DNA from: Arctopsyche grandis
Taxonomy: Eukaryota > Arthropoda > Insecta > Trichoptera > Hydropsychidae
DNA: 64,000 bases
NCBI RefSeq assembly: GCF_051622035.1
Contig: NC_135365.1
Span: 11,450,001-11,514,000, forward strand
Direction: 5' to 3'
This document shows positions 1 to 64,000 of this stretch, one piece after another (the first letter of the stretch is position 1; each line of letters opens with the position of its first letter). The notes below the pieces were generated by a model that made no database searches, was not told where the DNA came from, and worked only from the letters and a program-made list of their open reading frames with translations. The position numbers were made by a program, and so were the translations under genes.

Positions 1-433
1 CGAACGGTATCCGAGAGAATATAAAATGGTGCAAGGAAGACCACAGGGTAGATGGGTGGATGAAATCAGAAAAATGTATGGGATGAGATGGATGAGAATG
101 CCCAAAACAGAGACGGGTGGAAGCATGTTGGAGAGATCTTCATCCAGCAGTTGATAGCGGTTACACGACAATTGGTGCAAGTCCAAAAGGTTCAACGACA
201 AAATGTACCCGAAAATTAGTGCACTGACGATTAGAAAATTTAGGATTTTTGAACATTTTGTCGCTTGAAGATTATTTCCATGGACATTTTGACGCGTGAA
301 CATTTTGTCGCGGGTACATTGTGTCAGTGCATTAATTTTCGGGTACATTTTGTCGTTGAACCTTTTGGACTTGCACCAATTGTCGCGTCCCCGTTGATAG
401 CGAATGGCTGTGAATGATGATGATGATATAATA
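1..433 (+). mobile_element. RTE-type LINE 3' end, interrupted by a MITE
   Basis: The first 158 bases and bases 402-433 are the 3' end of an RTE-clade non-LTR retrotransposon. Translated pieces match the C-terminal phrase seen more fully on the minus strand at 51.5-52.1 kb ([10 protein letters not shown], then QQW near the end), and the element ends in a (GAT)n tail around 416-428. The copy is a truncated remnant with in-frame damage. A small TIR element has inserted near its end (159-392). Other fragments of the same family lie near 25.7, 33.7, 34.4 and 51.5 kb. Confidence 0.75.
159..392. mobile_element. MITE with 9-bp target duplication (copy 1)
   Basis: This 234-bp element has inverted ends: GGTTACACGACAATTGG on the left and the reverse complement of GGGGACGCGACAATTGG on the right. 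The similarity continues inward for about 40 bp. It is flanked by the 9-bp direct repeat GTTGATAGC (150-158 and 393-401). The empty site can be read from the interrupted RTE tail. A 9-bp duplication is typical of Mutator-like elements, but no transposase is present, so the superfamily is inferred. The interior is made of variants of the phrase ACAAAATGT. Confidence 0.8.
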
Positions 434-886
434 TATAAATATACAATGTAAAAAATATCTAATTAGAAAATATGTTATGAATTATGGAGTGGGAGGGGTG
501 AGTAAGTTTGAAACTTGGCCTAGTATATTTGTATATATGTACATTTACAGAAAAATGTAAGCTTCTAGAAATTTTTAAGTCTCGGGCTTTTAGAGACCTA
601 AATCCACCACTGAATAAAACCATAAAAAAAAAAGCATTTTTATATATTAAATTACGGAATAGCTATGACTGAAAATTTGTTAAAGCTTTATTGTAGATTT
701 CCATATTAAATGCTCTTTGAAAGTCAATCAATTCTTTAAAAAAGCGTTGTAAGTTCTATAACAATGATTAAATTGACGATTATCAATTACAAAGCGGAAT
801 CAAATTTGCCTGCACCATTTTTAATAACCTTCGAAGCGGATGAGCAATAACCATGTAGTTGAAAAATGTACATTTACATATGTTAA

Positions 887-1609
887 GGGGACGCGACAAT
901 TGGTGCAAGTCCAAAAGGTTCAACGACAAAATGTACCCGAAAATTAATGCACTGACAAAATGTACCCGCAACAAAATGTCCACGGAAATAATGTTCAAGC
1001 GATAAAATGTTAAAAAATACTTAATTTTCCTATTGTAATGGAAAAAGTAACTTTTTATAGTATTATATTTATCGATGTATATGGTATTTTTTATCGTATA
1101 GATCGCGGATGTTATTAAATTAGTATAAATTACAGATGTTCTCAACCGCACCAATATATTCTTATTTAAATTGAACAATTACATTTTAAGCGAATGTCAT
1201 TGTGACTCATTGAATATCATTTTAAGATGTCATTGAATTAGTTTAAATGTTAGGGGTTCTTAGCCGTATCCTATATTTACTTATTTAAATTGAAAAAATA
1301 AACTTTCTAAGCGTATGAACTGCAGATTACATTGAATTAGTTTATGTCAGGGCTTCTCAACCGTCTCCGAAATTTTCTTTATTTCAAATGAATAATTTAC
1401 TTTTTCCATTACAATAGGAAAATTTAGGATTTTTGAAGATTTTGTCGCTTGAACATTATTTCCGTGGACATTTTGTCGCTTGAACATTATTTCCGTGGAC
1501 ATTTTGTCGCGTGAACATTTTGTCGCGTGAACATTTTGTCGTTGAACCTTTTGTCGCGTGAACATTTTGTCGTTGAACCTTTTGGACTTGCATCAATTGT
1601 CGTGTAACC
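887..1609. mobile_element. MITE with 9-bp target duplication (copy 2)
   Basis: This 723-bp member of the family at 159-392 lies in the opposite orientation. It begins GGGGACGCGACAATTGG and ends with the complement of GGTTACACGAC. The flanking direct repeat is ATATGTTAA (878-886 and 1610-1618). The interior contains repeated ACATTTTGTCGC / GAACATT phrases near both ends and an AT-rich unique core at about 1020-1410. No transposase is encoded; the small open frames inside are repeat translations. The flanks (434-877 and 1619-1950) are AT-rich with no recognisable gene. Confidence 0.78.
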
Positions 1610-2427
1610 ATATGTTAAGGGTTAAATTGTATGAGCGTTTAAAATACAAATCTCAATATATGTAACTTTATCAAGTTTAAAATTACTATCATTCAAATAA
1701 CTAAATTAATATGAGGAAAATTTACATTAAATAATATCTACTTATATATAATAATATATACTTCACGATAAAAGTCTACAAATAAAATAATAAAAACGAT
1801 TTCTTATAAAAGCAGCAACAAAATTATACTTTTATGTATATACTATATATAAAGTGCAATATATAAATAAAAAAAGTACATACATATGTAACAAAACTTA
1901 TTTTGATATATGATACAAGTCGGAATTATAATATATAATATATAATAAACAATTATTTACACATTGCATTCAAAGCGAAAGTGACTGTCAGGGATGTGTA
2001 GACATAATATGCGAATACAGAGAGAGATAGGGGGTTTAACAAACGAAACACATCGATTGAAATCTGTATAGCAAACGAAGACATGCTCTCCGAGCTTCGA
2101 CTGAGCAAGGTAGGTTGTCTCACCGTAGAAGCGGTGCGCATTTTGCACCGGATTTTCAGGCCTCTGGCTGAGCCATCGGGCCACATCCTCGGACTGTTGT
2201 GCTGGAGACGTACGGATGCACAACAAAACGGATACATATAAATCACACAGCGGCAAATTTGTCCACCAAAATAAATTATGTATTCATATATATATATATA
2301 TATATATCGTCGGACATACGATAAAAACGTGTAAAAAGATAAAAATGTATACATTACTGTTAGAATATATTATATATATATGTATATAAATGTATATGTG
2401 AATTAAAAATGTAAGCGAACGACGTAC

Positions 2428-2992
<565 letters not shown>

Positions 2993-3534
2993 CGGACCTA
3001 CTTTCACCTCGAGCGCTCCATGCTCACCGCGCGCCTCCGCCCCACCATCTGAGCCCCCCGATCCAACCCACCGATCCCACGACTGACAGCCGACCGACTC
3101 CACTGACACCGGCCAGCGCCACACTGACATTTACCATTTGTTCCCCGTCTCCTCGTATCGAAGGCGGTCCAAACACTCTCGTCTACCGCCAACTACTACG
3201 CTGAACATCAATCATTTTCGGTTCGGGTTCGATGATTTTTACCCGAAAACTCCATCAATTTAAATACTGTGTATTAATCATGCGAAATATTGTACTAACA
3301 AGCACTCGAGTGCCAGATATTCCGTATTCGCGACTTTTGGGGCAACGATTGTCCAATTTGCGCAATAAAGGTCTGACCGCACTATACGACAACCGAACGA
3401 TCCGACACTTCACAACAGCATTGGCGGATCCAAGGAGGGTGCCCTGGGTACCATAGCACCCACCGTGGATGATATGTTATTCACTATTTTTACAAATATA
3501 TTTTAGTTCCGAGTTAGAGTTCCGTTGTTATTGC

Positions 3535-3685
3535 TAGACTCCGAACCCAAAGCGCGCCGTTTATTGTTCAATTTTTGTAAATGCTTTGTTAAAGGTTCAC
3601 CGAACCTTTTTTTGCAGTCTAGCTTTGTAAATAGAACCAAACCACCCCGATTCCTGGAAAAAGCACGCTCTCTATCCGTAGTCTA
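3535..3685. mobile_element. hAT-type MITE, 151 bp (copy 1)
   Basis: The element is flanked by a perfect 8-bp direct repeat GTTATTGC (3527-3534 and 3686-3693). Its ends are inverted repeats beginning TAGACT and containing an AGCG-GC core. An 8-bp duplication with TA-starting ends is typical of hAT elements. A relative of 153 bp lies at 27903-28055. A hAT-like remnant (TTGGCGGATCC) may also lie near 3420. Confidence 0.82.
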
Positions 3686-3957
3686 GTTATTGCATACTGC
3701 AACAAGACCCTTTGCCTAGGCGCACACGATAAGAGTATCCTTCCTGGTAATTGCTATACAAACTCTCATAATTTATGGCTTTTAGCAAAAAAAAGGTTTT
3801 TTTGAAATCTGTGCCGCTATTGCTATTGGTATATTTTACTTGGAAAACAACAAAAAACATGTCTGACAAAAATTAATCTCTTCATAGCTAGTCTCGATAC
3901 GACTTTGTAAGCAATCGGTCGAAAGTTGTAAACAGTTGTCGTATAAATTCAATATCG

Positions 3958-4831
3958 TGTAGGAATCTCGTCGTCGTCATCGTCATCGAAACATTCGAGA
4001 ATATTCCGCAACAACAAACTACATTCCCGAAACCCAGACGACATGCACCTGTAGTCGTTATATTAAACTCAGGCGGAACGCCCCTACCAGTCGAGTGGAA
4101 CCAAAACGGTCGAAACACGCCGCCACCATTAAAATACATCGAGCGGAAAGGCGCCAAGCATTCCAGAAAATTCGACGCCTCGACGAAAACAAAATTCCTC
4201 TCGTACGCGTCAATAACCACTTCCATCAAGCATTCCAGAAAATTCGACGCCTCGACGAAAACAAAATTCCTCTCGTACGCGTCAATAACCACTTCCACCA
4301 AGCATTCCAAAAACACTATAAAAGGAGGTACAACCCAAACAACGCCAGTCGACCCAGAGCAGCAAGCGTCGACACACAGCAGCAGACCAGTCAACATACA
4401 GCTCCTGACCAGCCACCACTACACTACGCGGACTTGGAAGATCAACCAGCCGGACGAGCCAGCAACACACTGCCGTATCCAGAGACCTTCCGTACATAGC
4501 TGAATGCTGAGCCAGCGACACTCTACCATATCCAGAGACCGCTGAACGACATACTTTTGCCCACAAATACCATACCTTTGTACAACCATAGGCAAACAAT
4601 AAAACTTTATAAAACTAGCACAACAGTGTTTCGTTAGGCCGGGATACGGTCAACACACATGTAACCCGCCTACATTGGTACTACTCCGACGTGATCTACG
4701 CAACCTTCTGATCATCCAACAGCGCTGTCAACACATCGCTACCCCGCCTACATTGGTGACCCCATCTTTGAACCACACAACAGTGTTTCGTTAGGCCGGG
4801 ATACGGTCAACACATCGCTACCCCGCCTACA
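3958..4831 (+). repeat. 5' LTR
   Basis: The LTR carries a TATA-type box (ACTATAAAAGG, about 4315-4325) and an AATAAA polyadenylation signal (about 4599-4604), so the U3-R-U5 order is readable. In U3, a segment of about 72 bp (AAGCATTCCAGAAAATTCG...) is duplicated in tandem at about 4157-4305. The last 160 bp contain repeated U5-like units (see 4597-4917). Confidence 0.88.
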
Positions 4832-4917
4832 TTGGTGACCCCATCTTTGAACCACACAACAGTGTTTCGTTAGGCCGGGATACGGTCAACACATCGTACC
4901 CCGCCTACATTGGTGAC
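4597..4917 (+). repeat. 78-79-bp tandem repeat of the U5/primer-binding region
   Basis: A unit carrying ACAACAGTGTTTCGTTAGG, then a CCTACA LTR-like terminus, then TTGG is repeated. Possible LTR ends fall at 4674, 4752, 4831 and 4909, spaced 78, 79 and 78 bp. Three are followed by TTGGTGACCCCATC; the first is followed by TTGGTACTACTCC. The array therefore straddles the true LTR end at 4831. The 3' LTR holds the matching first three units and stops at 7700. Confidence 0.85.
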
Positions 4918-5031
4918 CCCATCTTTGAACTACGCAGCCTTCATAGCAGTCAACAGCGCAGTCAACACGGCAGCCCACAGTGCAGCCTCCACAACAACCA
5001 ACAGCCGCCACGACAGCAGTCAACAGCGCAG

Positions 5032-5440
5032 TCAACATAGCAGCCCACAGCGCAGCCTACATAGCAGCCCACATCGCAGCCTACATAGCAGCCCACATCG
5101 CAGCCTACATAGCAGCCCACATCGCAGCCTACATAGCAGCCCACATCGCAGCCCACATAGCAGCCCACATTGCAGCCTACATAGCAGCCCACATCGCAGC
5201 CTACATAGCAGCCCACATCGCAGCCTACATAGCAGCCCACATCGCAGCCTACATAGCAGCCCACATCGCAGCCTACATAGCAGCCCACATCGCAGCCTAC
5301 ATAGCAGCCCACATCGCAGCCTACATAGCAGCCCACATCGCAGCCCACATAGCAGCCCACATTGCAGCCTACATAGCAGCCCACATCGCAGCCTACATAG
5401 CAGCCCACATCGCAGCCTACATAGCAACCGCAGACTTCAC
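5032..5440 (+). repeat. 24-bp minisatellite in the LTR element
   Basis: About 16-17 copies of CAGCCTACATAGCAGCCCACATCG lie in tandem. Variant units (CCCACATAG, ACATTG) recur 192 bp apart, near 5150 and 5342, which points to an 8-unit higher-order duplication. Because 24 is a multiple of three, all frames stay open and give artificial proteins such as SSPHRSLH repeats. Confidence 0.92.
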
Positions 5441-6005
5441 GCAACCGCAGCCTTCAACGCAGTCTACAACGCAACCCTCAACGCAGACTTCAAACGCAGT
5501 CCGCTACATGTCCCCACAACTAGTGACCATGTCAAACAACTCCGCAGCTTTCGCCACAACAAGACGCAACCCGGAGACAACAACCAAATGGATCCACTAC
5601 TGTTGATCCGCCAGCACCGCTCATCACACCTTCGATGATTCATCACCTCGATGAGCCCATGCAGGACGCCGCAGCCTGCACAACAGCACCGTCCAGACCG
5701 TCACAAACCTTCACTACCATTGTAACGACCGCAACAGTAACATGGTGTGAAAGTACATATGGACCAGCTACCAACACAACCCGCTGTTGAGTCAACCCAC
5801 TCCAGCACAACCGGCGAAACAAATCGCCACTGAGCCAACTAGCTCCAACACAACACAGCCGCTGTCGTGACAACTAACTCCAGCACAATCAGCACAACGC
5901 CTGCACAACAACATCGTCCAGACCACCAACCTTCACTATCAACGTAGCCTAGACAGAATAAGCAACATGGTAGAAAAGAACAACTCGGACTGGTACGCAA
6001 AGCAA

Positions 6006-6560
6006 GATCCGCTGTCGAGACAACTAACTCCAGCACAACCAACGAAGACCAGCACTCAACGCACTTCGTCAACCAACGTTCTTCACGCAAGATCCGCTGT
6101 CGAGACAACTAACTCCAGCACAACCAACGAAGACCAGCACTCAACGCACTTCGTCAACCAACGTTCTTCACGCAAGATCCGCTGTCGAGACAACTAACTC
6201 CAGCACAACCAACGAAGACCAGCACTCAACGCACTTCGTCAACCAACGTTCTTCACGCAAGATCCGCTGTCGAGACAACTAACTCCAGCACAACCAACGA
6301 AGACCAGCACTCAATGCACTTCGTCAACCAACGTTCTTCACGCAAGATCCGCTGTCGAGACAACTAACTCCAGCACAACCAACGAAGACCAGCACTCAAC
6401 GCACTTCGTCAACCAACGTTCTTCACGCAAGATCCGCTGTCAAGACAACTAACTCCAGCACAACCAACGAAGACCAGCACTCAACGCACTTCGTCAACCA
6501 ACGTTCTTCACGCAAGATCCGCTGTCGAGACAACTAACTCCAGCACAACCAGCAAAACAG
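6006..6560 (+). repeat. 85-bp tandem repeat in the LTR element
   Basis: The unit starts GATCCGCTGTCGAGACAAC and recurs at 6006, 6091, 6176, 6261, 6346, 6431 and 6516, an exact 85-bp period with only rare substitutions (one C to T near 6314, one G to A near 6440). As 85 is not a multiple of three, it does not encode a conserved protein repeat. Diverged forms of the same phrase occur near 5770-5880 and 6700. Confidence 0.93.
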
Positions 6561-6826
6561 TCACGCGAATGACTCCACGCAGAACACAGCAGCCTGCACA
6601 ACAGCACCATCCAAGCCATCACAAACCTTCACTACCAACGCAGCTCGCCCAAAATAAGCAACCTGGTAGAGAACAAGACTTGGACCGGCATGCAACACAA
6701 GACCCGCTGTTGAGACAACTTTCTCCAGCACAACCGGACAAACAACGACGCCATCGAGTCAATAGACTCCAACACAGCAAGATTCCTACAAAATCACACA
6801 CATCGCTAACACTCACCGGAGAGCCA

Positions 6827-7700
6827 TGTAGGAATCTCGTCGTCGTCATCGTCATCGAAACATTCGAGAATATTCCGCAACAACAAACTACATTCCCGAA
6901 ACCCAGACGACATGCACCTGTAGTCGTTATATTAAACTCAGGCGGAACGCCCCTACCAGTCGAGTGGAACCAAAACGGTCGAAACACGCCGCCACCATTA
7001 AAATACATCGAGCGGAAAGGCGCCAAGCATTCCAGAAAATTCGACGCCTCGACGAAAACAAAATTCCTCTCGTACGCGTCAATAACCACTTCCATCAAGC
7101 ATTCCAGAAAATTCGACGCCTCGACGAAAACAAAATTCCTCTCGTACGCGTCAATAACCACTTCCACCAAGCATTCCAAAAACACTATAAAAGGAGGTAC
7201 AACCCAAACAACGCCAGTCGACCCAGAGCAGCAAGCGTCGACACACAGCAGCAGACCAGTCAACATACAGCTCCTGACCAGCCACCACTACACTACGCGG
7301 ACTTGGAAGATCAACCAGCCGGACGAGCCAGCAACACACTGCCGTATCCAGAGACCTTCCGTACATAGCTGAATGCTGAGCCAGCGACACTCTACCATAT
7401 CCAGAGACCGCTGAACGACATACTTTTGCCCACAAATACCATACCTTTGTACAACCATAGGCAAACAATAAAACTTTATAAAACTAGCACAACAGTGTTT
7501 CGTTAGGCCGGGATACGGTCAACACACATGTAACCCGCCTACATTGGTACTACTCCGACGTGATCTACGCAACCTTCTGATCATCCAACAGCGCTGTCAA
7601 CACATCGCTACCCCGCCTACATTGGTGACCCCATCTTTGAACCACACAACAGTGTTTCGTTAGGCCGGGATACGGTCAACACATCGCTACCCCGCCTACA
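6827..7700 (+). repeat. 3' LTR
   Basis: It aligns with 3958-4831 without gaps and with no difference I could find. It ends CCTACA at 7700, directly followed by the ATCG target duplication. The purine run before it (about 6818-6823, GGAGAG) is a weak polypurine tract. Confidence 0.88.
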
Positions 7701-9310
7701 ATCGTTTGAATATTTGGTTTCCTATTTTTAAAAATATTTTAATTTTCGTATTAAATCAATGTTAGTTCTTTTTTTATTAAAAAAAATTATTTAAAGTAAT
7801 TTAATGATGAGTTTAGGGAACTTTCACTTATTTATAATATTTTTACAACGTTTCAATTGTTTCAACATCTCATTAAAGTATTTGAATTTGGATTAAACGA
7901 AGAATTAATAGATATTATAATATGTTTGCTTCCGTATCCAGTCCTACACATGCGGCACTAAAAAAATTGGTGGAGTTTTTGGGTGCCAGATGTTCCGTAA
8001 GATCCGAAAAGTGATCCGAGTGAGATCACTTTTTGCGGAATAATCATCGAACCGTTTATATTTCACGCAATGTTTTGGTATTATAATACTGACTGCTTAT
8101 ATTCGATGCTGATCTTTTAGTTATTGTACTGATTATTTATATTTTATACTGATTATAAATCGACCACTTTAATATTGATCACTTGGATACTGCTTATTTA
8201 TAAATACATACTGGCAATTTAGCATAAAATTCTGGTAATTCATTAAATATAGCTGATCAAAATGTATAAAATACTGATCTTTTAAATGCTAACTATGCCG
8301 AAATCCAAACCAAGATACAGACTGATATATGCACACCTTATTTGATTTCACTTTAACGCAGTCAGATAAAATATATTTTTAATACGCGTATTTATGTATG
8401 TTATTTGCTTTGTATGCACGCTCCGAACGTGCGAACGTGCCGTTGTCAAGGTAAAGGCAGGAATTTCCCCCTTCCTTACTTTCTCCTTGCAGGTTATACT
8501 TGAACGTCGAACCACTCATGAGTCATATTCAACCAATTGCGCTAAATTCACATCGCATAACGTCACGCATCCAATCGCTCCTCCTTCTACGAACTCCCTT
8601 ACTGAGTGATGATGCGTCCCCTATCGATAAATTCGATATAATAATAGGGTTGCGTGAATGTGAAGAGGGGTTTCCAAATCAGAGCGGAAGATGCAATCAG
8701 TAGAGGTGATAGAAGTCATAGATATTTAATGAGCAGGTGTAGATGGGCCCTCACGAACCAGACATGGACCCATGAGAAGTCTCCCAATCTCTTCGAAAAC
8801 CCAGGTATAAAAAAATAGTTCGTTGAATGTAGTGAGAGTATCGGATGACACACTTGAACCCCCCCCCCCCTGAACCCCTCAAATCCCCTTGCTTCATATG
8901 GAAAAATTCATATGGAAGGACTCTATTATTTCTGTATCTTTGGGTAGAAATAGTTTATTGTTCACATCTCGTACAACTATGTAGCTCAAATGAATCAACG
9001 GAGCAATCATCAGTCATTCATAGACTCGAAACATTATTTTTAGACCAAATATTCTTTTAAACGAAAAGTTGTTTTCGCAACAAACGTCAACCGGTCGGTG
9101 TGACAGGTCATGATCTTTTTTTTTCTTTCTATAGAAATAACTCACTTGAGGCATTCATATCTATCGACATTTTTTCATTGCATTATTATATAATTTATAT
9201 TTATTAGAATGAAAAGTGTAATCACGTTAACCCCAAAAAAAAAATCGTGAAAATTAACCTAAAATATTTTATGTATGAAAAATTACAATATCTATCTTTC
9301 ATTTTTGCAG
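7701..9310. other. Intergenic AT-rich DNA with a dispersed repeat
   Basis: No gene is recognised. The stretch 8040-8310 is rich in ACTGAT/TACTG phrases and matches, in inverted orientation, 61690-61910, so it is a dispersed repeat family. A homopolymer run of C lies at about 8860-8870. Short open frames (8394-8703, 8845-9060) have no coding character. The upstream exon of TIMM21, if there is one, would lie at the right end: an acceptor-like TTTTTGCAG ends at 9310. Confidence 0.5.
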
Positions 9311-9320
9311 CATCAACATT

Positions 9321-10147
9321 ATGTTAATATCGAAATTACTGCCATTAATACGATGTCAGCAAAGAATAGTTTTACAAAAGAATCTAATCAATCCGAACAT
9401 TTGCATTGGATACATTACTAAGAATAACTTTTCCAGTCAAAAATCGCCGGCAGTATCGAAGGCCGAATCGGGTAGCGATGTTTCAACTGATGTTAGACCG
9501 ATAGGAGAAAAAGTCAAAGAAGCAGCGAAGACTGTTTCTTATACAGGCGTCATACTATTCGGCGTCGGAGTCACCGGAGTCATATTTTACTATGTCTTCA
9601 GAGAGCTATTTTCAAGCAGTAGTTCGACCAGTATTTATTCAGCTGCGTTAGATAGGTGCATAGAGGTATCATGAATTGAATTCAACATTACTTAATTCCC
9701 ATTCTTGCATATAAATAAAATATATCTTTTTTTTTCATAAAAGGATCTTGACGTAGCGTATGCTCTCGGTTCACCGATCAAAGCTTATGGGGAAGAATCT
9801 AACCGTAGACGAAGGAATCGAGTAAGCCATGCGTTTTATGAACGAGATGGTGTAAAATGCATCAGGATGCAATTCTACATAAGGGGCTCTAAATGTAAAG
9901 CTACCGTGCAGTTAGATATGAAAGAGGTATTGTTTTTATGTTTTTTTTTCTTGCTTAAATAAAACCTTCATGTATTTTATATATTTTTGTATTCTTTTAG
10001 GTTGATGGAAAATTCGAATACCGATACTTACTCGTTCAATTGGATGATTATACGCACAAGGTGATAGTTTTAGAAGATAACCGTGCAACTGTCGATAAGA
10101 AATCGAATATCTTGGACAATTTACAACCTTTACCAAGCTTAATGTAA
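9321..10147 (+). CDS. TIMM21: Mitochondrial import inner membrane translocase subunit Tim21
   Basis: Three exons (9321-9665, 9744-9926, 10001-10147) join in phase 0 to give 224 aa, close to the family's usual length. The order is a basic, acid-poor presequence (residues 1 to about 40), a linker, one membrane segment (about 77-95, TGVILFGVGVTGVIFYYVF), then the intermembrane-space domain with ALGSPIKAYGE, RNRVSHAFYERDG and YRYLLVQLDD, all typical of Tim21. Tim21 links the TIM23 presequence translocase to TOM and to respiratory-chain assembly. An acceptor-like site at 9309-9310 suggests a non-coding first exon further left. An AATAAA signal follows at 10265. The gene converges on TMEM231. Confidence 0.93.
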
Positions 10148-10264
10148 ATCTATGTCACGACATTTGTGTAGACATTCTGATGTGTTTTAATTTATTTTTT
10201 GTACGAAATCTATTCCGAAACATTTTTATCACATCAGAATGACGAATTATTAAGTTTTTTTTTT

Positions 10265-10270
10265 AATAAA
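10265..10270 (+). terminator. Polyadenylation signal of TIMM21
   Basis: AATAAA lies 118 bp after the TIMM21 stop. About 100 bp further, AATAAA on the opposite strand (10369-10374) serves the converging TMEM231 gene, so the two 3' UTRs may nearly meet. Confidence 0.7.
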
Positions 10271-10368
10271 GTTATTGTAGTTTTCAATTTAATATCTCTA
10301 TTTAAACAAACAATGTATATATGTACACATGTATATGGCTGTAAATAAATTTGTTTGTTCAGTATTGA

Positions 10369-10374
10369 TTTATT
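10369..10374 (-). terminator. Polyadenylation signal of TMEM231
   Basis: AATAAA on the minus strand, 50 bp beyond the TMEM231 stop codon at 10424. Confidence 0.6.
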
Positions 10375-10423
10375 TATGTATCATTTGAAGAATTACACTA
10401 CTAACAATCTTAAACGAATGTAT

Positions 10424-12724
10424 TTAACAATTCTTTTTAAATGGATCGTTTTTCCATACTGGTAATAGACGATTATTGAATACGTAGCCCTTTATTTTGA
10501 ATAAAATGAAATAAAAAACTACTGCAATCGATAGGTATTGTTGCCAAGTGAATTTTAATTCTTGCCAAATTCCTGGTTTATATCTGATGGGATGTTCTGG
10601 GATTCCTATCGACACTTCCATTTTGAATACAGGTGCATTACCATGTAATTTAGATGTGTATTGATTTGTCAGTGTTGTAGATACTGAAATATTAACACAA
10701 AAATAAATAAAACGAATTGAAATTAAACACGAAGAAAATTTAATAAACTTGCCATTCCTTCGTGAGTATGTATAGAGAACATTTTCTAAAAAATTGTCCA
10801 CTTCATAATTTTTATCTGCAACTATTGAGTAATTGAACCGCACATCTTTGTAATTATGCAGACATGGAAGTGGAGTAACTTGCATCCAATGTAGATTTGC
10901 CGACACAAAATATTTAACTATCGGCAATCCGAATGATTGTTCGTGCGCTATCAAACTCTCCATTTGAAGTGGACATATTCCCTAATTACATTCAATAAAC
11001 AACATTAAGATTATCTTATACATATGTTACAGTCCAAGAATTCACCCCAGTTTGTTCATGAACGTACTAGTCTGTTCATATACGAACTGTTGGCTTTGGA
11101 TTGAGTGCTAATAGTCAACAGCTATCTTCAAATAGACTCACTGGGTGTTGCATGAAACTTTTAACTGTTAAAACGTCAAGTATTTAAAGAGGAAATCATA
11201 TACAATTTACATTACAACGTTGTTATAATTCTCATTTCCACTAATATTTATAAATATTGCAACCTAAGGTAAGAATACATGCATAGAGGACGGGACAAAC
11301 GATTAATAATACTTCAACTTATGCTAATAGTTTGTGTAAAGAATAAACTAGCCTGTTTGTCAACTTGTTCTTTTGTGTATACTATAACTGGCCAGATTGG
11401 TTCGTGTTTGAATAAACTAGTATGATAATGAACGAACGAAATGTACGCTAGGACTGTAACATATACATAATTATGAATGTATTTGATATAATAAAACAAA
11501 CTTACATCCAATTTGTAATCCAAAACTAACATGAATTTAATATTCTGTATATTTTTTAAAAGCGGATTTTTAACATGAAGTTCTAGATAAATCTCGTCAA
11601 TCTTTTTGTCAAAGTTATGATCAATTTCACGAACCTGGAACATATTGAAGTTATCCGTATTATAATATAGTATTTTTTATACTGATATTTTTTTCTTTGA
11701 CTAATTTATTTATTTATTTTATTGTTACAATCAATATACACTCGTCATTACATATCGCTCCAATGCGACGAGTGTACGATAACGGTCAGAAGTACAATAA
11801 TACATATACAATCAGAATACATAGCATATAACAATTAATCAGTACAGAAATAATAATCATAGAGACATCTATGGATTATTTTTAGATTTTTGTGTACAAT
11901 TATTATTACAATTTTTATACATATAATAAACAAGAAATTATAGAGATATCTATAGATTTCAGAATACTGTGCATAATTTTTACAAATTATACACACAGAT
12001 TTTGTGACAACAGGAAATGATCTAATACCAATTTTCAGGAACCGTTTCAACAATGATCAGATACAATTGGCAAACTCTGATAGAGAAACGATCGATTTGG
12101 AGTCACAAAACCCCCAAACCTAACCAGCAGTTTGACGAGGAATCGAACCTTCGACCTCAGAGGTGCTAAATATATACGCTACCATTAAGCCAAACTGCTG
12201 GCTAATGAAACACATATAAAAATTTCAACCTCAACCACAAACTAATATAAACAATTCACAATTTAAACATTAGTATCATAAGTTTACCTTGAAGTAATAA
12301 CAATTTTCATTCAGAGTCAACAGCTTTGAAGTATTTTGCAAATTTCCACAACTTATAAGGTATTCAAGATCATCCGTCTCAATAATGAACAGATATTGAT
12401 ATTTGAAGTGAACATCTGGTTGCTCGTAAAATATATAATTCTTCAACCAAAATCCTGAATTTTGTAAGTAAAACGAATCAATGATTTTTTTTTTAATTAC
12501 ATCAAATATATACATTTGTAAATATAAACAGTACCTCTTGCACGATAAGATAGAAATAATGGGAATATTAGAGCTATCAATGTAGTGACCAATACGAAGA
12601 ACGTCGCTTTGGAACACAATGTATTTTTATATTGGATTGACACACTACAATTGTAGAGCTCGTAAAGTGTCATTACGGTATAAAGAACGCCAGATTTGTT
12701 GTTATAAAAGAAATATTTAGCCAA
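10424..12724 (-). CDS. TMEM231: Transmembrane protein 231 (ciliary transition zone, MKS complex)
   Basis: Five exons (12535-12724, 12288-12454, 11506-11634, 10753-10981, 10424-10683) give 975 nt, 324 aa; the human protein has about the same length. Recognisable blocks are YRARGFWLKNY...YEQPDV.F.YQ, LDYKLD, SRRNVSTTLTNQ, PIRYKPGIWQELKFTWQQYLS and a C-terminal helix ending FKIKGYVFNN. There are two membrane segments, near residues 40-60 and 290-310. TMEM231 anchors the B9/MKS module of the transition-zone gate; in insects that implies ciliated sensory neurons and sperm. Intron 4 uses a GC donor (ATG/GCAAGT), which is needed to restore RRNVSTT. Intron 2 holds a SINE and intron 3 a TIR element. 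Confidence 0.93.
11022..11470. mobile_element. TIR element in TMEM231 intron 3
   Basis: The left end reads CATATGTTACAGTCC and the right end its near-exact complement (GGACTGTAACATATA), with further inverted matches containing ACTAGT and GAAC about 30-55 bp inward. The middle resembles 62290-62520 in direct orientation (shared TATTTAAARAGRAAATC.TAT phrase), so this is a family. No transposase is encoded; the target duplication cannot be fixed because flanks and ends are both TA-rich. Confidence 0.55.
11702..12202 (-). mobile_element. tRNA-derived SINE, tail type A (TMEM231 intron 2)
   Basis: On the minus strand the head starts at about 12202 and has pol III promoter boxes: A box TGGCTTAATGG and B box GGTTCGATTCC. 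The body has the shared phrase TTTGTGACTCCAAATCGATCG and AACGGTTCC. The 3' end contains an ACACTCGTCGCATTGG...CGAGTGTA hairpin and a TTTATTTTATT-type tail. It is about 500 bp. Confidence 0.85.
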
Positions 12725-13232
12725 ATCAGATAGCTGTAAGCGAAACCGAATGTTTGTAAATAAAGTTGCTTAGCAACCACCATGTTACTTTTACTCTGAC
12801 CGTATTGTGTGAACTCATGCGAATAACTGTGGGACTGTTACCCAAATCGATTGAAATATATTTGTTTTCGTACATTATAGATTACTTAAATGTAAAATAA
12901 TGGTTGCTAAGCCCATTTGAAGAAATCTGCATCATTTGCAGTATTTATTCAATTCAGAAACTCTCAATTTTCTATAGTCACAATCGAATTATTCAGCTTA
13001 AAATATAAGATTTGTTGGTAATTTTTGTTATGAAAGTATTGATATATGTAATCTTTATAATGCTATATGATGATATTTAGTGGGGCAAATTTCAATGATA
13101 CATCACGATTGCGCTATATAAATGTCTATGAGAAATTTAGAATCATAATATCACGATTATTTGTAATTTATGTAATCATATCAGGTGCTTAAAATATGAA
13201 ATGGACAATAAAATATATTAATTGTAATGCTA

Positions 13233-13779
13233 CATAGTTAAGAGGGCTGGACACCAGCGCCTTGTCCATACAAACGTATTACACTTCTCCCTTCCTCAAT
13301 TATGGCACTAGAGAAATTATTTTTTAATATGCTATGGATGTCCACTATTGGGATGCATCTATCGTTTTATTTTTTTGATTCGTTATTTTTTATAGGAGCT
13401 AGGAGCCGCCAAACATCTATAAAATCGCATATTTTTTACACCCACGAAAAGAGTCCAGCGTGCTTATTTAACGGTCGATTTAAAAAAAAATACGCGCATA
13501 TTTGCACAGAAAATATCTTTCTCATACCGATGATGAAATTTTTTTAAAAATTGGTCCAGTTTTGGAGGATAAAATAGGAGAATACGAAACCTCGATTTTG
13601 TCGATTTAAAATACGTATTATCTGGTCGAAGCGAAACTGTCGCATTCACTCAATATATGTATATATATTGATATATATATTGTCGCATTCACTCAATATA
13701 TATATTCACTCAATATATATATCGAAGAAAGGAACGGCAACAAAATTAAGGTTTCGGGTGTACAGCCTTCTTAACTATG
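13233..13779. mobile_element. TIR element with TTAA near both ends
   Basis: The left end CATAGTTAAGAGGGCTGGAC and the right end (complement) CATAGTTAAGAAGGCTGTAC are inverted repeats. TTAA occurs at 13238-13241 and 13771-13774, which would fit a piggyBac-type non-autonomous element, although the inverted repeat continues 5 bp outside TTAA. The interior, including the open frame at 13302-13547, is low-complexity with an ATATATTGA microsatellite near 13650-13730. Confidence 0.55.
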
Positions 13780-14139
13780 AATTAAACACAAAGAAATTGC
13801 TTTACACTTTTTACGGAAAATTTTAGTTCTTCAAATATGTATATATAATATAATATAATCCGTAGTCTACATAGACTTTGTAGGGACTTTAGTAGTGTTT
13901 CTAGTAAATTCTCAGCAATGTAGCGAAACGATTTGATCAAATTAAAGGCTTGTATAAATATGAAATCCATATCGAAGATGGAAAAATACATTTAATAAAG
14001 AAATTGTGTGATTCATAAATATAGTATTTATTATTCAGTCAATTGTGTGATTCATAAAAAGAGTATTTATCATACGTAACTTGTCGAAATGCAAGGCGAT
14101 GCATGGTACATATTTATGTACATACATATATCCTCCATA

Positions 14140-14640
14140 TACCCAATATTAAATGGCCATAGTTCTTTATCACCATACAATAAAATACTAAACTTTCCAA
14201 GCTCCAAATCATACAAAATAAATCCCTAAAAATAATTTATAACACACCCATTTATACTAACCTGAAAAAAAATGGAAGTCATAAATAATATTCCGTTAGT
14301 CACAGACATTACTAACAAACTAACCAGTAGATTATATGACAGAATCACTAATAACCATACTAACACACTTGTGAAAAGTCTCAGTGATTACAACAAAATG
14401 TCTATACCCTTCAGGTATAACACACAGATTATCTAAACACAATCTGCTTTAGATTGTCGACTTTAGAGAGTCTTTGGTTAATTTTAATTAAGATGTATTA
14501 TGAGCATTTATAAGATTTTTAATTAAGTACCATTACTACTATAATTATGAAAATGATCAGTAGATCAGTAGCTATTAAAATATATATAAGATGCATTGTA
14601 AACATAATTTAGTAATAATAAAAAGCATTTAAAAATCAAA
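14140..14640 (+). mobile_element. Jockey-like LINE 3' end (copy 1)
   Basis: This matches 42236-42782 and the minus-strand copies at 39475-39885 and 54003-54293. The translated part gives the end of a reverse-transcriptase ORF2 (phrases like [34 protein letters not shown]), followed by an AT-rich 3' UTR. This copy is broken by substitutions and small deletions. Confidence 0.75.
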
Positions 14641-15334
14641 TAAATACATAACTTCTACTGAATATTGTACTATTATATATGCAGAATTCAATCTACAAAA
14701 CATCCATAGTTTGCAATATAATATGACTCTTTTTTTTGTAAACTTTTATGACTGGTTTTAATACAACTTAGGAAATCAAATCTGTTCACCAAAACTTAAA
14801 GGGATTATAATAGGCGGACACTATAACGAATGCCTACTGTGATAAACATTGTCGAGGGTAAAATTTTTAGCTCCACATATCATATAACAGTGTTTTGTGG
14901 ACGAACACAAAGGTAAGTGATATTTCAACTCAGGTAGGTTGTCGTCGATGGTGAATAAGTAGTAGTAAGTATTAAATGAAACTTGATAAGTAAATGATTA
15001 ATGTATTGACTAATTCAGGTCTATTTATATACCTATACTAATATTAATAAAAGTAAGTCTGTTATTATATCGTATTTTAACCACAATAACTCATTCAATA
15101 TTATATTTGGTTCGTTTTGAAATATTAATCATTTAGTTGAACCTACTTCGTACGAAGGACTCACATTTTTTTATGATTAGTTTTAAAATACAGGAAATCA
15201 TAAAACTTAAAAAAACGTGGGTTGAATGAGTAACGTTTCAAATCATTTGAATGAATAAACGAATTGAGATATGAAATTTGCTATCAAATTAGTTTGGAGA
15301 TTCACCTATAACTAGCTAGTATCTATGTATGTAC

Positions 15335-15938
15335 TAGGGATCCCAAATATTCGTCGACTTCAACTATTTGAATATCGAATAGTAAATCAAGAGGTATTCG
15401 AATATATTCGAAAATTAAAAAAAGGTAATTACATATGTACCAAGCATAAATTTGAATTAACCGTCTTATTGCCAATGAATTCCACCTCGTTTTAATAATT
15501 TACCAATTTTTTATTTTCTTTATTCATTATGATTTCTTGTAAAAATGTATATTTCGCCGGTGACTTCTTAAATATTCGTATTATTTTTCTGATGTTTTCT
15601 AAAATTTCGTAGAGATTATTATCGATCGGAAAGTTTCAAACATTTCCGTATTTAAGGGTTAATGAATACAAATCTGTTTCTTCACATGTCGACATTTCAT
15701 CTTCTTCATTATCTTCATTTTTATCACAATTATCCCCATTATATATTGCATTTTCTTCATAATCGTCGGCTTCTTCGTCATCACTCTTTTCATGTTGATT
15801 TTGTGTATTTAGTTTTAAAAAAATGATATACACGAATAATATTCGAATAGTTGATGAAACATTCGAATAACGAATGGCCGAAAAATCAGACGAATAATTC
15901 GAATACTCGAATATTCGAATATTCCATTGGGATCCCTA
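15335..15938. mobile_element. hAT-type element remnant
   Basis: The ends TAGGGATCCCAA and their complement are inverted. The flanks are GTATGTAC (15327-15334) and GTATGTAG (15939-15946), an 8-bp duplication with one mismatch. Many TTCGAATA palindromes lie inside both ends. A minus-strand stretch at 15636-15833 reads as an acidic, Asp/Glu/Asn-rich peptide, possibly a transposase remnant, but I cannot assign it. Confidence 0.7.
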
Positions 15939-16475
15939 GTATGTAGTACATACTTACTGCCACACATGGCGTATGAATCCCGTACCTATAGTAAAATATC
16001 TGAATATGTAGTATTAGAATGTAAACAAGTTAGGGTTGATAAATCAAAGATCCATTGGTCGTATGATGTCAACAAGGATGTTAGATTTCCAGGATCCTAG
16101 AACTAGACGGAACTGGAGAAGGCCATGGCCCGTCTAGGGCTGTTGAGCCAGGATCTGATGATTCAATTGTTGAATTACCTTATATTGGAATTCATTAATT
16201 TTTAGTTTGATTCGTAGCATATAGAAATATCAGTCTAAAAATTTGTATAATACATTATTTTGAACTAGATGCACCATGTTCCTTCATAATATTAAAATTT
16301 AGTATACTTAAAGTCAAACTAAAAGCAATGAATTGTTGTGTTCAACGACCTGCTGAGTTCCTTTGTTCATAGAGCGTGGGTCAGGTTTCGGTTAGCACAA
16401 AAACAATAGCCTGGCTATATGATCCTCGCTTTTCTCTCTGCTTCGTATCCTGAAAAGTGGACTTTCCTAGTCCTG

Positions 16476-16510
16476 TATATAAGGGGGTCTAATCTCTGGT
16501 AAAGTCAGTT
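16476..16510 (+). promoter_or_regulatory. TATA box plus initiator of TG-1
   Basis: TATATAA at 16476-16482 is followed by the arthropod initiator TCAGTT at 16505-16510. The predicted +1 (A at 16507) is 31 bp from the first T of the TATA box, the canonical spacing. No clear DPE is seen. The promoter is followed by a donor (CTAC/GTAAGG) at 16591. Confidence 0.75.
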
Positions 16511-16590
16511 CTCGGTGTGGACCACCAAGGGGAAGAAGCCTCACTTGGAATTGTTCTAACTGAAACAACAACCGACTTGCACAAGTCTAC
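16507..16590 (+). other. Non-coding first exon of TG-1
   Basis: This 84-bp stretch from the predicted start site to a strong GTAAGG donor has no ATG-led frame of note. The acceptor TTGATTTCAG at 17066-17075 then joins it to the coding exon, whose ATG is at 17083, 8 nt after the junction. Confidence 0.6.
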
Positions 16591-17082
16591 GTAAGGATAT
16601 TAATTTGTTTTCAATATTAAAAATTTGTGTTGCAGTCAATATATAAAATTCATAAGTTTTCATTTCATAAAAGTTTAATTCTATAGCCCATTTTATTATA
16701 AGAAAAGATTGAGCAATCTTATTAGATTGAAGATTGTTTTAATTGCTTAAGTGAATTTCTTTTCTAGAGAACTATTTTCAATAGTACTATATTTTAAGAC
16801 AATTTTTTTTATTTATCTCAGAGTGAGACATCTTATGAAAGTGAGTCTTAAACCAAATGCTCATAATTAATTTATCTTCTTTTTAACTTCTTTTAGATTA
16901 CTGTAGATATAAAATATAATTGTAATCTTCTAAACGAATATTACTATTTATGTATTTAGTGAGTAAACTAGTTTAATAAAAAAATAAAACTATATTCATA
17001 TATTAATTGCATTTAAAATTTATTTATATAATTTTAGCTAGTTATAGACTATCATAATCTTTCTATTGATTTCAGGTCCAAA

Positions 17083-20000
17083 ATGACTCAACCATCGTCT
17101 AGAATCGATCGTATGTCTGCCAGCATGACTTCCAGCATGACCGGTATAAGCGGCATGGGAGGAATGACTGGGATGAGCAACATGTCCGGCATGTCCAGCA
17201 TGGGTTGCCTTCGCAATGAGATGCAAAACATGAACATCGGCGGGATGGCTTCCAATTACACTCCTGGAATGTCTGGATCTTACAACGTCTCTAGCTTCCA
17301 ACATCGTCCTGGTCTCAGCCGTCGTCCTCCAAACCAGCGCTCTGGACCAACTGCTCAACGTCGTCCTGGACGTTCCCGTAGCTGTGGTGATAGCCACCGT
17401 CTTAACTATTCCAGCAGGAATAGTCCTAACACCCAATACACTCATAATATGATCTCTCGTATGGCTGATCATAATGAGCGTCGACGTCGCCAGGAGAACT
17501 TTGAGATGCAACCTCAAAGCTACTATTCCCAACAACCATTGAAGGTGGAATTGACCGAATTCTACGCTCGCGATAACTCCAAGGATCATCATACTGAATT
17601 GTATGAAGTAGTTAACGACAGTGTAATGCCAATGCCTGTCTACCGCAGAGGTCAAAATTTCTTCTTTGCTGTTCGCTTCGACCGCACTTGGGACAAGCAA
17701 CAAGATATCATCAGACTCGTCTTTGGATTTGGTATTTATACCGTACTCTAAATTTATTATTTAATATGAATCTTGTTTTCTTAATTTTTTTATTACTTAA
17801 AGGTCCAAAACCATGCGTCACCAAGGGAACTAGAGTAGTACTCCCTGTCAACTGGAGCAGCCAGCATGGAACTACGCAGCATAGCAGGGACATTCAAGGT
17901 ATGCCAGGCATACAAGGTATGCAAGGTATGCAGAGTATGTCCGGAATACAGAGTAACATTCAAACTGGATACACCATGCGCCGAGGATCGTTCTCCAATG
18001 AGACCATGCCACAGCACGGTCCTCATGGCCCTCACGGTCCCATAGATCGCATAAGCAGCGTGCCACATAGCACATTGAACCGAGGATATGGCTCTCGTCA
18101 TGGCTCCATGCAGAACTTAGCCGCATTAGCTCATGAAATGGACCGTTGGGAGATCAGCATCCAACGCCAAGACTCCAATACTGTTACATTCCAAGTGCAT
18201 GTTCCTGCTACGGCTCCTGTGGGATTGTGGCACTGCTGGGTACAAACCAACAGACAGGGACAACGCGACAATCGTTACGACTACAAATGCGAAGAGGACA
18301 TCTACATCTTGTTCAACCCATGGTGCAGAGAGGACTCCGTCTTTATGGACAATGAACCTCAACGCAAGGAGTATGTAATGAACGACTACGGAAAAGTTTG
18401 GTACGGTTCCTACAGGCAACCTAAGGGTCGTCGCTGGGTCTACGGACAGTTCGACGATGTTGTACTTCCAGCTTGCATGTACCTATTGGAACGCAGTGGT
18501 CTTGCTCATTCCGAACGAGGCAATCCTGTCCAAGTTGTCAGAGCGATCTCGGCTATTGTATGAAGCATTTTAAATTATACTTATAGATGATATAATCTAG
18601 TTGAAGAAATTCTGATTAGTCGTTAATTTTTGTATAGGTCAACTTCAATGAAGATGACGGTTTAATGATTGGTCGTTGGGACAACGAGTACAAAGAAGGT
18701 GTTGCACCACACGCTTGGACTGGCTCCGTTGCAATCATGGAACGCTATTTATCTGATGGAGGTCGCCCTGTCGAATATGGTCAATGTTGGGTATTCTCAG
18801 CACTCGTGGTCACCATCTGCAGAGCGTTGGGTACTAATTAATATCCAAAAACATTATACAACATTGTTAATAAGTATTTTATCTACTGTCTATTCGATTA
18901 AGGTATCCCATGCCGATCCGTAACGAACTACGTTTCCGCTCATGACACCAACCGCACTATGACAGTCGACAAATACTTCGATAGAGAAGGTAACGAAGTT
19001 CCCAACGGTCCTGATGAAGACTGCTTCGATTCTTGCTGGAACTTCCACGTGTGGAACGACGTTTGGATGACCAGACCTGATCTACCTCAAGGTTTGATAG
19101 ATTGCTTACTTAAACTCTGCTATACGCAGTTAGAACTGAATTGAAATGTATAAAATGTGTTTTGATTAGGTTACGGTGGATGGCAGATCATTGATGCAAC
19201 TCCTCAAGAGGAATCTGAGAGCGTGTACCGATGTGGACCAGCAAGTTTGGAAGCTGTCCGACGGGGAGAAGTTGGATTCCAATACGATACTCCATTCGTG
19301 TATTCCGAGATCAATTCAGACATGTGCCACTTCCAAGAAGATGAATTCTCCGAATGGGGATTCACCAGGATGACCACGCAGCAATATCAGTACGTGATTA
19401 ATGATGTTGTATATCATAATGATTTTAATCAACTTTTAAATTTGAGTAGAATTGAGTTTATATGTTACTTTACTGTTACTTTAATGCGGCTTATTATTGC
19501 AGGGTCGGTCGCAAGATCGTAACCAAGAACCCAACTCGCGATGACGATGAAGGCGATAGTGACATGTTGGAGATCACTCATGAATACAAGACCCCTGATA
19601 ATTCAGCTGCTGAAAAACTTTCTGTTTTCAATGCTTGCCGAGGATTCCAGCGAGCTCAACAATACTACGACTTCCCCAATAGGGAGATGGAAGACGTGTT
19701 CTTCGATCTGGTCGATATCGACATGGTTCCATTCGGACAACCATTCGACGTCGTTGTCAACATCCACGTAAGTAATACTTCCAGATAAAAGCCAATTATA
19801 TCAATTCGCATATTCATTTATTTCAATTTTCTATAGAACAAATCCCACGAAGAGAGAACCATCAGTGCAGTGTTGACGGCCAACTCTTGCTTTTACACTG
19901 GAGCTATTGCATCTCGTTTGAAGAGAGTTCAAGGCGATTTCATCATCAGAGCAGGACAACGAGAGGTGCTCAAAGTGCACATAACTCCTCAAGATTACAT

Positions 20001-20548
20001 GGACAAACTGGTAGATCATTCTTTCATCAAGATTTACGCCATGGCTTTCGTGAAGCAGACGCGCCAGTCGTGGTCCGAGGAAGATGACTTCCCACTGCAC
20101 AAACCAAAGATGCAAGTCCAGGTAATAACGTAATCCAATTCCACATACATTTTTAGAAATTAAATTCTTGTTTCTAAACGTCTTATTTAAATTGACAGGT
20201 TCGAGGACAACCTTGCATCAACCAGGAGTGTCACGTTACCTTTAGCTTCCAAAATCCTCTTACAACTGCTTTGACTGATTGCTTCTTCACTTTCGAAGGA
20301 CCTGGTCTTCAGAGACCGAGACAGGTAATGTAAAGATTATCCAACAGCTGTATTCACTGATACCTTTGTTTTAAATACTGTTTCTTGGGTTTCAGATTCG
20401 CTACAGGGACGTAAAACCTGGAGAATTTGTGACTTACAGCGACAAATTCTTACCAAGGCGCAATGGAGAGCGAAAGATTGTGGCCTCGTTTTCATCCAGG
20501 CAGTTGGATGAAATCAACGGATCGACCACCGTCAATGTGCGTGGTTAA
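17083..20548 (+). CDS. Transglutaminase 1 (TG-1), annulin/hemocyte type with Met-rich segments
   Basis: The coding exons are 17083-17731, 17803-18557, 18638-18830, 18903-19091, 19170-19389, 19503-19767, 19837-20121, 20199-20324 and 20396-20548, giving 944 aa with no frame breaks. Residues 1-150 are a Met/Gly/Ser-rich then Arg-rich region. The N-terminal beta-sandwich starts near 152 and is interrupted by a second Met/Gly/Gln/His-rich segment (about 243-325). The catalytic core has Cys518 (YGQCWVF), His581 (NFHVWND), Asp604 (IIDATPQ) and the oxyanion Trp in GRWDNEY. Two beta-barrels follow. The enzyme forms Gln-Lys isopeptide crosslinks and needs calcium. At 944 aa it is about 200 residues longer than TG-2 and TG-4. 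No signal peptide or membrane segment is seen. Codon use is GC-richer than in TG-2 to TG-4, suggesting high expression. Confidence 0.93.
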
Positions 20549-20551
20549 TGC

Positions 20552-21170
20552 AATAAAATAATACCAAATTTAGTCGGAACCAAAATCGAATATGACCCAG
20601 GCTAATTTAAATTTGAACCGCCATGTGAATTGTCTGATCTCTTTCGTTTCTTCTTAAATCTTAAATCTAAAACGACGGTTAATTAAATCAAATAAAAATC
20701 ATTTTCCACCGTCGTTAAATAATGCACGTATATATTCTTTATAAACACTTATATCTATCATAATATTATAAAAATTCACACAGCATTTTAAAAATTAAAA
20801 AAAAATGTACCTAGTATGTAAATGCACTTTTATGCAACGGCCAGCAAGTTAAACCAAAGTTGTATTATTAATAAGTTTATATTATAAAATTTATATATAT
20901 ATATACATATATATATTATAAGTAATTGTAATTCGCGAACTCATGCGTGCCATATTTGTCTATATTACGTAAATCTTATAACCGTTTGTTGCAAAAGTAT
21001 GCTTTATTTGATCATTATTATTAATATAATTATTATATATACGATTAGCTGACTCTATTTTGTGATAATTTCCTAAAGTCTTATTTGGTCCCGTAATTTA
21101 TATTTTCTGCAATGTAATTTTGCACCCGGTTATGTGTTTGTGTTATTTTTGGGATCCTGAATACAATAAA
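20552..21170 (+). terminator. TG-1 3' UTR with alternative polyadenylation signals
   Basis: AATAAA occurs at 20552-20557, only a few bases after the stop, again at 20691-20696, and at 21165-21170. The last is followed by a non-coding AT-rich stretch. Several 3' UTR lengths are therefore possible. Confidence 0.55.
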
Positions 21171-22730
21171 CAATACTTCTAATTACATTTGATGTTTCAT
21201 TTTTATTACATTATACATGTAATCAAAACATACATAAGACCACTGACATAAATTCAAAATTATACATTCTCACATAATTCACATATACACATGTCTTACA
21301 TTATTTACAAGCAAATTTCAAATGCTAAACCGAAAGTTTATTTAATGCGATTATTATTTAATGGAACGGTTCCCATCCAAAACGATGTGGGTGTTCCTTC
21401 CCAAACAAAATGTCTAGTTTATGCAAATGCACGTACTGAGAATGCATTTAATTGCATCAGACAATGATGTCATTGCACAAGGAAAATCGTAATTAGTCTG
21501 AAAATTTAGATTCGATCCACATGACGGCTTTTAATGACTTTCGATCATACATATATGTATGTTGTTGAGTGCTAATTATAATTAAGTCTCAACATTAAGT
21601 TGATAGTGAAATACAATAGGGATTTTTACTGATACTAGGATTTAAAATAGGGTCACTGACTATTACCAATTACGCAGAATAACCGCATATATTATTCACG
21701 CTTGTCCTTAATCACTTTGATTGGGCTATTGACCTTAACCCGACAGCTGGTTGGGGAAATTGCTGGTGTAGTGCTTCTGATAAGCATATTTGGTATGAAT
21801 TGGTCAATGGGTAATAAATCAGGAATTTAATTTAATCAGGAAAAGATGGCTGACAATTCATAATTTCCTGACAAGTGAGTGTTAAGTTTAACACTTGATA
21901 AATCGATACTCACTGCAATATATTATATCTGGAAATGATTCTAACAACTTGCATGAATGACGACTTTCCAACAGTTCATAATATTAATATTTAGAGATGA
22001 TCTGAAACTTTTGACACTGTCGGAAGTGGCTGTTTACCTACTCGTTGATTTTACATTTCGGTGAATGCCTCAGAAGTGTTCGATTTAAATAAATAATGAC
22101 ACAATGATGGAATTCTAAAGAAATTGAAAGTGTTTGAATGAGTGACGTCTCACTTTTTTTTGAGTACATACATATATTAATTCGCGAAATTATCTAATTT
22201 AAGTCAAGGTCAGTTCCGAAACCACTTCTTGACCGATTTCTCAGACCGGTAAATTTATGGGCGTTCTCACAGTTGTAATTATTATAATGTATTGCATTGA
22301 AAAATCCTTGAAATTTTTACTTGTATATACTAGTGAATTAGTCTTATGACTAGTGCAACTTGTGCAAGTTCTGGATTTTCCCTGTTTTGCTTTGTTTGCG
22401 ATATGAGGAATTTTTAAATTCGCATCGTATGAGTTATCATCACGTTTTGAACGCGCAACCACTGGACAGTAGGCGAGGAAACTCATCTATTTTCAAGTGT
22501 CGAAAATGAAAAAAATAATACAACGTTGATGATTCCGAATACAACAGTCTCATATTTCAAAAGCTCGAATATAAAAATAGCTCAATCTGATTGGGAAATT
22601 TCCGTTTTGCATTAAAGTTGATTTGCAAGTGCTTTTAGTGATCTATCTAAATATATTTCGTGTTGAAAATTAAACATATGTATATGAATTCTTCTAGATC
22701 GTACATACATACATATATACATACGTATAA
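21171..22730. other. Intergenic AT-rich DNA after TG-1
   Basis: I see no gene, RNA gene or clear repeat boundary here. Minus-strand open frames (22241-22486 and others) are short and compositionally random. Confidence 0.4.
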
Positions 22731-23951
22731 CAGTGGCGTACCGTAACTTTTAATATGGACAAAAATATTTTTAATTTTTGAATTATATTAATCTGTCTTG
22801 TAGTGATGAGTATTATTTTTCCTTTTTGTGCTAACACAAATATCTTAAGTAGCCTACCTTTCTTAAAAAAAATCTTGTAAGTCCTCAAAACTTAATCTTA
22901 TGAATGATGTGCCAAACAATCGATCGAGAATAACATTCCAAAGCCTCGTTATTTGTTTCCAAGCGCTCTGCACTGAATTTTTCCGAGGGGATAGTTTAGC
23001 GAGCCGAGTCCCTTGTCATAATTTTACACAAAAAGTCATGTGTAAATATTTGCTATATTAATTTAAAACTTATTTTTATTTTTATTTATTCAATTAATCA
23101 TGTACACTCGTCTAACAGATTGCTTCCAAAGCGGTGAGTGTACTATACAGATCAAGAAAAAATACAAATTACATATAATACATAACCATTATATGCTTTT
23201 TACATTTTTGCAGATGACATCTATGGTCAAGTATTGCAAAAATTTTTAATTATATAATACAATCAATAAGCATTTTATACAGTACGAATATCTTTGTACA
23301 TTAATCATCCACAAAGATATCTATGGAGAAAATTTGTATACAATCGGCAAATCATGAGACACTGAACAGCTCAAGGTTTGCGAGAGAAATTCGGGAGGGA
23401 ATGCCAATTTTTACAGGAACCGTTTCAATGGAAATCAGAAAAATTGGCAAACTCTAATAAGAAACGATCGACCTCGAGTCACAAACAAAGGTCTGGCCAA
23501 CAACGGGACTCTAGTGGGAATCGAACACGTGACTCTCTGCACGAAAGCATAAGATGCTAACCACTAGGCCACGCTGCTGGTTCAGAATGATGTTTGATAG
23601 ACACAAATCGGAATATTATTAGTGAAAATTCTATAAATTCTTGAAGAGACAAGTTAATTAAAAAAATGTTTTGTCTTCCACGGAACACATATACATAACA
23701 ATTCGCCAGTACCGCGAAGGGAACAGAATTGAGACGGTGAGTCCGTGCAAGCGAATGACGCGGCGAACCATACCACTACCACTACTACCCCAGATAGGAT
23801 CGATTCTGGTTTCCGAACTTCGCTAGTCTGAGTGAACAATATGGACAACAATTTGAATTAATTGTAATTGAATTGTTGATATTTTAAATTTTAGGTAAAA
23901 TATTTTAGGGGACTAGCCGAGTCCTTGTAGTCCAGTGACGGCACGCCTCTG
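22731..23951. mobile_element. hAT-like element with a nested SINE
   Basis: The left end CAGTGGCGTACCG and the complement of the right end (CAGAGGCGTGCCG) form an inverted repeat typical of hAT ends. The flanks ACGTATAA and ATGTATTA agree at 6 of 8 positions, a plausible decayed 8-bp duplication. Phrases such as GCCGAGTCC occur inside both arms (23000 and 23910). A SINE sits inside at 23071-23580. No intact transposase remains. Confidence 0.55.
23071..23580 (-). mobile_element. tRNA-derived SINE, tail type A
   Basis: This is the clearest copy. On the minus strand the head reads GCGTGGCCTAGTGGTTAGCA (A box TGGCCTAGTGG), then TGTTCGATTCCC (B box), then the shared body with CGAGGTCGATCG, AACGGTTCC and ATAGATATC. 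The 3' end has ACACTCACCGCTTTGGAAGC...GACGAGTGTAC and a TAAATAAAAATA tail. It is about 510 bp and would be transcribed by RNA polymerase III from the head. Confidence 0.9.
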
Positions 23952-25705
23952 ATGTATTATACATATGTATGTACATAGTTACATACATTCAAAATTGCAT
24001 CAAACTGAGAAAATATTTGTATGTACATATGTACATACATATATTGAGTGCAACGAACTTGGATTCAAAGACAACACATCATAAGGAAAACGGCATAATT
24101 TTAATATCTGCAATTAAAAATTATTATTTTATACTAATTTGTCTTGTAAATAAAGTTTGTTGTTGTTCAAAATGCAGTGTTTCATAAACAACCATGCATG
24201 AAGTGTTGATCTAAATTCGAGTTGTACCAAGAATTCCGAATACAACGGTCGATAAATAATCGTACGACGTTTTGTTCTCGTTTTGTAACCATCGTCGAGC
24301 TCGAGCTGATGCATATATCAGTTTCCAGTGTTGCTGGAATATTCGAAAAATATGTTTAAAAGCGCTGAACTTCTCTATGTATGCATTGTATTATGTTGTA
24401 GAGCCGCTATAAATAAACGATGTTTCCATAGGACTAATTGAAAAGTTAACACATTGACGGCCGACAGTAAAGTTTCACGATTTTATTACCGCGGAAGGAC
24501 GGTCACCCCATCGACTTTTAAAAACGGAACGGATATAAAATTCCATGTTCAAAATAAATCAGCTCGCGTCGTTGCGCTTCGTTGGGGTTCATCGATTTAT
24601 TTATGAATAAATGCGTAGTCTCGAGTTAATTTTAACCTTTTAACTGCTCGTACGGCAGTCGCATATCCTTCGAAAAGTTAACGATCCGATAAGTTGAAAC
24701 TGGGACCGCGTGAAACAATGCAGCAGTGCAAATTCACAACGCTCTGCAAAGTGCATTCGTATTGAAATGTTATTAGACCGTGCACAATGCTTCTGTTATT
24801 ATTTGTATAGACTTCCATTTGTATTATTTATTCATATGGAAAATAATCTTTCAAGTTTGCTTGAAGTATAACAATACTTATTAACATTTATACAAATAAA
24901 AATAAAACACGTATATTAAACTACTATTATGCTAAAACATACATTTTTCTTGAGAAAAATGATAGGCTTGAATTACGATCAATTTATATGTATGTCAAGT
25001 ACGCTCATAGTAAATTACTATATAATCGAAGAATATACACAGATCAATGATTTAACTTTAGGTTTAGACTTTTGGATATTATTGGATGCACATAAGTGTA
25101 CATAAATGGAATTTATATGTACATAGATGTGAAATTTTGAAAGATTGTATGTATGTATATATTTGAAAAATGGCAAAAAGTTTTTAAAAATCAAAAGAAA
25201 AAGGTGAATAAAACAAAAGAAGAATTATGTATAAATATGCGAAAAACAAAACAAATAACAAAGTGTATGGGATTTTAATGAATGTATAACATAATATGTA
25301 TTCGATGGTAAAAGCAGATGATGATTCATTTTCATCTGCTTTTATAATTTTATTTAATTACATAACATTGGTGATGATTCATTTTTTTTTTTTTTGGTAT
25401 TAATAAAATAAGTTTCTCAATTTCAATTTTCAATTAAACTGGACGATGAATTTTAATTGGACAATAAAATTGAAATATGTACATATGTAAAATGCATAAA
25501 TTGTAAGAACGATATTGCTTTTTATGGCATTGTATGTGCTATTATAATTGATCTGCAATTATTCTTCTATTATATTGTCCCACACAATTGTCAACAACTT
25601 TAAATCCAATTAACAGCATTCTATAGGTATTATAAAATCAGTAGCGGATTTTACTTCCCTAGGAGCCGAGGCGTTAATAACTTCTGGGTCTCCCTATATA
25701 TGTAC
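23952..25705. other. Intergenic DNA
   Basis: No gene is recognised. A moderately CpG-rich patch (about 24440-24760) with GACGGCCGACAG and CCGCGGAAGGACGG stands out from the AT-rich surroundings but has no long open frame or clear exon signals; it could be regulatory or an unlisted repeat. Several TACATATGTA-type simple repeats occur. Confidence 0.4.
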
Positions 25706-26190
25706 ATACATCATCATCATTTACAGCCGCTCACCATCCACTGCTGGATGAAGGCCTCTCCAATATGCTTCCACTCTCCTCTGTTTTGTGCACCTCTCGT
25801 CCATCTCATACCACACATTTTCCTTATTTCGTCTACTCATCTTCCCAGTGGTCTTCTCTTTACCCTTTTGCATTCTCTTGGGTTCCATTCTAGTATTTAT
25901 TTTGTCCACCTTTTGTCCAATATTCTAGCCACGTGGCCCTCTAATTGCCATTACAATTTCTTCACTTTAAATAATAAATCCACTACTCTTGTCATACTTC
26001 TCAGTCACGTATTCCGTTTCCTATCTTTCCTCGTTATGCCAAGCATACAGCGTTCCATACTTCTTTGAGTGCATTGGACTTTGTGTAGCATCTTGGCATT
26101 CAATGGCCAAGTTTCAAATTCATACGTCATCATTGGCAAAATATATTGATCGAAGATCTTTTTCTTCAGGCATTGTCTTATTCATACTAT
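25706..26190 (-). mobile_element. RTE-type LINE 3' end
   Basis: Reading the minus strand, this is the same 3' end as at 51521-52080, with the (ATG)n tail at about 25706-25720. The translated phrases are broken by frameshifts, so it is an old, dead copy. The part beyond about 26190 is not recognisable as LINE. Confidence 0.75.
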
Positions 26191-27902
26191 ATATCGTGCA
26201 TAAAATATGATAAAGCGTCTCTTTGTCAGAAACGTTAGTAAACCTTAAAATAAGCAATTTGTTTCAACAAATCTGTTCGGTGAAGACCACGAGAAGATGA
26301 AAGCTACTCACTATCGTTCGCAGATCAAAAGTTTTATGTCGGCTACCAAAAGCCATGCTTAATGCATTTCCGGAAATGCGTACGTGCGTGCGCGCATTAA
26401 CACCCCCATTGACTTTTACTGTCGTTTGTGATATTTTGAGAAAACGATAAAAGTAAAACGTTATTTGCACACCAAGCTTAAGGCGAGGATACTGGAATTC
26501 CTGCTATAAATAAGTTCTGACCAATAAGTGTAAATATGAAGTATTTCAGAAATGTAATACTTTTTGTAAAATAACGAGTTTTTGATCAAACGAACGCTTT
26601 TTTCTTCAGAAAGTGAGTCATCTTTCATGATGTCATATTGGATTGGTATAGAAAAACGAATCCATCAGAAATTTAGTTTTAAAAAATATTGAAACCCCTG
26701 TCCAATTGGAGGGGGGTGGGGGCTCTAGGCTCCACCTGTGCCACCGTCTAATATATGCACGAGAGATTTTAAAAATAAGCATTATTTATAGGGAAGACTT
26801 CTAGCTATAAATTTGAATTAGCCACGTGCTAAATTGTGTCAAGAATCAATGAGCATCACTCGAAGCACGTCGATAATTGAGTGATCCGAATACTGACCAG
26901 GCATTTCTTGGCATTATATTTCGAACGAACCGAAAATAAACGTGATGCGTTCTATCACAATGAACAATAAATATGAATGACTGATTGAAGAAATTGGTGA
27001 ACGATATTTTTAAATTACACATACGCAGATGCAACAACAAGGTGTTGAAGTAATGGAAACTCACTTTGCTGATCATTCGAAGCACGCCCAACTCAAAATT
27101 AGCACACTTCAACTAATATTATGATAATTCCGTGTAATTGTATGCTCCTAATTTTGGCATGTACTCATAGCATGAAAAATCAATAAAATATGCATACTTG
27201 GAAACCGCAGTCTAGTCCAAGTTTCGTTTCATCAAATCGTCCTCATGGCACAGATCGGTACACTCTGATTCTATCCTCAAATCGGAAGACTAGTGCAGAA
27301 AACCGACTGGATATGATGACGACGACTCAACGTGTCTGTAGTATTCTGCGTGATTGCAGTTGTTGCACGCAGCTGGGTACATATTATAAATTTAACAATA
27401 ATTGCTTCATTAATACACTGTATGTACATATATTGAAGACAAGCATTCCATCTTTTCCTGTCCCATCTCAAAATTACATCAAATTTAACAATAAATTAGT
27501 CGTATACTTTATAAAATGTCTTGAATTGGGATGATTTTCAGGAGTAAATTTCATACCAATGAGATAATACATTCATCTTTATTTGTACCATGTCCCATTT
27601 CATTTCATTTGAGTTGACGATATACATATATACTATGTACATTTTTTGTTATAAGCCACTTGCATTTGTGAACTATTTGCTAGAGCATCTTAGTTGACCG
27701 GTAGAAATCATGCATTTTTTTCTTCCTATTGCCAAACCAATAGATGTGACAAATATGATTTTAGAAAAAAAAACAGGGATAGATATTATGTAGATGCACA
27801 TTACTTAAAACCCCAAGGTTGAAATTTCTCATGGAAACAATACTTTATCTTTTGATTTTTTATTTTATTTTTGAAAAGTATCCATCGACCACTGGTAATA
27901 AC
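26191..27902. other. Intergenic DNA
   Basis: No gene is recognised. The sequence CTCTAGGCTCCACC near 26720 and a CpG-rich patch near 26370-26400 (TGCGTACGTGCGTGCGCGC) are the only departures from AT-rich composition. Short open frames on either strand look random. Confidence 0.35.
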
Positions 27903-28055
27903 TAGTGACGGATCGGAAGCGTGCCGTTCATTGTTAATTTTTTGCGGTGCTTTGTTAAAGGTTCCCTGAACCTTTTTTTTTTTGCACTCTAGCTTTGTAA
28001 ATAGACACAAAATGCCCTGATTCCTGGAAAAAGCACGCTCCCTATCCGCCCTTTA
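27903..28055. mobile_element. hAT-type MITE, 153 bp (copy 2)
   Basis: This is the second member of the family at 3535-3685. The flanking 8-bp direct repeat GTAATAAC (27895-27902 and 28056-28063) is perfect. The ends are TAGTGACGGATCGGAAGCG and the complement of TAAAGGGCGGATAGGGAGCG. Shared interior phrases with copy 1 include GCTTTGTTAAAGGTTC, CTAGCTTTGTAAATAGA and GATTCCTGGAAAAAGCACGC. Confidence 0.85.
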
Positions 28056-29200
28056 GTAATAACTATACATAGAATACCCATTAGGACATTACCAAATAAC
28101 AAATAACAAGCAAAAAAACTTATAAAAAATGTTCTACGAAGTTACCAATAGAAAAAGAATTTTGCCCTGATGATTATCCATAGTCTAGTTACAACAAGAC
28201 TTCGGCGTTGGTCTGGTGCTCTTTAAATAACAACCACTCCACTAGTTAACAAAGTAAGAGTGCAAAAAAGCATCGTTGACAACTATTCTTTTCTTCTTCA
28301 TGTTATGTCGTAGATCTTTTTTACTTTATCCATGTACGTGATAACAATAAATGAGGCTTTGTGATCATGCGAAAATTCAAACTCGAGATTTTGACTGATT
28401 CGAACTCAGAATCGATCACTGATCACGTTTTCATGGTCTAGAAAAAATGTGTATGTGTCTGTGTATTTTGGGAACTTTTTGAACACCGTCATTCATATCG
28501 AACTGAAACTTAGTATCGGTTACTGAAATTTTTATCGATACGACTTATATTTTAAGGTGTATGTAGGTATCCTCTTGTTAAGTTTTTGAATTCAATTATC
28601 TCCCAAACCGCTAACCGAATCAAAATATTTTACCTCAACCGGAAGTAGTGCTTTTACTTTAGAGGGTCGAGGTTTTTTATATTTTTCTCGGAAACCTTAC
28701 TGCATATTGAACTGAAATTTCATATCTAGAAGTTTAAGCTTAATATCAAGTTATATATCAACCGGAAGTGGCAGTTTATTTGCTTTAATAGTCTTCTTCT
28801 TCAAGTGTCATGTCCTCCAAGAATATTAACAACTAGAATTTCCATCCGTATTTCCATCCAAATCTTGAAAAAACATACGAAGAATAACTATTATGTTACT
28901 AACTAACTAAAGAAAATACGAAGAATAACTATTATAGATATATTTTTTTCCAAAATTATCTATTAGAAATCGATGTATTATTTTATTTCCAAAATTATGT
29001 ATGTATTCAGTCTGTCTGGCGCTTGTCGATCGTTTGCACCAAACCCATTAGAAATACAAAACAAATCAAAAAGAAAGTTGTGTGCTCATACATATTGTAC
29101 AATTACGCACGACATTCATATGGAATAAAACAAGGACAACTCCCAATTCCAACGATTTAAGTATTTCCTCAAATTGACGGTTTTTCACAAAAATCCCGGA
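28056..29200. other. Intergenic DNA upstream of the TG-2 distal first exon
   Basis: No gene is seen. The part 28480-28790 (phrases ATTTCATATC.A.AAGTTTAAGCTTAATA and CAACCGGAAGTGG) recurs in part near 62555-62580, so it is a dispersed repeat. From about 29205 the composition becomes GC-richer, as expected for a promoter/5' UTR. Confidence 0.4.
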
Positions 29201-29502
29201 TAGGAAGTCCCCTCGTATCCGAGGTGCGTCATCGACGTGACCCACAACTGCTCACTCGTGACCCACACCACGGATCCCGATGGTGCTTGTATGGTTTTGA
29301 AAACGACAATCAACCAGTGGGTGGTGATGGATGGAGCAGTGGGGGAAAACACAACGCTACAAGACGTTGTGTTTTTGGGTTCGAGACGACAGTAGTGAAA
29401 GTGTTACCGGCTGGGTCGTACAGCATCTCGAACCGGTTATGCGAACATGTGTTTTGTTGTTTGACCGTGATCTAATATTGTTGTTATTGTTGACTTTATA
29501 CC

Positions 29503-29629
29503 ATGGGTAACAAGTTCAGCTGTTTTGGCAAGCAGAACTGCTCCTGTGGGTTCTTCAGGAGGGTCTGGAAACCTGAGCAGGATGCATCTCAAGGAGCTCT
29601 GCCCAAACCTCCCAACTGCACAGACACAG
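29503..29629 (+). CDS. Distal alternative first exon of TG-2 with a lipid-anchor N-terminus
   Basis: The ATG is in a good context (ACCATGG). The 127-nt coding part encodes 42 residues beginning MGNKFSCFGKQNCSC, then basic RR and a Pro-rich end, and stops in phase 1 at a GTACAT donor. Gly2 followed by small/polar residues and a cluster of Cys is the pattern for N-myristoylation plus palmitoylation, known in grasshopper annulin and in one Drosophila Tg isoform. The phase fits TG-2 exon 2 at 39970: the joined codon is GAT (Asp). The 5' flank 29205-29500 is GC-richer than the rest. The next downstream transglutaminase is TG-2, 10.3 kb away, so splicing there is inferred. This form would be 761 aa. 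Confidence 0.8.
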
Positions 29630-29924
29630 GTACATACATAAATGTAGCATTTGTTTGTTGATAACCTTTACACGTGCCTTTTATCGCGTTTTCACTGTTT
29701 TCAGTGTCTGAATAAGTGCATTTAAAATAATATGAAAGTCAAAACTTATTGATGAGATCATCAGTGCATCATTGAAAAGATTATGCGTTTTATTTATTAG
29801 TGTTATAATATAGTGGTTTTTAATGTCTTAGAAAAGGCTATTCTTAATTTACTCTCTCTTAGAAAGGTCTCAAATTTTAACCCTTTGTATCAAATGGGAA
29901 CTGAACCAATTAAATGGGTGCCCA

Positions 29925-30090
29925 AATATATTTCTGCTAAAAAGATCCAACCCACATGAGTTATATTTTGTTCGAAGTAACAGAAAAGTTAAAGACTTTT
30001 GTCTATTAGATTTTGTTTTTTATATTATAAAAAATGCTTTCAAAATATTATTCAAATGAGTTGGATCTTTTAGCAGAATTAAGTCCTTTA
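29925..30090. repeat. Inverted repeat, probable small MITE
   Basis: TTTCTGCTAAAAAGATCCAAC at the left has its near-complement GTTGGATCTTTTAGCAGAA at the right, about 110 bp apart. It lies in the presumed long first intron of the distal TG-2 transcript. No target duplication could be fixed. Confidence 0.5.
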
Positions 30091-31249
30091 GAAATTTATT
30101 CTAAGCTTCCGATTAACTAATATGAGTATATGAGAAGAGGTTTTGTTTGCACTGTGCTATGTAAATATGAAATATGTGTTTCTATATCTATGTGAATCTC
30201 TTTCTAATCGTTAAATGAATGTGGATACTTATTGTCTGTTTGTACAAGGCTTTAAATATTAATTATACGTTTAAAGTTCCGTCATTTTCGTACCATCTGG
30301 CAATATGATATCTAAATAGCTGTAATATTGTCGGAAAATATGACAAAAGTATACATGATACTATTTACCTGTCTGTCAAACAGTTGTTAAAATATTATGC
30401 TCTTACGTTTGAAATCATTAGGCATTGTCGTATTGAATTTCTTGTCTATTTTTTCATCAGTCATTTCCAATTATAACTGAATGAATGAATCTTGCTTTCG
30501 GTTATTTTTATCGATTTTTAATCCACGACTGATTTGTTTATCAGCGATTCAATTTGCATACGGATATGTCATTTTTGAATAAATCTTAAAATATATTTGT
30601 AATGATCATTCTGTATAATTCACTCGGTAGATTTCAAGTCTCGGTTGGAAATGGTAATGAATTGGTAATGGATAAAAGTAGGTAAGATAAAAATGTCAAT
30701 GGCACACACTTTTGCAATACTGACTCACGTTCCAATATAGAATCGTCGAATAAGATTATATTGAAAAGAACGTTCATTATATTGCAAATAAGTGAAAATA
30801 TAAAATACATATACATATGTATATATATATTGGTTTACTTACACTTAAATTGATACGACTCTTTTAATTACAACATTAAATAATGAAGTTATGATAAGCC
30901 CACGTACTGATTCTAGAAGACCGTGACTGTTGTCGATAGACCTTGGTGACATTTATACGATATTCATGATCAATTTGAACACATTTCGAATGCTAATCTC
31001 TCAACACCTATATTTATTTACAAAAATCATTGCAACTTCCTATACAAAAATACCCATTCGATTTTCAAGAAAAAAAATCATCTGTGGCGCACTGCATTTT
31101 TAAAATAAATTAAAAAATCATAAAATGCTCGTTTTAAGAAAAGAAACGTTAAAGGTCCGTTTATCTACGTATATTATCCAGCACTGCATGTCAACAACTC
31201 AGCACAACACAGCACAGAACTGCACGGAAAAGACTAGTTCCGTTCATAC

Positions 31250-31601
31250 TGTAACGTGGGAACATTATGGGGATTAGTTGCCGCCTAAAGTGCATTCTGG
31301 GGCTAACAATGGAGACCCCCAAGCCTAGAATTGGCCTAGCGGAACTGTAAGTGGTCGGTAGAATTCCTAGAACCCTGAGAGCGTGAGACTCACGTAAAAC
31401 TGTTCGTGCCTAGTCAATGGAGAAACATACGGATCGGGGAAGCTGTAGTGAGCGATTTTCCCTTTATAAGGAGAGACTTAGGCCATATCAGATCATTCTG
31501 GAACGAGCGCTAGCTGCGCGTGGACCTCCTGAATCATCTAATAAATGCTGTGAAGCGACTTTGGTCTTTCATTTGGATACCCAACCCACCCCTACGCAAC
31601 A
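31250..31601 (+). mobile_element. Solo LTR
   Basis: The 352-bp sequence begins TGTAACGTGGG and ends ACGCAACA. It is flanked by the 4-bp direct repeat ATAC (31246-31249 and 31602-31605). It contains a TATA-type TTTATAAGG (about 31463) and an AATAAATG polyadenylation-type signal. The distal half is related to 48190-48319. It lies in the long TG-2 intron. Confidence 0.75.
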
Positions 31602-32604
31602 ATACTATACAGCACCGCTCGTTTTCGCACGTTCATGCTTGTTTTGGACTAGTGCAAGGCAAAATTGGCTTACATATACCTGCACATGGCAATACTTACA
31701 CTAGTACGGGTGCGCTCGCCACTATGACGTCACTCCATGCGTGAATATTTCCATAGTGGCCAAAAAAAAACTGGTTCTATCTAATGGGTTTTGGTGACAT
31801 GTACTGCTGTATGATATGAACAGATCGATTGTTCGGATACGTCATATACACAACATGGAAAATATGAATGTGTATATACATATATAAATGTTTAATATTT
31901 TTCATACTGTTGTTTACGTGCAGTTGCTGGCTTGAGGTATGCTAGTATAAACGGTAAACAGACTATGGGCGAAGAATACACTGAGTGGTACGTGGCACGT
32001 GTTTTTTTTTAATATTTTTAAACGTGCGAAAAAAACGTAGCACTCCTAGCTCATATACATTGGTACACAATCGAAAAAATCACTTCCTGGAGTGTTTTCG
32101 GTGATATTTTATCCTTGCTCGATAATGGTGAATCCCATATTTGAAGAAATGTAGGAGAAACTTATGGATATGCATACTCGTGTGACCTCCCAAACATATG
32201 CATTCTGCACGTGTAACTACACCCGAATTTGGTTTGGGGAACAAAAACTGTTAACGGTCACAGCGGGAAGCCAAGGACACGTGACGTACCATACCACTCA
32301 GCGTGTTTTCGCCCTATTTCTCACATGGCACACTCGCCCAGCCGTCCGCGTATAAAAGAGCATGTATATGTATGTATGAATATGTCTTTGTCAGTGGTCG
32401 GGGCTTGATCTCCATGCATTCTTATGTACTATTGGTATATTCTGGTAAATGAATATTTTTCAATTTTATTTCCACCCCCGCTACTCGCCCAGCCGTCCGT
32501 GTACAAATGAGCATTTTTATGTACAATGTATATGAAAAAATATTTCTTCATTGGTTTCCCCCTTTTATAAGGACAGAATAGAAAGTAAATATTATTTACA
32601 TTTT

Positions 32605-32705
32605 TTTTGATTTTATTTTATTTCATAGAAAATGAACACTCGCCTTTACAGATCGTTCCAAGGTGATGAGTGCACTTAAACATATATAATACATGTTCTT
32701 GTCTG
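32605..32705 (-). mobile_element. SINE 3' tail fragment, type A
   Basis: Only the 3' tail is present: the CACTCGCC..CCAAGGTGATGAGTG hairpin and an adjacent TTTATTTTATTTCA stretch, matching the ends of the SINEs at 11702 and 23071. The tRNA head is missing, as expected of a 5'-truncated insertion. Confidence 0.6.
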
Positions 32706-32813
32706 AATTTGCGACGCAATCTCCTGCATTCTTATGGACTTCGATTAGATATAATATTTATTTTAAACAATCTCCTTACAAAAATGCAAAAAAATAAACA
32801 TTGATTATCCTGT

Positions 32814-32819
<6 letters not shown>

Positions 32820-32908
<89 letters not shown>
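32820..32908. repeat. (TA)n microsatellite
   Basis: About 44 uninterrupted AT/TA units. It is a likely site of length variation and assembly error. Confidence 0.95.
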
Positions 32909-32910
<2 letters not shown>

Positions 32911-33717
32911 CTTTTTATATTATTGACTTTTTAAAATACTTTGCACGAAACATTCTGATTACGCTCTGTATTATTATATGAATTCGTGTTCAAATTCGGC
33001 CCCGTAAAGTGTGCGTGTTCTGCTTTTGCTATACACAAAAGGTTAGACCATTTTTTTTGCCATTTTGATTGTTGAACCCATTACTTGAACTTTTCGTCTG
33101 GATGCTGGAACGCCGATAAACCGGTTACCAATCAGATGCTTCGTAGTGACAATCTGCGTTTCCCAATTAGTCTAAAACAAAACGTGATCTAATCATTATG
33201 CAGATGAATTATGTATTATAAGTAGGTGTATGTAGTTCAGAGCTGTTCAACTAAGCGTTATAAGACTAAAATATATTTCTGTTTGGTTTGCGAAACTTGT
33301 CAGTTTTATCGATTCGTTAAAATTTCACGTCGACGTGTGATTCTTTGTATGGAAACTTTTAATTCAAATAAACTTGGATACTATATTATTAGCACTGTGT
33401 AAAACACATCTGATCTTTTAATACAAAGAAAAAATTAGATGGTGCGTTTGTGTGGGTAACACTGCCTCGCAATCACTTTACTTTGACCTTCGTTTCTTCT
33501 TTAGATATTTTAGTTGTATCTCCAGCGAAACACACACATATTTCAAGTCCAAAATCAACAGAGAAACACATGTGCAGACGCTGGAATTCAAAAGTTAAAC
33601 CGGATAAAATAACGCACTCACGAAACATACCATCCGCAATATCAACATTTTCATACTACGCAATAGAATTCAAAATAGACTTTTAAAACCAATACGCCCC
33701 AGTTAATGCAACAGATT

Positions 33718-34345
33718 CATCATCATCATCACCATTTACATACAGCTATTTACCATCCACTGTTGGACTAAGGCCTCTCAAAACACATTTCCATTCATCT
33801 CTGTTTTGCGCAACTCTCATCCATCTTACCCCACACATTTTTCTAATTTCATCCACCTATCTCCCATGTGGCCTTCTTTTCACCCTTCTACATTCTCTCA
33901 GGTATAATTTTAGCAATGTTTTTGTCCAGCTTTCGTCCATTATTTTAGCTCATTGACATATCTATCTCCAGAGCCGCCGAGAGGAATTCCTGGGCCTACG
34001 ACAAACTAAAAAATAGATCTTATCGATATATTTTTGATCTATCAGAACTATTAGAAAAATACCTACATGTTGGTTGTTATTTTTAAAAATAATTTAATAA
34101 GAAATAATGATATCACAGGTACGATTTCACATAGACACAAAGGATGCGTGGATCATTAAATATAGAATAATATAAAATATAAATATCGCTCAGTCGAACT
34201 GGGCCCCTCGAGTAGTCCGGGTCCTGGAACTTTACCCCCCCGCCCTCTTGCCAGCACTGTCTATCTCTTCACTCTTTTCACTCTATCATATACCCTTGTC
34301 ATTTTTTTCACCCGGTTATTTCGTTTCCCATCTCTCATCGTATAT
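33718..34345 (-). mobile_element. RTE-type LINE 3' end, split by a hAT-type insertion
   Basis: 33718-33960 and 34268-34345 are consecutive parts of the RTE 3' region on the minus strand (compare 51521-51850), with the (ATG)n tail at 33718. The 291-bp insertion between them carries its own 8-bp target duplication. Many substitutions show the LINE is old. Confidence 0.72.
33969..34259. mobile_element. hAT-type MITE inserted in the RTE remnant
   Basis: The flanking 8-bp repeat TCTATCTC is perfect (33961-33968 and 34260-34267). The ends start CAGAGCCGCC and, in complement, CAGTGCTGGC, with CAG ends as in many hAT elements. The phrase CCTGGGCC occurs near the left end and GGGCCCCTCG near the right. 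Confidence 0.75.
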
Positions 34346-34357
34346 AAGTATGAAAGG

Positions 34358-34480
34358 CTGCATGCTTGGAAAACTGTGGATGTGATGGATGAGAGTTGCT
34401 CAAACAGAGACGAATGGAAGCGTGTTGGAGAGACCTTCATCCAGCAGTGGATGGCGAATGGCTGGGAATGGTGATGATCT
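34358..34480 (+). mobile_element. RTE-type LINE 3' terminal fragment
   Basis: A plus-strand fragment of the same LINE family (GTTGGAGAGACCTTCATCC, then AGCAGTGGATGGCGAATGG and a GGTGATGAT tail), close beside the minus-strand copy. The pair is therefore inverted, about 15 bp apart. Confidence 0.7.
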
Positions 34481-35833
34481 GTTGCACACGAATAAACTTT
34501 GACAGCCCTTAGCCCTGTTTGCTCTGGTGATTATAATCAATGTCTGAACAATGCTATATCTTCCATATCAACAAGATCATATTATTTTGATTATATGCAT
34601 TGGGTCTCATGAATTGCAGTCTTCAATTATTATCACTAAATTAAATTCGCCTCATATGTATGTATGTATGTTTGCACCGAACTCCACATATGAAGTAAAC
34701 AGACATATGTAATTACGTACCAATTTTCAACAACTAAAGTAGTTTATAGATAGCTCATATTAACAATGTCATATAAAATTAAATATAATTTGTCAAGGAC
34801 AAAATCCAAAACAAAAATATACGTAATATTTGTACTTAATTATGTAGTCTGTATTAGACTGTATTAGAACTTGAGTTTTCATAGTGTCCAAGATAGAACA
34901 TTTTTCGAAGGTGACACGTCGGCTGTGACTAAAGATCCGAGTTTTGTATAAAGATAAGACATATTTCAAACGCATTGCTGCATTGGAATTTGCATTGATT
35001 GAATATACAATGTACAGTAGATGCAATTGTGGAATACGAGTGTGTGATGACGATGATGGTCAACGCGTTTCTCAATCATCAAATTCCTCAGTGCGAGACG
35101 TTTTTCGTATCAATTTGATATACATATGTACATATTATAAGAACAAAAGTCGTCATATTTGCGGTTCGATCGCCGGATATGCGTGTTTAACGTTGCAACT
35201 CGTCTAATTGATCGTGCAAAACGATACCTTGATTCGCAATGTTTTTGAATAAAAATAAATGATACGAGCATTTATCGAACGTGTGTGCGCGTAATTGTTT
35301 GCGACTTCTGAAAATGAATTCCATGCTTGCTATGATGAGTCACGTACTGTGCCACTGAAATGTGTATTTGTGTTTGTATGTAAATTTATAATAGATAAAC
35401 AGAGAACTTTTTTTATCGGTAATCATATGGATGAAATTTTTTTTTCGATTGAAAAAATCAAAACAATAGTATGATTAATTGTGTTTTCTAGACAAGTAGT
35501 AAATTGTAATAAATATTTATGAAATATTTAATGATTTGCGATGGAGGCGTTGTGGTACATTGAATTTCAATTAAGTTGTATCGTAAACTGTTTATTACAA
35601 GGATTTATTAGTGATAATACTTTTTTAGCACCAATAGTGGTTGTTTTTTTGGCAAAATTAAAATTCAAATATGGTTATGAACATCCAGTGAATCCAAAAA
35701 AATGTGATTAAAAATGATACTTTTCTATACAAATTTATATGCGTGGTTTTTTTTTTAAATATCAGGCTTTTATTATTCACAGAAAGAAATGTGTTATAAT
35801 GCACTAAATACTTCAAACTTTATGGATTTTTTT

Positions 35834-36294
35834 AAGGTTATGGCTATTTGCAGGTACTATATCTGCGAATTGCTGGCTATTTGCAGGTACTATATCTGCG
35901 ACATGCGCAAAGCCTTCTGCGAAGAACTTATAATCCGATTATAATTTCTTACATTTAATGTATGCTAGACTTGTTTAATCAATCGTTCATTATACATGAG
36001 GCAAATAAATTTCGCACGTTATTATAATAGATTTATATCATTTAGCTAGTTCGCGGCTTGTACTTGTATGTAGGTATTTTACGTTGTATATGATAATTAT
36101 TTTCTAAAAATTAATAATATTAAATAATTTGGATTATATTTTTTACTCTACGTCACTTTACGAGTTCAAACTAAATTTTAAGAGGTTTCAAACAAAACTT
36201 TAACAGTAAACACGCTGACAGTGACAGTTCACGCGCATGCGCAGAAGGCTTTGCGCCTGTCGTAGATATAGTACCTGCAAATAGCCACAACCTT
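35834..36294. mobile_element. TIR element with a duplicated left terminus
   Basis: The left end AAGGTTATGGCTATTTGCAG and the complement of the right end AAGGTTGTGGCTATTTGCAG are long inverted repeats. They continue inward through GTACTATATCTGCGA and GCAAAGCCTTCTGCG. The first 27 bp of the left terminus (GGCTATTTGCAGG...CTGCGA) are repeated in tandem. There is no coding capacity. Confidence 0.7.
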
Positions 36295-36529
36295 TTTTTT
36301 AATACGTTGTAAGAGTATTGTACATATATGTAGATTTCTGTTGAAAATCATGACTTTCAAAGTTTCAACAAACCAGTCTGATCTTATTTTCGTTATTATT
36401 AAATTAAATATGTATTACATACTGACAGCTATGATTACTATGCAAAAACATTTTGTTAAATTTTAAAGATTTATTTTTGCAAATTAATATTCAAATCAAT
36501 TTCAATAAAATAAAACTATGCAAATAAAT

Positions 36530-36611
36530 TTAATAAATCGTTTACTATTAGATTGGCCATGTTTAAGCGGTTTAATATTACAAATACCGAGCGAAGCCGG
36601 ATAAACACTAG
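36530..36611 (+). mobile_element. Helitron-like 3' end
   Basis: The sequence TTTACTATTAGATTGGCCATG, then CCGAGCGAAGCCGG (imperfect hairpin), then ends CACTAG followed by T. Related ends lie at 59249-59330 (inverted) and 61605-61676, each ending CTAG, which is the Helitron 3' signature. No helicase is present and the 5' ends were not located. Confidence 0.5.
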
Positions 36612-37224
36612 TATAAAATAAAATAAATACCAGCTCATCCAATCAATATTACATACTTCCTACTCATTGATGACTTTGTTCATTGGCATTTATGTATTCC
36701 AATTTTGTATCTATCAGCTCCATATTCGCAAGTACATATGAGAGTAATGCACAATCGCCAATTGTAATATGTATTGCAATCTTCCTCTGGATCACTGCAC
36801 CATATATGCAGCCACAGTTGTATTCTACCAAATATGGACTAAACTATGTACATATGTGTAACAAAACGATTCATCTCACACAAGCTCGCCTTGTAAGCAC
36901 ACAAGTACTATTTACGAGCAACAGCGTTCAAATATTGAAGTCAGGATGAGAATATTCATATATTTGCACAGGAAATGAGCAAGTGTACACAATTTATTTC
37001 TGATACATAAAAATGGTCAGACTTGCTTATCATTTAGACGAGTCAATACAAGTTGACCATTTGTAAAAGAACCAACTGAATTATCCTTTCGTGAATCAAA
37101 TGTTGTGGCCTTCGACACGTCAAGTTTCCACAGTCCGTAGGCTGGTCTTGTTGTAGTGTGGGCTTCGATAGTCCACGGAAGAACTTCAGAATGAAAGACT
37201 ACGTTGGACGATCGATCCATTCAA

Positions 37225-37230
37225 TCAGTT
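37225..37230 (+). promoter_or_regulatory. Initiator-like site of the proximal TG-2 promoter
   Basis: TCAGTT followed by CTGCG closely resembles the TG-1 initiator (TCAGTTCTCGG). The predicted start (A at 37227) would give a 71-nt 5' UTR before the ATG at 37298. No TATA box is seen about 31 bp upstream. Confidence 0.4.
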
Positions 37231-37297
37231 CTGCGTCGGTTTCCAAACGATCAACTACTCTCTCGTTCTTAATTGGAACACATATATAATTATAATA

Positions 37298-40200
37298 ATG
37301 GACGTATTTTCGCGAATGTGGAACGATGTGCTAATTAGAGGAGGAAGACAACCGAGGCGAATTACTTATAGGCCGCGTAAGTTAGTCGATAATTACAATG
37401 TGAAGTGAATTTCATAAATGTTTTTGTGTATGAGAACTAGCAGGCAATATTGCAATGTTGATGCAACTATGCATTAGTTGTACATGATTTCTTATAAACA
37501 TGTACAATGTGCATGTTTATGAACGGAAATTATTTTAAAATACATATATTAGAAGTTAAAAAAAAATGTACATATCTATTCTGAAATGAATTCAACCGTG
37601 TCTTTGGAATTTTTAAAACAGTGAAGAAATTTAAAATAAAATATTAATTAAATAGTAATATAAAATATTTTATATAAGGCACTATACCTATATATTATTA
37701 TTAAATAGCTAGTGTTGTGCCCGATTAAATATCATTGCATGGGTTATGCTATTATTGCATATTATGGTATTAATTAATAAAAAAAAGGAAAATAAATGTC
37801 TCGGTCCTGTGTTCGTTCCGCACGTTTAAATATATTTAATTTATATGAAAAAAGACGGTAAAACTACCTACATATAAACAATATAAAACACAAATAGAAA
37901 AATTAATTAATTTAATAAATTTTCAATACTCAGTCAAGTCTCAGAGACTTATAGTTACAGAGCAAATAGTATATATAGAAGTTTTTTGTCGATCTTTTGT
38001 TATGTTCGTATTATTTTATTTTATTTTATTTGGAAAATTGACAGTTTATTAAATTATATAGATTGATAATAAAAACATAATTATTTTAAGCAAAACCATT
38101 AAGAATTTTCGCATATAGGTAAAAAATAAGAAAAATTTAAACATTTAAAATAAACATTATATTCGTACGTTTTGTTGGCAGTGTTTTTACACATGTCGAA
38201 TCTAGTATGGCGAGCGTTATCTCACACAGACTCACAGAATAGCGCTATTATATATATATGTATGTATGATGATATATAGAAGTAAAATTAAATTAACTTG
38301 TTAAAGAGATAAAAAAAAAGTTGAAAATAAATAAGTAAATAAATAAAGTGTTGATACAAATATGAATTCTTTAGCTTCCATTATAAAAAAGTCCCATGTT
38401 AATTGATAATATGTCAAGGTTTCCGGAACTGATTTTGGTGTATACATATATGTACATATGTATGTAGTGTAAAAAGCATACAAATTAAACTTTTTTTTTC
38501 AATGTCCTAAATATGTAGCTTATATTGAATTTTAAATTATGTCAAATGTTGGTTAGTCATAGCTATGTACAGTCAAATCGGGTCAATACCGATTGAGGAA
38601 AGATCAATTACATATTTTCAAGTAAATATATCGTGTACATTATGATTTGTATTCTTGGGAAAAACCACAAGTTCATTGAGGCTATCAAAAAATTCATATT
38701 GTCACCATTTTTCGTAAATTTCCTGTAAAAAAATTGTAATATCAAATCGGAATCATTCTACAGCGCATTTCTCGTTTATTGGCACTGTGAGAAAAATACG
38801 GTTTGGATTAACGACTTTTGCTCGAAGACTTCTTGTCTACATTTGGCTCCCGCAAGGACGCCATTCTTATTTGATTTTGTTTTTAAAAAGTTTCCAAAGT
38901 GCAGAGGAGGATTGCCTTATAGACGAAGTTGCAGAATTGGTGCCATTTTATACGTAAGAAGTTGCGTGGGCAGTTGGGTGCTATTAGATTTTTATGTTTA
39001 TTAGTAGTAGTGTATATCTATTGCACAAGTATACATTTCCTTTTATGTAGGTATGATTGGTTTTTTAATTCATAAATGCTGCGTGTCAGAAGTGTAGAAA
39101 GTCTTATTTTATAAAGGTTTTCAATATGAACAAAAATTGTCCATTTTTCGTGTTGATTTCTGTTAAGTATGGAAATACATAGTACAGAAGGATGTCTTCA
39201 ATGAAAATGCTGAATGTTTAGCATCTAATTACCATTCAAGAATTCTAGTATTCCACTAATGCGTACAATTGTCTAAGACTCGGTCGTAAAGAAGGCGTCA
39301 TTACATCATCTTGTCTGATTAAAAACACCTACATACAATGCAATTTTCACATTAATGGACGCTTTAGTATCAGCGTTTCCATCAAATTATATATTTCATA
39401 AATTAATTTGTGTAAGCACTAATAGTTGAGATATAAATGTACTTAGATTTTACTATTGCAAGATTGATTTTGATTTTTTTTAAATACTTTTTATTATTAC
39501 TAAATATATTTTAATAGCTACCGATCTACTGATAATTTTCTATTTTACAATTTTATTTTTGTTAGTTATCATAGTATTATATTATAGTATTATTGTTAAT
39601 TTACAGCATAATAGGAAAAAGAGCTCAAAAATCTATTTACAATTCTTATAAATACTCATAATACACCTTATACATAATATTAACTAAAGACTCTAAAGTC
39701 GACGATCTAAATCAGATTGTGTTCAGGTAATCTGTGTTTGTACCTGAAGGGTATAGATATTTTGTTGTAATCACCGATACTCTTCACAAGTGTGTTAGTA
39801 TGGTCATTAGTGATTCTGTGATAGAATCTATTGGTTAGTTTGTTAGTGATGTCTTTGACTAACGGAATATTATTAATATTGCAAGATAATGTTAGATATA
39901 AGTAGGCCTAAATAAATGATTCATAACAAAAAGCTTGGGAAAATATTAATGTCATGTCTTATTTTTCAGATGGAGTGGCTACATCATCGAAAGTCCTCAC
40001 AGTCCAATCAATAGATTATCGCATCACTGAAAATGGATTTACACATCATACACACAAATTTGAAGTCATGAAGAAAGAAAAAGATCCCAGTCTCGTGGTA
40101 AGAAGAGGTCAATCTTTCTTACTGGACATAACGTTCAATAGAGCATATGCACCTAGCAGTGATGCCATATCGTTTATATTCAACGTTGCTGGTAAGTTGC

Positions 40201-43200
40201 AGTAGTCTATTTTGAATATATACATAAATTATGTAGTGTATGGCTCACGCTTTAAATATTTCAGATGCTGAGAAACCTAATTATGGTCAGGGTACTCTGG
40301 TTGCGATACCGCTTCTAGATACTGTAGAAGATAATACGTCTGCATGGAGTGCTATAGTCGACAAGCAGTACGATAATCATTTAATTGTCAAAGTGATGAC
40401 CTCTCCTGAAAGCATTGTTGCGAAATGGAAGATTGATGTTGACACGAAATTGAAAGCCAATGGAGCTATCAGTTATTCACATCCAATTCCTTTCTATTTG
40501 TTATTCAATCCTTGGTGTCCTTTGGACAGTGTGTTCATTGAAGGTTAGTTTAATGGTTTTTTTTAATTAATTTTTAGTCATTATTTATTATTATGGTTGT
40601 TCAAGTGAAAAATTAGTAAACTTTATAAAACATATTACGGTTTATTACAGGTGAAGAACTTAGAGAAGAGTATGTCTTGTTAGATACTGGTCTTATTTGG
40701 AGAGGATCTTATAACCGACTGCGTCCGTCAATATGGAAGTATGCTCAGTACGAAAAAGATATTTTAGATTGCTCGTTGTATCTCATCTCTGAAATTGGAA
40801 AGGTATGTGAAATTCAGTTAAATATTTTAGTATTGTTAAAATTGGAAGTTTGATTATTTCATTGTTATCGCCAGGTAAAGGGTAATTCCAGAGGTGATCC
40901 TATTAGCATATCTCGAGCTATGTCTGCAGCTGTTAACTCACCGGATGATTATGGAGCAGTCATGGGTAATTGGACTGACGATTTTGGTGGCGGAACTCCC
41001 CCAACTAAATGGGTCGGCTCAATGGAAATATTGCAGACATACTTCAAAACTAAAAAACCTGTCAAATATGGACAATGTTGGGTATTCGCAGGAGTTTTAA
41101 CTACAAGTATGATACCTTATTATCAGAAGTTAATTACAATGAAATGTTTGTGGAATTAATAAGTTTTTAAATTATTTTAGTATGCCGAGCAGTTGGTTTG
41201 CCTTCTAGAGTTGTAACAACATATGCTTCAGCTCACGATACACAGAATAGTTTAACAGTTGATTATTTCGTTGATGAAAAGGGTGGTGTTATGGAAGAAC
41301 TCAACTCAGATTCAATTTGGAATTATCACGTATGGAATGAGGTAGTATTTTTGTGCTCAAAATAAAAGATGTTCAAAAATAACGCATGTTTTTTAAATTG
41401 GATATAATTTAATACAGGTTTGGATGCAACGACCTGATCTTGGCTCAGAATATGCTGGTTGGCAAGTTATTGACGCCACACCTCAAGAACTTTCTGATAA
41501 TGTTTTCCGTTGCGGTCCAGCATCGGTTGCTGCCATCAAACTCGGAGATGTGCAAAAGCCCTATGACAATGGATTTTTGTTCTCTGAAGTAAACGCAGAT
41601 AAAGTAAGTGTCAGCTCATCATATTTATCCAATTACATTTTTACTAAATTTAAAATAAGGTACCGTGTACAATTACCAGTGAATATTCTTCGTCAATAAT
41701 TTTTTCACTAAAATGCAAATAAGATATAAATAATGTTTAAGTATATTTTTAATTTTTAAATAGGTGTACTGGAGATACGCTGGACCTACACAGCCTTTGA
41801 AATTACTCCGCAAAGATGTTGTGTCTGTTGGAAAGGATATATCTACCAAAGCTGTGGGAAAATGGGAAAGAGAGGTAAGAATACATATGTCATTGATTAA
41901 ATTCTTAAAGGTATTTTCTTATTGACAAGGTTTAATTTATGTACTGTTTATGTTTTATAAAAGGACATAACAGAAAATTATAAATATCCTGAAAAGAGTT
42001 TGGAAGAGAGGGCTACCATGCTGAAAGCTCTTAGAATGTCAGAAAGTCTTTTTTCACGATATTATCTCAATGAAGATTTCAATGACGTTAGGTTTGATTT
42101 TGCATTACGGGACGATATTAAAATTGGACAGAATTTCAGTGTTGTAAGTATTATATACAATTTTTTTTTAAATTGATTAAGAATGTTTTTGGTTCTAAAA
42201 AATCAAACTAAACTGTATATTAACCTATGCTTCTCCTGTATGGAATAACGCCTCGAATACTAACCTTTCCAAGCTCCAAGTAATACAAAATAAATCCCTA
42301 AAAATAATTTATAATACACCCATATATACTAACTTGAAAAAACGGCATGCCATATATAGTATTCCGTTTGTTACAGACATTACTAACAAACTAACCAGTA
42401 GATTCTATGACAGAATCACTAATAACCATACTAACACACTTGTGAAGAGTCTCGGTGATTACAACAAAATGTCTATACCCTTCAGGTATAACACACAGAT
42501 TACCTAAACACAATCTGCTTTAGGTCATCGACTTTAGAGAGTCTTTAATTAATATTATGTATTAGACGTATTATGAGCATTTATAAGAATTGTAAATAGG
42601 TTTTTCAGCTCTTTTTCCTATTGCGCTGTACATATTAACATTATAATAATATAATACTATGATTACTAACAAAATTAATTTAAAATTGTAAAATAGAAAA
42701 TGATCAGTAGATCAGTAGCTATTAAAATAGATATAAGATGTATTGTGAACATAGTTTAGTAATAATAAAAAAAATTTAAAAAACAAAAAACTAAACTTCA
42801 CAAAATAGCTTTGTATGTTAATTAATAAATTTCTGAAGTATACATATGAATGATTTTTAAATTTTCAGGTGGTCATTGTCGAGAATCATTCGACAGACAA
42901 AGATCACACAGTTTCTGGAAATTTAAGAGTGGATACAGTTCTTTACACGGGAAAAGTTGCCGGAGCTGTCAAAAAAAGTGACTTTAATAAAGTCATTAAA
43001 CCAATGTCCAAAGAAGAAATAATGATGGAAGTTTCGTTCGACGAATATTATGGACGACTAGTGGACCAAGTATGTAAAAACATTTAATTAATTTTTTTTA
43101 TTTGATGAATCATTGTAACAATTCTTTTTTATAATAAATTTTTAGTGTGCTTTCAATATCGCTTGCTTAGCAACGGTGGTAGATACCGATTTTGAATATT

Positions 43201-43666
43201 TTGCCCAAGATGACTTTAGAGTTCGCAAACCTGATATAAAAATAGCAATTCATGGGAAACCAACAACCGGTCAAGAATTTGAAGCAACCATAAAGTTAGA
43301 AAATCCACTGCCGATTGCAATGAAGAAATGTGAATTCCGTATTGAGGGATGTGGATTGGAAAAACAACTGGTCATCAAATTGAAAGAAGTATATTTAATA
43401 CTTTATATATTAATAAAATTAAATACATAATCATTTTGATAATTTCATAAGTATATATTAAATTTAAATTTTAGAATGTTCCTCCCGGTGGATTTGCAAC
43501 AACAACCATCAAATTGGTACCACCATATTCAGGTCGTCATACGATAGCTGCTAAATTTGTATCTAAAGAGATGAATGACGTGGATGGTTTTCTCGCTTTT
43601 ATTGTCCAACCAAAGAGCTCCACAAATGGAAATTCAAGCTCTACTATTGAAAATACCGAAATATGA
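37298..43666 (+). CDS. Transglutaminase 2 (TG-2), annulin-like
   Basis: Twelve exons: 37298-37376, 39970-40191, 40265-40543, 40651-40802, 40875-41106, 41181-41341, 41418-41603, 41764-41874, 41964-42143, 42869-43069, 43146-43388 and 43475-43666; 745 aa. The beta-sandwich spans about residues 35-180. The core has the oxyanion Trp in GNWTDDF, Cys312 (YGQCWVF), His371 (NYHVWNE) and Asp394 (QVIDATPQ); two beta-barrels follow to a Ser/Thr-rich tail. The first exon encodes a short basic N-terminus ([12 protein letters not shown], then Arg-rich), replaced by a lipid-anchor exon if 29503-29629 is used. Intron 9 holds a Jockey-like fragment. An ATTAAA signal follows near 43698. Exon positions match TG-3 and TG-4. 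Confidence 0.92.
39475..39885 (-). mobile_element. Jockey-like LINE 3' end (copy 3) in TG-2 intron 1
   Basis: The minus strand reads the same ORF2 end and 3' UTR as 42236-42782 ([15 protein letters not shown]-like translation, then the AAAGTCGACGATCTAAA phrase in plus-strand reading). It ends 85 bp before TG-2 exon 2. Confidence 0.75.
42236..42782 (+). mobile_element. Jockey-like LINE 3' end (copy 2) in TG-2 intron 9
   Basis: The best preserved of four copies. It encodes about 75 residues of the reverse-transcriptase C-terminus ([20 protein letters not shown], then [20 protein letters not shown], ending PFRYNTQIT stop) and a 3' UTR of about 280 bp ending in A-rich sequence. Similar fragments in three transglutaminase introns or flanks may have helped unequal exchange. 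Confidence 0.8.
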
Positions 43667-44528
43667 TCGTCAGATATTAACCGTATATATTTAAGAAATT
43701 AAACATAGTTTGAGCATCAAATTGTATCATCAACCGAAATACTTTTGATATTTAAGGTTTAAATTGTATTTATTTATTTTTAGAATTAAATTAATGTCTA
43801 GAATTTTATGTGTGATTCAGTGAAAGAGATGTTGGTTAATTTATATACATATGCTCTCTTCTATAGATCACACTCTTATCTTTATAATAAAAAAGAAACA
43901 ATAATTAATTACACAAATGGATTTAAATTTATGAATCTCCCTTTTATTAATTCATTTTATATATTCTTAAGTGCATTAAAAATATTTTTAATTTTTATAC
44001 ATTTCAGACTGAATATAATATTATGTTTTACTAGCATTACATGACTTGTATGTTTTACATATATATTTTAGATACATATATAACTTAATATATATGATAC
44101 TTTTAACAATAAATATTAATGAAAATATTGATGATATTTTATTAATAATCTTAAATTTCCCCAGTTTTTCTTTATTATACACATGTATGTAGATATTTAG
44201 ACTTGTATATTTTATTTATTAGCTGCAGTCATATAATATTTAATGTATAAAATATTGTTATAGAATGAAATAAAAATTAAATTCAAACTTCATATTAAAG
44301 AAATCGACAATTTTATAATATTGAAAACACGTTAATAATAAATAAATAATAGTTAATAAATTACATGCATAAAATATTTTAGTTGTGGAAAAATATACTA
44401 CAATTATTGTTACATTATTCAAATTTTTGATGATAGACAACAATTTAAATAATTTAATGCAGTTCATTGTACATTCCCGAACCGACAACAACCCATATTA
44501 GAGTTTCTTTTTTTAAAATTCTTTAAAA

Positions 44529-47500
44529 ATGGCGACTTTTGCTAACAGAATTCTCAGCTTGATTGCTCCGAGAAGATCAACGAGAGCAGTCGGCTATACA
44601 CGTAAGAAATTTTCCTATTACAAATATAATGTTACATATATCAAGTAATATAATGATTATACTTGTTATAATTATGTAACCAGGACCTCAATCTTTATCA
44701 TCAAACATGCTTATCACCAAATCTATCGACTATCGTATATCGGAAAATGGACGTAACCATCATACATCCAAGTTCGATCTCATGTGCAGAAGTGATAACC
44801 CCTGTTTGGTGGTCAGAAGAGGTCAAGAATTTACCATAGATTTAATATTCAATAGGTCATTTCGAATGGACAAAGATGTCATTGACCTAGTTTTCAAGGC
44901 TGAAGGTTTTTATTTCATTTCTGTAGTCTAACTGATGTAACTGAAGATTTTTCGATTGAATATTGTTTAAATTTCAGAACTAATACCAAGTGGCAATCAT
45001 AATATAAATTTAAAGAAATTTGTGAAGGTTCAGTTTAATACTAACGATGATACATCGCAGTGGACTGCAGTCTTTGTGGGACAAGCTGATAATTGTGTCA
45101 GTCTTAAAGTGCGAAGTACTTCTAACAGCTATATTGGAAAGTGGATGATCGAAGTTCAGACGAGTTTGAAAAATGATGATGAAATGCCCAATGTTCATTA
45201 TATACCATTTTATCTATTGTTTAATCCATGGTGCGAGTTGGATGATGTGTATTTGGAAGGTGAGTCTGTATATTTTAATTACACGCGTATTATTAAACCA
45301 GTGTAAAAAGTGGCGAGGCTCGGGTTTTTGCCGCCCTAAATTTTCGCTCCAAAAATGATGATTTTCTATTATATGTATTGTATACTCTCAATTATTTGGG
45401 TGTATATAATATACGGTTTTGTGGATTATTCGTGAATGAACAAACTATATTATATTAAAATAAAACATGTTACAAACGAAAAGCTGTCGCCATAGATATA
45501 GAATACCATAGATACGCCCTGACGCTCTAAGCCGATCACCCTGTTGGAACATGCACACAAAAAAAAGTACAGATCATGCACACTCTCTCTCAGTAGCTAG
45601 TTAGCTTCTAAGTAGGAAGGTCGATTGACATTTTTCGAAAATGCCAACGTGTTCAGTGAAATTGTGTTACAATTACTCAAGAAAACATAAAAAGCTGGAT
45701 GGCATCACATATCATAAGTAAGAATTAATATATAATGTCTTCAATTATAGTAGTATTTTAACATATAATGAAATATCGGCGCGATGTATGTACTGATGGA
45801 ACAGCGGTCGACAACCTGGGTGTATCTTGTTGGCACTGAAGGAAATTCAGAAATCAACATTAAGTTTAAAACTACAAACAATGAACTAAATATTAAAGTG
45901 TCAGATTTAAAATTGATCCTTATGGAAGTTACTATTGTTTAAATATTGTAATAGTTAATGATGGTTTTATTATAGTAACATACATTTGTAGTTTAATATA
46001 GTGTGTATAGCTAAATATTTTTTTCTTGATATGGCTTTATTAATTTGGTTTACTGTCACGCGGAGTGTCTAATAAAATAAAGTTATAAATAAAATAAAAC
46101 TTCAGTGCATGTACATATATGTACATAAACTGGCTGCTGACCACTGCCGACCGCTGCGTCCTTCCTTTTTTTCACCACTTCCTCGCTAGTTAAACCCCCC
46201 GCACCCCTCAGTTAGTGGCAACAAGATCTCCAACGAAATTTGTATGTAATGGCATATCTAGGTTATTCTACATCTATGTTCGTAATTTTTTATACAATTT
46301 TATTTAAAATATCGACAGGCGATGAAAAACGAAACGAATACGTTTTGCGTGATACAGGCTGTATATACAGAGGAACAGAAGAAGAAATAGAAACAAAGGA
46401 TTGGAATTATTCTCAGTATCATGAGAATATTTTAGACTGTGCATTGTATCTCATTACACATGTTCAAAAGGTTAAACGATTCACATATAAAATGGTCACA
46501 TTTATTCTTTGTTTTTATTAATATTTTAATTGTTTTTAGGTTAAGACTCCGGATAGAAATAGTGCAGTTCACATAGCACGTGCATTCTCGTCTGCAATAA
46601 ATTCAAACGATAATAAAGGTGTACTTATTGGCTGCTGGGATGGCGAATATGAAAAAGGAACATCACCACTTATTTGGATGGGTTCGAGGGAAATTTTACA
46701 ACAGTATTACAAAAATCGCACTAGTGTGATGTATGGACAATGCTGGGTTTTTGCCGGAGTTTTAACCACAGGTATGAGACATTTCTATAGAACCACTAAA
46801 GCCAATTTCATGTGAGAATCACTATTGGAAAATTAGTAATCTTTGTCAATGTCTTGAACGTAATTAACTCTTTTGGTAATTTTTATTTATAATTAAATAA
46901 TCCAAGATTGATTTCAGTATTACGGGCTGTTGGGATACCGTGCAGACCTGTAACTAATTATGGATCAGCTCATGATACAAATGCTGACATGATAATCGAA
47001 ACTAACATTGATGAAAAGGACGAAAAGATAGGTGTTTCGGCCGATAAAATTTGGACTTATCATGTTTGGAATGAGGTTTGATTACATTGAGCCACAAAAC
47101 ATTACGTTTTTTACTTATTGTAGTGAAGACTAATTAATTTTAACCAAGCGAACATGACAATGGTTTTTGTTGGTTGTGTCTTGTTTGAGATATGAGTACC
47201 TGAAAAAAATGTGCAATTTTTACAGATTTATGGCTTTTACAGTTTTTAACTCAAAATCTGGTATTACTGTGACAAAACCGAGTATTGGAATCAATATTCA
47301 GATGTTTTTTCTATTGTGATTTTTTATTGCTTTAAAATATGTACTTATAATTAATTATTAAAAGTCAAAGATATTTTTTATACACTTTTTACCGTGCTAT
47401 TATGAATAAATTGGGCCAGTTTTATATATCATTAGTAGGGACACGTATTTTGGGCATTTTGCCATAAATGCTTAATAGATGCTAATAGATGGTAAATTCG

Positions 47501-50500
47501 TAAAATATGCGAATAAATGCTAAAATAACAAACAAAAGTGAAATTTGCATAAAATTAATTGACAATTTAGAAGGGTCTAACTATCCGTTTGCCCATTTAT
47601 TATGTGAAGAAATTGAGGGGATAAAACAGAGCTTGCAGTTTACCATAGACGGTGTTTTTCCTGTCGAAACCAAGCAACTGCTTTAATAGCAATATATCCA
47701 CGCCGGATATATTGCTATTATTGATGCCAACAAAAATTAAATATGAAGAGTTTGGTTATGCAGCTCTAAAGTCTATTTAGTGTTCCGTCAATAGTGTGGA
47801 TGCTGAAAGGTATTTTAGTAAATACAATATAATTGCTACCGACCGTCGCACGAATCTCAAAAAAAAAATTTGTAGAAATATGCTCCATGTTGACTTTTAA
47901 TAATTTTAATTGGTAATGTAGCATATACTAAAAAGAGCCGCCGGTTGAGTGCAATCAGATTAGGCCGACGCGTATCCCTGACACTGTGCGACCGTTATAA
48001 TTGGTTTCAAGGATTACTAAGTGCATGTAGGCTAAACAATGGCCACCGAGTTGACCGTTCTTGGTCCCTTCTCAGAAATGACCGATAGCGTGATACCGTG
48101 GGACTGGGTGTCGTGGGAATATATATCCGGGTACATGCCTAAACAATAGGGAAGTAACCGGAAGCCTTGAGCGACCGACCCGATATAACGCGGTACTTAG
48201 GCGATATCAAGACATTCTGGACGGAGCACTGCCAATGCGTGTATCTCCTTAATCACCAACAAATGCTGTGACACGACTTTGGCCTTTTACTTGGATCCTC
48301 CATCCACCTCTACGCAACAGTATTATATTGCTATATACATATATTTTGTCTTTGTTGTTTTAATATTCATGTTTTTTTTTCTTTGTAATTTTAATTACAA
48401 AACATTTTTGAATTTTTCTATTATTTTTTAATTGTTGTGTTGTCTTTAAATTGTATATATGTATGTATATACATTTTATTAAAATTCATCGAAATTATTT
48501 ATTATTTAAAATTAAACTCTTCATAAAAATAGATGCAAAAATTGAACATTTTTAATGCCCTAAAACGCTAAAATGCTAAAATTGACAAAAATAGATGCCC
48601 AAAATACGTGTCTCTAATCATTAGTAATGATTCATTACATTTAAAAGGACTGGTATTTTGTCTCAATTTTTATGAACTTTGTAATACTGTATGTATATTG
48701 GTTTCTGATTGGAAATCTCAATGCGAGAGTGTTAAAATTTACGTATTAAAATACTTAAAGATATTGCATAACAAAGTCTACGTGCCATTTTTTTTAATAT
48801 ACATACATATATACAACGTACATACATACATAACTATTTTTCAATATATCGCAATATATGTATATTTTCAATTTGTATGTCTTTGTATGTCTGGAATTAA
48901 TGTTATTATCGTACAATTGTAGATTTGGACGAAACGTCCAGACTTAAGCGCCCGTGGAGACTATGATGGTTGGCAAGCTATTGATGCTACGCCCCAAGAA
49001 AAATCAGAATATAAACTATTCCAATGTGGTCCTGCACCTTTAGTTGCTATTAAACAAAAAGAACTACAAATTTCATACGATGTTGAATTTATATTTTCGG
49101 AAGTGAATGCTATGGAGGCGAGTGTTATACTTTTAATAATTTTAATTGAAAATTGTAAAAAAAAGCAATTATTAATGAAATATTTGTTTAATAGCGAGTT
49201 TTAAGAGATCTTGGTGTTGGTCATAAAGCGCCTACATTCATTAGAGAAACTTATGATTCAATTGGAAAAGAAGTTGTGACCAAACATCTGGGAAAGAATA
49301 TGCCCGAGGTAAAATCTCTTTTTTTTCGTTTTCTTCAAAATCTTTGTGTTTTCGAAGTTAATTAATTATCCTATTAATTTTAAGTATATAACCTCTTCGT
49401 ATAAATACGATAATGAAACATCTGCAACGGGCGTTGCTCAAGCACAAGGATTCACTACACAAGAACTGTGTGTTACGTTGCCACTGGAGATTCAACAGAG
49501 AGTTACACAAGAGATTATACAGGAATCTGCACAGGAGGCTGCACAGGGGTCTGCACAAGAGTCTGCAGAGGTATCTGCACAGGAGTCCACGCAGGAATCT
49601 GCCCAGGAGTTTACAAAGGGAGGTGCCCAGAAAGTTACAAAGGAAAAAATAGAGGCTCCGGAAACTGCATCTTCTGTTACATTTGCAGATGATTTGGTTA
49701 GACCAAAATTTGCTGGAATGGTTGTATGTGAAAAGTTAGATGAAATCAAATTTGAGTTTGTGCGAAGTCCCGTCGTTGAGTATGGTCAGAATTTGAAAGT
49801 GGTATGTAAACTTATTATTATATTCAGGTGAATAATCTACTTACAGATTGTTAATAGTATATTGAAAATTTTAGCTGCTAATTATACAGAATGTATCACT
49901 CGAAAGAGAACACAGAATAAGTGGATCTATAAAATTGAAATCGGTTATGTACACAGGAAAAGTATTAAATCTTATTAAAGGTGGTGGATTTTATCATGTT
50001 ATTGATAAGTCGAGCAAACAAGAAATTAGCCTAGACGTTCCATTCAACGAATATTATAAATTACTAGACCATCAGGTAAAAATTATACATAATATATGCA
50101 TATAGAAGTATAAAAATTTTATATTTCAGATTATACTGATGTCATTATATATGATAGATTATATTTAAAAAAATTAAATACTTTTTAGGGTCATTTCAAA
50201 GTGTTTTGTACGGCTAAAGCATTAGATACCAATTTCATACATCACGAAGAGGTGAGTTTGAGATTGAGAAAGCCAACAATAAAAATAAGTCTTTTGGGAA
50301 CGCCAACGACAGGCAATGAAATCGAATTGACTTTTGAATTAAGAAATAAATTGATGATTCCTCTAACCAATGGCGAATTTCGTATTGAAGGCAATTTATT
50401 GAAGACACAGATTCTACGCAAAATAAAAAGGGTTAGTTCAATACAATATATGATCCATTAAAAAATGTAATATGTATATACAGATAAGTTATATCACTAT

Positions 50501-50728
50501 TAAATTAGATTAATGTAGATAAACAACTTTGGTAGTTTAAAATAATGAAAATTATTAATTGCTAATTTTAAAATCTGTTTATAATTGCAGGGTGTTCAAC
50601 CAGATCAATGTGCGACTACAACAATTAAAATTATACCACCGTATCCCGGCGAACATTATGTATCAGTTCAATTTATGTCAAAAGAATTGCAAGATGTTAA
50701 TGGACATCTCAATTTTACTGCTAATTAA
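44529..50728 (+). CDS. Transglutaminase 3 (TG-3) with a Gln-rich repeat insert
   Basis: Twelve exons: 44529-44601, 44684-44905, 44978-45259, 46319-46470, 46540-46771, 46918-47075, 48923-49117, 49195-49308, 49385-49801, 49875-50075, 50189-50431 and 50591-50728; 808 aa. The triad is Cys311 (YGQCWVF), His369 (TYHVWNE) and Asp394 (QAIDATPQ), with the oxyanion Trp in GCWDGEY. The first exon encodes a basic, acid-free N-terminus (MATFANRILSLIAPRRS). Exon 9 is 417 nt against 180 in TG-2 and TG-4; the extra part (about residues 515-560) is made of AQES/AQEA repeats. Intron 7 appears to use a GC donor (GAG/GCGAGT). Introns 3 and 6 are enlarged by a THAP fragment and a hAT element. Confidence 0.9.
45641..45717 (+). 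pseudogene. Orphan THAP zinc-finger exon, probable transposon remnant
   Basis: The frame starts MPTCSVKLCYNYSRKHKKLDG and continues ITYH, matching the N-terminal part of THAP domains (MP.C.V..C.N..R.....GI..H). It ends at a GTAAGA donor in phase 2. The next THAP part (FP.. and the AVPTIF box) was not found downstream. THAP domains occur in host DNA-binding factors and in P-element-type transposases. Sitting in TG-3 intron 3 beside hAT-like end sequences (CAGCGGTCG near 45802 and its complement near 46151), it is most likely a transposon relic. Confidence 0.55.
47436..48616 (+). mobile_element. hAT element with degenerate transposase (TG-3 intron 6)
   Basis: A perfect 8-bp target duplication ATCATTAG flanks it (47428-47435 and 48617-48624). 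The ends are TAGGGACACGTATTTTGGGC and the complement of TAGAGACACGTATTTTGGGC. Around 47740-47900 the frame reads YEEFGYAALKS, a stop, then NSVDAERYFSKYNIIATDRR, the hAT C-terminal dimerisation motif, with frameshifts elsewhere. It is a deleted, dead copy of 1181 bp with a solo LTR inside. Confidence 0.88.
47917..48319 (+). mobile_element. Solo LTR nested in the hAT element
   Basis: It starts TGTAGCATA and ends CTACGCAACA, with GTAA before and GTAT after (3 of 4 match). The last 130 bp (ATCAAGACATTCTGGA, AAATGCTGTGA, GACTTTGG, CCTCTACGCAACA) are clearly related to the solo LTR at 31250-31601. The left boundary is less sure than the right. Confidence 0.6.
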
Positions 50729-51346
50729 AGTTAAAGAAGAGAAAAATATATATTTTTTTTTAATTTTGAATGATTGAAATGTTGATATTTGTTATGCGTT
50801 TATTGTTTTATGAATGTTTTTGTCAAAATATTTTATTACTTCAATGTCCATTTTTATATAATGAAACATGTACTTATTAATTTCTAACGAAAATATTATT
50901 TTATATTATATATAATTATTAAATATTAATTTGAAAATATATAGAAACATTCATAAAAAAAAATTGTATTGCATGTGTATAAATACAATTATTGAATTTT
51001 ATATAATCACTATAGTATAAGTAGAACAGTTACTATGTATGTACATATGTAACAAATTATGAAATTATTATTTTTTGTATTTGTTGAGAAATGAAAGCAC
51101 AGATATGCTACATATTTTTAAAATTGTAAGACAAAAAGTTTATAAGCGATAAATATATCTACTTTATTTGATTGTGTTTTGAATTGTAAAAAAAAGTATA
51201 ATAAATTAATAATGATACAATTTTGGTTTTCATCTTGTTCAAAGTCTAACTTCAATCTACATAAAACTTTGTAAAATTTCAACAACACATTTAATGTTTG
51301 AATCATACTTTTATTCAATTCATACAAATTTATACAATACATATGT

Positions 51347-51514
51347 CAGTGGCGGCCTGCGATAATTTAAAGTGCAGGGCTGCAAAGATCAGGCTGTAGT
51401 ATTCTTCTTGACTGTACCGGTGACTGAAAGTATATAAGAATAGCATGCATATGTATAATACATGTAAACTAGGAGGGCTGGAGCTCTGCAGCTCATATGG
51501 ACGGGCCGCCACTG
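51347..51514. mobile_element. hAT-type MITE, 168 bp
   Basis: The ends CAGTGGCGGCCTG and the complement of the right end CAGTGGCGGCCCG are inverted. The flanks ACATATGT and ATATATCA match only partly, so the duplication is decayed or the site was altered by the adjacent LINE tail. It lies between TG-3 and TG-4. Confidence 0.7.
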
Positions 51515-51520
51515 ATATAT

Positions 51521-52080
51521 CATCATCATCATCGTTTACAGTCATTTGCCATCCACTGCTGGATGAAGGCCTCTCCAACATGCTTCCACTCAACTCTGTT
51601 TTGCGCAACTCTCATCCATCTCACCCCGCACATTTTCCTAATTTCGTCCACCCATCTTCCCTGCGGTCTTCCTTTTTCTCTTTTGCATTCTCTCGGGTAC
51701 CATTCAATCACTTCTTTTGTCCACCTTTCGTCCATCCTTCTAGCCACGTGGCCCGCCCATTGCCATTTCAATCTCTTTACCCTATCCACTATATCCATTA
51801 CCCTTGTCATGCTTCTCACCCACGTGTTCTGCTTCCTGTCTTTCCTCGTTATGCCAAGCATACATCGTTCCATACTTCTTTGAGTGCATTGGATTTTGTG
51901 TAGCATCTTGGCGTTCAGTGTCCAAGTTTCGCATCCATACGTCAACACTGGCAAAACGCATTGATCGAAGATCTTTTTCTTCAGGCAGAGTGGCATTTTT
52001 GATTTAAAAACAGCATTCATCCGTCCAAATGCACTCCATCCTAATTTCATACGTCTCTTTATCTCTTCGTCTTTACTCAC
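51521..52080 (-). mobile_element. RTE-type LINE 3' end, open over about 185 codons
   Basis: The longest copy of this LINE here. The minus strand encodes the end of an RTE reverse transcriptase ([74 protein letters not shown], then QQWMAND) and ends in (ATG)n. It is open from the microsatellite at 52087 to its stop, so this copy is younger than the others, but it is 5'-truncated. Confidence 0.88.
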
Positions 52081-52086
52081 TGATAT

Positions 52087-52250
<164 letters not shown>

Positions 52251-52383
52251 GTACATAAGTATACACATTATTGTTGCATTTATAAACTTGAACAGCAAGT
52301 ATATTACAATAATCCATTTAGCACGACAGTCCACTTTTGGTTTTCTAAAAGACAACCAATTTAAATCAACTTATTCAATACGG

Positions 52384-55300
52384 ATGTCTGAAACTTTGAA
52401 CAGCTTTTGGCACAATGTCTTGCGCCGGAACAGAGTACATAGAAGATCCATCGAAAACACTCCACGTACGTAATGTTATTGATTATTATTTGTTACTTAA
52501 ATTAATTTACACACAACGAATAACTACATTGATAGGTGTTGAAAATGCTTTATCCGATGTTATGCAACCGCAACTTCTTACCGTCGAATCAGTCGATTAT
52601 TGCGTGGCAAAGAATGGATATGAACATCGAACGCAGAGGTATGATGTTATGTTAAGAAAAGAGAATACATGCTTGGTTATTAGAAGAAATCAAGAGTTCA
52701 CAATTGGCATAACATTCAACAGACCGTGTTCATTGGAATATGATGCGGTATCATTCATACTCACCGTCAAAGGTATTTGAAGTGTTTTGCTTTTATTGGG
52801 TTGGTAATGCTAAACTTTTTAACTTGTTTGTAAACTTTTAAAGGTGTTAAAGTACCTAGCCATGGTCAGGGTACTCTTGTTGCAATACCGTTATTGCGAA
52901 CTACAGACATCAATGCGACTACTTGGACTGCTTGTGTTGAAAAACAAAGAGAAAATCATATGATAGTCAAAGTGAAAAGTAATTCCACAAGTGTTGTTGG
53001 AAAGTGGAAGCTGCAAATTGATACAAAATTGAATATAGGTGGAAGTGCCACTTATTTACATCCAATGCCATTTTATCTCTTATTCAATCCGTGGTCAGAC
53101 TTTGATGACGTATACATTGAAGGTAATATTGTAATAACTTTTTTTTTAAAAAGCGAATTTATCAGTTAATAATGAAAGTAATTCTTGGAATAACATTGCA
53201 GAACACAGTTCTCGCCAAGAATATATTCTTGCAGATTCGGGTTTCATATGTGGCGGAGTGTATGATGCGATAGAAAAAATACCATGGCAATATTCTCAAT
53301 ATGAAAAGGACATTTTAGATTGCAGTCTATACCTCATTACTGAAGTTGGAAAGGTTATAGGATTTCCATTCATTCAAAATTGTGAATTAACATTTTATAT
53401 TTGAGATTTTGTAAAATTTGTCCAGCTTCGAGGCAAATTCAGAGGTGATCCGATACATACAGTTCGTGCGATATCTTCCGTTATTAATAACATAGTAATG
53501 GTGGGAAAATGGGATGGTATATATACTGGTGGAACTCCACCATATCAATGGATGAGCTCAATGGACATACTTCAAGCTTATTACAAAACCAAGAAGCCCA
53601 TTAAATATGGACAATGCTACGTGTTTGCCGCAGTTCAAACAACAAGTAATTATTATTATTAATGTGAATAATATGTTATGAATAAATATCGAAAATATTT
53701 TCATATAAATATATATATTATATGTATTTATGTAATTGATATAGCTTTTAATGTGAAATATCATCAGTTTGTAGAGCTATTGGAATACCTTGTCGGGCTG
53801 TAACTGTGTATGAATCAGCTCGAGATACAGGAGGAAGTCTAACTATAGATAATTATGTAAACATGTCAGGAGAAGCTGTAAAATTCGATGATATGGCAAA
53901 TTCAATTTGGAGTTTTCATGTGTGGAATGAGGTGATATTATTAAACGAAATATGTACATATGCATATATTTGATTTATAAATGCTTTTTATTAGTAAGAA
54001 ATTATGTTCACAATACATCTTATATCTATTTTAATAGCTACTGATCTACTGATCATTTTCTATTTTACAATTTAATTTAATTTGGTTAGTAATCATAGTA
54101 TTATATTATTCTAATGTTAATCTACACCTTAATAGGAAAAAGAGCTCAAAAACCTATTTACAATCCTTATAAATGCTCATAGTACATCTAATACATGATA
54201 TTAATTAAAGACTCACTAAAGTCGATGACCTAAAGCAGATTGTGTATAGGTAATCTGTGTTTATACCTGAAGGGTATAGACATCATATGCATATATGAAA
54301 TATAACAGTTGTTACAAGGCTTTTATATGTTTTTCAATATGCGAACAAGTCTAGTACTGTTTTTTTCTGTGAATTTGTAATGACAATAAATCTAGTTAAT
54401 GATTTAAAGGTTATATTCATACGTAAAATGTTTCATTAAATTTTGAGATATAATATATGTATGTTATTTTTGTACATTATTTTAGGTTTGGATGCAACGA
54501 CCAGATTTAGGTGCCAAGTATTCTGGATGGCAAGTCATTGACGCTTCTCCTCAAGAAGGCTTGAATGATACTAATCACCGATGTGGTCCAGCATCTGTGA
54601 TTGCAGTAAAACGAGGCGAGGTTCAAAAGTGCCATGATAACTTGACAGTGTACTCGGAGATCAACGCAGAAAAAGTATTTCTATTTTTTAATAATTAGCA
54701 ATTGTTAAGTTATTTAAGGTTTTTGAAATTCATTGAGATTTATTTGAATTCAGCTAAATTGGAAATATTCTGGAGTTAAAATACCTATGAAATTGCTGAA
54801 CGTGGAGTATACTAATATTGGAATAAAGATGGCAACGAAAACTCCAGACCGATGGTTGTTTGATGTGAAGTATTTATATTTACTGATTTCAAAAATAGTC
54901 GTGCATGAGTAATAATTTCTGATGTTGAACTTTATGAATTGTAGGATATAACTGAAAACTATAAGCTATTTAGAAGACCTGCTGAAGTTAGATCAAATCT
55001 AATAAAAGCTATCTGTACTGCAAAAAGTGGATTTGTTCGGTATAAACTGAATGAAGAATGTCAAAATCTTAAATTTGAGTTTCTACCAAGGGATGAATTT
55101 AAATTTGGAAAAAGTTTTAGTGTAGTGAGTTTAATTATTTAGAACTTGAACACTATTCTTCAGATCTAAGAATCCACATTTCCAAATTACTATTCAATTA
55201 CAATTCAATATAAATATGTCCAAATCTAGGTACTTTTTGTTCTAAATCAGTCAGTAACAGCAGACTACATGGTAGTTGGAAATTTAAAAGTTGATACATG

Positions 55301-56068
55301 TTTATACAACGGAAAGAGTATAAGCACTATCAAGAGGATGGAATTTCATAGAGTTGTGGATGCGAGAGGTAATATAGAAATAAAGTTAGATATTGCAGTT
55401 CCCCTATATTATGAACTCGCTGACTCTCATGTAAGTCTGAATCATTTCAACTGAAATTATTCTTATAAACATAATAATAAATTCTTGTCAAACGTTATTT
55501 TTCATTATAGCGTGTCTTTAAAATGACCTGTTTGGCATACGTCGTTGGTTCTAAATTTGAATGGTATGGTGAGAAAAGTTTTGTAATTAAAAAACCTGAA
55601 ATAAGTATGAACATTATGAAATCACCCCATCATAGTACTTCTCGAGAAGTGGAAGTCACTTTGGATTTAAAAAATCCATTACCAATCACATTGAAGAATT
55701 GCGTATACCACGTTTTGGGATGCGGGTTAAAAAAGCACTTACGTATCAAATTGAAAAAGGTTAGTGCAAACAAATTTGCCATACGTGTTGAAATTTGCCA
55801 TACATTGAAATTTCAGTGAAATATTTCAATTTAATAATAAATTTATATAATTTTGCAAATCTTTTTTAATACAAGACTTTGCTAAATTGAATAATTGTAT
55901 CTTTTACATATCATTTCTCTTGAATTTTAGAATGTTGAGCCTGGCGGCTATGCAACAACGACTTTCAAATTGGAACCACCATTTCCTGGAAGTCATACTC
56001 TTACAGCCAAATTTTCTTCCAAAGGATTAAACGGTGTCAATGGAAGTCTTTCATTTTCATTGAGTTGA
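52384..56068 (+). CDS. Transglutaminase 4 (TG-4), diverged
   Basis: Twelve exons: 52384-52465, 52536-52772, 52844-53122, 53202-53353, 53426-53645, 53768-53931, 54486-54674, 54754-54864, 54945-55124, 55230-55430, 55511-55759 and 55931-56068; 733 aa. I chose the ATG at 52384, not the one at 52415 in another frame, because its peptide ([20 protein letters not shown]) resembles the TG-2 first exon and ends in phase 1 at a GTACGT donor. The triad is Cys314, His374 (SFHVWNE) and Asp397 (QVIDASPQ); the oxyanion Trp (GKWDGIY) is kept. Cys is followed by Tyr (YGQCYVF) instead of Trp, and SAHDT becomes SARDT. Intron 6 contains a Jockey-like fragment. Confidence 0.92.
54003..54293 (-). mobile_element. 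Jockey-like LINE 3' end (copy 4) in TG-4 intron 6
   Basis: It is the complement of the 3' UTR and last codons of the element at 42236-42782 (shared AATAGGAAAAAGAGCTC, AAAGTCGATGACC and CTGAAGGGTATAGAC in plus-strand reading). It is more truncated than the other copies. Confidence 0.72.
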
Positions 56069-56810
56069 ATATTCTAATTAGTAGCTCGTCTTTTAATTAA
56101 TAAGTATAGAAAACAGGACCGACTTTCACAGATTAAAATTTATTCCAATTGTTTTTATTTGATTTTATTAATATTTTATTGTACTTTGCAATATTGCACA
56201 AATTAACTATGAATGTTTATATTGATGTTTTAGAAACTATAATAATGACATTATATTGTTAAATCATTGACACATATTTATGATATAATACTTTTATTTG
56301 ATGTAATGAATACGAAGAAAACTTTTAAAAATTTGTACCAATACCTACGAGGCTTGTGCATTATCATATTTTGTTATGTTTTGTAGGCTTAAAATTTATG
56401 TTTGTGAAGAAGTTTAAATTGAATTGAAAGTAATTACTTTTTTATAATATTTTAATTTTTAGCACCACAAAAGATATTTTAAATATATTATTTTGATGAA
56501 TAATACTATACTGAGTTTTCTTTTAAAATATTTATTAATATTATATACATATGTATATTCCTTTTAACAAACATTCTGATGGCATTAAAAATTGGATTAA
56601 CTGTGATCTCCTTATATCTACGATTCTTTCTTATGAAATATCTCATAGTATTTGATTTAATTCTGGATATTACATGCTCAGTCAGTAAGTATCTGATGTG
56701 AAGATGATTTGTATATTGATTTGAAGATGGCTAATTCGGGCTTTAATTGAATATTTCTTAAAGAACCAATACTCAATGGTTTTATTTTTTGTGTATAACT
56801 GACCAATCTG
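56069..56810. other. TG-4 3' UTR and AT-rich flank
   Basis: An ATTAAA-type signal near 56133 (CAGATTAAAATT) may end the TG-4 transcript. Beyond it I see only AT-rich DNA. Confidence 0.4.
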
Positions 56811-56848
56811 ACTTTGACCACATATGTATGTCCATATGTGGTCAAAGT
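56811..56848. repeat. Perfect 16-bp stem hairpin
   Basis: ACTTTGACCACATATG and its exact complement CATATGTGGTCAAAGT are separated by 6 nt. There is no run of T after it and no gene nearby that would explain it. Confidence 0.85.
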
Positions 56849-56908
56849 AACGGGGCCTCGGGGAAATATCATAAGCGAGGAATTTCGGCACACAACTGTA
56901 TGTATAAC

Positions 56909-57400
56909 TATAGCGTGCACTAATGTTTAGCATATATGCTTTCAAATATAGTGGTCATGGGTTCGAGTCTCACTGGTTGCTGCTGGCCAGACCTTGTTTT
57001 GTGACTTCAGGTCGATCGTTTCCTATCAGAGTTTGCCATTTAATCTGATTTTCATCGAAACGATTCCAACAAATTGGCAATCTTTACCCATTTCTCGCAA
57101 TTTTCGAGTTTTCAGCATCTAGAATTTCGCTGATTTGTATAAAACTAATCCAAATTTGTCCATAAATGTCTCGCAAATTTTGAGTTTTTCAGAATCTTGA
57201 ATTTTGACGATTTATATAAAAAATAATGCTCCGAAAATGCAAGTTTATCAGAAATGTGTCAAAATTAACCATAGATGTCTCTATGATAAATGTGTTAAAA
57301 TTATTCTCAAAATTGTATATTGATGTTTGTAATTGGCCAGGAAGGCGCATTGGGGTTTACCTATCAGGCCTTCCTGGTATATTTATTTATTTTTACATAG
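56909..57400 (+). mobile_element. tRNA-derived SINE, tail type B
   Basis: The head carries a B box (GGGTTCGAGTCTC) and a degraded A box, then GGTCGATCGTTTCC and the shared body with ATAGATGTCTC. The 3' end is TGGCCAGGAAGGCGCATTGG, then GGCCTTCCTGGTATA with a TTTATTTATTTTTA tail, quite unlike the type A tail. It meets the next SINE tail to tail. Confidence 0.82.
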
Positions 57401-57830
57401 ATATATACCAAAAAGGCATTACAGGAAGACTCCAATGCGTCTTCCTAGACAATTAATTACAAACAATGCAGCATTTTTATTACATAAATCACTTTATTTC
57501 TATAGGCTGAAGAACACGAAATTAACAATTAATTAAATAATTAATCCATTGACCCATATATGGATTTAGACGTGAACATATTTTTTTACAAATTGTACAT
57601 ACATTAAATACAGAAGTTTTGTGACAGCAGGAAGGATGATTTTTTTTTGCAAATTATGAGGATCCGTTTCAATAATGATTAGATTAAATTGACAAACTCT
57701 GATAAGAAACGATCTACTTGGAGTTACAAATATCCAAGTATAACCAGCAGTATTAAAGATTAGCCCGGGATCGAACCCAATAATCTCTTTTTGCTAAACA
57801 TAAACGCAACCACTGAGCCATACTGCTGGC
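57396..57830 (-). mobile_element. tRNA-derived SINE, tail type B (inverted partner)
   Basis: On the minus strand it runs from the tRNA-like head at about 57830 (TGGCTCAGTGG A box; GGTTCGATCCC B box) to the CCTGTAATGCC / TTGGTATA tail at about 57396. With the preceding plus-strand copy it makes an inverted SINE pair with almost no spacer. Confidence 0.82.
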
Positions 57831-57955
57831 TATATGTACATATATGTATATGTATGTAAACTTGCTTCTTCATAGTTGAAAAATCCATCCATTCTGGTAC
57901 ACATGAGAAGACACTAATCTGACAATATAATTACCAATATACATTCATGTACATA

Positions 57956-58404
57956 TTTATTTTTATTTTACATATATATATACCAGGAAGGCTTGACAGG
58001 AAGACCCCAATACGCCTCCCTGGACAATTGATTACAAACAATGCAGCATTTTATTATTACATAAATCACCATATTTCCAGAAGTTGAAGAACACGAAATA
58101 GCAATTAATTAATTAATTAATTACAGAATTAATCCATTGAGACATCTATGGATTTTAGATTTGTACATAATTTTACAAATTGTACAGACAATAAATACAG
58201 AAGATTTGTGACAACAGGAAAGATGACTTTTTGCCAATTTTGAAGAACCGTTTCAATAATGATCAGATAAAATTGGTAAACTCTGATAAGAAACGATCGA
58301 GTTGGAGTCACAAATACCCCCAAATCTAATCAGCAGTATAGCGGATCGAACCCACTGATCACTTGGTGCTAAAGATACACGCTACCATTAAGCCACACTG
58401 CTGG
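57956..58404 (-). mobile_element. tRNA-derived SINE, tail type B
   Basis: Head at about 58404 (TGGCTTAATGG A box; GGTTCGATCC B box), the shared body (TTTGTGACTCCAACTCGATCG, AACGGTTC) and a tail with CCAGGGAGGCGTATTGGGG and TTCCTGGTATATATA. Its head also contains the AGCAGT direct flank seen in the other copies. Confidence 0.85.
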
Positions 58405-61008
58405 CTTATACATATGTATCCATTATATGCAATGTGATTTTCAAATGCTTCGAGTATATAGTAGAACAAATCTATATTTATAGAAATTATGATTGTGAAA
58501 TTACTAAGCATATAAATTTAATAATAAAATATGTATATTATTTATATATAGCTATCAGACGTATGACAGAGTGCTTATCTTTTGTATTATGCAAATGTGA
58601 CACCCACCAATTCCGAGAAGCATCAGTTTTCACGTCCTTTGTGTCGCATGGAAAATATTGAACCATCAAATTTTATATGATTTTTTTTCTCTCGAATCAT
58701 CCTGTTGTTTAATTTACCCGGGAAAAAAATGACGCGTCCCAGTCGGGGTATCGAACAACATGTCTTTTTACACGCGTGTGAGCTTAATGACGATTGTAAA
58801 ATATCACTTATACAAAACTTGTCTCTCTACGGAACGCATCGTCCGTTTTTTTTTTTTTTTAAAATAAACATTTTGTGTATGTGAGTGTGTATTTCGATTG
58901 TTACAAAAAAAAACCCGATTGGGGTACAGGTCGTACGGGGGCGCCCCGCAGTCTCCGTTTACTTAGGGCCTCGCCCCGGGGGGCCCACCGAGCTGGGGGG
59001 ACCGAATTTGTCAAACTCGGGGTCGCCCCTACCTGGCGTAGTGACCGTCGAAGAAGCACTGACTTCAGATTTAATTTGCATACAAGTAAGAAAGTTACAA
59101 ATTTGTACTAATTTTATGGAATTGTTGCTTTGGTTAATCAAACTCAAAATTTGGAATGTAATTTGACACATATGGCAAATTTAATTTAATTTGGAAAAAA
59201 TGTTTTTTTTAATGTTTATTATTATTTTAACTTATAATTATTATATTCTAGTGGTTTTACCCGGCTTAGCTCGGTATTTGTAATATAAACCGCTTAAACA
59301 TGACTAATCTAATAGTAAACATTTTATTAAATTTATTTGAATAGTTTTATTTTATATAAATTTATATGAATACTCATTTGTTTTCTTTTTGTTTGTTCGT
59401 GACTAGTATGTATTAAGATTTAAAAAAATAAATATTAAAATTATCAAAAGATACCATACGTCTGTTATCGGTGAAAAAATGGTCTGTGAAAGAGATGGCT
59501 GCATACGTAATGGCAGAGTAAACGAGATCATGGTGAACAGACGGGGTGAGAAAGAGATGGCCGTATACGTAATGCCTGGAGCGCATCATCGGTTTACGGA
59601 AAATCTGTGAACGAGTTGTCGTGTCACCGTGAGGAGGCGATGCGAATTGACAGCAAGGGCTGTGCATACTGAAACCGCTAGTGACAATAGCCTCGGGTGT
59701 GGTTCTTGTATCAATTCCTTCAATTCAAAACCACCCGTTGAAATATCAACGGGCACGAAACTAGTTTAACTAAGTTTGAATTCTGAAAGGAATTGACTAA
59801 TTTTTAATTTGCAGTGCCTCGGAATAAGACATCGGTCAATTGATGATTTCACACGGTAGCGTCCGCTTGCGCGGATGCATTCGAGCAATTCAAGCTCGCA
59901 CATACAACATTTTTCGTGACGTGCCGAGACGTCACAGTTGCGATAAAATCAAAATTTTAAAAAATACACATCTTAATTATACGAGGCGATTATTTTGAGC
60001 GAATAAATAAAACTATCCACGTCGTCGCATTCGGATCGCTTTCGCATGGGAGAACGAGGCGGTGCAGTCAGAAGTTGTATAATTTTTTAATTTATCTCGT
60101 AGCTATGTATGTTCTTTGACAGTTTTTGTTCAACAACACACTTTATTTTTTTTTTAATTCTCGGTAGGTATTTCTCTCTTTTCGATTATAATCAGATGTT
60201 CCGAGAGAGACGAATAGACGCTCGCTTCTAACTACATACGTATTTAGTTGATTAAAAACGCCATTAAAAAATGTAACACGTTAACAGGCGGCACTTATAA
60301 TTCATACTCCATTTTTTTTCAATTGTTTTTGTTTTCCTCGGTTGCTTAGTTTTCTGTTTATTCTCTCGCTCTTTCTATTGTGGATTTGTTTTGTTTACGC
60401 GGCTCTAATTAAATACATAACGCGGGCAGGTGAGTGGCTAATAGAAAAAGCAATTATTCGTGAGATTACAAGACGTGAACAAACACACAACGGCCGGACA
60501 GAGTTTGTATTTTTGGTAATTAGGCGAAATTTTTAAAAATTTATTCATTGCTTTTTTCCGTGGGTGTTGTCGGCCGTGCAACGAATTTATGGGATCGTTA
60601 AGGCGTTCTGTGATACCTATCAACATGAAATATCATCTCTATAATTTTTCACCTTCGTACGGAAAAAATATATACGTACATACGCATAATGGGTATAAAA
60701 TCGTTGTACATTTTATATATATTATACGTATTTCTTCTGTGCGGTCGAATTTTCGCTCTGCTTTTAAATCACGAGCCGTGAATAAGTACAACTTAATTTG
60801 CTCGCAATAATCGTTTATGGTGGATTGTTCTCGCTATTAATTTCGGCTGTCTTTTTCGCTTTACACGAACATATAGATTGCTTTTTAAAAATGTATAACA
60901 TTTTTTTTACTGACCTGAAATGTGCACTGAATTGGAAACGATCAGTCAAAAGTCAGATCAGATCAGTTCGCACGGTGCCAATTTTCGCCACACGTAATCG
61001 TAAATATT
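58405..61008. other. Intergenic DNA with GC-rich patches
   Basis: No gene is recognised. A strikingly GC-rich island at about 58925-59045 (CGCCCCGGGGGGCCCACCG) is flanked by AT-rich DNA and looks like part of a transposable element. 59249-59330 is an inverted Helitron-like end (complement of CTAG with a CCGAGC..GCCGG hairpin). About 59780-60200 is CpG-richer (GCGTCCGCTTGCGCGGATGC) and could be regulatory. Open frames such as 60342-60536 are not convincing. Confidence 0.4.
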
Positions 61009-61499
61009 TTATTTTTATTTATTTTTTATTACATTTTATACCAGAAAAGCCTTACAGATAAACCCCAATGCGCCTTCCTGGCCAATTACAAACAATACAG
61101 CATTTTTATTATATGTACAAGTCGCTGAATTACTGAAAACACACTGAAAACTCGCACATTAACGCGACATCTATGAATTGTACCATAATTTTATTGTACA
61201 TTAATCATACTCAAATAGTGGTGACATAGTAGGTAGGAAGGTTTTTAGCCAATTTTTAATCGGGAACCGTTTCAACAATGAAATTAGAGAAAATTGGAAA
61301 ACTCTGATAGGAAACGATCAACCTGGAGTCACAAATATCCAGGTCTGACCAGCAGCACTACAGATATACTCTTTATTTAATAATTATTTAAATTTAATTT
61401 AATTTAAAAATTATTTTCAATCGAGGTCAGCTCATGGGATCGAACCCGGTGCCTCTCGGTGTTAGGCAGAAGCTTATAGACCGAGCTATGCTGCTGGCT
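61009..61499 (-). mobile_element. tRNA-derived SINE, tail type B
   Basis: The head at about 61499 has the CAGCATAGCTCGGTCTATAA region and GGTTCGATCCC B box. The body keeps CCAGGTTGATCG and AACGGTTCC. The tail reads TTGGCCAGGAAGGCGCATTG, then a weakly conserved copy of the TTCTGGTATA end and (TTTTA)n. A local AATTTAA-type expansion lies inside at about 61370-61415. Confidence 0.82.
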
Positions 61500-62540
61500 G
61501 TAAAGTGATCGAAATATTTTAAATAAAACATATACATAGGCTTGTATTTAAACGATAGGCTGTAAAGTGATCAGTATCTTATATATAAGAGACTTTGTAT
61601 GAATATTTACTATTAGATTCGCCATGTTTTAGATGTTTATATTAAAAATTCTGAGCGAGGCTGGGTAAAACAACTAGTTATACATATTTAATGAATTATC
61701 AGTATTTTATACGAAATTGTGAGTATGTTGTTATAAATAAGAAGTATGCAAGTGGTCGATTTAATCAGTATAGTAACTAAAATATCAGTATAAAATATAT
61801 ATAATCAGTATAATAACTAAAAATTGGCATTGAATATAAATAGTCGGTATTATAATACCAAAGCGTCAGCTTGAAATATAAACAATCTGTATTTCGATGA
61901 AAAATGTCAGATTGTATACTTGATACCCTCAACCCTATCTACTCGCGTGGGTGTTTATTAACTATTTATTAACCTAACTTAACCCAACCTTAAATAAATA
62001 AAACTTATATAAACTAAATATAAAATTATAACAAAATCAATTCTCAACCAAAAAATAGTCATATTGATAATTCAGTTTTTTTATAAACCACATATGAAAT
62101 ATAATATTGATTAATTTTTTGATTAATATTGACAACTTTTTTCTAATTATACTTACAGACGCTAAATTTTCTACTGACATTTTTTACTAACCAGATCTTA
62201 TTTATAGAATAATGATTTTGGTATTTAAAAAATATTGATCTTTTAGTAAATAAATACTGATCAAAATATATTCATCCAAATACATATTATAGTCCAAATG
62301 CTCAAAATTTTTGGCTGTCAAAACTTTTGAGCTTTCAAAACCTTTGAGATGTCAAAGCACTTAGTATTTAAAAGAGAAATCCTATAGAAACCACAGTACA
62401 ACTTTACCATAATTTCCGTTTCCGCAAATATTAAAAAAATTGCAACGCAGAGTATGCTTATATATGTATCTACATAGAGGATAGGACAATCGATGGAGAC
62501 TTAAGCCTATCTGTGTTTGTGTTAGTATGTGTTACTGTTT
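61500..62540. other. Intergenic DNA with dispersed repeats
   Basis: 61605-61676 is a third Helitron-like end (GAGCGAGGCTGGG, then CAACTAG). 61690-61910 is an inverted relative of 8040-8310. 62290-62520 resembles the middle of the TIR element at 11022-11470. No gene is seen. Confidence 0.5.
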
Positions 62541-62571
62541 ATTTTGTGGAAAATTTCATATCTATAAGTTT

Positions 62572-62630
62572 AAGCTTAATACCATGGTATTAAGCTTGTG
62601 GTATTTTGCTGTGGCTTGCCACAGCAAAAT
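62572..62630. repeat. Two adjacent perfect palindromes
   Basis: 62572-62597 is a 26-bp perfect palindrome (AAGCTTAATACCA and its complement, no loop). 62603-62630 is a 13-bp perfect stem (ATTTTGCTGTGGC) with a 2-nt loop. Only 5 bp separate them. The left arm of the first belongs to a dispersed repeat also found near 28735. Confidence 0.92.
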
Positions 62631-64000
62631 TTACTTAAGACCAGGCGTCCATCGGAAATTACAGTTTACTCTTGTTCGATTTTTCTTCCACTATTTTTTT
62701 CGACCCTTTAATGTGCGTATAATCCTGTTATCGATGTGATTAAAATAAAAAAAGTGGGATTTTTCCTCTTAGAAAAGTCAAAAATGTTGTGACCACACGA
62801 TTTTTTTCACACCACTAGGCATATCAAGCTGAAAATTTATATTTGTATTCTTTATGTACTAACTTAGAGTTAATAAAGTTTCGGTTGGAATTCGTAAACC
62901 GGAGGTAGTATTTTTTTTTTAATTTTATTATTTTATTTTGACCTTTTAAATTATCTTTATCTTCTTTATATTTTATGTTCATAATATGTATGTATGGTGA
63001 TATTAAGTAATATAAAAAATCCCATAACTGGAAGTCTTGTGTGAGTTTCGTATGTTTCATCATCGAATTTTGTTTTTTTAGTTCTTATATTCCTCAAATA
63101 CATAGATAAAGTCGTGGGTTGGTTACACCCGAATTTTTTTATATATATAATATGTACATATATGACATGTATTGTATAAAAATAAACATTTTTTTTAATT
63201 AAAAGTCATTGAATAATAAATGCAATTAAGAAGTCAATACATATTGTCTTATTTATAATTAATTAATTACTGTCTACAAGTTAAGCTTTTGGCTGAAAAT
63301 TTTGAGGAAACTCTAACGGTATTCCAGTTGAGAAATATGTACATATGTGCAACGTTGATGCAAGTTAAAGTTAAAAATCAAAAAAATGATGTAGTATATG
63401 TATGTAAGTATGTACTTATGTAAAGTTATATAACACTATGGACGTATTCAAAATCTGATAAATATATTATATAGGTGTATTTTTATTTTTATTTTTACAA
63501 TTTTACATGTCGTTCGAGTTTCAAGCATCGTCGAGATTTATACACGTACATATAAACACGTATCAAATTAACGTTTCACACCTTCGAAAACGATTTCGAT
63601 CGAGATGTGTTGTTGTCGATGTTGAAAGGGAATTTGCCGACAATAGTAATTCCCATGACCCGCGCGCGTTTAATCCCGCACGAACCCCACGATTCGCAAA
63701 TCTCGCCCCTAACGATCGGGAGAATAAGGCTCGTTTTCGGACGCGATCGAAGCGAGCGTTCATTAGGCCGCGAGATTAAATCGGATGGTGTTGTTTTGGT
63801 ATTATTCTTTTTTTCGTTTTTGGTGGGGCGAGCCGGCCCTGTGTTTCAGGCGCGTCTCCTATTAGAGGATATTAGTGGATGCTGTGGAAAGAAACCAATA
63901 ACTTATCAAATCGAACGAGCAAAGGCACGACGTTGAAATTTACTTGAATGGATTTTTCTTTTGTTTTATTTATTTTTATCTATTGTTTGAAATTATATTT
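62631..64000. other. Right-edge region with a CpG-rich patch
   Basis: 62640-63490 is AT-rich without gene signals. From about 63500 to 63910 the sequence is much richer in CpG (CCGCGCGCGTTTAATCCCGC, AACGATCGGG, GACGCGATCGAAGCGAGCG), with open frames on both strands (63507-63779, 63607-63936). I recognise no protein family. Its composition fits a promoter and 5' UTR of a gene beyond the window. Confidence 0.35.

Follow-up and report, generated by a model that had tools for sequence, protein, structure and literature searches.

In the present study, two candidate first coding exons were located in front of TG-2, the first of three tandem transglutaminase paralogues in the window (the whole 64-kb stretch of DNA that was analysed). 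Very probably these are alternative starts of one gene, most likely served by one promoter each, with about 7.8 kb between them, and they would give rise to an acylated form held on membranes or sorted to vesicles (TG-2A) and a soluble form (TG-2B); the splice junctions, promoters, acylations and locations named here are all predicted. The sequence-only reading had proposed such a two-form TG-2, and alternative first exons, one of them with a dual-acylation pattern, are still the best reading of the locus, while a destination for the exon 1b product beyond "not lipid-anchored" found no support. A literature search on insect transglutaminases returned no publication tied to this TG-2 gene, and an earlier report may exist.

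The TG-2 gene and its two proposed starts

Exon 1a (29503..29629, + strand; 127 nt, or 42 codons and 1 nt) begins MGNKFSCFGKQNCSC and ends in phase 1 at the donor CAG/GTACAT. Exon 1b (37298..37376, + strand; 79 nt, or 26 codons and 1 nt) ends in the same phase at CGC/GTAAGT and is in frame with exon 2; it encodes a peptide of net charge +4 with no Cys and no N-myristoylation pattern. The two ATGs are separated by 7.8 kb. Exon 2 (39970..40191, + strand), where the Transglut_N domain begins, has the acceptor TTATTTTTCAG/AT at 39970, a phase-1 acceptor compatible with either first exon, and in all these respects the exon coordinates, frames, phases and splice dinucleotides were as originally claimed. 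The codon formed at the junction is GAT (Asp) with exon 1a and CAT (His) with exon 1b, the 29629-39970 junction being a predicted one. Both first-exon donors are weak, each outscoring just 2 of the 30 internal donors of the TG-2, TG-3 and TG-4 models.

When either first exon was joined to the 11 common exons, an uninterrupted transglutaminase reading frame was obtained, of 761 aa for the TG-2A model and 745 aa for the TG-2B model. Exons 3-12, placed by the gene model, Pfam and factor XIII alignment, lie on the + strand at 40265-40543, 40651-40802, 40875-41106, 41181-41341, 41418-41603, 41764-41874, 41964-42143, 42869-43069, 43146-43388 and 43475-43666. This part of the gene (40265..43666) contains the rest of the N domain, the catalytic core and the C-terminal domains, with the stop codon at 43664-43666. 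Transglut_N, Transglut_core and Transglut_C were found in this order in TG-2A, all above the Pfam cut-off, and factor XIII A and TG2 were the top-scoring solved chains against TG-2. Alignment to human factor XIII A shows that the catalytic triad is conserved, with Cys in YGQC, His in NYHVWNE and Asp in IDATPQE. These segments are also present in the TG-3 and TG-4 models, and TG-4 departs after the catalytic Cys, where Tyr replaces Trp. Since TG-2A can be aligned to human factor XIII A only from residue 53 onward, exon 1 lies outside the transglutaminase fold; both first exons precede the folded enzyme, so that their exchange would alter the N-terminal tail only. Viral contigs scanned with exon 2 yielded no relative.

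For TG-2, two separate promoters are likelier than one, because the 69 nt preceding the exon 1b ATG contain no AG and the next three AGs upstream (-71, -102 and -110) each put this ATG out of frame. The use of exon 1b as an internal exon following exon 1a was considered and rejected on these same three AGs, together with a fourth at -118 that is in frame and has a poor polypyrimidine tract (read by hand). The frame upstream of the exon 1b ATG stays open for about 40 codons, and thus no upstream stop fixes that ATG. Initiator-like TCAKTY sites were present at -73 and -268 before exon 1b and at -496 before exon 1a (700 nt searched in each case), and such sites are frequent by chance and carry no weight.

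Exon 1b had been described as basic and amphipathic-looking. Its basic character was evident from the net charge, but amphipathicity was poorly supported, as the strongest amphipathic segment, of 11 residues, includes Gly-Gly and Pro. Codon usage does not single this exon out, 610 of 7289 open 26-codon stretches scoring at least as high. TG-3 starts with MATFANRILSLIAPRRSTRAVGYT in a first coding exon at 44529..44601 (+ strand), followed by an 82-nt intron and exon 2 at 44684, and TG-4 has its own first coding exon at 52384..52465 (+ strand), with a 70-nt intron and exon 2 at 52536. Both exons are short, basic and phase 1 and, like exon 1b, stand directly before exon 2. Exon 1b and the TG-4 first exon resemble each other (shuffle p 0.0015); the other pairs do not beat shuffles (p 0.56 for exon 1b with TG-3 and p 0.998 for TG-3 with TG-4). 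A basic exon opens TG-3 and TG-4 as well, which suggests that genes of this group ordinarily start from an exon like 1b.

Exon 1a as a candidate lipid-anchor exon

The peptide of exon 1a has Gly2, Ser6, Cys7, Cys13, Cys15 and Cys39, with FFRR at residues 17-20. Its start, MGNKFSC, matches the PROSITE-type N-myristoylation pattern, and Cys7, Cys13 and Cys15 are nearby. In 500 Markov-1 shuffles of 20601-39960 on the + strand, a motif of this type occurred once (0.002 per shuffle), the requirements of an N-myristoylation pattern, three or more Cys within residues 3-18, an open frame of 20 codons or longer and a phase-1 GT having been chosen after exon 1a was seen. In the actual 64 kb, 3 ORFs on both strands pass the motif and donor filters, and 3 Cys are found only in exon 1a. 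The acylation pattern and Cys cluster ascribed to this exon were borne out. Two in-frame stops lie just 5' of its ATG, and the last 79 nt before the ATG are without AG. A search of its own genome (E of at most 1) returned the self-match and no second copy.

Codon usage, in log-odds trained on the TG-2, TG-3 and TG-4 models, gives exon 1a no coding support; of 50 open non-coding stretches starting with ATG, 4 scored at least as high, and an alternative frame of the exon outscored its own (0.175 vs 0.012). Such an ordinary score would be expected of a chance open frame. We nevertheless give that explanation almost no credence, in view of the rarity of the combined motif in shuffles of this 19.4-kb stretch and of the strand, the phase and the position in front of a gene of the expected kind, which are all as a TG-2 first exon would have them.

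The GC content falls from 0.53 in exon 1a to 0.31 in the 131 nt of intron next to it. As a separate observation, exon 1a is the sole GC-rich stretch of the window with zero CpG. It is unlikely that TG-2B is the sole product in this species and that exon 1a is what is left, decaying or out of use, of an ancestral first exon with a lipid anchor, since its start, frame, motif and phase-1 GT are all intact and it remains GC-rich with zero CpG, unlike the adjoining intron. In favour of a relic are its weak donor, its undistinguished codon usage, a probable MITE remnant some 450 nt 5' of it and the motif scan of the 64-kb window, in which no lipid exon like exon 1a was found for TG-3 or TG-4.

The exon could also belong to another transcript, such as that of a small gene not recognised here or a product of read-through, or be shared with TG-3 or TG-4, but we regard this as very unlikely. 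The 53 stop-to-stop ORFs of 62 aa or more that overlap 20600-39960, those of exon 1b and TG-2 exon 2 being among them, were inspected by eye and no other convincing gene was recognised, and a Pfam scan of the two ORFs just upstream of exon 1a (only these two of the 53 were scanned) gave no match over the cut-off. Joins beyond TG-2 are permitted in principle by the phase-1 exon 2 acceptors of all three tandem gene models, and because of these acceptors splicing of exon 1a to TG-3 or TG-4 is conceivable. A bolder form of this idea, in which exon 1a is a single lipid "address exon" for TG-2, TG-3 and TG-4 whose CpG-free sequence marks a methylated, constitutively used start, is in our judgement extremely improbable.

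Sequence upstream of exon 1a

The stretch 29047..29431 (+ strand) is a possible promoter or 5' UTR of exon 1a and ends 71 nt before the ATG. A hAT-like MITE composite 45.6 kb downstream carries a near-identical copy of this upstream region (29006-29431 vs C11:11524653-11525078, a 426-nt match with 3 mismatches). Next to the stretch 29047..29431, a probable hAT-like MITE remnant (28962..29054, strand not assigned) is bounded by copies of ATTAGAAA at 28962-28969 and 29047-29054. The copy at 28962 is followed by TCGATG, like the end of the MITE element; between the two copies the likeness to the MITE is at the ends only, and ATTAGAAA has five occurrences in the 64-kb window. A recent insertion of 29006-29431 into the exon 1a promoter was dropped as an explanation, since the copies at 28962 and 29047 point to a MITE landing. 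A MITE landing between these copies suggests that 29047-29431 is native at TG-2 and that the downstream copy is derived.

Proposed products and comparison with known systems

In the proposed scheme, transcripts from the upstream promoter would have exon 1a spliced to exon 2 and encode TG-2A. After removal of Met1, Gly2 would be acylated by N-myristoyltransferase, and S-palmitoylation of one or more of Cys7, Cys13 and Cys15 would follow. The acyl groups together with FFRR may keep TG-2A on the plasma membrane or an endosomal membrane, from which it could be released on vesicles independently of a signal peptide. Transcripts from the downstream promoter would have exon 1b spliced to exon 2 and encode TG-2B. 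This form would be the same enzyme with an N-terminal tail that is short, basic and free of acyl groups, and it is expected to be soluble.

By analogy, this layout is one already known from the fruit fly, in Drosophila TG-A and TG-B. In work by Shibata from 2017, the single gene CG7356 of Drosophila melanogaster is said to have alternative N-termini, giving TG-A, which carries myristate and palmitate and is released on vesicles, and the unacylated TG-B. TG-2 likewise has two alternative N-termini, one with an acylation pattern, before the same enzyme, the likeness being one of layout. Unlike the CG7356 layout, TG-2 heads a row of three tandem paralogues. If our reading is true, first-exon switching of one transglutaminase between a lipid-anchored and a soluble form is not peculiar to Drosophila, and it is found here in an insect with tandem copies, the lipid form belonging, as far as seen, to only one of them. 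This raises the question whether duplication freed the other copies from a membrane or secretion role.

Annulin of Schistocerca, an insect transglutaminase bound to the membrane, has an acylation pattern at its N-terminus and lacks a signal peptide, and by that pattern it can be likened to TG-2A. Human TGM1 is not known to have its anchor switched by first exons in the manner proposed for TG-2. TGM1 is palmitoylated, and for its N-terminal tail one review lists Cys47, 48, 50 and 51, with the remark that no data on these residues were given in the papers that named them (PMC11854935). The same review states that palmitoylation of Drosophila transglutaminase A was demonstrated experimentally and that of transglutaminase B was not detected (PMC11854935). 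A hemocyte TG was found to reach recycling endosomes and exosomes (PMC7023112). In Anopheles gambiae, AGAP009098-AGAP009100 are three clustered transglutaminase genes, and one paralogue has become a specialist of the male accessory gland (PMC2785878). TG-2, TG-3 and TG-4 are likewise three clustered insect transglutaminase genes, and the likeness to the mosquito set is in their clustering.

Gene model of TG-2 and its two predicted first exons

In the present study, the transglutaminase gene TG-2 was modelled by hand using GT/AG sites and reading frames, and 11 common exons (39970-43666) were placed after either of two forward-strand first exons, exon 1a (29503-29629) or exon 1b (37298-37376). 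The sequence-only reading had held that both fit exon 2, and this was borne out, as neither version is interrupted by a stop (TG-2A, with exon 1a, 761 aa; TG-2B, with exon 1b, 745 aa). The Transglut_N, core and C domains of TG-2 each scored above the Pfam cut-off. Among the 19 solved sequences matched, the best were human factor XIII A (438 bits) and TG2 (426 bits), and the active-site Cys, His and Asp are present in the alignment to factor XIII. This alignment begins at TG-2A residue 53, therefore both exon-1 peptides precede the fold.

The exon 1a peptide, MGNKFSCFGKQNCSCGFFRRVWKPEQDASQGALPKPPNCTDT, has Cys7, 13, 15 and 39, and matches the PROSITE-type N-myristoylation pattern. This match, with Cys7, 13 and 15, agrees with the acylation-type N-terminus proposed earlier. 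The ATG of exon 1a is likely the translation start, because it is closely preceded by two in-frame stops and the last 79 nt hold no AG. When both strands of the 64 kb window, and nine further 10 kb loci, were scanned for the motif together with a phase-1 GT, each set yielded three ORFs; exon 1a alone of these six has three Cys, the other five having 0 or 1. In shuffles of 20601-39960, the motif with three Cys appeared in 1 of 500. Among the best candidates scored, the exon 1a peptide had no genome match besides itself at E<=1, and for the DNA query 29203-29700 a second genomic place matched only the part before exon 1a. Two points count against exon 1a: its codon usage is not distinctive, a different frame outscoring its own, and its donor outscores only 2 of 30 reference donors.

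The exon 1b donor likewise beats just 2 of the 30 reference donors, and an open frame of about 40 codons lies upstream of its ATG. The first coding exons of TG-3 and TG-4, the tandem paralogues downstream, are short, basic and in phase 1, just 5' of exon 2, thus sharing place and phase with exon 1b. Six pairs of first exons were compared by global alignment with 20,000 shuffles per pair. Only exon 1b and the TG-4 first exon aligned better than shuffles (p 0.0015), so sequence kinship is supported for TG-4 alone; exon 1b with TG-3 (p 0.56), TG-3 with TG-4 (p 0.998) and exon 1a with exon 1b (0.49), TG-3 (0.77) or TG-4 (0.18) were no better. Kinship of exon 1b with the TG-3 first exon rests on position, phase and charge. 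As a lone query, the exon 1b peptide found only itself and missed the TG-4 exon.

CpG content and the region upstream of exon 1a

Exon 1a has a GC content of 0.53 and no CpG against 8.8 expected, with an excess of TpG (11 vs 7.2) and CpA (14 vs 8.6). Of the 127-nt stretches in the window, 4180 have an expected CpG count of 7.5 or more; 52 of these are CpG-free, all starting at 29485-29540, making exon 1a the only such site. TG-2 exons 2-12 combined have 62 CpG vs 81.1 expected, and exon 1b is CpG-rich (7 vs 3.9). One explanation is that methylated CpG has decayed in an exon transcribed in the germline, germline methylation possibly being limited to one of the two TG-2 starts; another is codon choice.

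Upstream of exon 1a, a probable remnant of a hAT-like MITE (28970-29046) is flanked by two copies of ATTAGAAA. The element is of high copy number, about 373 bp long with 47-bp inverted repeats, and matches at least 38 places elsewhere (38 of the 40 scored, the best 40 of 1978 first-look candidates). Both exact ends were seen in 7 of 10 inspected loci, and in six of these seven the 8-bp target duplications are exact. The remaining one is a composite (C11:11524321-11525203) that lies 45.6 kb downstream and is flanked by AGTTACTT, the locus with flanks being C11:11524313-11525211. It holds a copy of 29047-29431, the region immediately upstream of exon 1a, and over the full match (29006-29431) 3 of 426 nt differ (99.3% identical). 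The copied region is possibly the exon 1a promoter.

Transglutaminase genes in the window and genome

The window corresponds to C11:11450001-11514000. The Pfam profile search of the whole 476 Mb genome gave ten Transglut_N exon matches, which we group as six genes, TG-1 to TG-4 in the window and two on contig C9 (C9:29756429 and C9:32949061) that resemble TG-1 by eye. TG-1 (~17083-20560) is a second transglutaminase type with a Met/Gly/Ser-rich N-terminal extension. The genome's strongest Transglut_core match (C13:15352479-15352655) lies outside all six genes, and the genome-wide search found no Transglut_N match adjoining it. The tandem genes TG-3 (44529-50728) and TG-4 (52384-56068) were built by script from similarity to TG-2, and both models have the catalytic residues; their exon borders are less certain than in TG-2, especially for TG-3 exons 8 and 9, which score lowest. 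A Gln/Ala/Ser-rich repeat (AQES...) lies directly before modelled exon 9 of TG-3, in the surrounding open frame. Identity was 48% between TG-2 and TG-4, 43% between TG-2 and TG-3 and 37% between TG-3 and TG-4. Since the top score against solved enzymes was higher for TG-2 (438) than for TG-3 (330) and TG-4 (299), TG-2 seems to be the copy that has evolved slowly.

Elsewhere in the window, ORFs at ~9279-9959 resemble Tim21, a mitochondrial import subunit, when judged by eye. Insects, like other arthropods, typically have TTAGG telomeres. By word counting at six contig ends, doubled TTAGG repeats formed arrays at both ends of C9 and the start of C2 (99, 596 and 598), and the two C11 ends and the C1 start had only 6-23 such words. 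The arrays suggest that the host is probably an insect.

Proposed working and comparison with known systems

Insect transglutaminase genes were already known to cluster: three lie together in Anopheles, and one of them serves specifically in the mating plug (PMC2785878). What the TG-2 locus adds is a lipid exon in just one copy of a tandem array, as far as seen: the gap between the TG-2 end and the TG-3 start is 862 nt, and no second lipid-type exon turned up when the 64 kb window was scanned for the motif.

Two promoters would most likely give two TG-2 proteins differing in the tail only, because the sole in-frame AG within 120 nt upstream of exon 1b (at -118) looks a poor acceptor. In one review, palmitoylation is recorded for fly transglutaminase A and given as not detected for B (PMC11854935), and another describes hemocyte transglutaminase passing to recycling endosomes and being released via exosomes (PMC7023112). 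From the motif and the Drosophila case, we infer that TG-2A is most likely an acylated form, predicted to be myristoylated and palmitoylated and thereby to stay on membranes and reach vesicles, and that TG-2B would be soluble. The two-start layout itself is not new. In Drosophila, Shibata 2017 reportedly described two splice forms whose N-terminal tails differ and are 46 and 38 residues long, form A being acylated and secreted and form B cytosolic. The TG-2 layout agrees closely with these A and B forms.
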